A DNA stretch of 64,000 bases from Liolophura sinensis (lineage: Eukaryota > Mollusca > Polyplacophora > Chitonida > Chitonidae): the NCBI RefSeq assembly GCF_032854445.1, contig NC_088295.1:59315249-59379248 (forward strand), in the 5' to 3' direction. The first letter of the stretch is position 1; each line of letters starts with the position of its first letter. Shown here in pieces: positions 1 to 64,000 of this stretch. The translations under genes and the position numbers were made by a program. Below the pieces are notes generated by a model. The model worked only from the letters and a program-made list of their open reading frames with translations. It was not told where the DNA came from and made no database searches.

Positions 1-200
1 GTTGTGTGATCTGATGTTGCCTGTGAATTGAAAACAGCAGAACGTGCATCATTTACTGTTCCAAAATAGTTCCAATATAATTTTAAAAATAAACAGAAAT
101 ACATATACATGTGGACTAGACTTGCAAAAAAAGGGGGGACAGTCTTGCAAAAAAGACAATTTACAAAGAAATAATAGGGTTAAATTCCTGAAATGTTTAC

Positions 201-3200
201 CATTTCACTGTCATCGTTGAAATAAAGCCGGTATATTCGGGTTCCTTTGGGCACATCCCTTAGGTAAATATCTTCATCAATTGTGTACATCATGAAACTG
301 GCTGAAAGGACAAGACGAGTAGTTTTTAACTAGCAATCATGACAGACCTTTTCGAGCAGTCAATCAAGAACACACATTTGACCAATCATAATCGGCACTG
401 TTGTAAATGGATCAACCGGATATCTCGCATGTTGGCTTAAAATGTTATATCCTTCTGTTACGTCATAAAATTGCACTCTCAGAGAGTGGAATAAAAGTAA
501 CGTTGCCATGAGAAGGCCTGGCGGCTCTTCGGACAGATTTTATCCATTTACTGATTGGTCTGTACATGGATACCACCCATCGTACCATATGAGATATTAA
601 GTTATGTCAAAAGGAAATCTTGATAGCATTCTCATCCTAAGGCATGACAAGGTACAAAATTCAACATAAACGCTTATTTTGTAGTCAGAATTTGAACTTC
701 TTAGGTTGTAATCTATGCACTGTAGGCTTTTAGAATTTCATCTTAAGTCCTCCATCGCTCTATGGATTCGCTTTATGGCACAAAGACTCTCTCAGAGGAA
801 GTGCCTGTATTACAAGGACAAAATGATCTTCGGCTTCCACAAAAGTGAAACCACCTTACCTGTGCTAGGGAGTAAAGGCCAGCCATTTCCGGTGTGTCCA
901 AAGAAAGATCGCCAAGAGGGCACGTGATTGATATCCCATGTGACGTCCATGAACATAGCTGTAGATCGCCGTGACTTTCTGTATCGCTCTGTAATATTAT
1001 ATACGTCATATTTTTTTTTATAATTATATAAACATGTTATATATTTCTTTAACATAATGTTATCTTTGTCTAATATGTTATCTTTGTCTAATATGTTATC
1101 TTTGTCTAATATGTTATCTTTGTCTAATATGATGGTGTGTTTCTGTAACATTTTCTCTTTCGGTAATACTATGGTATCGACCTGTAACACGTTATCTTCC
1201 TGTATATATGTTATTCTTCAGTAATATAACTTTATTTTAAGTAGAATGTTATGTTTCTGTAACACTATTGCTCTGTAACGAAATAGACTCTTTCTGGAAC
1301 ATTATATCATCGCTCTGCATGGCTAGCCAAGGACCCCTTCCGGCTCTCGCGACTCGGTACTGAAGCTTAAGGAAACTGCATTGTGACTACGTCTGGTACT
1401 TTTACGAATAGAAAACAGTAACGCCACTTACCACCCATTCCCATCATGCAAACGCCGCTGAACTCAGGCTTTTGTTTTCGACGCTGCAGAAAGTAACAAT
1501 AATGCATGAGAACAAGCTAATCAAACTGAACCGGCGTACGCTTCCTAATGCTACGTTCGCAAATCTTCGAAAGTCCTAAATCTTGTAATTTTGCATGTAA
1601 ATACTATTGTCTTGGATACACATGGCACAAGGCAACAGTATTTACGAGAGAACTTACGGAAAACTGTATGATTACAAACAAGTTTTCAAATTTTGAGTGT
1701 GGCCCCAGTCAGCTTTATGCTCGTACTGAATCCCGATGGTGAGCATCCCGTGTCATTCAAAGCAAGGAAGTAAATAGCCTCTGTAGTGAAGTATCACATC
1801 CCAGCTAACAGTAGATAGTGTATAAAACTTCATAAAACATAAAATTTCATCCTTTACTAGCATTTCGTTATTTTATCCACGTCTGTACACAAACAATACG
1901 CTGGGTAACAGTTTTAAAATGGTTTTCGATAGTTTGACCCAGTTCTCCCTGTTTCGGATGCAGCTTTCAGCCAGGAAGTATGTCAGGTACCGAACAAAAA
2001 TCGGTGGTTTACTCCGGGCGATCCGCTTATACATGCAGTCATAAACCTGACAGCCGTCAAATAAGAAAAATGTTCTTGAGTACGGCGTTAAATAGCAAAC
2101 GAATGAAATAGATAAATATAATCAGTAGTCTGAAATTGTGAAATCTGATATGTACTTTATGTCTGAGGATCTACAATAAAACTTAATGACGATCATCAAT
2201 AATCTTAAAACTTTATTATGTCATCGATCGTTTGTCGCAAAGCATAGTTGATGAAAAGCCGGATTCACGCCTCGTTGCTGTGTTAGGGAAAGAATCTTCC
2301 AAATTGTCCATGCACAGCTTGGAATACAACAGTTAATAAGTGGCACGTGTTGACATTAAAATTTAAGCAGCTCCCGAAAACCGCATATGCATTTACAAAC
2401 CAGATAAACGCACCGCCGTAAATAAGCAGTCACGTAATTACGGGTTAAGGCTAATAAAGGGACGTGTCGAAATCTACCTTATCCGTGCTGTCGTCGCTGT
2501 CTACATCATCTTGGCTCCCAGTGCTGTATAAGGAAGTGTTGACGTCGTCACCCGTCGATGGCCTCCTTACATACATGCTCACTAGGTAAGCTATGGGGTT
2601 GAAAAGTAAAATAAAATACACTTGTGCATTTCTTAAAAAAAGAAATATATAAAACAAATTCCCGATACTGTGAATATATATAGAGGATAGGGCACAATGA
2701 AATTTGAAACCATAGTTATTCTTTGATGAAAAAATTGACAAAAAAATTAACACGAAGATGGTATTGGTTATGTGTACATTGGTTATGTACCTGTACCAAT
2801 GTATTTATTTATTTTTTTTTTGTTTTGTTTATTTATTTATTTATTTATTTGATAGGTGTTTTACGTCGTACTCAAAAATATTTTACTTATACGACGGCGG
2901 TCAGCATTATGGTGAGAGGAAACTGGCCGGAGCCCAGGGAAAACCCACAATCATCCGCAGGTTTCTAACAGACCCGTGTATACCTAACAGACAAACATCT
3001 TAAGACAAATACACATTGTCAGTTTTCACTTCTCAAATGTGAAGACGCAGTATTAGCATTTGAGTACAACAAAAGAAAAATCTTTTCAAAGCTCTTCAAG
3101 AGTAAATCAATTTTTCGAAAGTGGAAAGCGGTCTGCATGGAGACTGTACGTTCGTCAGTATTCAAGCCATGGATACATTATTGGTATCCTCTAGACAAAT

Positions 3201-5674
3201 GGGTTTAATCTATACTTCATGTTTCATGTTTCTTTACTCTACTCAACCACTTCAATACGTAAGTTAGACCCCGCCCACTTTGGTACTGGTGCATGCGATT
3301 GGGTCAAACGCCGAAAACCCCTTTGTAAAAGCCACAATGATTGGACAAAAACGCCTGTATTCAAAGGGCCTGGGCGGAGATTTCGAACTTACCACATTTG
3401 TATGGCGGATCCAAACCCTGATTATTAAGTGGAATGTAGAGGGAAGGATCTACTAAAATACCTCGAAGTATTCCAAGTTAGGTCAACTGCAACAGTGTAT
3501 ATATACTTACGTCTATTCGAAGTATCCACGTAGTTTTCCAGCAGACTGATTCCGTAATAGACTTCTGTGAGCCACGTATTGCTTCCCTGTGTAAAAGCAG
3601 TTGATGCAGTGTTAAAACTATATATATTACCTTCGACATATGTGTGACCAAACAGGTTGTGGATTAAAATGCGACTCTGACTGGATCGACTGCGGATCTG
3701 TGTCAGGAGGTTTGTCACATGCTTTTCGATAGGCAGTGGTTCACTCCAATATTTCCAGTGTCCTCCATACACCCATAAACCTTGCCTCGGTCCCATGAGT
3801 GAAATTTCTTAGACATGGGGTTGAACACCAATAAAATAAATAAATATGAGCGAAAAAAATGTAAAAAAATGTGCATTAGGAATATTTTCTATAAACTTTT
3901 ATTATAACAGTAGGCATTGTGTTTTTGCCAACACGTCTAGATTTTGTAAAAAAAAATTTAGACACACGTTGTACTGCATGTGTAACTGAAATCTTATTGC
4001 CATGAACCATTTTCCCTACATTTACAAAGCATATGTGACAGCTTAATAGTCTTTCCTCTGTTTCTAATTCTTCAGTTACAAACTATTAAGTTATGTATCT
4101 AACGCAGACATTTCCCTAAAGTTACCTGAGTATCGTCTAGGGCATCACCACCAAAAACCACACTTCCGGGCAGTATACCTCCTTGATGGTGAATCCGCCC
4201 TTGAAGAACAGGGCTTATGTTGGATTCGTGGCTGCGTGTCAGAAACTTTAGCAACGGCCCATTACAAACCGTCTGGTTGATCAAAACCAAACATGTAGAC
4301 TCTCTGTTGTCGTCATAATCCACAAAACAGTCCTCCGAATTCTAAAATAGAAAATATATGCATTTGACAAAGTCAAACTGGCGCCAAAATAAAGAAAGCG
4401 AAATAGCATGTGGACACAAAGCAGTGGCCATACTGCGTAATCTCGTATTTAAGAAAAAGTATTGGATTTTTATTCGATATCCGCGAAGAAAAGTAGTCCA
4501 GATACGGCATTCAAATGCAGTAATTAAACATCACTGACGATGTACTCAAGAATATTTCACTTATACGACGGCGGTCAGCATTATGGTGTATCAAGACGGT
4601 TCAAAGTTGTGAACTCATTTGCTCTTTCCCTTATTATGTCACAATTATTGGTGATGTGCACACGTGCTGCAACGACACAGAAGATAACGATGCCTTCTAC
4701 TGTCATTTGGACCTTCTGTGTAACTCGTCATCGAGTCTCCCATTATTTATTCATATGTAATACCTTGTTCCTTTATATTGCCATACAGCTGCGAAATGCC
4801 CATGAAAGTAACCCCAAAATACTGTACTCTCTGAGTCATGTGTTCGCCCACCCTTGAAACATTACATACTCTACAAGCAGTCTCGTCACCCGGAACTACC
4901 ACAACATTAACCTTCAGACAGTGCCCTTAGCGCAGTACCTTTTCTTCCGCAAATTGGTTTTCTCTTTCAGTAAGACCTTTGCTAGTCGCACCTGTTGGAA
5001 GATAATCATAAGTCAGTGAAATCATATACTTCCGGTTGTTTCTTAAAGTACTAGATTTAAAACATAAATGACTGCAATTCCACACTTTCAAAGTGTAGCA
5101 CTAAACACTTACTATACTGTCAAATATAACACTTACTACTGTCACATATAACACTTACTACTGTCACATATAACATTTACTGCTGTCAAATACAACACTT
5201 TCTACTGTCACACATAACATTTACAAGTGTTGTACAAAACACTTATTACTGTCAATTATAACACTTACTGCTGTCACACATAACATTTACAAGTGTTGCA
5301 CAAAACACTTACTACTGTCAAATATAACACTCATTACTGTCACATATAACACTTACAAGTGTTGTACACAACACTTCCGAAGTGCAGATTGTCAATTCTT
5401 TAGCCCTTTAATTGTTAAATGGAAGAATTGAACTTTAAGATTATTGCCACCCCACCCCCACTTTATAAACAATACCTTCACCATTGCCGGTGTATACGAG
5501 GTATGGAAAAATTCTTTTAAGTCAGACTTTCACTGGGTGTGAAATTTACCCAAATTCGGCGATATAGTTGTTTGTTTTACTCTATTAAAGGTGCTACTCA
5601 GACTTACCGACGCCATTCAGCTTTGTGCTTGCCTCATCAACAGCGGAGTCTTCACTTATTTCCTCTGTTGACAT
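201..5674 (-). CDS. Unidentified multi-exon gene, 3' end beyond the window
   Basis: I do not recognise this protein. Seven exons chain with compatible phases: 5608-5674 (ATG start), 4939-4991, 4126-4341, 3511-3807, 2478-2590, 1432-1483 and 201-301, all with GT donors and AG acceptors. The start exon encodes an acidic N-terminus (MSTEEISEDSAVDEAS). The third exon contains CFVDYDDN and VVFGGDALDD, the fifth an Asp/Ser-rich stretch (STGSQDDVDSDDSTDK), and the seventh IYLRDVPKGTRIYRLYF. No signal peptide or clear membrane segment is visible, so a cytosolic protein is likely. One break is apparent: exon 4 entered in phase 0 hits a stop at 3715-3717, whereas the frame that leaves it in the correct phase for exon 5 is open throughout, which implies one missing base between 3718 and 3807. 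The gene continues left of position 201. The exon chain is inferred; the function is unknown. Confidence 0.5.
1057..1128. repeat. 18-bp tandem repeat, four copies
   Basis: ATGTTATCTTTGTCTAAT is repeated four times head to tail without change. The flanks to about 1310 carry looser variants built from GTTAT and CTGTAACA. It lies in the last-but-one visible intron of the unidentified gene. Confidence 0.9.
2799..2967 (-). mobile_element. tRNA-derived SINE, head missing
   Basis: Read on the plus strand it begins with (TTTA)n and then GATAGGTGTTTTACGTCGTA, followed by the core with CACTTATACGACGGCGGTCA-like sequence and CCACAATCATCCGCAGG. The element is therefore on the minus strand, with its A-rich tail at the left. 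The tRNA-like head is absent, so it is 5' truncated. It sits in an intron of the unidentified gene. Confidence 0.85.
4538..4587 (-). mobile_element. SINE fragment
   Basis: About 50 bases match the central core of the SINE (GTACTCAAGAATATTTCACT, then ACGACGGCGGTCAGCATTAT). Both the tail and the head are missing. Confidence 0.75.
5099..5368. repeat. Degenerate ~22-bp tandem repeat
   Basis: About twelve diverged copies of AACACTTACTACTGTCACATAT occur here, some with the variant CATTTACAAGTGTTG. The array lies between the first and second exons of the unidentified gene. Confidence 0.85.
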
Positions 5675-5782
5675 TGTGAAACATCTGAAAGAAGGCAATG
5701 AGTATGCATGTACAAATCAAACAGCCAATTAAAGAATCTCCCACCTTCTGAACCACCTATGGTATAAATACCCATTTATTGG

Positions 5783-5995
5783 TCTCTCGCCAATGAGGTC
5801 GCTGTGAGTTCAAGTCCAGCTCATGCTGGCTTCCTCTCCGGCCGTACGTGGGAAGCTCTGCCAGCAATCTGCGGATGGTCGTGGGTTTCTCCCGGGCTCT
5901 GCCCGGTTTTCACCCACCATAATGCTGGCTGCCGTCGTATAAGTGAAATATTCTTGAGTACGGCGTAAAACACCGATCAAATAAATAAATAAATA
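5783..5995 (+). mobile_element. tRNA-derived SINE, nearly full length
   Basis: In the sense direction it carries the 3' part of a tRNA-like head (CGCTGTGAGTTCAAGTCCAG, B-box-like GTTCAAGTCC), then the conserved core, then CTTGAGTACGGCGTAAAACA and a (AAAT)n tail. It lies just upstream of the start exon of the unidentified gene. Confidence 0.9.
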
Positions 5996-5999
5996 CTTA

Positions 6000-8900
6000 A
6001 TGCCAACTTAACACACTGTAGGACACTGTACATATTTAGAAACTGTCTGGAACATGTTAGAGAAACAGATCATTACAGATAAATATATATTACTTAAAGA
6101 TTATAAATTATACACGTAAATAATAAAACACACAGGTAGAGCATTAATCAAGACTTAAGCTATCTTTGTTCTACTCTAATAGCAATAGAGCAACCGTATG
6201 TATTATTTCAGTCTTTAATTTCAGTCTTAACAACACCAACTCTACTCCAGAGAAACTTTGAATCGACCTTTAATATTAATTTTGTTCTGTATACTCTACA
6301 TATTACATATATGAACAATTAGCCCATGCATACATTCGTCTTTTTATTGTGTCACACAATTGACTCCTGTTATGTTCTACAATTGTCTTTTTTAAGAATG
6401 TAATAACTTACCTGTCTGGCAGTTTAAATGACGTCTTCCCTGAAGCGATGAAAAATCGCTGTGTACATGACGTTGCCAAGACACTGGTCTACAACATTAT
6501 CGGAACTGACGTCACAAACATATCGTTGTGTTCCCCACAATCGTTTCTCCTCTCTGATGACGTCACGACGTCATTCGATTCTCGGCAGAGACAGCTAATC
6601 GCTTCAGGCGAAGTCACATTTAAGGTTAGTCTGATTTCTGACGTATTCTGGTAGGGCTTACTTTGAATGTGACTGGAGCGATTAGCGCCATCTGACGTCA
6701 ACGGCAGGGAGCCAGCCAAATGCAGGGCGCTCAGAATACGTCAGGCCTCGGGATCACGAGCGACCTTAATATTTCAAGTAGCTATGAAATTGTTGTTTCT
6801 TATGTTATGAGGTAAAAATTTTGCTTGACAACATAAACCATGGATGAGTTATTGTATAACAAATTTCAGCTAAAATTACGGGGAAGAAGACACCAAATTT
6901 AATAATTGAAGTTATGACTTAAGTCTAAGACTGCTTCATGATCACAGAGCCAGGGAAATAGGCTACTGGGATACAATGACGTCGCCGAGAAAGCGTCCAT
7001 AGGCCGTTAAATGGGAGACTCGAGGACGAGCTACACAGAAGCTCCAAATGACAGTCATCTTCATTTAATCAAGCTAGCGACTCCCTGCACATTGACGTGT
7101 TAAGTTTCATGTTCGTTTCAATAAAAGAATATCACCGTTCATTGCACTGCTTATTGCTGTTTTTCAGTGTTGTGTCAAGCAATAAATCGGATCAGAACAT
7201 GCATGCATTTGCTTTGAAACAAATTAATACGCACTTATAAGGAACGATCAATGATTGGCTAAAAATGCCCTGACGAAAGTACGCGGGTAGCAGTTCCATT
7301 GGTTGTCGAAAACGTAGCTTTTTATATCTTGTACAGTAAAAGCAAGGGTGATTACAAAGCTTATAGCAAGTATCAACCTTGTTGACAGGATGTCGAATGA
7401 GAGTACAACGCATCGTTTTCTTCTGTGACGTTGCAGTGCGTGTGTACTTCATACATGTTTTATGAGCACATATACACCGATAATCCTTGATTCAAGGAAA
7501 AAACAAATGAGTTGCAGCTTTGGATCGTCTTGTTTACAGGTGGGAAGAACTTTTATGAGTTCCCCATGAATGCATGCACAACTTTGGACCGCCTTGATAC
7601 AAGCGGGAAGGAGTTTTATAAGCTCCCCCACTGGGGCTACTTTCACTTGGCACGTTCGTTCTGTCGTGCAGGCACTTTTCGGAAATGACGTTGTCATAAC
7701 AACATGTCGATTCTACGTCATTTAGGAGTAAAGAGGTACGTTCTAGAAGCTTTGATCTGGATATGACGTTTTAACGATATGGAGATTAAATACCCATTCC
7801 TCTGGGTCCATTTGTTCAAAAGTGGGTTATCTAATACCAGTATAAAATCTCAAACCATGTTTAAACCAGGTACACTATAGTTCTAGTCTTCGCTCAGAAA
7901 AGTATTTAAGCCAGTTGCAGGATTTAATACCGGTGCTAACTCCGCTTTTGTGTGTCAATCATGACACCATGTAGATCTATGCATGATACACATTCTACGC
8001 GGCGTCAAATTCGCGTGTGTCCCGTGCGCAGAGAATTTCATTGTAGGAAGGCTTGGTTGGCACACGTGGGATGCTGCTCAGTTGCTGGTTCGGCTGTGGC
8101 TTTGAGTCAGGAAGTTTTTTCCTGTATCTGGCGAATACATGAAAACTTCTTGAGCACACGGCATCGATTACCAATCAAATGTAAAAATCAATATGTCCGC
8201 ATTAAATGTGTATATGTATGTGTATGAAAACCGTGAAAATTCATGTCATTTCATAATCAAATTACGTATTTGTCTAAAATTAGACATCATTTATGAAACG
8301 TCATCAAATAAGTCTTTAAGAGTGGTAGTATAGTGCAAGTCGTACAAACGCTTACTGGATTTTGCCACCAAGGAAATGCAGTGGGAATAAGTCTGCAGAC
8401 GTGCATAGCCGGGCTGGTAAATGGTATAAACAAAACGCCATTGACAGAACTGTTGTAGTGAGCTTGTATTAAATTACAGTGTCTTACAGAACGTATTATT
8501 TTTATGCTTTTTCGCCTACGAAGACACTATTATGATGACTGACTATCATCATTGCTATCATTACTTCACAATGATTATGAAGCAATCATAAGAGAACATA
8601 AAATAACATACTTTATTTAAAGTCGATATAATTATAAACATACAACAATTAAGGTAATCGCGTACAAGCTACTGCCACCGACCGTATTGTGCACGGTGTG
8701 ATACAAAAAAAAAACCAGCATAGAATGTAAAACAAATTACATAATTAATAACAATACGGCCTACTAGTAAAATGATACAATATGATATACAAGATTCTCA
8801 TCAAATGTTTACATCAAAAGATTCAACACAGGTGTATACGAAATGTCATAATCTCTATAAACCACTGCTTATCCTAACTCTTATTCCATTTTTTTGCTCT

Positions 8901-9990
8901 TTATATACATATTATATCATATACCCTTTAGCCAGAGATCAAAGTAAAGGTCAGTATTCAAAAATATAAAACTTAGATATGAGGCTGTCAAGTCTGATAC
9001 GGTGTACGTGTGTTTAATGCGCATGACCGGGATATCTTCGTTGCGGTTCAACCAAAGTCACGTGGATAAACCTAACAAAGAAAGCATAGTGAACCGGGAC
9101 AGTTACACAGTCGATACATTTCGTGCATTATATGTGAATTTTTGTGACTTTTTTAAAACTTTGACTTGACAACAGAGCATAATTTCAAGTCAAACCTTAG
9201 AAAATTACACATAAAAAACTAGAGTTCAGCTGAATGCTGTGACATCACCAAAATCTGTAATGTTGTAGCATTTGGGCATAAACGGCCATGTCCTTGTATT
9301 TTACCCACGAATGGCTTGTCCTGTACATATGCATTTGTGTCCACTTCTCAACTAACTGTTCTCAAGATGCTATCTCTTATATACTATTTACATACACCTT
9401 TATTTTCGCTTTTCTTGCATATGAGGGTTTACGTTCGCATATATCTCCACGTACAAGTATTGTTTCGGGAAAAGGTCACACTGCGTTGAAAGCCCTACCG
9501 AATTAGTCCGGACAGCCTCTTGTCACTGGTCTTGCGAACAGCAACAGGTTGATAGCTACCCGCACTCAGCCCTCCACGCTTGATATTAGCAAACACCGAA
9601 GTCTGTTTTACTGCACAAATTGCAATAAAACAAGGATTATAATGAAACCCGGAAACATACCGCAGATGAAAGTCATGCAGTTTCAGATATAACCATGATG
9701 TTGGTGTTCACAATTCCATTTCTCAAATTCAAAAACGGAAAGTTTTACGAAGCTTGACCTCTATAATACAGTTCCAGTATATACAACACAGTTTAAATTG
9801 CAACATTGCAACAGGTGAATGTTAGATGATCAACAGTTTACTGTCATCGGTACTGAGTTAAGATAAATCTCCATGTTATAAAAATCACCTCCCAAAGTGT
9901 TCCACTGATTATGAAGTGCTATGCCCATCGACCATCATGCGTTGTTAGTGATGACCCCGTGATGACAATTAATTATGCCGTGATCGCATA
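6000..9990. other. Intergenic stretch without a recognisable gene
   Basis: Only short ORFs with no recognisable domain are present. The segment 6430-6745 is rich in CRE-like sites and is listed separately. A 30-bp SINE remnant (CTTGAGCACACGGCATCG) occurs near 8150-8180. The rest is AT-rich with no other structure that I can see. Confidence 0.6.
6430..6745. promoter_or_regulatory. Cluster of CRE-like TGACGTCA motifs with a hairpin
   Basis: Several TGACGTCA-type cores occur within about 315 bases (GACGTCAC near 6508, ATGACGTCACGACGTCA near 6556, TGACGTCAACGG near 6692). An imperfect inverted repeat at about 6594-6689 has arms GCTAATCGCTTCAGGCG and CCAGTCACATTCA-type sequence. It could be a divergent promoter or a mobile inverted-repeat element whose ends happen to carry the motif. 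TGACGTCAC also recurs inside other repeat-like segments of the window (near 12130, 18175 and 27100), which favours the second reading. Confidence 0.35.
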
Positions 9991-9991
9991 A

Positions 9992-10546
9992 CTAGATGTA
10001 TACTCGCATAATTTCCGTCACCCACTTCCTGCAAATTGGGCATCTTTTGATCATTCTCAAGCACTTATTTGCACACTGCTCACACATGAGTGCGTGGCGA
10101 CATGGTAGCAGCACTGCATTCACTGGTCGATCAAAACACACTTTGCACGTCGCGCGATTCTCTATCTCACCTTGGGCCAACCGCGGGCTATTATGTGAAC
10201 TAGTAGATTTGCCATGACCTGCAGTAGATTTGCTACTACCTGCAGTCGATTTGTTACTACCTGCAGTCGATTTGCCACTACCTGTGGACGTCATCTTGGT
10301 ATTACCCGTGGATGTCGATTTGCCACTATATGTGGACGTCGGTTTAACATTATCTGTGGACGTCGGTTTGCCATTACCTGTGGACATCGGCTTGCCATTA
10401 CCTGTGGACATCGGCTTGCCAATATCATAATTACCCTTACCAGGGTAAGTACCTTCCATAGATCTTCTGTTCATCGCGTATGCCGCGGCTGCCACAATTA
10501 TTCCACATATCAAGGTAGGCAGAAACGTGAACAGTGCCGAATTCAT
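9992..10546 (-). CDS. Membrane-anchored C3HC4 RING-finger protein with octapeptide repeats
   Basis: This is an intronless 184-residue ORF. Residues about 3-24 form a hydrophobic segment (FLPTLICGIIVAAAAYAM), probably a membrane anchor. Residues about 43-120 are low-complexity: six copies of a GKPTSTGN-type octapeptide, then four shorter GSNKSTA-type units. The C-terminal RING has all eight ligands: Cys134, Cys137, Cys149, His151, Cys155, Cys158, Cys169 and Cys172. RING domains of this kind bind E2 enzymes and act in ubiquitin transfer, so an E3 ligase on an internal membrane is the likely role; substrate and membrane are unknown. Spacing from the RING to the C-terminus is identical to the gene at 14438-14764 (endings IMRVYI and ITRIYT), so the two are paralogues. 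Lack of introns may point to a retrocopy origin. Confidence 0.8.
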   Translation of the reverse strand: MNSALFTFLPTLICGIIVAAAAYAMNRRSMEGTYPGKGNYDIGKPMSTGNGKPMSTGNGKPTSTDNVKPTSTYSGKSTSTGNTKMTSTGSGKSTAGSNKSTAGSSKSTAGHGKSTSSHNSPRLAQGEIENRATCKVCFDRPVNAVLLPCRHALMCEQCANKCLRMIKRCPICRKWVTEIMRVYI

Positions 10547-10606
10547 TGTCGATCAGCCAACGCGAAATCTTTCCTTGAGATCTTTGTTTTAGGATGTCGA
10601 TCTTAG

Positions 10607-12540
10607 GATCAGTTACACCTGTATACGCCCCTTATATTCCCATATATCACCGGAAATTAGGTGTGTAGATAACAATGATCAGATCAACTGGCATGCGCAC
10701 GCAAAATATATGCAAAGTTATCTGAGTTCAAGGCTGTGCTATCACAATTTGACAAAAGTATTACATTGTCTATATTACCAATAAGCAGGGTTGATACCTC
10801 GGTACAGAAACCCAGTTTACCACAAGGGGAAACTGTCATGATATGATCGAAATGCATGGTTAAACCCTGCGCAAATAAAAACCAAAGGCAACCACTGTGC
10901 GCAAGTCCAGAAGCACAGGATATAGTGTCCGACTATAATTTCTCTGCTTAGAGAACTGAAATGTACATCCCAATCACTAGTTCACCTTGAGTTATGCATG
11001 TCCCGGTAGACTTGATATGTAGCCGATGTGTCATATATAGGATCCTTAATGTACTGTGGATCTGCATTAGCATCATGTATAGTTCACACCTAGTATTCAA
11101 ACGAACGCAATGTTTTCAAGAAGATTATGTGCTGCTTGGCCTATATAGATTTAGATTATATAGGCTCACCGTAAAGTTTCATTTTCACTTTCAGAGTCAA
11201 ACATTACATGTCTTGAACTAAAACATTGCTAACCTAGCTGCCAAATCCAAACCCTCAGCAACGAAACAAAAATTATATCAAGTATAGAAACTAATTTAAA
11301 TTCACAATGTTAGATGTTGCCTTCGACAGACCGGCTGACAGGCAGAGCGACTTAGCGTAGAGACAAAGCAGAGCCGGGCTATGTTTACACGTCATTCAGT
11401 GACTACGATTCAGCAGACTTAGACGTCCGATGTGTTGAGAATACAGTTCTGGCTGACTTAACTGCGGCTTTACGCCAGGATGTTTGTCATAATAAGGCGT
11501 ACATACAGTATGTACCTGGTGAGGAGTGATGGTACAAGCTGCATGCTCGTAGTTCATTCATTTACTGTGTTCGGAACGATCACATCTACATACACTACAG
11601 TTTGTGGTTCAGTTCGGTCGTCCCATATTTCGATGTTCTAAGTAATTTTTGTTTGAATACACGTATAAATCAAGAAAATGTTAGAAATCACTGTGACTAT
11701 GTCACTGTATACCGAAACCATAGTTAGTTCCAAATCATTGAGCTTCCAAATCATTGCATCGGTAAAAAATAAATACCTCTTGATAGTTAATTGTATTTCC
11801 CTGCATTATTAAAAACACAAGCCACCGTTAAATAAAATGCTCATTATCCAGTTCGTTGTGATTACAAATAAAGTCTTCATGATATTTTCTATTTATTTTT
11901 TTCACAATCAACAAACTGCAAATAAAGGCTGAGGTTCTACGGTGGACTTTCCAGACCATACCGAATAAGCTTAGCAGTGATGTCACTGATTCTTTTTGGC
12001 TGCTAAGCTGCCACTAGAATAGCAAGATTTCAAACTGTAACATGAATATATATGCATGTGTAGCGTTACACCTATACCGGTATTTAATGTGGAAATATAA
12101 GAGAGTCACTTTAGTTGTGAATAAGAATTTGTGACGTCACCGTCCTTCAGTTAGTTACCCCCAAAGAGTCCTGGCAGAACTTCAATATGTTTTGCACTGT
12201 GGAAATTGGGATGTACGTGAAATGACTTTGCTCACTTTATTTAAATGTGGTCTCTCCCTTTTATTAAGTCTATAACAATTCAACTGTTAAAATGACCATT
12301 TAACTATGACCAAAAATGCAAGCTGGAACGTTTCACACATTAAATATAGTAACAATACATTCGCCAAGCGCTATATAACTGGGTTGACTGACAGGTTGTT
12401 CAGTACATGACTGTTCAACGGGACTTAGCAACGTTCTTTATTGCATGTAGGTCAAAGCAAACTAAAATACACGTGAAAAGAATTCTCGAGTAACAGATAA
12501 TAAGACGTAAAAGGTTCTACTTCAATCAATGACACCCCAC
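10607..12540. other. Intergenic, no gene seen
   Basis: No ORF with recognisable features is present. The interval is AT-rich; 11930-12160 resembles a diverged inverted-repeat element with a TGACGTCAC core near its right end. Confidence 0.5.
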
Positions 12541-12650
12541 CCAGTCACATTTTACTGACACTGGGCCAACCAGTTCTAAAGAGGTTCCCTGTTCCAACCT
12601 CTCAATGCTGAGCGCCAAGCGAGGCAGCAACAAGGACCAGTTTTATCGTC
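12540..12650 (-). mobile_element. Fragment of a second tRNA-SINE family
   Basis: ATGCTGAGCGCCAAGCGAGG and flanking bases match the central part of the element at 30752-31080. Head and tail are absent. Confidence 0.6.
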
Positions 12651-12696
12651 CGGCTTGCTCTGGTGTAATTAAGAATATTTATGTAGATGACAATAC

Positions 12697-12893
12697 AGTC
12701 ACTGAGATTTTTGTACATACAATATGACAATATACAGTCACTGAGATTTTCGTTCATACAATATGACAATATACAGTCACTGAGATTTTCGTACATACAA
12801 TATGACAATATACAGTCACTGAGATTTTCGTTCATACAATATGACAATATACAGTCACTGAGATTTTTGTACATACAATATGACAACATACAG
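12697..12893. repeat. 39-bp tandem repeat, five copies
   Basis: The unit begins CAGTCACTGAGATTTT and ends CAATATGACAATATA. Copies differ at two or three sites, alternating GTACATAC and GTTCATAC. As 39 is a multiple of three, frames stay open on both strands (94 and 121 codons); these are artefacts of the repeat. Confidence 0.95.
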
Positions 12894-13124
12894 TATTGTT
12901 TTGTACATGCAATATCTACGTGTGTCACATATTTAAGGCCATTTAACTTACAGGCCATTAAAAGCAATTAAATTCCTCTCCATCTGTCATCAAAATGCCA
13001 TCATCAGCAGTAATATAACGTATCATTAATGTTTTCACATGAAACCGTCATATCTTACGTCCAATGTCAACTTGGAATCACACTGGAGAATTGGTTTGAA
13101 AGGTAAACATGAACTCTTCAACAT

Positions 13125-13255
13125 AATTATTCAGTTATTTGACCGGTGTCCACATGCAGCACTGTTGAAATCACTTATAAGACGGCATAGGAGGAAAACG
13201 GACAGAGTCCGAAGAAAACCATCAAGCTTAAGCAGGTATCTGACAAACTTTCTGA
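13125..13255 (-). mobile_element. Degenerate SINE remnant
   Basis: TTATTTGACCGGTGT, then CACTTATAAGACGGC and GGAGGAAAACGGACAGAGTC follow the order of the SINE core at low identity. It is an old copy. Confidence 0.55.
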
Positions 13256-13358
13256 CATGAAATAGCAACAGAATAAGATGAAGCTAGATGTTTAGACACT
13301 TTAACCTCACAAGAAGTTTATTTCCACTCAGTACACAGCTTTTAATTTTGCAACAGCT

Positions 13359-13668
13359 CTAAGTACTCTCGAGTAAATGCTCACTACTGTGAATCATCTT
13401 TCCAACGTTAATCACAATTCCAATATGGCTGACAAGGAACAATGGGGCACCATTGTTCATGAAGTAATGATTTGCGCTCTGCTGACATATCGTCCTGTGG
13501 TCACATGACAACATCACTATGCTCACCAACCTATCAAAACACACCGTGTACTCGGCGCCAGTGCTGACGTCATCACTAATCCTGGACTCCGGAACAATTT
13601 GTCTCATCAATGGTTTTAAGAAATATCCAACGAAGAAACAAAGTACTCCACATAGTTCAAACCCCCAC
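13359..13668 (-). pseudogene. Decayed RING-finger paralogue
   Basis: The minus-strand frame matches the RING protein at 14438-14764 along its length: GVLCFFVGYFLKPLMRQ corresponds to GLLCFLAGYFYRPMRQ, and TVCFDRLVSIVMLSC to TVCFDRQVNIVLLPC. The first zinc ligand is Tyr instead of Cys (EYTVC), the ligand in CQQCAN is Ser (CQQSAN), and the final Cys-x2-Cys pair is gone. A zinc-binding RING cannot form. No in-frame ATG is visible before the membrane segment. This is a broken tandem copy, not a short functional gene. Confidence 0.8.
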
Positions 13669-13860
13669 TGTGAAAACAGTATGTGCTAGAGGACCGCCTC
13701 TTTTCGTCTTCACGAATGTCTTGTAACACCTCAACGAGATCTCGCTTTTCAACGTCAATTTTCTTTAAGAAATGATAGCAGGACTGACATGTGAGCACAT
13801 ATAATTATTATCTACCTGACATGCTGTGAATATCTCGTCCTAAAGCGTGATTTCCAACTA

Positions 13861-14099
13861 CACTCAAAAAATTTATCTGTTAATTTTAACATAATGTCTT
13901 TTATCTGAGTGATACTGGAATGTATTCTCTTATTACAGCAGATTTTTCTGATAGATAAAACCCACATATTCTGTTAATTCAACATAAAGATATTAGGTTG
14001 AATATAACTGAATGTTGTGTTATAATAACGGAATACATTCTAACATCACGCAGACAACAGACTTTGTGTTAAAATTAACAGATTAATTTTTTTAGTGTA
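13861..14099. mobile_element. MITE-like element with CACTC..(A/T)AGTGTA ends
   Basis: The left end reads CACTCAAAAAATTTATCTGT and the right end ACAGATTAATTTTTTTAGTG, an imperfect terminal inverted repeat. Interior arms (GGAATGTATTCT and GGAATACATTCT) are also complementary. It has no coding capacity. It shares ends with the elements at 16221-16618 and 21548-21643. Confidence 0.75.
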
Positions 14100-14437
14100 T
14101 TTCCTTGATACCGCACGTGTACATATTCTTGACCACTAACAACTCTTTCGTAATAAGTTGGAACTTACAGATACGATTATATGTACTGTACATTAGCATA
14201 TGGACAGGATTCCGCAATCAGTCACACCTTTTGTAGTCCTTTTTCGTGTATCACGTATATGAAGTCAACTTAACGTGCGTCATACACCGTGGAAAACAGG
14301 GCTGGCTGTTTTCTTCTTCTTCTGGTTCTTGGTGTCTTTTCAAAGTGTTTTTTTTTTGTTTTAAACTAGGCTGTGAGTCTCTGCAAAAACTTACATAAAA
14401 AATCCTATTCACACACCACATGGTTATTTTTAACCAG

Positions 14438-14764
14438 CTATGTGTATATTCGTGTAATATCCTGTATCCTACGCCGGCAAGTTGGGCAAGTTGCGTTCAG
14501 TCGAAGGCACTGATTTGCGCACTGCTGACACATCGTCGCATGACCACATGGTAACAGCACTATGTTCACCTGCCGATCAAAACACACAGTGCACTCGGGG
14601 CTAACCCCACCATAACCCGTGGCACAACGGCCCTCGTTCTCACCCATCCGCGACTCTGGGGAAAATTGTCTCATCGGTCGGTAGAAATATCCAGCCAGGA
14701 AGCAAAGTAGTCCATATATCACAAGAAACAGAAGCTTACAAACTGCCCATAGTATATTCCACAT
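14438..14764 (-). CDS. Short membrane-anchored C3HC4 RING-finger protein
   Basis: This is an intronless 108-residue ORF. Residues about 4-27 are strongly hydrophobic (LWAVCKLLFLVIYGLLCF) and predict one membrane segment at the N-terminus. The RING follows with ligands Cys58, Cys61, Cys73, His75, Cys79, Cys82, Cys93 and Cys96, all present. Ring-to-end length equals that of the 184-residue paralogue at 9992-10546, but the octapeptide repeat linker is absent. Likely a membrane-bound E3 ubiquitin ligase, by family inference. The decayed copy at 13359-13668 lies 770 bases downstream on the same strand, consistent with tandem duplication. The ATG chosen is the first in frame and precedes the hydrophobic segment. 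Confidence 0.8.
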   Translation of the reverse strand: MWNILWAVCKLLFLVIYGLLCFLAGYFYRPMRQFSPESRMGENEGRCATGYGGVSPECTVCFDRQVNIVLLPCGHATMCQQCANQCLRLNATCPTCRRRIQDITRIYT

Positions 14765-15434
14765 TGCGAGGCCGACCCAGGCTAAATCCTTTGACGAGCT
14801 TATTTCACACGCTTATGTTATGAGAGTATACCGTTCGCATCTGCAAGTACATGTACACTCACATGTAGGCCTACATGTAGCTCTGTCACACATTTGCTCT
14901 TGAACTGACGGACTACTTTTTCATGTGAGAAATACATATTACCTTTATACCACCGGAACTGAGTTAACAAAGTAGAGCAGCGTGCGTAGTAGGCGTCACG
15001 GTTAGTTTAAGTCCCCTCTTTACTCAACCGCTATTTATGTATCAGGACTATGATCTGACAATGTAGTATGAACACAGGATAGGAACGGAAGGAAGGTGGT
15101 GAAGGAATGTGTACAGCGTACTACCTACAGGCCTAAGCCTAGGTTATACGCATGACCCGATCAGTTTCATTTTCATTCCCGGATATGACCCTATTTCCCC
15201 GAACTAGTCTACTGAGTAAACCACAGTTCTGACTGAGTATGAAGAAAGACCAGGTGTTGCATTACAAGGTATACGTGGTATAAAAGAAAGTTGCATGAAA
15301 CGTCATGTTCTGTTTTCAGATCAAGGGAATTTTGTGACCTCGCTGTGCGCACAGCTTTCGGTCAGATCGAGGTTTGGTTGGGCTTGTGTTGTTTTGGCAG
15401 CCGTCTTGGAGACATTTGCTTCACGTTTAGTGGC

Positions 15435-15607
15435 CCTAACTTTCAAGCCCATAACGTAGGCCTAACTTACAAGCCCATAACGTAGGCCTAACTTACAAGC
15501 CCATAACGCAGGCCTAACTTACAAGCCCATAACGTAAGCTTAACTTTCAAGCTCATAACGTAGGCCTAACTTTCAAGTCCATAACGTAGGCCTAACTTAC
15601 AAGCCCA
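15435..15607. repeat. 26-bp tandem repeat, about six copies
   Basis: The unit is CCTAACTTACAAGCCCATAA plus CGTAGG, with minor variation (TTTCAAG for TTACAAG). Confidence 0.9.
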
Positions 15608-16220
15608 CAGCCTCAATATCAGGCTCTTTCAGTGAATACATTTGGATAAAGCAGATTAATAACGACCAATCTGTGTTTCAGTGTATAAGTCACCTTAAAT
15701 TATTTCTCTATGAACCATGTGTAACATGATGTTTTAAACAAAAACCGGACAGGTAATTTGCAGAATAAGGTGCCGACGACGCTCCTGTAGCCCTTTGCCC
15801 AATCTAAAATTCTGAATACCGCCCCCTCCCCCCCAGTATAGCGTGCATATCTGTAAGTCACATGTGAGAAATGATCGTCAGTGACTTGAAAAAAGGTAGG
15901 TAGTTTTCCCCGGGCAGTCCGGTTTCCTCCACCCATAATACTGACCGCCGGTGAGTAATTCTTATGAGGGACAGGTCGTTAAACAACAATCAAACAATTA
16001 AAGAAAGAAACACATTCAAATCATGGCTCCCACAGCCACTGAACTTAATGCTTTTATGCACTGACACGTCTTTAGTAGCCTGTAAAACAAAACAAACTTC
16101 CATAAAACCCATGGAACTTCAATACTTCATTTCTACGCGGCGCCTGTCAAAACTCCACCTCGCCGGGTAGGTCGACCGATCACTTATATTGAACAAACTT
16201 TTGTATAATTCACAGAATAA

Positions 16221-16618
16221 ACACTAAAAAAATTAAAGACTGAGTGATGCTAGAATGTTTATTTATTTATTTATTTATTTATTTGACTGGTGTATTACGC
16301 CGTACTCAAGAATATTATGGTGCAAGGGGAAACCCACGATCATCCGCAGGTTGTTGCCGGACCTTCCCACGAACGGCCGGAGAGGAAGCCAGCATGAGCT
16401 GGACTTGTTTTCTGTTAGGATAACACAATGTTCTGTCATATTCAACATGATGTTCTGTTAGTCTAATATAATTTTTATGCTGAATTAATAGAGTATGTGT
16501 GTTATATTTAAAAGAATAATCTGCTGCAATGGCAGCAGATTCTAGCATCACTCAGACATCAGACATTCTAGACATCAGACTTTCTGTTAAATTTAACAGA
16601 TTATTTTTTCTTAGAGTA
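16221..16618. mobile_element. MITE-like element interrupted by a SINE
   Basis: The ends are ACACTAAAAAAATTAAAGAC and a right end rich in ACAGATTATTTTTTCTTAGA. Sub-terminal arms GACTGAGTGATGCTAGAAT (16239-16257) and ATTCTAGCATCACTCAGAC (about 16538-16556) are exact reverse complements. A minus-strand SINE at 16258-16409 sits inside the left arm. Confidence 0.75.
16258..16409 (-). mobile_element. SINE nested in a MITE
   Basis: (TTTA)n, then GACTGGTGTATTACGCCGTA, a core shortened by a deletion, and GCCAGCATGAGCTGGACTTG. It runs antisense to the plus strand. The core between AAGAATAT and TATGGTG lacks the usual CACTTATACGACGGCGG. Confidence 0.8.
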
Positions 16619-18123
16619 GCCACAATTTATCATATTTACACTCAGAGAAAATGTCAATGGTTCAAAACTCCCCCCGTTTGTTCTTCTTGAGCACGGCTAT
16701 CAACAGCAAACAAATAATTGTATCTTCTAATTCAAAGATATATGAAACAGAGGTCTGTATAATAACAGTATTTGCCTTTATTTATTTTTTCCAGACGGAA
16801 AACCACAATGTTCGACACGAAAAATTATTTACTTCGATTGAGAGAAAAGGTGATGAGATATGTAAATTTCCACAGAATGCATCTTTCTGATTGGCTACCA
16901 AGCCAGGACTCTTTTGACATCTGCTACATATCGCTCGTCATTGGCTCGCTTTCTCTGAGGTCCCTTCAGAAAAGCTGAGATGTTTGGTAACGAACTGACA
17001 GTCTTGTAAAATTGCTGTAAGCACACGTGAAAACATTTTATACCATTGTTTTTACGGGCGGAGTTAATGTGTAAATGCTCTGAAATACCAAACCGTGATT
17101 ACAATTGTTGACAATACAAATTTCTGCTATATTACGGTGTTGCAATTCGCAAAAGAAGAATACTTTTCATATTTCACTGAAATAACTCTTTCTTCACCTT
17201 GTAACTTTGTGATTAGGAAATTTGTGTTTTTCTTTTCTTTTTTTTTTAACGCAAACGAAATGAAAAATTCTTTTCTACAATTTAACGTCAACCGGTATGC
17301 GGTATGTGTTTTTGTAAGCAGAAAGTCACTCAGATTAATATGTGAAGGAAACTGGAGAGAAAACATTTATACATAGCACACTGTAGTTTATGTCTAGTTT
17401 ATACAAGATTTGAAAGACAACAAAAATGAGGCAAACGTTATTGGAAAGACCACTGAAAACTACATCTAGAACTTTTTGGTTTGTTTTTGAGTGTTTTTTT
17501 TTTTTTCAGGATGGAAAGTATGCTGTCAAATCCTGCATTCTAAGGTTGGCATAATCGATAACTTAATCGGTCATTCCAAGTTTTTGTTCATCCAGAGTAC
17601 CGCATTTAAGTTAACAATTGCAAACTTCACAAGACACTTTCATTCAACGTTATCAAGATAGATATAGTTTTTAGTTGTCCTTCCGATGATTAATATTTTT
17701 GTTTTCTTTCTCCTTAACATAACACTTGCTATAAAGTTGCCTGTTTTATTGGTTGGGTCTTCAACTAAGCGCTTATATCGCTTTTCATTTTCTGACATTG
17801 TCACCCCGAGCTGACCCCAACTTGGAAACGATTAATGCCTTGGACCAAATTTTAAAAGTCTATAAAATGTGTGTCTTATAGCGCAAGAAGTTCAAATTCC
17901 GAACAGATTTGCCTGAATTATTGTTACATATCACGCTTTCCGAATTTAAACAATAATTTCCCAAAACATGTGTTTGAACCTCATTTCCAACCTGCTTAAA
18001 TAAAAGAAAGCTAAAATATGAATTAATTTCATCACACAGACAACTCAAAACTATGCGTAAAAATACTTTCATTTATTTTTTCAGATTTTTTTTGTAAGAG
18101 TGTTGAAAAGCATTCAAATATTT

Positions 18124-18369
18124 GAATACTGTGGTGGGCTTTTTGAGCCATACTGCCGGTATTTAGGAACTCTGATGTCACATCACCTTTTTTCCTGATG
18201 TTCACCAGAAGGAAGGAAATTTGGGGAACATTATTTCAGTAATCTATTATTCATGAGTAAAAAGTGTTATTCCGACATTCAGCGTCGTGATTAGAGTTGG
18301 AAAAACTTCTGTGACGTTAGAGTTCCTAAATCCTGATAGTATGGTCCATGAAGCCCACCTCAGAAATAA
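18124..18369. mobile_element. Inverted-repeat element with ~65-bp arms
   Basis: The left arm (GTGGTGGGCTTTTTGAGCCA .. TTTAGGAACTCTGATGTCAC) is repeated in reverse complement at about 18305-18369 with roughly 80% identity. There is no ORF. It has the architecture of a MITE. Confidence 0.7.
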
Positions 18370-18583
18370 AATGTTTCAACACATTTACTCACTTCACAAA
18401 AATCTAAAAATACTAATAAAAGTATATTTATGTACAGTTTTAAGTGGTCTGTTTAATGATGAATACTTCGATTTTTAGAGGTTTTTTCCTTTAAGTGAAA
18501 TCCATCATCCATGCATATATGTATTTGATAGTCTTCTTGATGACTGACAAGTTACTGTAAAGAACAGAGACCAGACAAGTTAC

Positions 18584-20270
18584 CTGCAAGTTTGGATAAT
18601 CCTTGAGGGCATCAGCTCCAATAAACTCGATGGTATTAGAAGTGGCCTCCAGCAATCCCACATCGCCATAGACAGACTAGAGCCGACCAGGTACCCAGTT
18701 CCATTCTTCTGCAAAGCCTATACAGGAATATAGCTTTCTTTTAGTATGATTGGTTGCGTCTAGCTGTCAGAGCCGCCAGTGGCGTGGCTTAATCCATAAA
18801 CATCTAAAACTATATGCCTGGATTAGGTACACTCGCGCATGAATACAATTTTCTTGCTCAACTATTGCATGTGACGAGGTTTAAGAAATAAAATATAACA
18901 CATCGCTGAAGTACACACACAAGAGCGCCAAAAGACATTTTGCTTTGGTAATTTTACCTTTCTTATATTTATCAGAAATAGTGAATTGTTATTTGGTTTG
19001 ATGAAACTATGTGTCTAGATTTCGTGTACAGAGTATTGTGTTGACTAGATGAAAAAAACTTACAGCTTGCAAAACATATATGGCTATATATATACTGGGA
19101 ATATTAACACACAGCAATATTTTAACGGAAAAAAAGAACTTCAATCAATAAAGTTTTATGCAAATATGGGTTACCTTCTCAAATGCGGGAAGATATCGTG
19201 GCAAGACCTTCTCTTTGACATTGCCCAGCACTACGTCTCTCTCCCGGAACCCCAGGGGGAGGTAGTTGTCGTTGAAATCCTTTGCCCTTCGAAAAATTTG
19301 TCAACCCTGTCAAGAACATATGTATTTAGCATTTCTTCCTTAGATTTTTGTTTTCATGTGAAATGGAAACTTTGGATAAAGAAATAATGATTCTTTATCC
19401 AGTCATTGTTGCTCATTATAGTATATTAAATGTTGAAGAGTTGAACTTTTAGAACAAAACGCCACAGAAGAGGCCTACGCCATAGGGCCAGACTGTACAT
19501 GTTAACACCGGTGGGTGTATACAATTGTTAATATCATCGATGATTTTCATTCCTTGAAATACCTATTTTATAGGTACTGGAAGGTCAGTCAAGAAACTGA
19601 AGTCATGTGTTGTAGATAATTTTCAATATTCCATATACCCGCTCATGCAATCAATTGCTCCACCAAGGAACGTCACCACAACGCCGTATAATGCCGCAAC
19701 GCGCAACTCAGGTATGCTGGAATGACGTCAACAACATTTTGAAGCACAGCGTCATTTGTGGCGGCTATACGTCGGCGATGGGTGACGCTATGAGTGCTAG
19801 CCAAAGGTGGACGTGACAGAAATCTTTAAGATGCTACGAAAATTTACAATAGCCGTTTTATTGCACAGCAATTTTTTTCCCTTTTCATTTTAACATTTTT
19901 AGAAAGACTAACTCGATCCTTATAATTTAACCCTGCTTTTTAAGACGCAGTTGTGGCAGCGGTATTTCTCTTTACTGAACATTGTGAAGGTGAGTTCGAT
20001 GGTGCGACTTCAGTTGTGTGAAGCGCCCGTCGGCTGAATCGAGAATAGCGCTCTAGAAAGCCAACAGCTTATCGCTTTATACATCAGTCGACCACCGTTC
20101 ACTTTGCTGTATACTCATCTGTATGTACTCACACAGCAGCCTCCTTATCATCTTTGCCGTATAGACCTCCTCTCCTGGCTATGTACCGTACAATAGCTCC
20201 AGTCTGTACAAGCCTCAGACCATCGATGTCCAACAACGGTAACTGGTTGAAGTCGAGTAGACCATCTGCA

Positions 20271-20334
<64 letters not shown>

Positions 20335-22775
20335 CTACCACGAAACATGCATGTTGCGATATAGGATATACTTGAATAATTCTATTGATATACCCATAAT
20401 ATTGCATTAGTGTCTAATGTCTTGCTGCGGCTTTAAGTCGGAAGACTAAAACTTGTCCGTATATAGTGTAATTCATCAGATGTCTCAGTATTATTGATAA
20501 ATTGTTGTATCTAATTAAAAATAGGGTGAGATAAAGGAGCTATACCGGAGATTTTAGCTAAAAAATTCACATTCCATTGCTTAATCAAAACAAGCTCTCT
20601 GTATTTACCAAGAATATTATAAATCATTTCGTTTCATTAAATATCACACTCGCATATGTACTATAATGTTAGTTAGTTTACCAAGATGTTTGGAACTTTA
20701 TTACCGATTTTAAGGGTGACACGTGCACCAACAAGGCTGATATTTTGTGACAGGTAATTATTAGGGCTATTTTAATATAACAGCAAAAATTCGTTTGTGT
20801 TTGCGGTGATCTATATTTTGCCGAAAATGTACAATATAATCTCTTTGATATGGTTGTAGCTCATTTATTTTCAAAATCCTCTACTTTTTTACAGCATACA
20901 TAGGTAAATATTCTTTGATCCGAAATCAACATAACTATACCTGTGATAAGTTTGACCATCTCCTCCCGCTTTGTCAGGAACACTTCATTAAACTGGAACA
21001 GAGGTGATGACAGGCACACTTAAGTTATACAATACATTCTATAACCCCACAAACCAATAGCCATATGTAATATTCTTTCACACAAATTTCCTGTTTGCTT
21101 TCGGCTATCTCACAGCACAATTAAGGAACCCATACCAGATATTTATTTATTAACTGATTTACATGTATTAATTTGTTTGGTGTATCAAAAATTTACACGG
21201 TACAGAAACAATGGTATCGGTGGTAAACGGCCACATTATCTCAGCTATAACAAACGCCGACGAAGGAGCGAGAGCTGGATTCGAACACGCGATCTCATTG
21301 TCGAAAGGCCTGACATCTGTTCGCAGCGTCTGAGCCAGCAAGGTGCGTCACATATTTCTTCACAGAACAGGCCTAGGTCACAAATTATCTGTTCATGTTG
21401 CAGAACTAATATACGTGACATTCCAACATTTCTTCTTCGTTCTTTGCATGTACACATTCCTAGATTTTTTTTTCTACCATTATCATCAGACTAGCATTAT
21501 CATCAGATTAGCATTATCATCAGGTAATTTACTAAACTCCACCTAGAACACTCAAAAAAATTAATCTGTTAATTTTAACAGAAAATCTTATTACTCAGAG
21601 AACAGATTTTCTGTTAAAATTAACATATTAATTCTGTGAGTGTGTATATACCCCTCTGATGTGTTATCTCATGTCAGCGTAGCTCGGTTTATGTAGGTCA
21701 GTTTTACGTACGGATTTTCTGAATGCACGCATACAGGCCTGATAATAGGGCTTATGGTTGTATGTAAATATAGCTTTGGTGAGATCAAATATAGTACGAA
21801 CGAAACGAACGAAAATATGCAGGCTGTTGCATAGATGTAGTACCAACAGCTAGGTTATAGTCTATACTACCGATAACCCACGTGCAACACAGCTATAGCT
21901 GAATTAATATATAAATTCAAAGCGAACCCCAATCTATATAGGTCTAGGTTACCAGTGCTATATATAGGACTATATCGGCTACACACAGCCGCCTTAGTTT
22001 CGATCGTCTAATGAAAGGATTGAAAATACAGTACAGTTACCGGGCCAACTCAATAAACGTACATCTAGTTTATAATTGATCACATATATAGGCCCTGCGC
22101 AAGAACATTTAATTAGAATTGTTAGAAATAAAAAATTTTCCCACCTACTAGTACACAGGACTACATGTATCGAAAAATATGTTTGCGGTATGGGCCCCTG
22201 CACATGCACATTTTTCTTGCTGCCAGTAAGGATGATACCCGATGTTGTTGGAGATCGCGAACTAGTTTAAATGAAGATATCCTACATCAAAATTCACCCC
22301 CACAGCTAACAGGTTTAGGTCGACTTGGCGCTTTTCAGTCTGAGGAAGGATCGCGAATATATAAAGTATATTTAACAAGAATAAGAAGTATATTTCTTCT
22401 TCACATATAGGCCTACAGACATATCACGAACTAATCGTTCTCGTCTTCTGAGACAAGTTGTGTGCTTCAGTACCTCACTTCTCATCCATGGTGGGAAAAC
22501 GAATCAGAAGCAGCAAATAGCTGTTGTTTGAAAATTATGTGAAATTCTCTGCGCCTGCGCAAACTGAAGCGCATAGATCGTACTTGTACAAATCTTGGCA
22601 TAAGCTCTACGCGTTTATGATAGACCCTAGGCTACCTCCCAATTCTTGCTCGCACGTGCATGTTCAATTTTTAACTGTACTTGCTCATTACCTTGATGCC
22701 CGCAGCTGAAAGCATAAATCGGATGATTTCTCCTTTTCCTCTACCGTCAAAATAATGCAGAGTGACTTGCGACAT
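18584..22775 (-). CDS. Glutathione S-transferase (alpha/sigma-like), last exon not found
   Basis: GSTs conjugate glutathione to electrophiles, or serve as eye or stress proteins, in the cytosol. Exons: 22692-22775 (ATG), 20941-20992, 20133-20265, 19175-19306, 18584-18717. Exon 1 gives MSQVTLHYFDGRGKGEIIRF, with the N-terminal Tyr that activates glutathione. Exon 3 holds the glutathione-site motifs NQLPLLDIDG and LVQTGAIVRYIA. Exons 4-5 give the helical domain (ending EKVLPRYLPAFEK, then GYLVGSSLSMA). Phases join exactly between exons 1-2-3-4. Two breaks: exon 4 lacks one base near 19280-19288 and exon 5 lacks one near 18663-18667. About 178 of the usual ~205 residues are present, and no terminal exon is visible. 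It could be a real gene with assembly errors or a decaying copy. Identification as GST is firm; the subclass is not. Confidence 0.8.
20276..20331. repeat. (TA)n microsatellite at a splice acceptor
   Basis: About 28 TA units end roughly ten bases from the acceptor of GST exon 3 (exon edge 20265). It replaces the polypyrimidine tract expected there. Confidence 0.95.
21150..21330 (-). mobile_element. Diverged SINE-like remnant
   Basis: ATTTATTTATTAACTGATTT and TTTGTTTGGTGTATCAAAAA resemble the SINE tail, and GAGAGCTGGATTCGAACACG resembles the reverse complement of a tRNA B box. The middle is not conserved. Confidence 0.45.
21548..21643. mobile_element. 96-bp near-perfect palindromic MITE
   Basis: The left half contains CACTCAAAAAAATTAATCTG then TTAATTTTAACAGAAAATCT. 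The right half mirrors it (AGATTTTCTGTTAAAATTAA .. CTGTGAGTGT). Only a short loop separates them. Confidence 0.85.
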
Positions 22776-25469
22776 CTTGTAGTTTAATATCCGCTGCACA
22801 CTGGATCAAGGAGATGATAGGATGCGAAATGATGCCGTTCCACAAGACGGGTGAAATGACGCCGGTGAAATGAGACGAGCAGCCTGACAAACTGCACTCC
22901 GTGATAATACCACGGCACGCGTCTCTGCAACTGGCTGACGTCACATCTCATATGCGGATAAAATAGTCATTTCACCTTGGATAAAACTTGATGCCTGTCC
23001 GTGGTGTAGTCTTCTCCCGATGACTAGACTTGAACTTTGTACTTCGGTCAGGCATGCTATATGGGGTTTCAATGACTATATCTTAGATTGTGTATTAACA
23101 CATAAGACTGGAGCCCGTTTACTTCGTAGTACGGCAATGTTAGATAGAGTCTATGATATGGGCGTTCCAGTTCAAGCTGGTTCCCGACTGGTTCACTCAG
23201 GTAATATACGCGTTCACCAGATCAGTACAACAAAGCGGAAACCACTTAGTAAAAGGTAGGCCTAGGTCACACTGATGACCAATATATCGCATGACAGTGC
23301 AGATAATAAACCTATTGCATGGGTAAAGTCTGCTTACTTGCTACATACCAAAATATGTCAGCATGATTAGACATACCAAATATGAATGGCTAGCGAAACA
23401 CTCTATACCGTAAGAATCAGCAAAATGTAGGCCTACAATGCCCTCTTCTCTATGCATTATATGTATTTTTATTAAACATGTTTAATCCGCCTGAGCTCGC
23501 TGATCTCAGTTTGCACAACATCCTCAAACATGTTCACAGCCAGGTACCGGGTACCCAAGGGGTACTTACAACATTTGAACCTCTCAGGCCGTTTCAAATT
23601 GGATGATCCAAAGCAGATAGTTATAATATACTGATGATTGCGGGGTTTGAACCGAAATAACTGTATTTAAATAGAAAAACATCACATGCTATTTGGCCTT
23701 TAATTGGTTTTTCTCTCTCTTTTTTTTTTTGTTTTTTTTTTCTCTCCACCCTTGAAGGTTGAAGTTTTCAATAACGCGTCGTTCATCCATGATCTATATA
23801 TACACAGATAGCTTGCCATTCACATTATTTGGTAGGCCTATATAGCTATGTATATAGGACAATGGTACTCTGTATGTAAGCCAAGGTTATTATAATAAGT
23901 GTTGCACACTCACAATGACATTCAGGGAATCAACATTACAACAGGGTATATACAGGTTTAAGGTTAATGCACGTATTTATTTATTTACTTGGTTCGTGTT
24001 TAACTCAAGAATTTTTCACTTTCACGACGACGATCTGAAGGTTTATGGGTGGAGGAAACCGAACTCCCTGGAATAAAACAAAGTCTGGCACCTGTATGAA
24101 AAAACTGATGGTATAAAGCAGCGAGAGCTGGATTTGAACACGCGACCCAGAATAAACTTTACGATTCAAGGATGGTCCCTTCAGGCTATTTATACTTACA
24201 CTTAAATGCGCATCATGAACAATATCCAAACATACGGGTGAAGTTATAGGAAACAACTCTGTCGTGGGAAACCGACACGTCTCACATAAAACAGTTTACA
24301 AGAGAGATTTTTTTCACAAATAGGCATGCGTCGCTGATTATTTTTGTGGCCACTTATGTCATATAACATATAGCTCTTTCGAGAAATAAAATTATAGAAA
24401 AACACTGGGTGGAGTAGTCTTCTTCCAAAGGAATGCGTGCGATTGTTTCACATCGATCGTTTCCAGCATTTTGTACATATGACATGCATCTTTAACGCAC
24501 TTAACGTGGAAACGCGATAAATCTATGATAGTACGACGCCACATTCCAACCATATGGAATGGGTCAATTTTCTGTTAACATTTCACGTGACATTTCCAAT
24601 GTTAGCCTCACTTATACCTCCACCCCTGCAATGGCAATGACCCGAATATTTGAACCACAATCACGCCACTCGTATTATAAGTGTAATTGTGATCAATTTT
24701 GATAATGCCATAGTTTATAACACGTATACACTAAGAAAAAACAGAACAAAAAACAATCTGTTAAATTGGTTATAGTCTGTTGCCTGAGTGATGCATAGCA
24801 TAACACAATTCCGGCCATTACTTTTGTTGAATGTAACATGAGTATTTATTTGAGAGAAGGCCCTGTAGCTGTGCACACTATATAACCCTGAGGAAGTTTT
24901 CGTCGCTACCATAATATGTCCACTGACCTTTTATCCAAAATTTAGTCATCGCAAATTGCGTAAACAAACTGAGATGTTAGCATGACCCAGAAAACGTCAT
25001 TCCTTCATGAATTCAATCTCGCACTGGCAACTCAGAAATGCGCGGCTTTGGAAACACAACTAAACACATCCTCGAATACGATTGTATAATAGTTTATATG
25101 TCCCATTCCAGAGACTGTCTATACAGTTTCGTTATTGTTCATTGCTTGCTTCGGGTTTAATATATTGTTTGTTGAATTTTTATTAAGTATATATAAGCAA
25201 AAAATTTCACTTATACATCCACTGAGGGCCAGTTGAGAAACCGGAATGCGGGCAATAAACCATCGATTTTTGCAAGTTACTGACGACCATTGCTGCTCAG
25301 ATATGACAACATATACGTCATATTGTTGTTAGGCGTGTGGCTTCCGACGAACTCCTCTCTCCAAAAAAAAAAAAAAAAAACCAAAAAAAAAAAAACCCCT
25401 GTGTAGCAGTTGTACTCAGTATTGTGACCAAAAGGCATGTCTATATATAATTTTGTGTATACCAACAGT
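22776..25469. other. Region upstream of the GST gene, no gene seen
   Basis: It holds the probable GST promoter (no TATA box identified), a SINE-like remnant at about 23975-24145 (ACTTGGTTCGTGTTTAACTC and GAGAGCTGGATTTGAACACG), and a MITE-end fragment at 24729-24800 with CTGTTAAATT. I see nothing else. Confidence 0.5.
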
Positions 25470-26353
25470 AGGGCAAAGTGGGGTTATATGGACCCCGGTT
25501 GTCAGTGCTGCCATCTGTGTTGCTGTGATATAGTTATAGATGACATCTTCAATGCACCCACGCCTGCTCAGCTGCCAAGAAGGGTAAGATATATATACCA
25601 ATTTAAAAGAAATGACCCATTTTCTTATGATGTTAGCGGCCTTCTTCAAGGTTTGTAAACTCTGAGTACATTTATCTTAATCAGTAATACTGTGTTAGGT
25701 TATAGTGCAGGCAACAATCTCCCGGCATAACTGTGCAGAGTAATTGTGGCCATATTTCCAAGGTATGGCCGTATTACCCACCTTGTCACACGCCTTATTC
25801 TCATTATTTATTTCGATCATTAATAAAGTTACATTTCCATGCAGGCAGTTGTTTTCTTCATACCAGATGAATGAGTGGAAAAGTAAAGTATCTCTAGATA
25901 TAGACCAATATTGGTTTAAGGAATTATACTCTGTAAGCAAAACTTTACCAGGATTTGAACTTGGATCTTCACATCGGAAATTCGGCACTTTACCAATACT
26001 GAGGTCTACACCTTCTTGGAAACTGTTTGGTCACATCACATCACATGAACTAAATCTTATTCTCTGAATTGAAAGGCTTTCCTTTTTAGTAATTATTACA
26101 GTGCATTTTCATTTGGGGTAATATGAACACAGGGGGTCCATATTACCCATATATACCTATGGGGAATATGGACACCTCTGGTCAAATTTTCATGTTGTCT
26201 TACATAAAGCCAGGTTAAAGTTTCAGTGTCCTCTCATGCAGTACAGATGACGTCCCAAGGTACATATAGGGAAAAATTCCACTCAGCTTGATCTGGCTTA
26301 GAGGACAGAACTGGCCTTAATCTTAAGCGATCCATATTACCCCACTTTACCCT
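25470..26353. mobile_element. ~0.9-kb element with short terminal inverted repeats
   Basis: The left end is AGGGCAAAGTGGGGTTATAT and the right end ATTACCCCACTTTACCCT, reverse complements with two or three differences. The ends are flanked by TA on both sides. An internal palindrome (GGTAATATGAAC .. GTCCATATTACC, about 26117-26150) repeats the terminal motif. A 107-codon ORF at 25744-26067 has no recognisable transposase motif. It looks like a non-autonomous DNA transposon. Confidence 0.65.
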
Positions 26354-29190
26354 ATATGTAGACAATTTGTGGAGTTTTCAATGATACACGTACAAAAATT
26401 TTTAACCACCGCTTGATAGACATGCCATTGCGGACGTGCAAATTTGTACACACTCGTTTTTAAACAGCATGCACACAAGACAGCGCTCTACATGGCTCTT
26501 CGCTACCTATTCCCCGAGAAGGGGAATTTTGCTAATTCTCTTTCCGTGCAGACATGTGATTGAAATCACGTCTGTAAGGTAACTTACAACGTTTGAAGGT
26601 TCAAATTTCAGATTATTTCCACCTGTCGACCCTGCTAACGTAACTAACTGATTAATTACATACATGGCTTGCAGTGGGACGTTATATCTCGTGAGTTCTG
26701 TATAGCCATCCATTTGTGTAATAATGCGGGCATTTAGGAGATACTATTCTACATTGTATTCCTGTATGAACAGGGACTCCCTGTAGGCCTGATCCTTTTG
26801 CATCGCTTTAAATTTATTGTATGTTAAATATGATGACATCACAGCATTTTGAATAATTCTAGAAATGTCTAAGATATAAATTGCAATAAACGTCACTGCA
26901 ATTTTTTAAAATCTAATTCTGCTTAAAGTGAACATAAAGTCAGCCATTAAAGCAGAATTAATTAATAACGCAGTATTCCAGAAATGTTCTGAAAGTGTTT
27001 AAAAAATTCTACACCACTTATCTACAAAATAAATAGCAAACAATCATCAGTACCTATCCACTCATTTGGTGAACCTATTTTGCTATGCTATAAGTATTTA
27101 GAGTGACGTCACAAAACCTAGGAGCTCTTCCGTATCATCGGTATTAAACAATGTGACAATGAGAAAATACAAACACAAACGCCTGATACCCAACCAAAGA
27201 ATTTCAGCTCTGTCCAGTGTTCAAAGGGCCGATGTTTCTCTTAATTTGGCGCTCGGTGAGGGCGATGTTCGTGGACACAAGCGTCGTGTTTTAGCGGTCC
27301 TGTTCGTTCTCGTCCTGCATGGGTGTTAGCATTTTGGCCTAGCTGGCTCTACCCACTACAGGGAATTTACCGAAAATAGCAGGACCTTCTGATTGATAAA
27401 AGACTTTTTCATTCAAATTTTTGGAAGATATTTTCGTAATAAATCTGACTGTACTAGGGAAAAATAATGTCACAATGTCACAAGCAGTTACTCTCTCGAG
27501 GAGGGTTTCTTGCCAGTTCACCCTGACAAGTTACAACAGTGTCCTGCCCAACATGTACGCATTGCGAAACGGACAGCCGTTCTCAGTTCTCTGCTCATAA
27601 ATGTGTGGTCCAAAATGTATCAGCTTAACACTTAAACTAACAGCATAATCCAATGTATTTCATCGATATCTGTCTATCCACTATGAGAAACAACACTGAC
27701 AATTGAGAGGCAATAGGTTTTTTGACCGTGATAGCCTATTATCACATGTCGCTTTTATCTTTTCATAAAGGCGTCTACAACATGGCTACTCGGAGTGAAT
27801 TGTCCGTCAGTGCCATATTCCCAATGCTGAACTTTATATTTTTCTGTGATAACTGTGTCCTATATCATTTTTTGGCAGACTTTATGTTCACTAAGCCATA
27901 ATGCTATAGGGGTCGTGTACTTTGCTATACGATTTGAGCATTTACACCAACAGTTAGAATAAAACCCTCACTGAAGTGAATTGACAAGACGTGTGACCAT
28001 TTGCCGTGCCATCACGGAAGTCTATACATGACCGTAAAGTACCAATTTCTTTTACCAGATATATATATGGACTCATTGTTCCAAAATTCCACGAACCTTT
28101 TGTACTTACCGACAGTGTTTAAGTATACATAAGCGTGAACAATGGAAATATATGCATATGTGATTAATGTAAAAGTTTTGATCGATTATAGTTTAGGCAT
28201 AAAGATATCAACGTTTGCGGCTTTCGTACACACAGGTAGACATGACAGCCATGGAATGAAGCGTGTAAGGTTTGCAAACACGAATCCAGGCAATGTTGGA
28301 TCAAACAAGGCAGTTCCAAAGGAAGGTAAAAGTGTGTTCTATGTGTAAAAACTTATTAGTTTTCAAAGTTAACCTATAATATGTTTAATTAAGTCCCCTA
28401 AAAGTCCAGGATTAATCTGTAGGCGTGTTGTTCTTCGTGAATTTTCAAATCCGGCAATATTATCATTGGATTTCGTCCAAATGGAACATTGAATTATTTC
28501 ATTCACTGCATGCCAATTGGGGATGATCATGCCAAACGAATTAACTGGGGGCAAAATAGATTTTCCGCAACAGCTTTACCTCTATAGCCTCGCTCGAAAT
28601 AATAATGGAATATTGATGTGCATGAGTTGGGGTTACTTGTGAAGGTCTAGTGTAGTCTAAAATGTTTTCATGAACTGCTTCCCACCCCATCCCACCCTCA
28701 CCCCACACTAAAGTATACTGTTACAGATAACCTTTTGCTCTTCTTCAGATATATGTATTGTTACGTTGGTTGTGAAATTTAACCTTTCGAGCAAAATGTA
28801 TACAAATATCCTTATAAACTCAAAAGTGCTAAAAAAAGTCTGTACATTTATTGGTAGGGGTATTCCATGTTTTCGAAGATATGCACTTTAGACAAACTAT
28901 ATGAAAACTATAAAATACGTCTAGACATATTGTAAAAGACTATATGTTAAATTTACCCTTAATATAACAATTAATTTTCAACTGGTTATCAAAACAACTA
29001 TGTTTTATTATCAATGCGATAAATTTGAATTCAACGTCTTGCTTCATTAATATTATTTTGGATATTCAATGCAAAAGATGGGTTTTTATTTTAATGTCTT
29101 GAATCCACTTAGCTATCAGGGCAAAGTATGCATTGAAAAGTTATCTCCCATTGAAAGGCTCTCCTGAGTTTATCACGCACCTGCCGTACG
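26354..29190. other. Intergenic, no gene seen
   Basis: No recognisable coding exon is present. A TGACGTCAC motif lies near 27100. The interval is otherwise AT-rich unique-looking sequence. Confidence 0.5.
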
Positions 29191-29208
29191 CGCGGTTGCC
29201 AGGCAGCC
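29191..29208 (+). promoter_or_regulatory. Possible RFX X-box (half-site plus degenerate half)
   Basis: CGCGGTTGCCAGGCAGCC lies about 150 bases upstream of the ATG of the gene at 29352. GTTGCC is a good X-box half-site; the second half (GCAGCC) is degenerate. X-boxes mark promoters of many ciliary genes. This is suggestive only. Confidence 0.3.
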
Positions 29209-29351
29209 AAGAAGGCGTGATCATGTGACAATCGCCGCTTTCACAGTCACAACACAGACATGCTCGTATTCCATACAAGTATCTCTGTGTTGAAATGGTT
29301 ATTTAAGTTCACGTAGCACAAAGACCGGCTGGAATATTTGATAAATGGAAC

Positions 29352-32300
29352 ATGTTACACGTGACAACCGAGGTCGGGAAGCCTGGTCGACAAGGTATAC
29401 TTAATATTTATGACCTGATAAGCACTATCAGTATCAAAAGTTTGCCGCTTACGACAAGTAATTTATTATTTAGGCTTTTAGTTACAGTGACTTTAGTTCA
29501 AGCAGCACGTTCGTAAACGTCCTTACACAGTAAACTAGTGTATAGTTACTGCTTAATCCGCCAGATATGCCACTTACTTAATAGAGACACTTACTTGAAT
29601 GAATGGGCGTATTAAATGCCGCTTCTTAGGAAGCCAGAGCAGAGGCAGTAAGACCTACAGTACATGTACATGTACATGCCTATGGCAACAGGCTCCCTGT
29701 TCATGTACAAAACTACACGTATATTGTGCCTGTTTTGTATTTTTGTTTCTATACATTATGTTGGTATATATACTCTAATTCAATTAAATTAAACGTCGAG
29801 GTCTATTTTCATTAGTTTTCTTATATTTACCTGCCTCAACATTTAATCGTTGAATTCAAAAACCTGCTAGGTCCATTCTGCAAGGCACTTTGCGGAAAGA
29901 AGTGGGCCTTTAAATCCAATTTAAATCAGCTGCGCACGCCAATTCCGAGTGTACTGTTCAACTTAATTGAGCTACATATATCCATAATGGAGATATATAA
30001 CTTTATTATGTGATATTTAACACGGTGCGCATGATATAGATTTGTCGGTTATTACCCAGCAGATTATGAAATTGACCTTGAATTATTGACATCTTATTTC
30101 ATATTACTCATACAAAAGTGTTGATATAAATTGATGAAATATTGATGAAATATTACACAGCTTAGTATGAAAGTGATAAATTTTGTTCTCATGGTAAATA
30201 TGATAGACAGTTCTAAATCTTAGGTGTCTTATGGGTTATCTTTCACCCCTTAATCTACACTCTTATTCATTAAGGTATTCAAACTTCACTGTGAATAACC
30301 TTCTATGAATGTGTATTATAATTGTATAGGATATTACAGACATTCCATCATACTGGTGCCATTTCACTTTTCCCTGTATTATTTTCTATCTGGTTCACTT
30401 ACATGAAGAGAGGGAACGGCGACACTTTCCGGATGTGTTTAACAAGGACAGCACCCCACTGTACCAGCCCACAGGAAGGAGGTATCTCCCCCACTTGTAT
30501 GGCAAATCAGAGGACTGGAGACCCCACGGCTCTTACCAGGAACCACAGCTCACATGGTAAGTTATGTATAAAAAAATGACATTAAAGGGTAGTTAGATAG
30601 TTTAAACTTCAGAACCAACGTAATAAAAATATCCAAAATGTGGAGTGTTATGTTTGTCGTCAGTCAGTCAAGATCTTTGCAATTTAACAGTTTTTGATTC
30701 AGTTTTTTTGATTGATCATCAAAGCTTTATTGCTCCTTTCACATAACTTTATGAGTGAGTGCTTGCTTGGGGGTTAACGTCATACTTAACAATTTTTCGG
30801 TCATATGATGACGAAGGAATCCTTCGAGTGCATGTAATGTGCCCCCTTGTTGCAGGATGGATTTCCACTGCTTTTTTATCTAGTGCTTCTTCACTGAGAA
30901 GCCTTACAGAAGGCACGTAAGCCGCCCCACTCAACCAGTCGTTGCACTATCCCCTTCATGCTGGACACCAAGCGAGGAAGTTCCAACTTATTCTTTTGAA
31001 GTGTGACTTGATCCAGGATTGACCCTGGATGTACCGCTCATGAAGCGGATGCTCGACCAACTGTGCTATCGGGGCCAGTCATAACTTTATGAAAGTTTTG
31101 CTTAATAGCTCACAACCTTCTATTAGCTATATCATGTACACCTTACATGTTTGGTGATTTGTGGTGAAGTGTCAAAAAAACAAAACAAAAAGACATTTAG
31201 ACACAATACCTCATGAAAGAGTGATGTTCAGTGATTTTGTTTTAATACAGTCCAGGTCCTGACTGGTCATCAAGGCTAAGGTGGCTGCCCCACCCACAGA
31301 ACCCGAAATACCCTGCCCCAGAGAACTGGCCTGTCACCTGGCACGGTATCAGAAGCTTCCCATGTAAGTCACAGATCCATAATGAACATGCACGTAACTG
31401 CAATCTACTAGTAGCAGATTAGCTTACAAATATGTTTATTTATCTACTCAGCATTTTCCAAGTGACACATTTAACTAGATATTCATCGCTTCATCCACCT
31501 TACACTACCAGATAAGTTTTAAGTGGAATCTGATTAATTTCATTGGCATCAAACGTATCATTTGAAGGCCTTTATGTGCTTCTGAAAGTGAATTTGTACA
31601 TGCCAAAGTTTAGGTGAAATGTCTTATATGTATGCTGTTTTAAAAATACTTCACTTGTAAGACAACCTCATGACATGAATGATAGGGAAGATTTGAAGAA
31701 GTACAAATGTTAAATACATATTATTACAAGCTGTGTGAGAAGTCATTTAAGCCATTGGAGGAATGGGTGTTAGCCCAGATGAAACCCACAACCATCCCTA
31801 GGTTGCTGGACGACCTTCCTAATGTGAGCTGGACAAGAACACAGCAACCGCATTGATGAGAAACTCAAGCCATTGTGCTGTTATAGCATGCTAACCACTC
31901 GGCCATGGAGGCCCCCCTTTAAGCTATTGTAGGTGCTGTGATAACGAGGGGATAGAGTCCTGATGACAGAATCAAAATTCTGTTCCAGGGACATACAGAA
32001 CTACGGCCAACGATCATAGGCTAGAGCCCATCGAGATGAAGAAGGGAAGGCGATGTAACTTTGTGGGGGTTCACAAAGCCACCCAGCAGAGCACTGAAGA
32101 GGTGAAGAATTTTACCCTGAAGAGAAGTGGTAAGTTTGAGAATTCTCGTGGGAACATACAGAAGCAGTGGTAATGGTAAACCTGAGGGTAATGGGAAAGG
32201 CTGTGGATACCAATACTGTAATTTGTCAACCTTTTCGCATGATTGTAAAGTGTTTATTTAAGAATATTCTGAAAACGCTATTCTTTGTAAACTGATAAAA

Positions 32301-34147
32301 TGATACTTTTTGTGAAGATCTGAAATTGGCTGATCCAAACAGTGTAGTTTTGTCTCCAAAATCAAGTGCATAAACTGCACTGAAAGTTGCTCTTTCATAT
32401 GCGAAAGGTTGGAGAATTAGGGTAAGATTCAGGTTTGTTTGAGGTGGCTTCATGTTTGCTGTGCAGTGCAATAACTGGTAAGTTTGATACCAAATTCAAG
32501 TTAAACTCTGTCAGCAGATACATCTGGCATATTTGTGAGTTTTTTTACATGCTGTGGTAGACAGGTTGTGTATCAAGATGAGAAAATGTGGTAGCTAAAA
32601 TCTCCAACCTTTCCAATTACTCTTTAGTGCTACCTCAGTAGTATTTCAGTCATATAAACAGCAGAAATGTATTATGAAAGTTTTATATAGGACATGTACA
32701 TGTACACTTGTATTCTACTTATGGTATCAGCATGGACTTGGTAATTAATATATCTAAGGAAGAGATTCCATGATGGCAACAATTCCTTACTTCACCTGAA
32801 CTGCCCTGTGGGAAAGTGAAACTTCTGCTACAAGAACAAACTAAGCAACATTCTAGATTTTAAATTAAAGATTGCCACACCGTGTAATTCACATATTTCA
32901 AATTCTATAAGCTTCCTTTGAATTCTCTTCATTCTGATAGGAAAATAAAAAAAAAACATAAAATGATTACAGTAAGATTCTAAAAACTTACATCCTTCAA
33001 TAATGTTTTTCTTTTAATTTTGTTTCACATGTGTTTTACCCTTTTCCATTTTTTTTTTAATCTTTTTCTTTGTACTTTCCTTTCTCAGTTTCTGATATTG
33101 AAAGGAGAAATGGTATCAGCGAAGCTGCACCTGGTGACAAGGTGTATCAAGCTGTGGAGTATTCCAGCAGTTTTCACAGAGGGGGATCGACAAGGCCTCT
33201 GCCAAACTTCAGGTATTTAAGCTTATACTCTGTTTGGAATTACCATAAATTCACGCCATCTACACAGACATACAGTATAGCGCACATTTTGAATGTAATA
33301 TCTGATCTGGACAGGTTATTTTATCATTTCTGTGAAATTAACATGTGCCATTTATCTGAAAAATACATTTCAGTCCTTATGAATTTTATGAATTATGTTT
33401 TAAAAATGCACATAATGTTATACTTGACTCGTCAGATTGGTAGAGGATTCAGAATGTAGGCAAGCAATGAAAGCATTTACTTATCCCTTTTGACAAGAAT
33501 TTATTATGAATAATGAGAAGCACAGAGTTCAGTTATACATTTTTTGGGGTTTATATATGCATGATTTACAATTATTTATTGAAACAGTTCTTTGTGTGTT
33601 TTCAGTGGTGATAACAAAAAGCCAGTAGACACCTTCATACCTCTAGAGAGGCTGCCTACACTACCCCGGTAAGACAGAGAAACTTTATTTCACTACTTGT
33701 ACCCCTAATTGTGAAGATTCCTCATATTTTACTGATTTATATTTGAACAGATGGATGCAGTGCTTTGTTAAACTGTACTACTAATATTATGAAAATTATT
33801 GGTCTGATTTAATACCACCTTTGGCTACAGACAAATTAACATCACCTAGTTTTGAACCCTGGAATGAAAATTTTGTAAAACGCACATTGCTCCTGCAATT
33901 AAATTAAGTTTAAAAAAAAAATCAAAATCATTATGAAATAACTCAGCACAACTTTTGAGGTTTTCATACTTCACAAATTCTAACACTGGGTTTCACTTAA
34001 GCAGAATGCATGTCCTACATTTACTTTTTCATTTTCAGCGAGTCATTTAAAGTGTTAGAGAAAAGGAGACAAAACCAGGAGGAGGTTAAAGTGGTGGAGA
34101 GTCTGGATAACTGGAAACCTGCGACACCGTTGACGTACCCCTCATAG
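29352..34147 (+). CDS. Unidentified 246-residue Pro/Trp/Arg-rich protein, seven exons
   Basis: Exons: 29352-29394, 30409-30556, 31251-31363, 31989-32129, 33089-33212, 33606-33668, 34039-34147. They sum to 741 bases with unbroken phase and a TAG stop, and no frame errors. I cannot name the protein. It has no signal peptide, membrane segment or known domain that I can see. It is rich in short Pro/Trp/Tyr turns (LYQPTGRRYLPHLYG, PGPDWSSRLRWLPHPQNPKY, ENWPVTWHG) and ends ESLDNWKPATPLTYPS. That composition resembles small microtubule-inner proteins of cilia and sperm tails, which is inference from style and not homology. The start exon and the exon 2 acceptor (AAG at 30408) are the weakest parts: an upstream acceptor at about 30330 keeps the same exon 2 frame open but does not fit the exon 1 phase. 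Exons 3-7 are secure. Confidence 0.7.
30752..31080 (-). mobile_element. tRNA-derived SINE, second family
   Basis: The reverse complement starts GGCCCCGATAGCACAGTTGG, a tRNA A-box-like sequence, followed about 40 bases later by a B-box-like GGTCAATCC. The body includes CATGCTGGACACCAAGCGAG and the plus-strand left end is TGCTTGCTTGGGGGTTAACG. It lies in the second intron of the 246-residue protein gene. Confidence 0.75.
31742..31916 (-). mobile_element. SINE, first family, with complete tRNA-like head
   Basis: The right end on the plus strand, GCTAACCACTCGGCCATGGA, is the reverse complement of a Ser/Leu-type tRNA start (TGGCCGAGTGGTTAGC A box). The tail half is missing. It lies in an intron of the 246-residue protein gene. 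Confidence 0.75.
32214..32424. mobile_element. ~200-bp MITE, family A
   Basis: Terminal inverted repeats are GTCAACCTTTTCGCATG at the left and ATGCGAAAGGTTGGAGAATT at the right. The body includes TACTTTTTGTGAAG and GTAGTTTTGTCTCCAAAATC, conserved in the copies at 34235, 39159, 40904 and 60499. It lies in an intron of the 246-residue protein gene. Confidence 0.85.
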
Positions 34148-34234
34148 TCACAAGAGCATGGGTGTCATGAGCAGAATGCAGTGACTCAGGAGCTACCAGT
34201 ACTCCACACTATCTTACTGATACCGTACCCATTT

Positions 34235-34408
34235 ACAGTAATTAGTCAACCTGTTTGCATGTTTCCAAAGTGTTCATTCAAGCATATTCGAAAGGCATTA
34301 TTCTTTGCAGACTGCTAAAAATTATATTTTTTGTGAAGCTCAGAAACTGGCCAATCCAAATCATGTAGCAGCTCTTTCATATGCGAAAAAGTTGAGGAAT
34401 TAAAGTAC
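34235..34408. mobile_element. MITE, family A
   Basis: Same ends and body as the copy at 32214, with an internal deletion. It lies about 90 bases past the stop codon of the 246-residue protein, so it is probably transcribed in its 3' UTR. Confidence 0.8.
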
Positions 34409-34482
34409 ATCGATTTATTACACATACAAGTCAGTCACAGTTATAAGTCTAAGCAAAAGTTAGTGTTTATTTTTACCATTAA

Positions 34483-34488
34483 AATAAA
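34483..34488 (+). terminator. Candidate polyadenylation signal
   Basis: AATAAA about 340 bases after the TAG of the 246-residue protein gene. Other AATAAA motifs lie further downstream (near 34995 and 35044), so the choice is uncertain. Confidence 0.35.
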
Positions 34489-35744
34489 TCCAGCTGGGAA
34501 CTTATACTTAGAAATGGATATTTTTGAAATTATCACCTGAATTGACGGATTTTCTTTTATTGAACCACATGTTAGAGTTCGGTCTTAACACCTGTATGTG
34601 CCTTTGTTTTAACCAAACTGCTGCATCGAGTCAAAACATTTACTGAACGTAAAATGTTTGGTATTGGGTAAATAACATTGTTACGATACATACACATATC
34701 TTAACTGTTTACATTTTAACATAGGGTAAAGCTCACATTTGTATATGCAAGACTTATAAGGGTACTTGAAAAATATGTGGTAGTTTAATTTTGAACTTCG
34801 TCATGAACTATTTTACCATCATGTAATCCTAAACCTGTGATAAGTTGAGGATTTTGATTTTAGTGGAATAACTAACTTATTAATGTTATAGAAATGTTAT
34901 CACGTGACTCATGCTTGGTTAATGGGTAATGCTTTACAAATGTTATATATTTTATTATGGTTGTTTGATTTGGGGTAATTAAAAATATCTACCAAATAAA
35001 AAATAAAGAATTGAACAATTTTATGGTGTTTACTGGTGTTGAAATAAAGGATTTTATCACCTCTGATGCACCTACTTTTAAGACATTTTGATTTCATGAA
35101 AAACATTATTAACGTTAGAAATTTGAATGTGAAATATGCTTGACTAAAGGGGTAACTGTTCACAAATGTTAATAACTGTAAATGAATTGTGGGTAAATTG
35201 AACTGGAGATTGAAGCAGTTATGCAAATTTTATGTCCTTGCTGCTGAGTACTGATGTGGAATGAAGGATTTTGTTTTATTAATTGTACAGAAATGGGCAA
35301 GCATGAAAAAATTTCAAGTGCTTTGTAAAACAGGAAATGTTATTTAATGGTGGTCTTTCATGTGATGAAATAACATATTGAAACTGAATTGTTTTCTTTT
35401 AGTACATTATACATGTATGCACAAAAAGCAATCTTTTTTTGTTTGTTTGTTTGTTTCAAAATATTATATGCAATGAAGAGTTCAGTGGGTGTGCATTAAT
35501 TAAATAAATGAATTGTCAAAGGTAAAGTTGCCATTTTATTGTGCTTGTAGTTTATTTCTTATACTATAGTGGTCACATAACTCAGGGCAGAACACTTGGG
35601 TGAACGTCAATGATCAAAGTTTGTTTGCTAGTTTCAATCAGGTGCAAAATCGCTATCAGCAAAATTTCCGTCCCATGCTATCTTGGTATCTCACAATCGT
35701 ACCTAGCATATGTCAGACACGGATCAAAAGGGTTAGGCGCGCCT
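34489..35744. other. AT-rich intergenic or 3' UTR sequence
   Basis: No exon or repeat was recognised. Confidence 0.5.
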
Positions 35745-36778
35745 CTCTGTGCAGACAATCCTCTCTGTGCAGGCAATCCTCTCTGTGCAGACAACCCTCT
35801 CTGTGCAGACAACCCTCTCTGTGCAGGCAATCCTCTCTGTGCAGACAACCCTCTCTGTGCAGACAACCCTCTCTGTGCAGACAATCCTCTCTGTGCCAAC
35901 AATCCTCTCTGTGCCAACAATCCTCTCTGTGCAGACAATCCTCTCTGTGCAGACAACCCTCATCCTCTTTGTAAAGACAATCCTCTCTGTGCAAACAACC
36001 CTCTCTGTGCAGGCAATCCTCGCTGTGCAGACAACCATCTCTGTGCAGGCAACCCTCTCTGTGCAGGCACTCCTCTCTGTGCAGGCACTCCTCTCTGTGC
36101 AGGCAACCCTCTCCGTGCAGGCAACCCTCTCTGTGCAGACAATCCTCTCTCTGCCGACAATCCTCATCCTCTCTGTGCAGACAATCCTCTCTCTGCCGAC
36201 AATCCTCATCCTCTCTGTGCAGACAATCCTCTCTGTGCAGACAACCCTCTCTGTAAAGACAATCCTCTGTGTGCAAACAATCCTCTCTGTGCAGACAATC
36301 CTCTCTGTAAAGACAATCCTCTCTGTGCAGGCAACCCTCTCTGTGCAGACAATCCTCTCTGTGCAGGCAACCCTCTCTGTGCAGACAATCCTCTCTGTGC
36401 AGACAATCCTCTCTGTGCAGACAACCCTCATCCTCTTTGTAAAGACAATCCTCTCTGTGCAAACAACCCTCTCTGTGCAGGCAATCCTCGCTGTGCAGAC
36501 AACCCTCTCTGTGCAGGCACTCCTCTCTGTGCAGGCACTCCTCTCTGTGCAGGCACTCCTCTCTGTGCAGGCACTCCTCTCTGTGCAGGCAACCCTCTCT
36601 GTGCAGGCAACCCTCTCTGTGCAGACAATCCTCTCTCTGCCGACAATCCTCATCCTCTCTGTGCAGACAATCCTCTCTGTGCCAACAATCCTCTCTGTGC
36701 AGACAACCCTCTCTGTAAAGACAATCCTCTGTGTGCAAACAATCCTCTCTGTGCAGACAACCCTCTCTGTGCTGACAA
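35745..36778. repeat. 18-bp minisatellite, ~57 copies, with higher-order duplication
   Basis: The unit is CTCTCTGTGCAGACAATC with variants AGGCAACC, AGGCACTC, CCAACAATC, TAAAGACAATC and CTGCCGACAATCCTCAT. Distinctive variants at 35961 and 36021 recur at 36429 and 36489 (offset 468 = 26 units). A later marker at 36151 recurs at 36637 (486 = 27 units). So the array was duplicated as a block and one half gained a unit. Because 18 is divisible by three and the unit lacks stops, long frames are open on both strands (up to 413 codons, hexapeptide CADNPL); I do not regard these as genes. Confidence 0.95.
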
Positions 36779-37003
36779 GAAGCTCTTGATCAATCAGCTG
36801 TGGTTGAACATTATGAGATTTGCCAGCTGCTGTTTGTCGGATGGTGGATAACTCCAGAGTCGATCCACTTTCCTCCTTCCAAAATCCTCACCTCAGTCAT
36901 ACAAGTGAACCATTCTGGAGTCAACCTTAAATAAACTTAATATACGTCCTTTGCAACACCATTCCGTCAAATTACCATGATGAATGTCTCGGTTCAATAA
37001 GAT

Positions 37004-37427
37004 GCATTCTCCTTACAGCACATGCATCGTTCTCCACCTTTCACTTTACATCACTGCCACCAACAGCAAATTTTGTGCAGGAATCTTGAACAATGCTGAG
37101 GTCACTGGGGTCACAGTGTTGGGGCAGGAAGTGATGTGAGAAAACACAAACAATCCGTCTCAACCTTGGTCTGTTAATAATACTTTACACACATGCATTC
37201 TCTTTGCCTAGAGTATGTACAACATGATTCTAACCAAAACCTGAAACAATTTTATTGATGAATGTTGGTTAAATGGCTCCGCTGGAGGAGACCAGTGATG
37301 AGGCTAAGCCTAAACATCCCTATGTGTGTCTCACAGGCTCCAGTGGTCAAGCTTGTCTACTGGTCGCAGTGATCGATGTAAAGCGAAAGGTAGAGAGTGG
37401 TGCATGCGCTGTGAGGAGTATGAATAT
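37004..37427. mobile_element. ~420-bp MITE, family C, copy 1
   Basis: The left end (GCATTCTCCTTACAGCACAT .. CTTTCACTTTACATC) is mirrored at the right end (GATGTAAAGCGAAAGGTAGA .. GCTGTGAGGAGTATGAAT) over about 60 bases. The interior matches the copy at 57601-58016 in reverse orientation. A 67-codon ORF at 37273 lies wholly inside it and is not a gene. Confidence 0.8.
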
Positions 37428-38657
37428 GATGACTTACGTCATCACTGAAGTATTATACCAAAGACACCAATCATGACACCCAGCCATGTACTTACTGCTG
37501 TCTGTATTTTCCTCTTGATGCAGAAAGCGGCATTGCAACCCTTTCAGTTTTGGTATTACATACACATGTACCTGGGTTGAGTTTATCCCTGTCTTCTGCA
37601 TATCTTGTAACTGACAGGCTTAACAGGTTAGAAACAAAAAGACTGACAAATGAGTGTGTGGTAATGATTGTATTAAACCCATGATTTTACATGTAATACA
37701 TATACATACATATAATCATTCAAAATGAAAATCAGGAAATAGTGTCACTTGAAAAATGATAATTATACAGTACTATATACTGAGTCATACATAATTCTGA
37801 CAATTTTGTGACAACTGATGATTTTATTACCTTTATGTCCTCCTCTTAATTTTATTCACTTGTTAATACCTACCTCATACTAATGCAAATTCTATCTTCA
37901 ACTTTGTAACACTTCAACACATCATTATAAACTTGCACATGTACAGGCTGTTTCTGGCATTCCTGCATTCTTACGGTCAGCCCGTTTTGAGTGCTGTCTT
38001 CATAGGCAAAAGATGTTTTTTTTTTATTATTTTTTTTTAATCCATAGTCTTACTCAGCAGGTGACTTGAGTGGTTTTATAAATGATAGACACTCATTTAA
38101 GCAGTCCTTATCGCAGGTATAATACAGGTGTGCACAGACTAGAACGACTACCAGATGTTACCTCCCACTATCCCCCACCCAACTCACTAAGCCACGACAA
38201 CCAAATGACCCCCGCCTTATCTGCCCCACACGTTTTACAAACCTTACTTTAAATTTGTAAATATATGGCAAATCCTGTATGTTTCAGGCTGTCTTATTGT
38301 TTTAAGGCCATAATGTGAGAAAATTTACAAGGAAAGATGCAAACACTTGATTTAAGACGTTCTGCGAAAGTTTTCTCTGAAACTGCCAAGTCAAATACAA
38401 ATTCATGCATTCATAAATTAACTCCATAACAACAGGGGTCCTGTTCAAAATTGGAAATAGCATTGGAACACTCAGTGAACATCAGTAAGCTCTCCTGTCT
38501 CTACCTTTGTGAATATGGGCAGTTGTAGACAAACCAAAGTGACATTTAAAACAAAATAATGAAAATCTGCTTGACAATTTGTCTGCTGTTTTGCAAGGAC
38601 TTAGCATCCTTTGACAAGGACTTTGACTGCCATCTGGCACTATCAAATCGATCAAAT
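37428..38657. other. Sequence 3' of RBM28, no gene seen
   Basis: AT-rich. It probably contains the RBM28 3' UTR. No repeat family was recognised. Confidence 0.5.
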
Positions 38658-41600
38658 TCAATCAGCAAACCACTTCATTCCAGTCTTTTTGGATGACGCC
38701 AAAATTTTGTTACGATACTTGGTAACCATGGCATCAAAGTCATCTGTCTTCTCCCTTCGATTTGCCTTGTATTTCTTCTTCTTCGGCTCCTGAGGAAGAT
38801 TAAGAAAGTTAGATTTATTCTTCTGCATGAGCAGGTATTTCTTATTAGATTTATAATGATGAAGACCACAACCCAATAGATGCAAATGTTTTAGCATTGC
38901 ATTAAAGGGTTCACAAATCACAACTGTTAAATGCTGACTGTAAATGTTTGGTGTTCAAACTAATACTACAGAAATGAAAAAAAGTTTGGGGAAAACATGT
39001 ATTTGTTATTAAATTATCTTGAAAAATTTACAATGCCTGTTCACTGATTTTGTCAGCTCTTGAGATTTTTCAGAAGTGACATTGGAGGCAAATTTCTGGC
39101 CACTATAGCAGCAATCCAGGTGCAGCATCCATACACATACGTGTATGTATTCCAATTCTTCAACCTTTTCACATGTTTGCAATGGTGTTTAAATTCAAGC
39201 ATGTTCTGAAGGCATTATTCCATGCAGACTGACAAAATAACACTTTTTGTGATATTGGCAAAACCAACCAATGTACTTTTGTCTCCAAAATCAAATTAAA
39301 AATGCAGATAAATTGCACTTAAAGTGTCTCTTACAAATGTGAAAAGGTTGAGGAATTAGGGTGCATGTAGTCTTCCATTTGTTGGCACGCAACTCACTAA
39401 CACTTTGGGCTGACGACGGAGACCTGATACAGCCTTACTTTTAACGCCGGTTTTACCCCTAATATGAAGACTGAAAAGCTTATTTCTACCCATACATGTT
39501 AGAACATATCACAAAGTTAACACAGAGTTCATGGGTCTTTTAAAGAGGCTATACCTGAGATTTTGGGCCAAAATACATATTTGATAATAAAATCATATTC
39601 ATACCTGTATTATTTATGGTGTTAAAATTATTATAATTTAACAATTATTATAATTATAAAGTTTGAAAAAGTAACAGCTGGCTTTATAAAATTCAGGAAT
39701 TTTATCATCAATTTGGAACAGTAACACGTGTACAGCCATGACCAATATTTCAGGAGAGGAAATTATTTGGACTATTCTAAAATAACACTGATACCCCTAA
39801 GAGAATCAAAGACTATGTCAGGGGTACTACTTACCATACCCTCCACAGATGATTTCCTCTTCTGGCCACTCTGGCCTCTGGCTTCCTTTCTACTCGGTCG
39901 GTTTTTGTTTGCCTTTTTCCCTGGTTGTTTCCCTTGATCCCTCTGCCGTATCTTTGGTCCAGAGTGAGAAGGCAACACCTTAGGTCTCTTCGCTCCTTTT
40001 GTCACAGTGCTTTTCCCCTTGACCAACCCAGATGCATCAGTCTGTTTCGCTACCGTATTTTCTGATTTACCTTTCTTCTCAGTTGTCCTTCCTTGTTTTG
40101 AATCGCTCTTTTGTTTCGACAATGGGTTTTTTGCTAACGCTTCTCGTTTAGCCTAAATTTTTTAAAAAGTGGTGAAATTATACAGCAAGTTACAATGTGA
40201 AATTGCTATCCAACTTCCACAAACACCAAAGTCACACAAGTTATTTCACAATGTATTTATCTTCAGAATTTGTAAACCATATATATAACCATATATTTGT
40301 CATAAAAAAGTAAGGGGAGATTTACTTGCACAACATTCGCTGACAACTTGCAGTTTCATTACATTTGAGATTTCATTTGATTTAGTTGATGTTGAACATC
40401 ATATTCAAGAACTTTTCACTCTCGATCAGATGGCAATCAGTTTGTATGGGAATCAGAGGTCTAACAGCAAGATTAACAATTTTGTCCATTAGGCATCAAA
40501 TACAGTCCATCAAGACATTTGTGTACATCATCACGGAAAAACTGATATAAGGTGGACTTGAACCTGTGACTGCAGGAACAATTATGAGATAAAGTTCATT
40601 TCGCAGCTCTCTACTACACACATTAATCCAACCACAATTCTTCCTACCTTGATTCTCTCCCACCGTTTCCTCTTGGCCTCTAGGGCTGTCTTATTCTCCA
40701 GGGAGAACTCTACTACTGGTCTCTGTTAAAACGAAAGAAGCAAACACTAATTTCCATATATTAACACTGACTCTTCCTGTACATGTACATTTAACCTCAC
40801 AAAAGATGGTGTACATCCATAAGGCTGGTGACTTAAAATGAAAGAGGAATTCTATAAATCGTTATAAAACCATTCAATACTGAATGAATATGATTCATTT
40901 TACGTACTGTAATTCTTTACCTTTTTGCAATTTTGCAAGGTGTTTATTCAAAAATATTCTGAAAGCATCATTCTGTGCAAACTGATAAAATTGACCTTTT
41001 TTTGTGAAACCTTGAAAGAGACCAACCCAACGAATGTAGTTTTGTTTCTAAAATCATTTTAAAATTGTGCATAAAGCATACAGATCATATGTGAACAGGT
41101 TGGGGAAGTCAGGTAATTACCTGATTAGTATCTAGTACCTTGCTTAAGAACTTTTTGGTGACCAGGCAATCAATTTATTGGTGATAAAATTTGAGTGCCC
41201 AGGGAAACCCACCAACCTTTGCCAGGTATCTTAAGACTCAGACTTAAGGCCACAGCCAAATAAGCATGAGTGAAGGGCCTGATAGATGCAGTGAAGCAGA
41301 ACTTTAACTATCCAAGCCAAAAAGAACCCTAATGAATTTGAAGAAATTAGATGTACCCAAATTCTCCAACCTTTTCAACCACCACTGTGACCAGTATTGT
41401 CTGAGGAAACCGTAAAGTGTAAAGAAATAATCTGCATAGTTTGATGAAACTTGCGTTTTTATTGACACAAACAAAACATTTTGCAGTCATTTTCATTATA
41501 GCTGTATCAATAAATTCCACTGAAAAAAGGGCTTTGGTCGTTGAATATGTTGACGATTTACAGAAGACCTACTACGCATTAAACGAAAGTATGAAAAGAT

Positions 41601-44600
41601 GTACGAAATGTGATTGTGAATGACACTCACCTTTTTTTCCCCAAATATCTCTGGGTTGTTGTTGGTCTTCCTGAGTGCCTCCAGGGCGTGATGATGCTCT
41701 GTGAACTCCACAAACCCATATCCGCGAGACTTGCCCTCTCCCTTGGCATTCACCTGGGTCATGTCCTTCATGATACGACACTGGGGTTAACAAGAAGACA
41801 TGCTAACAGTTGTAGACAAAATATACCACGTGGTATTAAAGACAGTACACAAAACAGAGATACACATTCACATTTGCAGATGTGGTCCTTAATATGTTTA
41901 ACAATTACAGTGTCGACACCTCAATGACAGTAAATTCAAAGTCTATTGTCGGGGGTACAGGTGTAGCTTTAACATAACACTGTGAATCCATTTATTGAAC
42001 ATATTTTAGGATATGGTATGTAGGCTTTGAAATCCTGTCCAAACAGGAAAGAATATAGTTATCAAATAAAGATTTCTGAAAGGTGGCTAAGACTGTATCA
42101 GTGGTGTATGGGTGTCTTCCATACAAGACAAGCTAACCTTTTATTCCATGGAGGTAAAATTAACCTTTATAGATTTCATATCCCTCATTCATCTTCAAAA
42201 CCACATTTTTCTCCATTGAATTTAAAATGAGATTTTGAAAATGAATAAGAAGACATTCCAGTAGTGTTTTATTATTCCATATTTGGCTGACACTTACCTC
42301 AGTAACTTGAGCCTTCCTGTCACCGGCAGCTTGTTGGAAAATCTTCTTCAGTTCCTTATCCGTGGTTTTCACGGGAATGTTTCGTATACACAGCCTTGTG
42401 GTTGAAATAAAAATGTTGGGGTTTTTTCAACTTCTGCCTTTTAACATTTTCTACCTGAAATATAAATTCAAGACAAGGCTAATTTAAAAAACAATGCCTT
42501 GAATTCCAACCTGAAAGCTGAACTTTCTCAATCCAATTCACTCTGACATTTGCTACAGATGATATCGTTTTGGTTAAATTGTAATGGAGAGTGAAATAAA
42601 ACCGCATGAAAATCTCATTCACTTCTGTAATGATGAGTGATTACAGGCATACTGAATAATTTGTGACTTATACAATACTGGTCAGGCTTAAGGATGGGGG
42701 ATACCAGTGCTTTGGTAAACGGAAGCCATTTAACCATGTTTATTACAAACCTCATTGATTACTTCTTTATTTGATTTTTGTTTATGCCAAACTCAAGAAA
42801 TTTCCACTCACATGTACGTGATGGCGAGGAAGAACCGAAGTGCCTGGAGTAAACTGGCTGACCTACAGACAAACTTTCCCACCCTGTTTGTACCACCCTG
42901 TTTGCACAAATAGCCACACAAGTATCGGTGACCATTTTGCTGTTGCCAAGGTGCCCTAAGCAGCCAGAGCTTGGAATCTACAAATTCCCAAAGGCCTGTT
43001 GTATGTCTTCTTTCTCACCACTAAGTTTTCCTATCCCCTCCACCCCAACCCCCTTCTAAATAAAGTGAAGGGCTTCAGAAGACATGCAGAGTACCTTTAA
43101 TCTCATGTCCAGATCAGCCTTTTGATAAGCCTTCAGCAGCTAGTGTGCCTGGTCGAATTACTGGGAACAGAAATGTAACCAATAAGTCACTGATTTTTGA
43201 CCGATGAAATGGCGGGGTTTGATTGATGACCGATGAAAGAAAAAGGCAACTAATTAGATGAGGAATCCATGTAACATAGCTATCAAATTTGAGAAAATTT
43301 CTCACAAAATAGCCTAGTCCAATTGCTCCTTTATCTGAAAATTGCCAAACTAACTACCTCATAATAATGAAGAAAACTACTTTTATGACTGACATTTATG
43401 GTATCTCAAACGATAATAATGACAGGACATTTCATAACAGGCTTTTCAGGATTTTAGTCTTATCATAACAATGTATGCATGAACTTATACACGAAAGTAG
43501 CAAATTAGTCACCTGCATAGAAGCATAACATACACATGAATGTAGCCTTCTGAAAAATTACGCAACTAAATTGAGAAGATACAGCCTCGGACTTACAGCC
43601 TTCTCTGGCCAAGTACAAATTCCTCTTGTCGTCTTTCTCCTTGGTCTGATTCTCCTGTTTCAATCTGGCGGCATCTTGTCTGGACACGGCTAAGATGACA
43701 TTCAGCTTCCTGCCGTCCAGTACAATACCTCCTCGCTGTAGAAATAAGAAGGTGAGTTGAAAATAATTGTAACCACCAAAAACAAAGCGTGATCCGTTCA
43801 AATGTGATCTCATTACGCACCCTTATTCTTCAACCTTTTCAACTGCTTCTGCGACCTATATTTTGAAACTTTCTGGGAGAACTGTGGGGTGTAGAGAAAT
43901 AATTTGCAGTTTTATGAAGCTTGTAAATTAAGTGGCACAAACAAATTATTTTTAGCGTCATTTTCATAATAACTCTATGAATAAATTCCACCAAAAAAGT
44001 GATTTAGTGGTTGAAAACGTTGAAGATTTACAGTATCATTCACAGAGCTACTAAATGTGTTCTTTATGACACACTTAAGAAAATTTGCATAATAGAATGT
44101 ATACATGTATATTTATTTATTTGATTGCTGCTTTATATAATACTCATTAATTTTTCACTTTTTTGATATTAGTCAGTTTTAGAGGTGAAGGAAACCGGAG
44201 TGTCTGGCCTAAACTACAGACTTATGGCAAGCTGATGACAAACCGTCACACGTGTGACATACAGATATACACAACACTATACTGGTGGAAGGCAAGTGAT
44301 CTGCCATGAATGTTAGACTGTGCGAAGGGTTACACCAGTATCCCTGTTTTATTGTCACGAAGACTGTGCGAAGGGTTACACCAGCATCCCTGCTTACTGT
44401 CACCAAGACTGTGCGAAGGGTTACAGCAGCATCCCTGCTTACTGTCACCAAGACTGTGCGAAGGGTTACACCAGCATCCCTGCTTGTTGTCACCAAGACT
44501 GTGTGAAGGGCTACACCAGCATCCCTGCTTATTGTCACCATGACTGTACAAAGGGTTACACCAGCATCTCTGCTTGTTGTCACCAAGACAGCGTGAAGGG

Positions 44601-47600
44601 TTACACCAGCATCCCTGCTTATTGTCACCAAGATTGTGTGAAGGGTTACACCAGCATACCAGCTTATTGTCACCATGACTGTACAAAGGGTTACACCAGC
44701 ATCCCTGCTTACTGTCACCAAGACAGCGTGAAGGGTTACACCAGCATCCCTGCCTATTGTCACCAAGATTGTGTGAAGGGTTACACCAGCATCCCTGCTT
44801 ATTGTCACCAAGACTGTGTGAAGGGTTACACCAGCATCCCTGCTTGTTGTCACCAAGACCATGCTTAGGGTTACACCAGCATCCCTGCCTATTGTCACCA
44901 AGACCATGCTTAGGGTTACACCAGCATCCCTGCTTGTTGTCACCAAGACCATGCTTAGGGTTACACCAGCATCCCTGCTTACTGTCACCAAGACCATGCT
45001 TAGGGTTACACCAGCATCCCTGCCTATTGTCACCAAGACCATGCTTAGGGTTACACCAGCATCCCTGCCTATTGTCACCAAGACCATGCTTAGGGTTACA
45101 CCAGCATCCCTGCCTATTGTCACCAAGACCATGCTTAGGGTTACACCAGCATCCCTGCCTATTGTCACCAAGACCATGCTTAGGGTTACACCAGCATCCC
45201 TGCTTACTGTCACCAAGACCATGCTTAGGGTTACACCAGCATCCCTGCTTACTGTCACCAAGACCATGATTAGGGTTACACCAGCATCCCTGCCTATTGT
45301 CACCAAGACCATGCTTAGGGTTACACCAGCATCCCTGCCTATTGTCACCAAGACCATGCTTAGGGTTACACCAGCATCCCTGCTTACTGTCACCAAGACC
45401 ATGCTTAGGGTTACACCAGCATCCCTGCTTACTGTCACCAAGACCATGCTTAGGGTTACACCAGCATCCCTGCCTATTGTCACCAAGACCATGCTTAGGG
45501 TTACACCAGCATCCCTGCCTATTGTCACCAAGACCATGCTTAGGGTTACACCAGCATCCCTGCTTACTGTCACCAAGACCATGCTTAGGGTTACACCAGC
45601 ATCCCTGCTTACTGTCACCAAGACCATGATTAGGGTTACACCAGCATCCCTGCTTGTTGTCACCAAGACCATGCTTAGGGTTACACCAGCATCCCTGCTT
45701 ACTGTCACCAAGACCATGATTAGGGTTACACCAGCATCCCTGCTTACTGTCACCAAGACCATGATTAGGGTTACACCAGCATCCCTGCTTACTGTCACCA
45801 AGACCATGATTAGGGTTACACCAGCATCCCTGCTTGTTGTCACCAAGACCATGCTTAGGGTTACACCAGCATCCCTGCTTACTGTCACCAAGACCATGCT
45901 TAGGGTTACACCAGCATCCCTGCTTACTGTCACCAAGACCATGCTTAGGGTTACACCAGCATCCCTGCCTGTTGTCACCAAGACCATGCTTAGGGTTACA
46001 CCAGCATCCCTGCTTGTTGTCACCAAGACCATGCTTAGGGTTACACCAGCATCCCTGCTTACTGTCACCAAGACCATGCTTAGGGTTACACCAGCATCCC
46101 TGCTTACTGTCACCAAGACCATGATTAGGGTTACACCAGCATCCCTGCTTACTGTCACCAAGACCATGATTAGGGTTACACCAGCATCCCTGCTTACTGT
46201 CACCAAGACCATGCTTAGGGTTACACCAGCATCCCTGCTTACTGTCACCAAGACCATGCTTAGGGTTACACTCCCTTTAACTCCCTTTCCAAGGCCAGAT
46301 ATTACAGGATGTAAAGTCTGGTTTGTTTTTACACATCAAGATAATGCATTTAATGCCGTTTTTACAAATACATACAATATTAGCTTTCATAAGATGTTAT
46401 TATCAGAGATGCAAAAGAAATAGGGAAGATTGTCTCAGAAAGCCTGGCAACTTAAATAGTCACCCTGACACAGATGGACAAAAGTAAACCCCATACCGCT
46501 GACTCATCATTAGCCTTCTGTAAACACTCCTGGGCACTTTCTTCTGTGGCAAATTGTACAAAAGCCGTTCCTAAAAGGAAATTACACGTTTTAATAGAAA
46601 ATCAGAACTTATGTCTGTAAATTTTATGCACTTGTAGAACGTAAGTGACAAGGGATACATGCATTCACCAACTGAAAAAAAAAAAGCCCTGGGATCTTTT
46701 CCTGGTAACTTTAAAAGATATCATAAAATCCCTTCCTACAATGAAGCATTCTGAGGAAATCAACAAACAATCTGATTGATTTGATTGGTGTTTGACACCA
46801 ATGGTGTTTTTACTCAACAGTATTTCACTTATAAGACCATGGTCAGCATTAGTTTTGCAAAGAAACCTGGGGAAGCCCGTAACTGATAATGTTTTTTTTG
46901 TTTAACTTATATGTATAAAATTTCTCACGAGTTACTTCGCATATATCTGCTTAGGCATGCTGCTGAACACTAACATAACATTTAAGGTTTGTTTGACTCA
47001 AAGAAAAAGAGAATCACAACAATACTTCTTTACCTTTTGGTTTTTCTGTGAAGTGATTCATCACAAATTTACAGTAATCAATCTCTCCAAACTCCTCCAA
47101 CAGTTCTTCCAGTTCTTCCTCAACAGAGTCAAAGTTAATATTCCTAAAAAAAAGAAAATGGAGTCATTTTTCACAAAATGGAAAACACATTTACTTATTC
47201 AGACTTGTATTTGTAATCCAGAGTAGTGTAAAAGATTTTTTCCCTTTCTCGTGGTGACATTAATCAAAAGATAATCCACAAAATAACACTTCAGAATTCA
47301 CCATGTTATGACATCAGTAACCAATAGAAAATTAAGAAATCTACCTTATAAACAACGTCCTGCCCTCTTTCAATTCATTTGGTTTTTGCTTCTTTATCTG
47401 GTTTTCTACAACCAAAAAACAGACGGAATAATGAGAATATAGCACTAGCTCATATAAATAAGGATAATTTATACAAATAATGATTACCATCAAAGTAGAT
47501 TTCCACATGTTTGTCTGACCATAATGCTGGCCGCCGTTGTAAAAATGAAATATTCTTGAGTACAGCATAGCACACCAATCAAATAAACAAACAAATATTT

Positions 47601-50600
47601 CCAAGTGCTATGAACACAACATTGCAAATTCCTACAGCAAACACTGATCAAATATCAACATCAAAAAAACTTAACCATTGTTAACCTTGTTCTGTCCCAT
47701 TCTGTTGTAAAATTTTGTTGAAAATTATCAAGTGCATTTTAATAGAGACCTTTACTTTTTTTCTTCTTATGAAGACTATCGTCGCTCTCAGATTCGCTTT
47801 GGTCATCGGACTCATCATCTGCATCGGATTCACTGTCATCCTCCTTTTCTTCCTCGCTCTCCTCTGAATCCTCTTTGCTGCTAAACCCTTCATCCTCCTC
47901 TGTAAAGAGGAAAATGTCAGCATAAGAGAACATCACATCACAGAGCAAACAATCGCTCCAAATGTAACAAAGCAGTGTTCGTAGAAATATGATATTGTTT
48001 CCAAGCAAAAATTATGTCACAAAGAACTGAATTTTCCATGTTTCTTTTTAGAAAACAAGCTAACTTCAGCATATTTCACATGGCTTCAAGATGATGTTGA
48101 AAATGAAAACAGTTTTTAATGCATAATCAATACATTTAAGAGTTACACATGGCCAAGTAAATGCCCAACTAGCTGACGTCAATATTGCTTTAATTCATAC
48201 TCAAGAATATTTCATAAAAGCATTCATCAAGCAATAGTGGATTCTAACACACATTCTTCCACAAGGCATCTATTACATCACTTCGATTCAGTCAGCTTGG
48301 GTGATTCAATCAGTTTGATACCTCTTTCAAACACAGACAAATACATTTTGCTGCTGTTTTAGTTTCTACAAATATAGTCACCTAAAAAAAGGTCTATACT
48401 TTTACCCACACTATTGTTATTGTCATTTCGGTTCTCAAGTTAAATGATATTTTAAAAAAAAATTTTCTTCATCAAAATTATCTTTTTAAGACCTTCATGT
48501 GCTTCTGAAAACTGCATTTGTACACACTGAACTTAAGGTGAAATACAATACTTACCAGACAGGTCATCGCTTTCATCTCCTTCCTTCTGTTTATTCTCTC
48601 TAGCCTGATCCTCTTCTTCCTCTTCCTCGCTGGAGGATTCCTCACCAGCCACCCCACTGACAGCACCTTCATCAGGACTAGATACTGAGTCTAACAATGA
48701 CAGCAGACTACATTAACCCACATTCTGCCGTTTAATAAATTTCTTCTGGCTAAACGTTTTGTCATTTCATTCATACATGCAATATTATGTTCTTAACAGG
48801 TTTTCAGACTGAACTTCTCTTTGTGTTACACATGTGTTTCAGGTTTAACACATTTTGTCTGGCTATTCACTTTTTCACGCTTACATTTTGTCCTCATTTT
48901 TTCACGCTTACATTTTCTCTTTCTAATAATTTTACCTGGCCTTTTTCAAAGCTTAAATAACATTTTGACTGCTAGTGTGTGCTACACATTTTCAGAATAT
49001 ATACTTTATATTCATGTAATTTTTCTGATTTTATCCTGACTTAATTCACATAATGTTTGTTTGTTACTTTTCATGTATATTTACCCGTCTTAGTAGTTTT
49101 TGCTGTTGCTTTCATAAATTCTCCTTTAGGCACTGCCCAATCTACTGCCACAGGCCGCCCTGAAACCAAGTGTATACAACATACATAAAGTTGTGTAAGT
49201 AACATTCATACTGTCATGCAATGTCCTTTTAATTATTTGATTTATTTATTTTATCTGATTGGTGCATTAGGCTGTACTCAAGAATATTTCACTAATACCA
49301 CGGCAGCCAGCATTATGGTGGGGGGAAACCCGGCTGAGCCCCAGGAAAATCCACAACTTTTAATTATTCAATTATTTGATGATTTATTTTTAAAGGGCAT
49401 AAAACCCTACTAACATGTATGTCCAGTACTAAAAAAAATGTCAAATCTTGTGTAAGCCAGCCGCTCAGTTGGGTGAAACAAAACACAGTCTCTTTTGCTT
49501 TCACTTTACAAAGAATGCATGAAATTTATGTCAAATTCTTTACAACAAGTTTTCATCAGTCTGGTTTACAGGGAGAGGAAAACTGAGTGTCCTGGGTAAA
49601 CTCCTTCACCAGGTATCTGACAAACATAATGTAATAGTGATGCATACATGTATCAACAAAAACTAAATTTGTGCGCTGAACCTTCATATTGGTCGAGAAG
49701 CTGACTGGCAACACAGAGAACAATGCTTTAGCCCAGTGAGCCAATGAGAGCCAATGAAAAGTTTAGAAAATATTAAAACACACTCTGGCAGACTTACCTT
49801 TTATTTGTTTCATATTCATCGTCTTCAGTGCTTTTTCTGCTGATTTCAGGTCGTTGTACTGGACAAAGCCAAACCCATGCTGTTTGCCATCTACAAATCA
49901 AGGACACTGGCTGGATAAGAAGAGCTCAAATACTATGCGGGATATTCAGAAAGAGCAAATTTTTCTTAATTTATTTATTTGATTGGTGTCTTACGCCGTA
50001 CTCAAGAATATTTCACTTCTACGACAGCGGCCAGCATTACGGTGGTGGGAAACTGGGCAGAGCCCGGGGGAAACCCACGACCATCTGCAGGTTGCAGACA
50101 GATTTTTTTTATTAATGTTTTTACAATGTGAGTAAGAATACTAAATTTTCCCTTTAAAACTGTCCTCGCAAAGTGCATGTTTAGAGGAAAGTAAAGGTCA
50201 TATAAATATAACTATTTGTGCTGAAACTTATATTTTTGGAGTAAAATATCCAGCTACCTTTTGAATAAATCTTAAATTAAACACCTTAAATGTCTAGGAT
50301 GAACTTACCACTCCTCATTGGAATGATCACCTCAGATATTTCACCAAATTCCTGAAAACTGTTTCTTAGGTCTTCCTCTGTACACTGTAACAAGACAAGA
50401 AACACAGTATTTGAATTATTGGAATTCACCCAAACGTTTCCAATTGTCTAAGGTCATCAAATATTACTTTAGCTGATCAAGCAGAATATCATCCTAAATC
50501 CCAAGCAAAACCTTAAAACACCTTTCCAAGCTCAATGGAACCGTTATAATTAGGCAAATTTAGTAAGTTAGTCATGCATAAAATTTTAGGTCAATACCAT

Positions 50601-51144
50601 TTCGGTTATTACATGTAATTCAAAGTTACTGTCTTCATAAACTGATAAACTGCTAAAAAAAAGCTGACCACCACAGCAATACTCAATTCCAAATTCTAAA
50701 ATAGTGTATAAGCTTGTAAAACTGCTATCGTTTGCCGTGATAAAATATGCTCTTTCACACTGAAACCTACTGCATGTTGAGTGGACAAGTTAGAGACTTT
50801 TTATTTTTCTCTGAGCTACAGTGGTTGAATCAAAACTTTACAGAACCAAACGACACATCTCACCTTGAAGGACAAATTGCGTATGATTAATCGACACTGT
50901 TTCTGCAGCTTAAAACTACTCTTCTCTGCAGTGTTTTCACTTTTCACTGGTTCCTTTACAAACTCTGATGAGTGCTGCCAAGCCTGCAGTGTCTGGCCTG
51001 TCAAATATAAACAGAGGGAAATTGGTACACTGTATATGAAAAAAAAAAAGCACTCCTTGAAATAAAGAAAAATTAGTAGAACAGTTATTTCAGTTCAACA
51101 CTGATGATGCTTTCGTATTTTTAATATTAAGTACTAAAATTCTC

Positions 51145-51214
<70 letters not shown>

Positions 51215-54200
51215 TACGCTTTACAAGGATTTTAAGAACCACATTAAGACCTTAACATAGAAGGAACCAAGACAGTCTACAAAGACAGCTCATAAATTTG
51301 TATTTGAAGGGTACTGGGTGCGACTCAGCTGTAATGTTCGATATGAACTGAATTGAAATTTAAGAGTGAACATTCATAAACAACAAGCACCATTTAAAGT
51401 CTTGGTATGACCTGACCCAACTTCAAGCCAGATGCTCCAACCATTAGACCATCGAGGTGGTTCTTCCCTGCGCAAAAGTGTACCACACTTGTTTAATCAG
51501 CGACTAGAGAAAACATCATTGGTTTGAACAATTTCTGGTGACCTTCATCCTGGCGCATCCTACTCTCTAAACAACCAGAAGCGCATTGGAAGAACAAAAG
51601 AATCACTTTGGAATTGTGCGAGAATGGGTATTGCAAAATCGATGAACGCTCACTCGTATCTCCCGAAATGAACTTCCGGAAGTCATTTCAGTGTTAACAC
51701 AGTTTTAAATATACTTTTGCAAAGACAAGAAACCTTACAGACAAGAAACCTTACAGACAAGAACAGCTTGCAGCTGCACTCAACAAAAACCACAACAATC
51801 CCCCACCCCCCCAAAGATAAACACAGAACAGCAACAGAGATAAAAAATACCCACCTCTAAAGTCTCTTCCATTTAACCTTCTCACAGCCCTCTTTGAATC
51901 ACGCACAACATTTGAAGGTCAGGATGACAGTGGTGTCAGAGCGACCTTTGACCGGGTATCTAACTTTGGCAATGTTTTTCACATTTCTGAAGAACAATAA
52001 AACAAAGGCTCAGCAAGCAAGGTATATATTAATTGTTTTCCGTTTATTTTTAAACAACCAAGTACAACGATATACACTAACCAATGAAAAGAAGGTTATT
52101 TATTTCTGGTGAGGAGTGAAAAGATTCACTTACTCCAAGACGATTTGATAAATGGGTTGAGGAAATACGGGCGTTCATCACGTACCGCACACCATTACAC
52201 ACTTATTTGCAGCCTCATTCAAGCCTATAACCTCATTTCTAAGTGTTTAATTACTACTGTGGCCTAACAAATCAGGGGGTTTTTTTTCAGGTTCAAAGGT
52301 TCACGGATAAATTTAATGACAGGTAAATACTACACTCATTGTCTGTCAGAAAACAACATCATCAGTGTTTGCAAACTTCATTACCTTCACAGTTCATCAT
52401 TAATTTTCTGCATTTCATCCAATGTTTGGTATGTTAAAATGCACTTTCAGAGGCACATTAAAGGCTTAAAAATTACACTTTTCATGCCAACACTGATGGT
52501 TTTCTGATACAGAAATTAATCAAACGTCAGAAAACAGAACTCCTAAGTGGTCCTATCAGGTGGATGAGTCACTCAAAAGCAAGCAAAAGGTCACGTAAAA
52601 TATACTAAGCTTTAGGTGAACCCCCTTACATGTACACCCCCCTCCCCCCCCCCCCCCCCCCCCCCCAACACCTACTGTGTAGCTTGCTCCAGGGTGGTTG
52701 AGTCCAGCTTGCCTGAGAAGCCAGTCACAACCACTTGTTTAGCTCGCATGTACTTGGTACTCTGAGCATCAGCGTTAGCATTTTCAGGTATTTCCTTTGG
52801 TTTAGACTTCAAAGAGACATCTGGTTAAATAGAAAATGAAAACTTAAAAGTAAAACTACAAATCAAAATTAAGCGGTAAATAATATTTATTTCATGGTCA
52901 TATGTAGGCAAATTTTAAGCATGGGATAAAATGAATAAATGTACAAATTCAAGGTTACTCAGGTTGAAATATTTAACTGTTTAAAATGTGTTTAACTATT
53001 AACTGTCCACCATTAACAAGTCATTGATTAAGACTACTTTCAGCTGTCAAAGTATTTTCTTTTTTTTTATAGAAAATGTAACATGAGGGAGAGAAATGGC
53101 ACACCCTTCCTAGTTTCACATGACAATAAGTTCTCATAAGAAGGTAAATTTAATTACCCTAAACGACCTAAAATTTTGCCCAGAAAAGTGCAAATAAATG
53201 TCAAAAAGTATTATTTTTGGTGCTGAAATTTCAAATTTTCCAGTAGAATATCATCCTATGTTCCAGGCAAACCTCAAAACACCTTTCTAACATCAACAGA
53301 ACTCTCAGAATCAGGACAAACGGGCAAGTTGGTCATAGACGGGATTTATGTTAATTTAGGGTATATTAAAAACTTTCACATAGCACTAGATTATTTACCG
53401 GTTAAGTACCACTTACTGGAATCTTTCTGACTAACATTCTCTACATCATCCTCATCTTCATCTGTCTTCTTTGGGGCTTTTCCTCTTGTATTTCTTTTTC
53501 TTTGAATAAAGGACAAAAACATTCCTTCCATCCACCTTCTTGATTTTACTTTTGGCTTCCACAGCATCCTCGCTGAAAACGTCAAGTTAATACGATGGAT
53601 AGTTTGTGTAGCACATTTTTTTTAATTCATAGTTACTGATTAAATTTATTTACTTATCTGCCTTGGTGTTTTACTCACCAAGATCAACAATATTTCACTT
53701 ATATGGTATGGTGGGAGAAAAACCAGGCAGACTGCAGGGGAAACCCACAGCCATTCGCAGGTTGCAATGATTATATAGTTTGGCTCAAATCACAAATAAT
53801 AAGAACAAAACAGGATTTTATTTCTAATGAGGGGAGATACAATTTGTTTGGTGAGCACAAAAAATGTGTGCAAAGCAGTCAAATTCACCTTATCCAGAAA
53901 GGAAAATTTCAAATAAAGTTAACTGGTGATAAACTAGAGTGGGTTCTTTATTTGAGCATTTTAATATTTATTTCTTTGATTGTTGTTTCGTGCCATGTAC
54001 ACAAGAAGTTTTGACTTATATAAGGGCTGTTAATTTAATGGGTGGAGAAAAGTGGAGTGCCCAGGGTAAACCACAGGCCTTTCGTAAATTACAGATACAT
54101 TTTCACAAATTCTAACACTATATTTGTGGTCTCCAATAAACCTTAAACTGTGCAAACAGCCAGTTGATGAGTGTTGCAGACTGCTTTTTTTTCACCTAAA

Positions 54201-55984
54201 AAAACAGTAACGGCCAAACTTAAGTTGAGAAGCCACGGTAAATGAATGAGTACAGAACATAAAGATGAATAAGGAAAACATGAGATTTAACCTAATATAT
54301 TTAAAATAAAGATTATATTGTACGTTGTCAGGAGTATTTTCAGTAAGGTTTTAGGATGTTATTAATTAGACACACCTGTAATTTTTATGTCATGCATGTA
54401 CCTAAAAAGTATATTAGTTGTTTTGAGAGAAAGAAATTACATTTCTGTGATGTTTTTGGAAAAGCAAGGAAGTGTACATGTTGTTCATCAGATGAGCTAA
54501 CAAGGTGAGAAAAAAACAAATTAAAAGTTTTGCAATTTTGCGAATTTTTGAAAATCTTGTCTGTTCTTTTCAGTATTCCTGTTTCCAAAAAATAACCTGT
54601 ATATTAGTTAAAAATTAAAACCCAGACCAGATGTTCCAAAAATATTAAAAGAATAGAATGCTATACTACACTTTTCTGTCGTGCTTGTGAATCCTGTATT
54701 GGAATAACATTAAATACTTACAGCATTGAGTACACAACAAAGCCATAACCTTTTCCTCGTCCAGTCTCTGAAAATATAATATTAAAACACTAACATTAAA
54801 CATATTATACCATGAAGATACATGTACTGCATCACACATATTTTTATGACGGTATTCACCAAACAGTTATGTTATACAAATTGTGGTACAGAATTGTCAA
54901 AAATTGTCTAAAGTTAATATTGTAATGTAGATAAAAGTCCATGTGATTTTTAACAAACAGTTCAGCTGGGTGATAAATTCTATGAAACTATATGTACATT
55001 TCAGACAGATTTTCCTAATTTAGTAGCAAGTGAAACATCTTCCCAAGTGTCTTCTGATTGTTTATAATATCCCAGATATTAACAAATTATGAATGTCAGC
55101 CCAAATTTTGTCAACAGCCAGTTTCAGATATGACAAATGACTTTATTCCATTATGGTTAAGTAGTTAAATTCACTAGTATGATGGTGGTCAGTTTTATGA
55201 GATAGTAAAACTGGGGTTAAATTACTGAGCTCTGTACATGTGTAGTAATTCTAAGCTGTTGATGAACTTTATCACAGGGCATACAGAGCTGTACAGGCCA
55301 CACTCCTGGTGAACAAGAGCACATGTCTTCAGCACATGTTAGACTGCACAACTGCACTGCTCTTGGGTGCGTTTTGGGTGTCAAATATTGCAAATTATGA
55401 CATTCTGCTAGTGTAGTTTTTCTTTGCTTTGTGAAAAAGATAGGTAAGTATTTAGCCGTACTGTTATAAATTATACTGACAGGGAGCTGAGATATTGCAG
55501 TTTCTCATTAAGGACTGTCACACCTCATACAAAGATGCCATGGCTATGAAATGTTACAATTAGGCTTTTTTTTGAGTGGAAGAAGTGAGAGATCATGACA
55601 GAACCCTGTAAGAGGGGCATTCAAAAGCCTCGCCAGACAAAAACCGTGGAGGACAAAAGCCCTTCAATCACAATACTAGAAGCAAGCAGCCTATATGATC
55701 AATGAAATATGTAGACGCTTCAGATTCCAATCATAGCTCCATTTACATCATAGCTCCACGTCGTCAAGTAAGGCGACATTTGCAACAACAACAGCGGCAT
55801 AATAAAGAAAGAAACAAAGCGTTGCTGGGTGCCACATACCTTTATCCTTAACAAGAATACACCGTTTGACGGGCCCTATCTCACTGAAAACTTCCTCCAG
55901 CCTCTGTTCCGTCACACTAAACGGTAAATTTCGAATGAATAAGGTTTGACGCGGCTCAGCATGGTCATCACTGCGCGCAGCCAT
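38658..55984 (-). CDS. RBM28: RNA-binding protein 28 (RBM28/Nop4 family)
   Basis: RBM28 is a nucleolar RNA-binding protein linked to snRNPs and 60S ribosome biogenesis. Exons: 55840-55984 (ATG), 54722-54767, 53417-53572, 52676-52820, 51855-51986, 50864-50997, 50309-50384, 49798-49890, 49085-49159, 48556-48690, 47750-47899, 47345-47405, 47034-47143, 46497-46570, 43597-43735, 43095-43160, 42298-42454, 41631-41780, 40648-40722, 39835-40152, 38658-38789. Domains (about 854 residues): RRM1 ~14-95 ([11 protein letters not shown]), an extra RRM-like segment ~141-215, RRM2 ~243-325 ([18 protein letters not shown]), acidic Ser/Glu/Asp tract ~335-430, RRM3 ~440-530 ([19 protein letters not shown]), RRM4 ~595-690 ([25 protein letters not shown]), basic tail with LPSHSGPKI and C-terminal MKWFAD. 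Human RBM28 has 759 residues and four RRMs. Four single-base excesses interrupt the frame in exons 3, 5, 16 and 17. The exon 11 donor (GTCTCT) is weak. Identity is certain; integrity is not. Confidence 0.93.
39159..39362. mobile_element. MITE, family A, in an RBM28 intron
   Basis: Ends are CTTCAACCTTTTCACATG and CAAATGTGAAAAGGTTGAGG. Body as in the copy at 32214. Confidence 0.85.
40904..41118. mobile_element. MITE, family A, in an RBM28 intron
   Basis: Diverged ends (TTTACCTTTTTGCAATTTTG, CATATGTGAACAGGTTGGGG) flank the conserved body (GTAGTTTTGTTTCTAAAATC). Confidence 0.75.
41365..41573. mobile_element. MITE, family B, in an RBM28 intron
   Basis: Starts CCAACCTTTTCAACCACCAC and ends GTCGTTGAATATGTTGACGA. 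The body (GTCATTTTCATTATAGCTGT) matches the copy at 43825. Ends resemble family A but the bodies differ. Confidence 0.7.
42765..42995 (-). mobile_element. SINE-like repeat, diverged family, in an RBM28 intron
   Basis: TTTATTTGATTTTTGTTTATGCC and ACTCAAGAAATTTCCACTCA-type sequence, then AGAACCGAAGTGCCTGGAGT. The core GGAAACCGGAGTGCCCAGGG-like motif is shared with copies near 24050, 44110, 54040 and 56920. Confidence 0.6.
43825..44038. mobile_element. MITE, family B, in an RBM28 intron
   Basis: Starts TTCTTCAACCTTTTCAACTG and ends GTTGAAAACGTTGAAGATTT, so the termini are complementary. The body matches the copy at 41365. Confidence 0.75.
44108..44225 (-). mobile_element. SINE-like repeat, diverged family, in an RBM28 intron
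   Basis: TTTATTTATTTGATTGCTGC at the left, then AATTTTTCACTT and GGAAACCGGAGTGTCTGGCC. It abuts the 45-bp minisatellite. Confidence 0.6.
44315..46273. repeat. 45-bp minisatellite, ~43 copies, in RBM28 intron 14
   Basis: The unit runs GGGTTACACCAGCATCCCTG then CTTACTGTCACCAAGACCAT and GCTTA. About twelve copies at the left have GACTGTGTGAA or similar where the remaining copies have GACCATGCTTA, so two sub-families are arranged side by side. In the right-hand copies each junction reads CTTAGGGTTACA, that is one and a half TTAGGG units. Because 45 is divisible by three, several frames stay open (682 codons on the minus strand, 520 on the plus); these are repeat artefacts. Exons 14 (46497-46570) and 15 (43597-43735) flank it. 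Confidence 0.95.
46774..46880 (-). mobile_element. Diverged SINE fragment, RBM28 intron
   Basis: TTGATTTGATTGGTGTTTGA, AGTATTTCACTTATAAGACC and GAAACCTGGGGAAGCCCGTA follow the SINE order. Confidence 0.6.
47519..47597 (+). mobile_element. SINE 3' part, RBM28 intron
   Basis: CATAATGCTGGCCGCCGTTG, then TTCTTGAGTACAGCATAGCA and a CAAATAAACAAACAAAT tail. The tRNA head is absent. Confidence 0.8.
49231..49352 (-). mobile_element. SINE fragment, RBM28 intron
   Basis: TTATCTGATTGGTGCATTAG, CAAGAATATTTCACTAATAC and GGCTGAGCCCCAGGAAAATC. Tail and core only. Confidence 0.8.
49969..50099 (-). mobile_element. SINE fragment, RBM28 intron
   Basis: TTTGATTGGTGTCTTACGCC, then GGCAGAGCCCGGGGGAAACC and CACGACCATCTGCAGGTTGC. 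High similarity to the copies at 57391 and 58487 suggests a young insertion. Confidence 0.85.
51149..51207. repeat. (TA)n microsatellite, RBM28 intron
   Basis: About 29 TA units, then CATATATACG. Confidence 0.95.
52644..52666. repeat. Run of 23 C (G on the RBM28 sense strand)
   Basis: A run of 23 cytosines, preceded by CCCCCCT, begins about ten bases past the donor of RBM28 exon 4 (exon edge 52676). Such runs are prone to length error and can form G-quadruplex in RNA. Confidence 0.9.
53639..53767 (-). mobile_element. SINE fragment, RBM28 intron
   Basis: TTTATTTACTTATCTGCCTT, CAATATTTCACTTATATGG and GGGGAAACCCACAGCCATTC. The core has lost the GACGGCGGCCAGCAT segment. Confidence 0.75.
53965..54110 (-). 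mobile_element. SINE-like repeat, diverged family, RBM28 intron
   Basis: TATTTCTTTGATTGTTGTTT, GTGGAGAAAAGTGGAGTGCC and CAGGGTAAACCACAGGCCTT match the family at 42765. Confidence 0.6.
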
Positions 55985-56569
55985 GTTGGAAATTTCACTC
56001 TAACTCGTACATAAGACTCGTACATTGAATATTGCGCCTTCTAAATGATTGCACTTATTTTAGATAACGGTACCATTTAATTCTCCATAATAACTCATGT
56101 CAACTTTGTTTCAACTATGTGACAGTGGTCAAGGTGACAGTCATGCAATGACGTGTTAAACTTTGTGAAAAAAAAAAATTCCAAACTAACCAGTACGGAA
56201 GGAGCTGGATTTGAACCCTCAACTACCCATTGATCAACAGCTAACCGATGAAGTTCAGTTCAATCCATTGTATCTCGCCAAATTCCTGACAAACTACAAT
56301 AAAGACTTACGTGAACACCAAGCAGAAATTCGCAATAGCTGCAAAGAAAAATCGCCTTACACACAGGCCCATCGCCAATGTTAAAAGATGATGGGCTGTA
56401 AATAGTTGACCAACTGACCGACATACAGTTCAGCTAAATATACCAGCAGCTTTTGTGTACACAGTACCAGGCAGCTGAACAGACTTTTTAAATCAGTAAC
56501 TGTACTACATTGCAGTCTTAATCTTGTCAATGTATTAACCACCTAAGCAGCTTCTTATGCAAAACTGAC

Positions 56570-56788
56570 CCAGGAGCCTCTCACCAATGCGGTCGCTGTG
56601 AGTTCAAGTCCAGCTCATGCTGGCTTCCTCTCCGGTCGTAAGTGAGAAGGTCTGTCAGCAACCTGCGGATGGTCGTGGGTTTCCCCCGGGCTCTGCATTT
56701 TTCTCAAACCATAATGCTGGCCGCCGTCATATAAGTGAAATATTCTTGAGTACGGTGTAAAACACCAATCAAATAAAATAATAAAAAT
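56570..56788 (+). mobile_element. tRNA-derived SINE, nearly full length
   Basis: CCTCTCACCAATGCGGTCGC and the B-box-like GAGTTCAAGTCCAGCTC, then the core, GAGTACGGTGTAAAACACCA and an A-rich tail. Same order as the copy at 5783. Confidence 0.9.
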
Positions 56789-56862
56789 CTTATGTAAAAC
56801 TGAGTCTTCTGTATTCTCTGGCATTATCCCACCTGTGTGGTATCTCATTAATACATTAATGC

Positions 56863-57160
56863 CACCCTTAAGAATTTTTCACTTTCTTAAGGTGCTCACT
56901 TTTATAAGTGAGGAAAGCAGAGTGCATGGGACAAACCATCAACCTTTGGCAAGTTACTAATGAATCTTCCCACCATATTGGAGGAAAGCAAATGACCTTC
57001 AATGAACAATGTTTCTGCAAACAGTCACATGAACATCAGTGACATCATATTTTCACCAAGGACCCACAAAGTGAGAGGGCATGCCAACCTCTCCAAGGTT
57101 TGAACCCACACCTTCCGTGCTCTGGGGATTGAAAGGTAAGCACCTTCGCCACTTGGCAAT
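56863..57160 (-). mobile_element. SINE-like repeat, diverged family
   Basis: CTTAAGAATTTTTCACTTTC, GGAAAGCAGAGTGCATGGGA and a right part with GGTTTGAACCCACACCTTCC that resembles a reverse-complement B box. Confidence 0.6.
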
Positions 57161-57390
57161 GGCCCTCTTCCATGTTAACCCAAAACAAAATAGAAACAAA
57201 AATTGATAGTGTTAGTTTGTCATTATTTGTGTAAGTCTTGGCCACAGTGCCATAGGGCATTACCAGTTTTTCTTTCCTCATATTTTATCACAAACATAAT
57301 GGTCCCTGCACAGCCGCCTTTGTTAAAAAATAATTACCTTTTCAAAGCAAGGTGTGAAACACACTACAAGTTGTGATTACCATAAATAAG

Positions 57391-57586
57391 TTTATTTATT
57401 TGATTGGTGTTTTACGCTGTACTCAAGAATATTTCACTTATATGACAGCGGCCAGCATAATGGTGGGAGGAAACCAGGCAGAGCCCAGGGGAAACCCAGG
57501 ACAATCCGCAGGTTTTTGCCAGACCTTCCCACGTACGGCTGGAAAGGAAGCCAGCATGAGCAAGACTTGAACTCACAGCGACCGAC
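57391..57586 (-). mobile_element. tRNA-derived SINE, nearly full length
   Basis: TTTATTTATTTGATTGGTGT, core GACAGCGGCCAGCATAATGG, GCCAGCATGAGCAAGACTTG and the start of the tRNA-like head. It abuts the MITE at 57601. Confidence 0.9.
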
Positions 57587-57600
57587 CATAAATAAGTGTC

Positions 57601-58016
57601 ATTATACATACTCCTTACTGAACATGCATTGCTCTCTACATTTCACATTTCATCACAACCGGTAACAGAAAAGCTTAATCTTTGGAGCCCGCGAGATGTA
57701 AGTAGGCTTGTTTAGGCTTAGCCTCATGTCATGTCTTCCCCCTGTGGAACTATTTTATCAGCATTCATCAATAAAATTGTTTCAAGTGTTGGTTAGAATC
57801 ATGTTGTAGGTAAAGACAATGCATGGGTATAAAGTATTATTGGAGACAAACGATGAGATCAATTGTTTGTGTTGACATCACTTCCTGCCTCATCACTGTG
57901 ACACCAATGATCTTGGTGGTGTTCAAGACTTCTGTACAAAATTTGCTATTGGTGGCAGTGCTGTAAAGTGAAAGATAGAGAGCGGCACATGTGCTGTAAG
58001 GAGTAGGGTCATTATA
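57601..58016. mobile_element. ~420-bp MITE, family C, copy 2
   Basis: The left end (ATACATACTCCTTACTGAAC .. CTCTCTACATTTCACATTTC) is complementary to the right end (AAGTGAAAGATAGAGAGCGG .. GCTGTAAGGAGTAGGGTCAT). The interior (ATTCATCAATAAAATTGTTT, AACACCAATGATCTTG-type sequence) matches the copy at 37004 in inverse orientation. Confidence 0.8.
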
Positions 58017-58486
58017 AACACATGAATGGACACTGCGTGGAGGATGACAAACTAATCAGACCAACAAAGTCATTTTTCTGTACAATCAATTTTGTATTTT
58101 TGGATTCTTGTTTGCGTCATTTAAACAGACAGTAAGGGCAATGTACAATTGTGACAACAGAATCAATGTTACACTGATGCTATTCCACTGGCATAAAACA
58201 AGCTTTTCACAATACAGCACCATAAACAATGAACATTTCTTTTCCACATATGCTGTACAATAGTTTACCAGGTTTAACACTTTTCTCAGACAACAAATTT
58301 TCAAAATCATTTCCTTCTTTTTTCATATCTCCTTTTTTTTTTCTTCAAAAAAGTGGACTAACAAACTTCTGTAAAAATGAGTACAAAGTTTCCTAATGTA
58401 GGCTCTACACATTTTCCATTCAGATAACGCCACACTGTGTCATGTTTAAGCGCTGAATACCTCATTGCTTCCAATTTGTAAGCTCA

Positions 58487-58733
58487 TTTTATTTACTTGT
58501 TTATTTGATTGGTGTTTTATGTCATTCTCAAGAATATTTCACTTACACGACGACAGCCAGCATTACGGTGGAAAGAAACCGAGCAGAGTCCGGGGGAAAC
58601 CCACAACCATCCACAGGCTGCTGGCAGACCTTCCCACATACAGCTGGATTTGAACCTACAGCATTCACATTGGTAGAGACTCCTGGGACATTGCACTGAG
58701 CTTGCATGCTAACCCCCTCGACCGGGGCCCCAT
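58487..58733 (-). mobile_element. tRNA-derived SINE, full length
   Basis: The left end is TTATTTGATTGGTGTTTTAT. The right end includes GCATGCTAACCCCCTCGACC and GGGGCCCC, the reverse complement of a tRNA-like head. This copy shows head, core and tail together. Confidence 0.88.
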
Positions 58734-59607
58734 TTTAAAGCATTATTACAATGGACCAGCAACATTAGAAGCATTTTCTCATTGATAACATAAAAAGTAC
58801 ATCATGTCACATGACTTCCCCACTATTTTTCTTCCAATTCAAGGCACTTGTAATGCTTTGGGAATTTGTAAGTCAATGATACAAATGTTCTTTTCATAGG
58901 CATCTTATCACATACATATTTCTGGCCGGTTTGAATTGACATCTATCTAAAACTGATCAAAATAAAACCTGTAAGTGCATTAAAAGTTTTTTTTGTTCCC
59001 AACATTTTCAGACCATATTATTTATGAGGAGGAACTTAACTGACAATATATTTTTGGTGTGTGTAAAAATTTTTAACAAATAGAAAAAGAAATACTTCTG
59101 GTGGTTGTAACATATTTCTTATGACTACATGTACAAACATACCACAATTATTTCATTTAATTACTTAATTACTCACTTTACTTCACAGCTGATAGACTTG
59201 TTGTACCATGACATCAGAATAATAGCAGGAAACTTGCACAGATAAATGAAACTATTCAATGAATGCTTGGCAAAAATTCTGTTTCTTTTTTTTTTTTTTT
59301 TTGCCACTTCATGATACCTATGATACAGATTAATATCAAATATCAAAGTGACAGGAATACTTTAGTACTTATTTCTTCCATGCTCAATATTTTAAGCAAA
59401 GAATGTGTTACATGTAAAATATAACATAAACATGTAAATTACAGGAAATGTACCAGTGTCTCATCTTGCGAACTTCAACCATGCTTGTAGCTACCAAAAA
59501 CATTCTCCCACACATTTACCAACTCTTTGACAACTGACTTTCATCAAGACGTGTTGATGAAAATTACAGAAATGAACTGATGACACGATGAGTCGATGGT
59601 CTTGGGG
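58734..59607. other. 3' flank of the partial gene at 59608, no gene seen
   Basis: AT-rich; it probably includes that gene's 3' UTR. No repeat was recognised other than a poly-T run near 59287-59303. Confidence 0.5.
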
Positions 59608-62600
59608 TTATGACAGCCCAGTGTGAAGTTTCAGAAGGCGCTTGATTCGTCGGATGAGAGCTTCTGTGAAGCCGTACTCTGTTCGTGACTTGCCAAAGCA
59701 CTACAAAACAAACACAAAAAATGAAATTATACTGGTTCACAATAAAGCTTTTGCACACGTTTTCAATCTCTTTTGTCAAGAATATACAAACAATAATTTT
59801 TCATTCATTCATTTATCATTCAAAATTTTTACCTCTGCATCAACTGACAACAGCACTCCTCAAAAAAAAGTGGAGCAAAACTTGGTCACTTTCATCAAAA
59901 ATATTTACTAGAATCAATTACAAGTATATTAAAATTACTATCTTCTTTCTAAGAAATTAACGTGAACTTAAGCTACATATATGCAATATTCATACATCTA
60001 TTTTAACAGCTAACACTTTGTTTTCTTAAAATACCTGATCAATTTTCTGCAGTTTTTCAAACAGGGTTTCATTGATGGCTGACACAGCCTCCATCTTGAG
60101 CTGATCGATATCTTCCTGAGTTACCCCCCTTGTACCTTCCTCCAGTTCAGGGTCAACATCAGCTTCTCTCATGGACTGTGAGCTCAGACTTGAGATATCT
60201 GCAATACAGATTAATTGACTGATTATTGTTTCTCAATGTCATACTCAAGAATTTCACCTGTATAAGTTGGGTAAACCACAGACCTTTGGCAAGTTACTTA
60301 CAAATTTTCTTGTGGGTAAGGTGAAGACTTGCATGCCATATTGGTGGAAAATCACAGTCCAAGGCCGGCATTGAACCAGTGCAGTAAAGTGTCGCGCACT
60401 TTACCCAATGAGCTAAATTGTGTTTCAGCATATAACTGATCACTCATGAAGTGTTTAAGCAGCACAATGGGTTTTCATCTATATGTACTGTTAGTCATCA
60501 AACTTTTCACATATTTGAAAGGTGTTTATTCAAGCGTATTCTGAAAGCATTATTTTGTACAGACTGACAAAATTATACTTTTTGTGAAGCCCTGAAATGG
60601 CAATCCAATTAATGTAGTTTTGTCCCAAAAATCAAATTAAAAATGTGCATAAATTGGCTCTGAATGTTGTCCTTTCATATGTAAAAAGTTTGAGGGATTA
60701 GGGTATGTATGCTTGGGGTGTTAAGTCGTACTTGATAAGTTTTCAGTCATATAACAAGGAGTTGATAGGTGTGTGAACATATACTGAGTCTACTTGTGGC
60801 AGGGCGAGTCCATGCTGCCAAAACTGGGTTTTCGTGTATACCTTGTAACCTGCGAAGTTGCCGGTTCCTCTTTACATGCACCTGGTATAGGGACGGCTGT
60901 TTGTCCATGGGGACACAATGTAACAGGTAGAACTCCAGGTGTCGCCAGAGCACAAACAAACAGTTCTCTATGATGTCTGAGAGCAAGTGGTCAAGGAAAT
61001 ACTTGAAACGACAAACTCAATTTAGAATTTTAGCCCTTATTTTGTGAGACTACAAATTCAAATTTCTTACAGTATATTAAAAACAATGGTCACTTAAGAA
61101 ATTGGAAAGGAGAGGTACATGTGCTATGTCCATATCTATCAAAACATCTTAAGATTCAAGTCAAAAATTCAAACACAGCTATTATTAAAATGTTTTGCCC
61201 TGGGAAGTTTAAAATTTATACACTGACTCCTTACTGCAGAAAAAATGTATCACCCAGAATTTGAGTTCTGTCATGTTCTGAGTTTGGCCTTTAAGGCATT
61301 TGCAATTTAAGACTTTGAGTCTTATTATACAGTTGCTAAGTAAATACGAACCTTGATCTTATATGGTAATTAAAACCAGTAAGTATAGGCTCACAACCAC
61401 ATAGACAAAGGATACATGAATAATGTCGGAGCTCTTTAACCTTGTGACCCACAATCTGTATCAGCCTCTTTCTGGCGATCTGTTGTCGTTGTTGCGTGGA
61501 CAGCTTCTCTGATGTTCCTGCGTCTAGAAACTGCAATAGAGAAATCACAGAAAATACAAGCTTCTAATTCCACTATTACTGAATAGGACTGTACATAACA
61601 GAATGTGTTGATTAAAACCATATGAAGAGCAAGGTAGCCTGTGATGCAAGAGCCTCCTGTACAAGTAAACTAATTGACTAATTTATTTGATTTGTTTGGT
61701 CAAGTGTTCGGAGTAAAAACTAATGTGTTGGTGGGAACAAACCAAGGGGGAAACCCACAACCATCCGTAGGTTACTGGCAAACTTTCCCATGTACGGCCA
61801 GAGAGAAAGCCAGCACAGGCTGGGCTTGGAAAAATACTTTGAATGCATACGAATACATACATGTTTGAGATCCTCGTTAGTGAGGTCAGCTAACGACTGG
61901 AGTTTCCTCAGATGCTCCTGGTGGTTGTCATACACAGACATGAATTGGTTTGTACAGCGACGCAGATGGAACACCACTAAACCTAGGTTAGGAGTCTGGA
62001 TTGGACTCAGAGTAGAGCTCTGGTAATCTGCCAGAAAAACACCAAGAAAAATACTTATTTGTTTGACTTATTGAACATCAATTGTTACTTATACAACATG
62101 TTAATGGGCTGAAAAATAAACCGCTATCTTTTACCAAAACTACTTGGTAAACTTCCTTAGTTAAAGCTATCTTTGAAGCACGGTTAGCCAGAGCTGGATT
62201 TGAGCCCATAACCTCAGTGGTAGTAGAATGACTGGCTGTGGCTGGACCAACACTTATGTCACATAAGCCAGTGAAGGCCTCTTAGCAAACAAATTTATGT
62301 ATTTCATAGTCAGAAAATGGGGAGTCTCTGCTTTGTGTTACAGGCATTGTAATTCATGTTGAAGAATATAGTCGGCTATGTTGATGGTGGAAACCATTCA
62401 GTAGCTCATCAAGGACAGCAGAAAGAATCCTTCATCAACAGCGAGTTTTATCAAATGTACAGCAATTACATAGAATAAAAAGGCTGAGAAAGCCGTCACA
62501 ACATGCCCCTGGGGTAACGTTCACGACAACATACAGTAAAGACATACATCAGCACAGTTAAGGAACTTATTTGATATGGCATTAGGACAACTTTGTCAGA

Positions 62601-63612
62601 CAGGATCCAGAAAGGACCACAACAATACTGCAAATGTTTTAGCGCTGCTCTGATGTGTGGTTAAAACGTTTGTTAATTCAAGAAATAAATACTTACAATC
62701 CACATTTTTTACAGTTTTTACATATAAAAATCACTTATACTTTATTAAACTGGAGCTCACCTTCAAATGTCCTCAAATCCCTTGCTAAAGCTTCTTCCAA
62801 ACTGGGTCCAAACAAAATTCTGCAATACTTAGCACTGTTTCCTGAATGGTGAAAACAGTGTGATTTCCTCAGAATGTGTGAAATTCTAAAGTTTGAGAAA
62901 GGGCGAAAACCTCAACAAAATACAATTCAGTGATGAAATATTGCTTGGAAGTCTATGACATATCATCTCAATTACATTTAATTACCATAAAAAAAATTGA
63001 TCAAAAGCATCTTATTAGCTAGTAAAATTCAGGCTTTACATTTTGCTCAGATTGTGTCATTTACATGACAAAGAGTGAAAAAGGGACATAAAGAAATCAA
63101 CAGATTTGATTCTAAACACTGTGAACCATAACGCCAATTAATTTGTAAATCATTTATACAAAAGACACTACCTTAAATTTTCAAATTCTAATGAAACAAT
63201 TCAGATTTTTCTCAGCGAAGTACCTTTACTTGGTAATTTTATGTACAGGGTTTAATCAAGCTTCCCGTATCCATTTACCAAAAGTTTCATCATTATGTGG
63301 CCCTAGGCAGATTATCCCATCCGCTCCACTGCAGGATTTAATTCGTAACTTTACCTGATGATGAGATGAGCGACCTGCAGAAGGACATGACATTCGCCGT
63401 GATTTCCTGCACACACAGCATGATCTCAGTTTTCTTGTCTTCCTCCTCCTGTCTCTGCCCCCTAGTCCGCACCCCCTCCAGCTGCTTAATCATCCTTTCT
63501 GACAAACAGTACTTGGGCAGCAGGGCCAACATCTGCCGCTGGATCCGGGCTACGTGGCCTTTGTACTCCAGAGCAGCAGCTTCTGACTGGAAGTATTCAT
63601 TCTCTATGTCAC
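59608..63612 (-). CDS. Unidentified helical charged protein, C-terminal part; 5' end beyond the window
   Basis: Exons: 63355-63612, 62761-62841, 61861-62027, 61416-61530, 60035-60198, 59608-59700 (TAA stop at 59608-59610). All six join in phase with no frame error, giving about 292 residues. I cannot name the protein. It looks almost wholly alpha-helical and charged: LEGVRTRGQRQEEEDKKTEI, YCRILFGPSLEEALARDLRT, NQFMSVYDNHQEHLRKLQSL, STQQRQQIARKRLIQIVGHK, ending IRRIKRLLKLHTGLS. No zinc, kinase or membrane motif is visible. A scaffold or coiled-coil subunit, for example of a centrosomal or spindle complex, would fit the composition, but this is a guess. For exon 61416 the donor at ATTCAT|GTATCC was chosen over an earlier CACAAG|GTTAAA because only the former enters the next exon in an open frame. 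The gene continues right of 63612. Confidence 0.65.
60499..60706. mobile_element. MITE, family A
   Basis: Ends CATCAAACTTTTCACATATT and CATATGTAAAAAGTTTGAGG with the conserved family body. In an intron of the gene at 59608-63612. Confidence 0.8.
60707..60880 (-). mobile_element. Fragment of the second tRNA-SINE family
   Basis: TGCTTGGGGTGTTAAGTCGT and AGTTTTCAGTCATATAACAA match the left end of the element at 30752. The tRNA-like end is not recognisable. It abuts the MITE at 60499. Confidence 0.6.
61674..61836 (-). mobile_element. Diverged SINE, in an intron of the partial gene
   Basis: ATTTATTTGATTTGTTTGGT, AGGGGGAAACCCACAACCAT and AAAGCCAGCACAGGCTGGGC. The central GACGGCGG segment is lost. 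Confidence 0.7.
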
Positions 63613-63616
63613 CTGA

Positions 63617-63905
63617 GAGAGAGAAAGAATGACTGGTAAAGTGTTATTGTGAAACTAAAGTAAGGATTGGTCACTATCATGAGAGATTGGTCAATATCAT
63701 ATCAACATGACTGGTTAATGTGGTCCATAAGAAAGAATCATGGATTACCCAATATCGGTTGGGAGAGAAAAGATGACTGGTTAATGTGAGCCTAGAGACA
63801 GAAGCAAGTATTGGTCAGTACGAGCTGGGTGAGAAAAGATGATTGATTAACGAAACACCCTCAAGGATTGGTCACTCAATTACAGAGAAGAGATGATAGG
63901 TGATG
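63617..63905. repeat. Degenerate tandem repeat, ~60-bp unit
   Basis: Loose copies contain GAGAGAAAAGATGACTGGTT AATGTG and GATTGGTCAATATCA-type segments. Copies differ in length. It is intronic to the partial gene. Confidence 0.6.
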
Positions 63906-64000
63906 TAAGATTCCAGCTGTGACAAAAGTGAACCTTTTGCTGAATGAATTCTAAAATTCAGAATCAATTATAAAATTCAAAGTCAATTCCAAACTAAAAG

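What the first reader, a model, noticed from the sequence alone, without database searches (positions are those of the whole stretch)
42298..53572. Four single-base frame breaks in RBM28, all one base too many in or beside an A run
Exon 3 (stop at 53458-53460; shift within 53461-53510), exon 5 (stop at 51899-51901; near 51902-51914), exon 16 (stop at 43114-43116; near 43117-43124) and exon 17 (near 42421-42428) each switch frame once. In every case dropping one A from a coding-strand run of three to six restores both the family match and the phase for the next exon. The other 17 exons are clean. The uniform sign and context point to systematic homopolymer over-calling, but a decaying gene copy is not excluded.
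Basis: partly seen in the sequence, partly recalled or inferred. Interest (0 to 1): 0.7.

Follow-up and report, generated by a model that had tools for sequence, protein, structure and literature searches.

The report
Likely assembly errors in RBM28 gene
An otherwise intact animal gene for a ribosome-assembly protein appears broken in four places, most likely because the genome assembly miscounts bases there, so this is an ordinary data error and not a biological discovery.

Summary
The four frame breaks are really in the sequence. A 21-exon RBM28/Nop4 gene runs on the minus strand from 55984 to 38658. All 20 introns are GT-AG, and 17 of 21 exons are clean. Exons 3, 5, 16 and 17 each change frame once, all in the same class (+1 modulo 3). 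Read through, the gene gives 852 residues with no other stop. Its best solved match is Nop4, E = 7.6e-55.

The most likely cause is residual insertion/deletion error in the assembly. Simulated neutral decay rarely gives four same-class shifts with no nonsense or splice-site loss (0.26-2.7%). No alternative splice site rescues exon 16.

Having an A run at all four sites has roughly a 12% chance in this A-rich sequence. The surplus base need not be an A. Against Nop4, exon 17 scores better as two bases short than as one too many (160 versus 144). The neighbouring NUP205 end has 0 breaks in 1013 coding bases, which neither confirms nor excludes error. No reads and no whole genome are held, so a young pseudogene stays possible (about 7%).

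The parts
38658..55984 (-). RBM28/Nop4 gene, 21 exons, ATG at 55984-55982, stop ending at 38658
   Evidence: all 20 introns GT-AG, phases consistent apart from four exons; 852 residues when read through; best match Nop4 (9qjc_B) 7.6e-55, RBM28 RRM3 (1x4h) 8.1e-26
53417..53572 (-). Exon 3, frame break somewhere in about 53503-53461 (lysine-rich linker after RRM1)
   Evidence: frames; upstream-frame stop at 53460; 111 of 156 single-base removals open the exon
51855..51986 (-). Exon 5, frame break in about 51917-51902, inside a weak extra RRM-like domain
   Evidence: stop at 51901; RRM_1 23.1 bits only across the break
43095..43160 (-). Exon 16, frame break in about 43131-43117
   Evidence: stop at 43116, no GT donor before it, three AG sites after the break, none in phase (phase worked out by hand); Nop4 alignment continues across
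42298..42454 (-). Exon 17, frame break in about 42435-42413, just before RRM4
   Evidence: Nop4 alignment score 83 or less without and 132-160 with a frame change
59608..63612 (-). Last 7 exons of NUP205 upstream of RBM28, used as a control: no frame break in 1013 coding bases
   Evidence: (Nup205 5ijn_D, 1.8e-45)

Best explanation
The gene is an ordinary, functional RBM28/Nop4 ribosome-assembly gene of an animal, and the four frame breaks are residual insertion/deletion errors in the genome assembly. Shown: the gene anatomy is intact and each break is a single change of the same frame class. Inferred: that the DNA of the animal does not carry the breaks. The error type that fits best is a long-read consensus with surplus bases in short runs.
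For: All 20 introns GT-AG, start codon, stop codon and 17 of 21 exons intact. No other stop in 852 codons. Domains match Nop4 and RBM28. All four shifts are of one frame class; neutral decay simulated with 3, 6 or 10 substitutions per indel gives no nonsense or splice hit plus 4 of 4 same-class shifts in 0.26-2.7% of runs (the indel model is my assumption). Alternative splicing cannot restore exon 16. [quoted passage not shown] in Nanopore reads poly-A and poly-T lead too, without the insertion excess (PMC7671305, passages). Indel errors in thousands of genes of a long-read human assembly are mentioned in PMC12007338, citing Watson and Warr (passages). The gene is hard to lose: yeast Nop4 is essential and human RBM28 complements it (PMC4859800, passages).
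Against: No reads seen; platform unknown. The NUP205 end in the same window has 0 breaks in 1013 coding bases (P = 0.21 at the RBM28 rate by length, 0.37 by A/T runs), and the 45-base array departs from its period in 1 of 42 spacings over 1946 bases. Both are compatible with error, but neither shows an excess of it. After correction the insertion excess of PacBio reads is often small: of seven corrected columns visible in the passage (headings not seen; taken as PacBio from the raw values), insertions exceed deletions in five, from 0.28 against 0.26% to 1.19 against 0.23% (PMC7671305). Exon 17 scores better as two bases short, which would break the uniform sign.
Confidence: 0.9

Rival explanations
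1. A young unprocessed pseudogene: this is a duplicate RBM28 copy with all introns that recently lost its frame, and an intact copy sits elsewhere in the genome.
For: The window also holds what look like decaying copies of other genes: a truncated RING ORF at 13362-13685 and a GST-like fragment near 18.6-20.4 kb with stops in the readings between its parts. NUP205 next door is unbroken. A second RBM28 could not be looked for because no genome is held.
Against: No nonsense codon and no splice-site loss among 20 introns; all four shifts in one class; joint chance 0.26-2.7% under simulated decay.
Confidence: 0.07
2. Alternative exon borders avoid the breaks, so the transcript is in frame without any error.
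For: In exon 3 a GT after 53550, in exon 5 GTs after 51946, 51910 and 51907, and in exon 17 AG sites at 42354 and further in would keep the phase (candidate lists, phases compared by hand).
Against: They delete the last strand of RRM1, the second half of the extra RRM-like domain, or the first 100 bases of exon 17 with the start of RRM4, although the sequence removed matches the family. Exon 16 has no GT before its stop, and none of its three AG sites after the break gives the right phase (phases by hand).
Confidence: 0.02
3. Programmed +1 ribosomal frameshifting at several sites of one messenger.
For: In three of four breaks (exons 3, 5, 16) the upstream frame ends in TGA, and moving on by one base there re-enters the correct frame (read).
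Against: Exon 17 has no such stop near its break (next upstream-frame stop at 42358). Four sites in one ordinary animal gene would be without precedent that I can recall. Nop4 aligns straight through the exon 16 and 17 sites.
Confidence: 0.005

Closest known systems
RBM28 / Nop4, nucleolar factor of large-subunit assembly
   Same: Order and sequence of four RRMs, the conserved stretch between RRM3 and RRM4, best solved match 9qjc_B Nop4, and RBM28 RRM3 1x4h
   Different: A weak extra RRM-like domain between RRM1 and RRM2; four frame breaks in this assembly
Indel errors in long-read assemblies that break reading frames (Watson and Warr 2019, known here only through PMC12007338, passages)
   Same: Single frame breaks in an otherwise intact gene
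   Different: All four of one class; platform and reads not available here

Membership tests
RBM28/Nop4 | Similarity over most of the length, domains in order | tested here: met
   7.6e-55 to Nop4; three stretches pass the threshold and a weak fourth (15.5 bits) follows in order
RBM28/Nop4 | The four RRMs that human and yeast proteins share (PMC4859800, passages) | tested here: met
   RRM_1 in two stretches of the first part, 60.8 bits for RRM3 and 40.9 bits for RRM4
RBM28/Nop4 | No further RRM | tested here: inconclusive
   a fifth RRM-like domain at 23.1 bits (cut-off 20.7), seen only when exon 5 is read across its break; no solved relative below E = 0.26
RBM28/Nop4 | Nucleolar role in large ribosomal subunit assembly | not testable with these tools
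   needs experiment
Assembly indel error | Frame change absent from reads | not testable with these tools
   no reads held
Assembly indel error | Frame breaks also in other genes of the same assembly | tested here: inconclusive
   0 breaks in 1013 coding bases of NUP205, P(0) = 0.21; other genes of the window were not searched for completely
Pseudogene | Nonsense codons, lost splice sites, mixed indels | tested here: not met
   none among 852 codons and 20 introns; all four shifts of one class
Pseudogene | Intact second copy in the genome | not testable with these tools
   no genome held

The most novel reading that the evidence does not exclude
The frame changes are real, and the messenger is decoded by repeated +1 ribosomal frameshifts (three of them at UGA codons), which would be multi-site recoding in an animal housekeeping gene.
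Probability: 0.005. Interest if true: 0.85.

Novelty: not a real feature. Interest (0 to 1): 0.07.

Why it matters
It warns that gene calls from this assembly may be cut into pieces and that an essential ribosome-assembly gene could be wrongly reported as lost or as a pseudogene. It has no wider biological meaning if the error reading is right.

Tried and rejected
A-run context as strong evidence: rejected, product of chances about 0.12. Alternative exon borders: rejected for exon 16, unlikely for exons 3, 5 and 17. RNA families: no Rfam match at gathering score in the window. Tandem arrays as an error meter: the 45-base array departs in 1 of 42 spacings; a motif in the 18-base array is spaced 18, 36 or 42 in 43 of 47 cases and 16 or 20 in 4 of 47, which I did not interpret; the seven arrays taken hold only 45 A or T runs of 3 or more in 3948 bases, so they say little about such runs. 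NCBIfam: for the first 95 residues of RBM28 nine families, all below their cut-offs, for the NUP205 piece none. A codon-usage scan served only to pick candidate exons; the rest of the window was not searched completely for genes. Literature search for a repeat core from the window, to name the organism: no paper. RBM28 in molluscs: 7,064 papers hold at least two of the four terms; the 8 listed show no occurrence of RBM28; the rest were not seen. Nearness of the breaks to low-complexity tracts (0.7-1.9 kb) was not tested against chance and is not used.

Full report
What is there. The minus strand from 55984 to 38658 carries a 21-exon gene. I set each exon border from the sequence and checked it by script. 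All 20 introns begin with GT and end with AG, the gene starts with ATG and ends with a stop, and the raw coding length is 2563, one more than a multiple of three. Seventeen exons are open in the frame that the neighbours require. Exons 3, 5, 16 and 17 are open in one frame at their start and in another at their end. Each of the four changes is of the same class, +1 modulo 3. Read across the breaks, the gene gives 852 residues without any further stop.

Identity. The best solved match is Nop4 (9qjc_B, E = 7.6e-55; three stretches pass the threshold and a weak fourth of 15.5 bits follows in order). RRM3 of RBM28 itself (1x4h) matches at 8.1e-26. Pfam finds the four expected RRM_1 domains. The gene is therefore taken as RBM28, the ortholog of the yeast protein Nop4. 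Human RBM28 can complement loss of Nop4, which is essential in yeast (PMC4859800, passages seen). That the source is an animal is judged from gene structure and the NUP205 neighbour; the species is not known.

Do the breaks restore a family match? For exon 5, yes: RRM_1 scores 23.1 bits across the break, above its cut-off of 20.7, while the first half alone has no RRM match and the second half alone 12.6 bits. For exons 16 and 17, yes: the alignment score to Nop4 is 52 if the reading stops at the exon 16 stop, 83 or less if exon 17 is not read across, and 132 to 160 with both read across. For exon 3 the break lies in a lysine-rich linker after RRM1, so the family match only limits where the first frame can end.

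Which base, and which sign? The frame alone cannot tell one base too many from two too few. One too many is better in exon 5 (23.1 against 18.9 bits) and in exon 16 (144 against 133). Two too few is better in exon 17 (160 against 144). From memory, vertebrate RBM28 is one residue shorter there than Nop4, which would favour one too many, but I could not test this. Nor is the base fixed: single-base removals that open the exon number 111 of 156, 23 of 132, 28 of 66 and 70 of 157 positions and include all four bases. The coding sequence is A-rich (86 A runs of three or more against 33 T, 20 G and 13 C runs). Intervals of these lengths would touch an A run with chances 0.80, 0.50, 0.48 and 0.61, product about 0.12. 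The A-run context is thus weak evidence.

Error or decay? A gene copy that had lost function would collect nonsense codons and damaged splice sites along with indels of both signs. I simulated neutral change until four frame-breaking indels had occurred, with 3, 6 or 10 substitutions per indel and insertions making 33% or 50% of indels (my assumptions). No nonsense or splice-core hit occurred in 8-39% of runs, and this together with four shifts of the observed class in 0.26-2.7%. Residual assembly error needs no such luck for the intact rest of the gene. Published error spectra fit an insertion excess in raw PacBio reads, with A and T homopolymers over-represented in both PacBio and Nanopore reads; after correction the insertion excess is small or absent in some columns of the table and large in others (PMC7671305, passages). 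The platform used here is unknown.

Controls inside the window. The end of NUP205 lies upstream on the same strand (59608-63612; match to Nup205 5ijn_D at 1.8e-45). I placed seven exons; their phases agree, they end in a stop, and there is no break in 1013 coding bases. At the RBM28 rate 1.6 breaks would be expected, so zero has a chance of 0.21. A 45-base array in intron 14 departs from its period in 1 of 42 spacings. These controls neither prove nor exclude a general error rate.

Alternative splicing. GT sites in exon 3 (after 53550) and exon 5 (after 51946, 51910, 51907) and AG sites well inside exon 17 (42354 and further) could keep phase only by deleting part of a domain. Exon 16 has no GT before its stop, and its three AG sites after the break leave the wrong phase (candidate lists; phases worked out by hand). 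So exon borders cannot explain all breaks.

Verdict. Assembly indel error, 0.9; young pseudogene, 0.07; others small.

Noticed in passing
52820-50950 (exons 4-6, minus strand): RBM28 here has a weak additional RRM-like domain between RRM1 and RRM2 (RRM_1 23.1 bits, cut-off 20.7); Nop4 9qjc_B has only 16 residues between the two aligned stretches, and human and yeast proteins are described with four RRMs (passages). No solved relative below E = 0.26.
   Followed up: partly
44326-46271: A minisatellite of 43 copies of a 45-base unit inside intron 14 of RBM28, 93% matches; because 45 is divisible by three it leaves long open frames (up to 708 codons) that are not genes.
   Followed up: partly
59608-63612: The last seven exons of NUP205 lie upstream of RBM28 on the same strand.
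   Followed up: yes
9995-10552, 13362-13685, 14441-14812: Three RING-type ORFs on the minus strand; two carry nearly complete RING matches, the one at 13362-13685 matches only 27 of 49 profile positions below the cut-off and looks decayed.
   Followed up: partly
18599-20413: A short GST_N match (25 residues, 21.6 bits, cut-off 20.9) with a GST-like stretch further on and stops in the readings between them, perhaps a decayed GST copy; a Pfam search of the second stretch found nothing.
   Followed up: partly
52637-52666 and 51147-51216: A run of 23 C within a 30-base C-rich tract and a 35-copy TA repeat inside introns 4 and 5.
   Followed up: no
window, for example 50016 (-) and 5943 (+): Sixteen places match a 24-base repeat core with up to six substitutions, resembling the tail of a dispersed SINE-like element; I recall such tails from mollusc genomes, which is untested.
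   Followed up: partly
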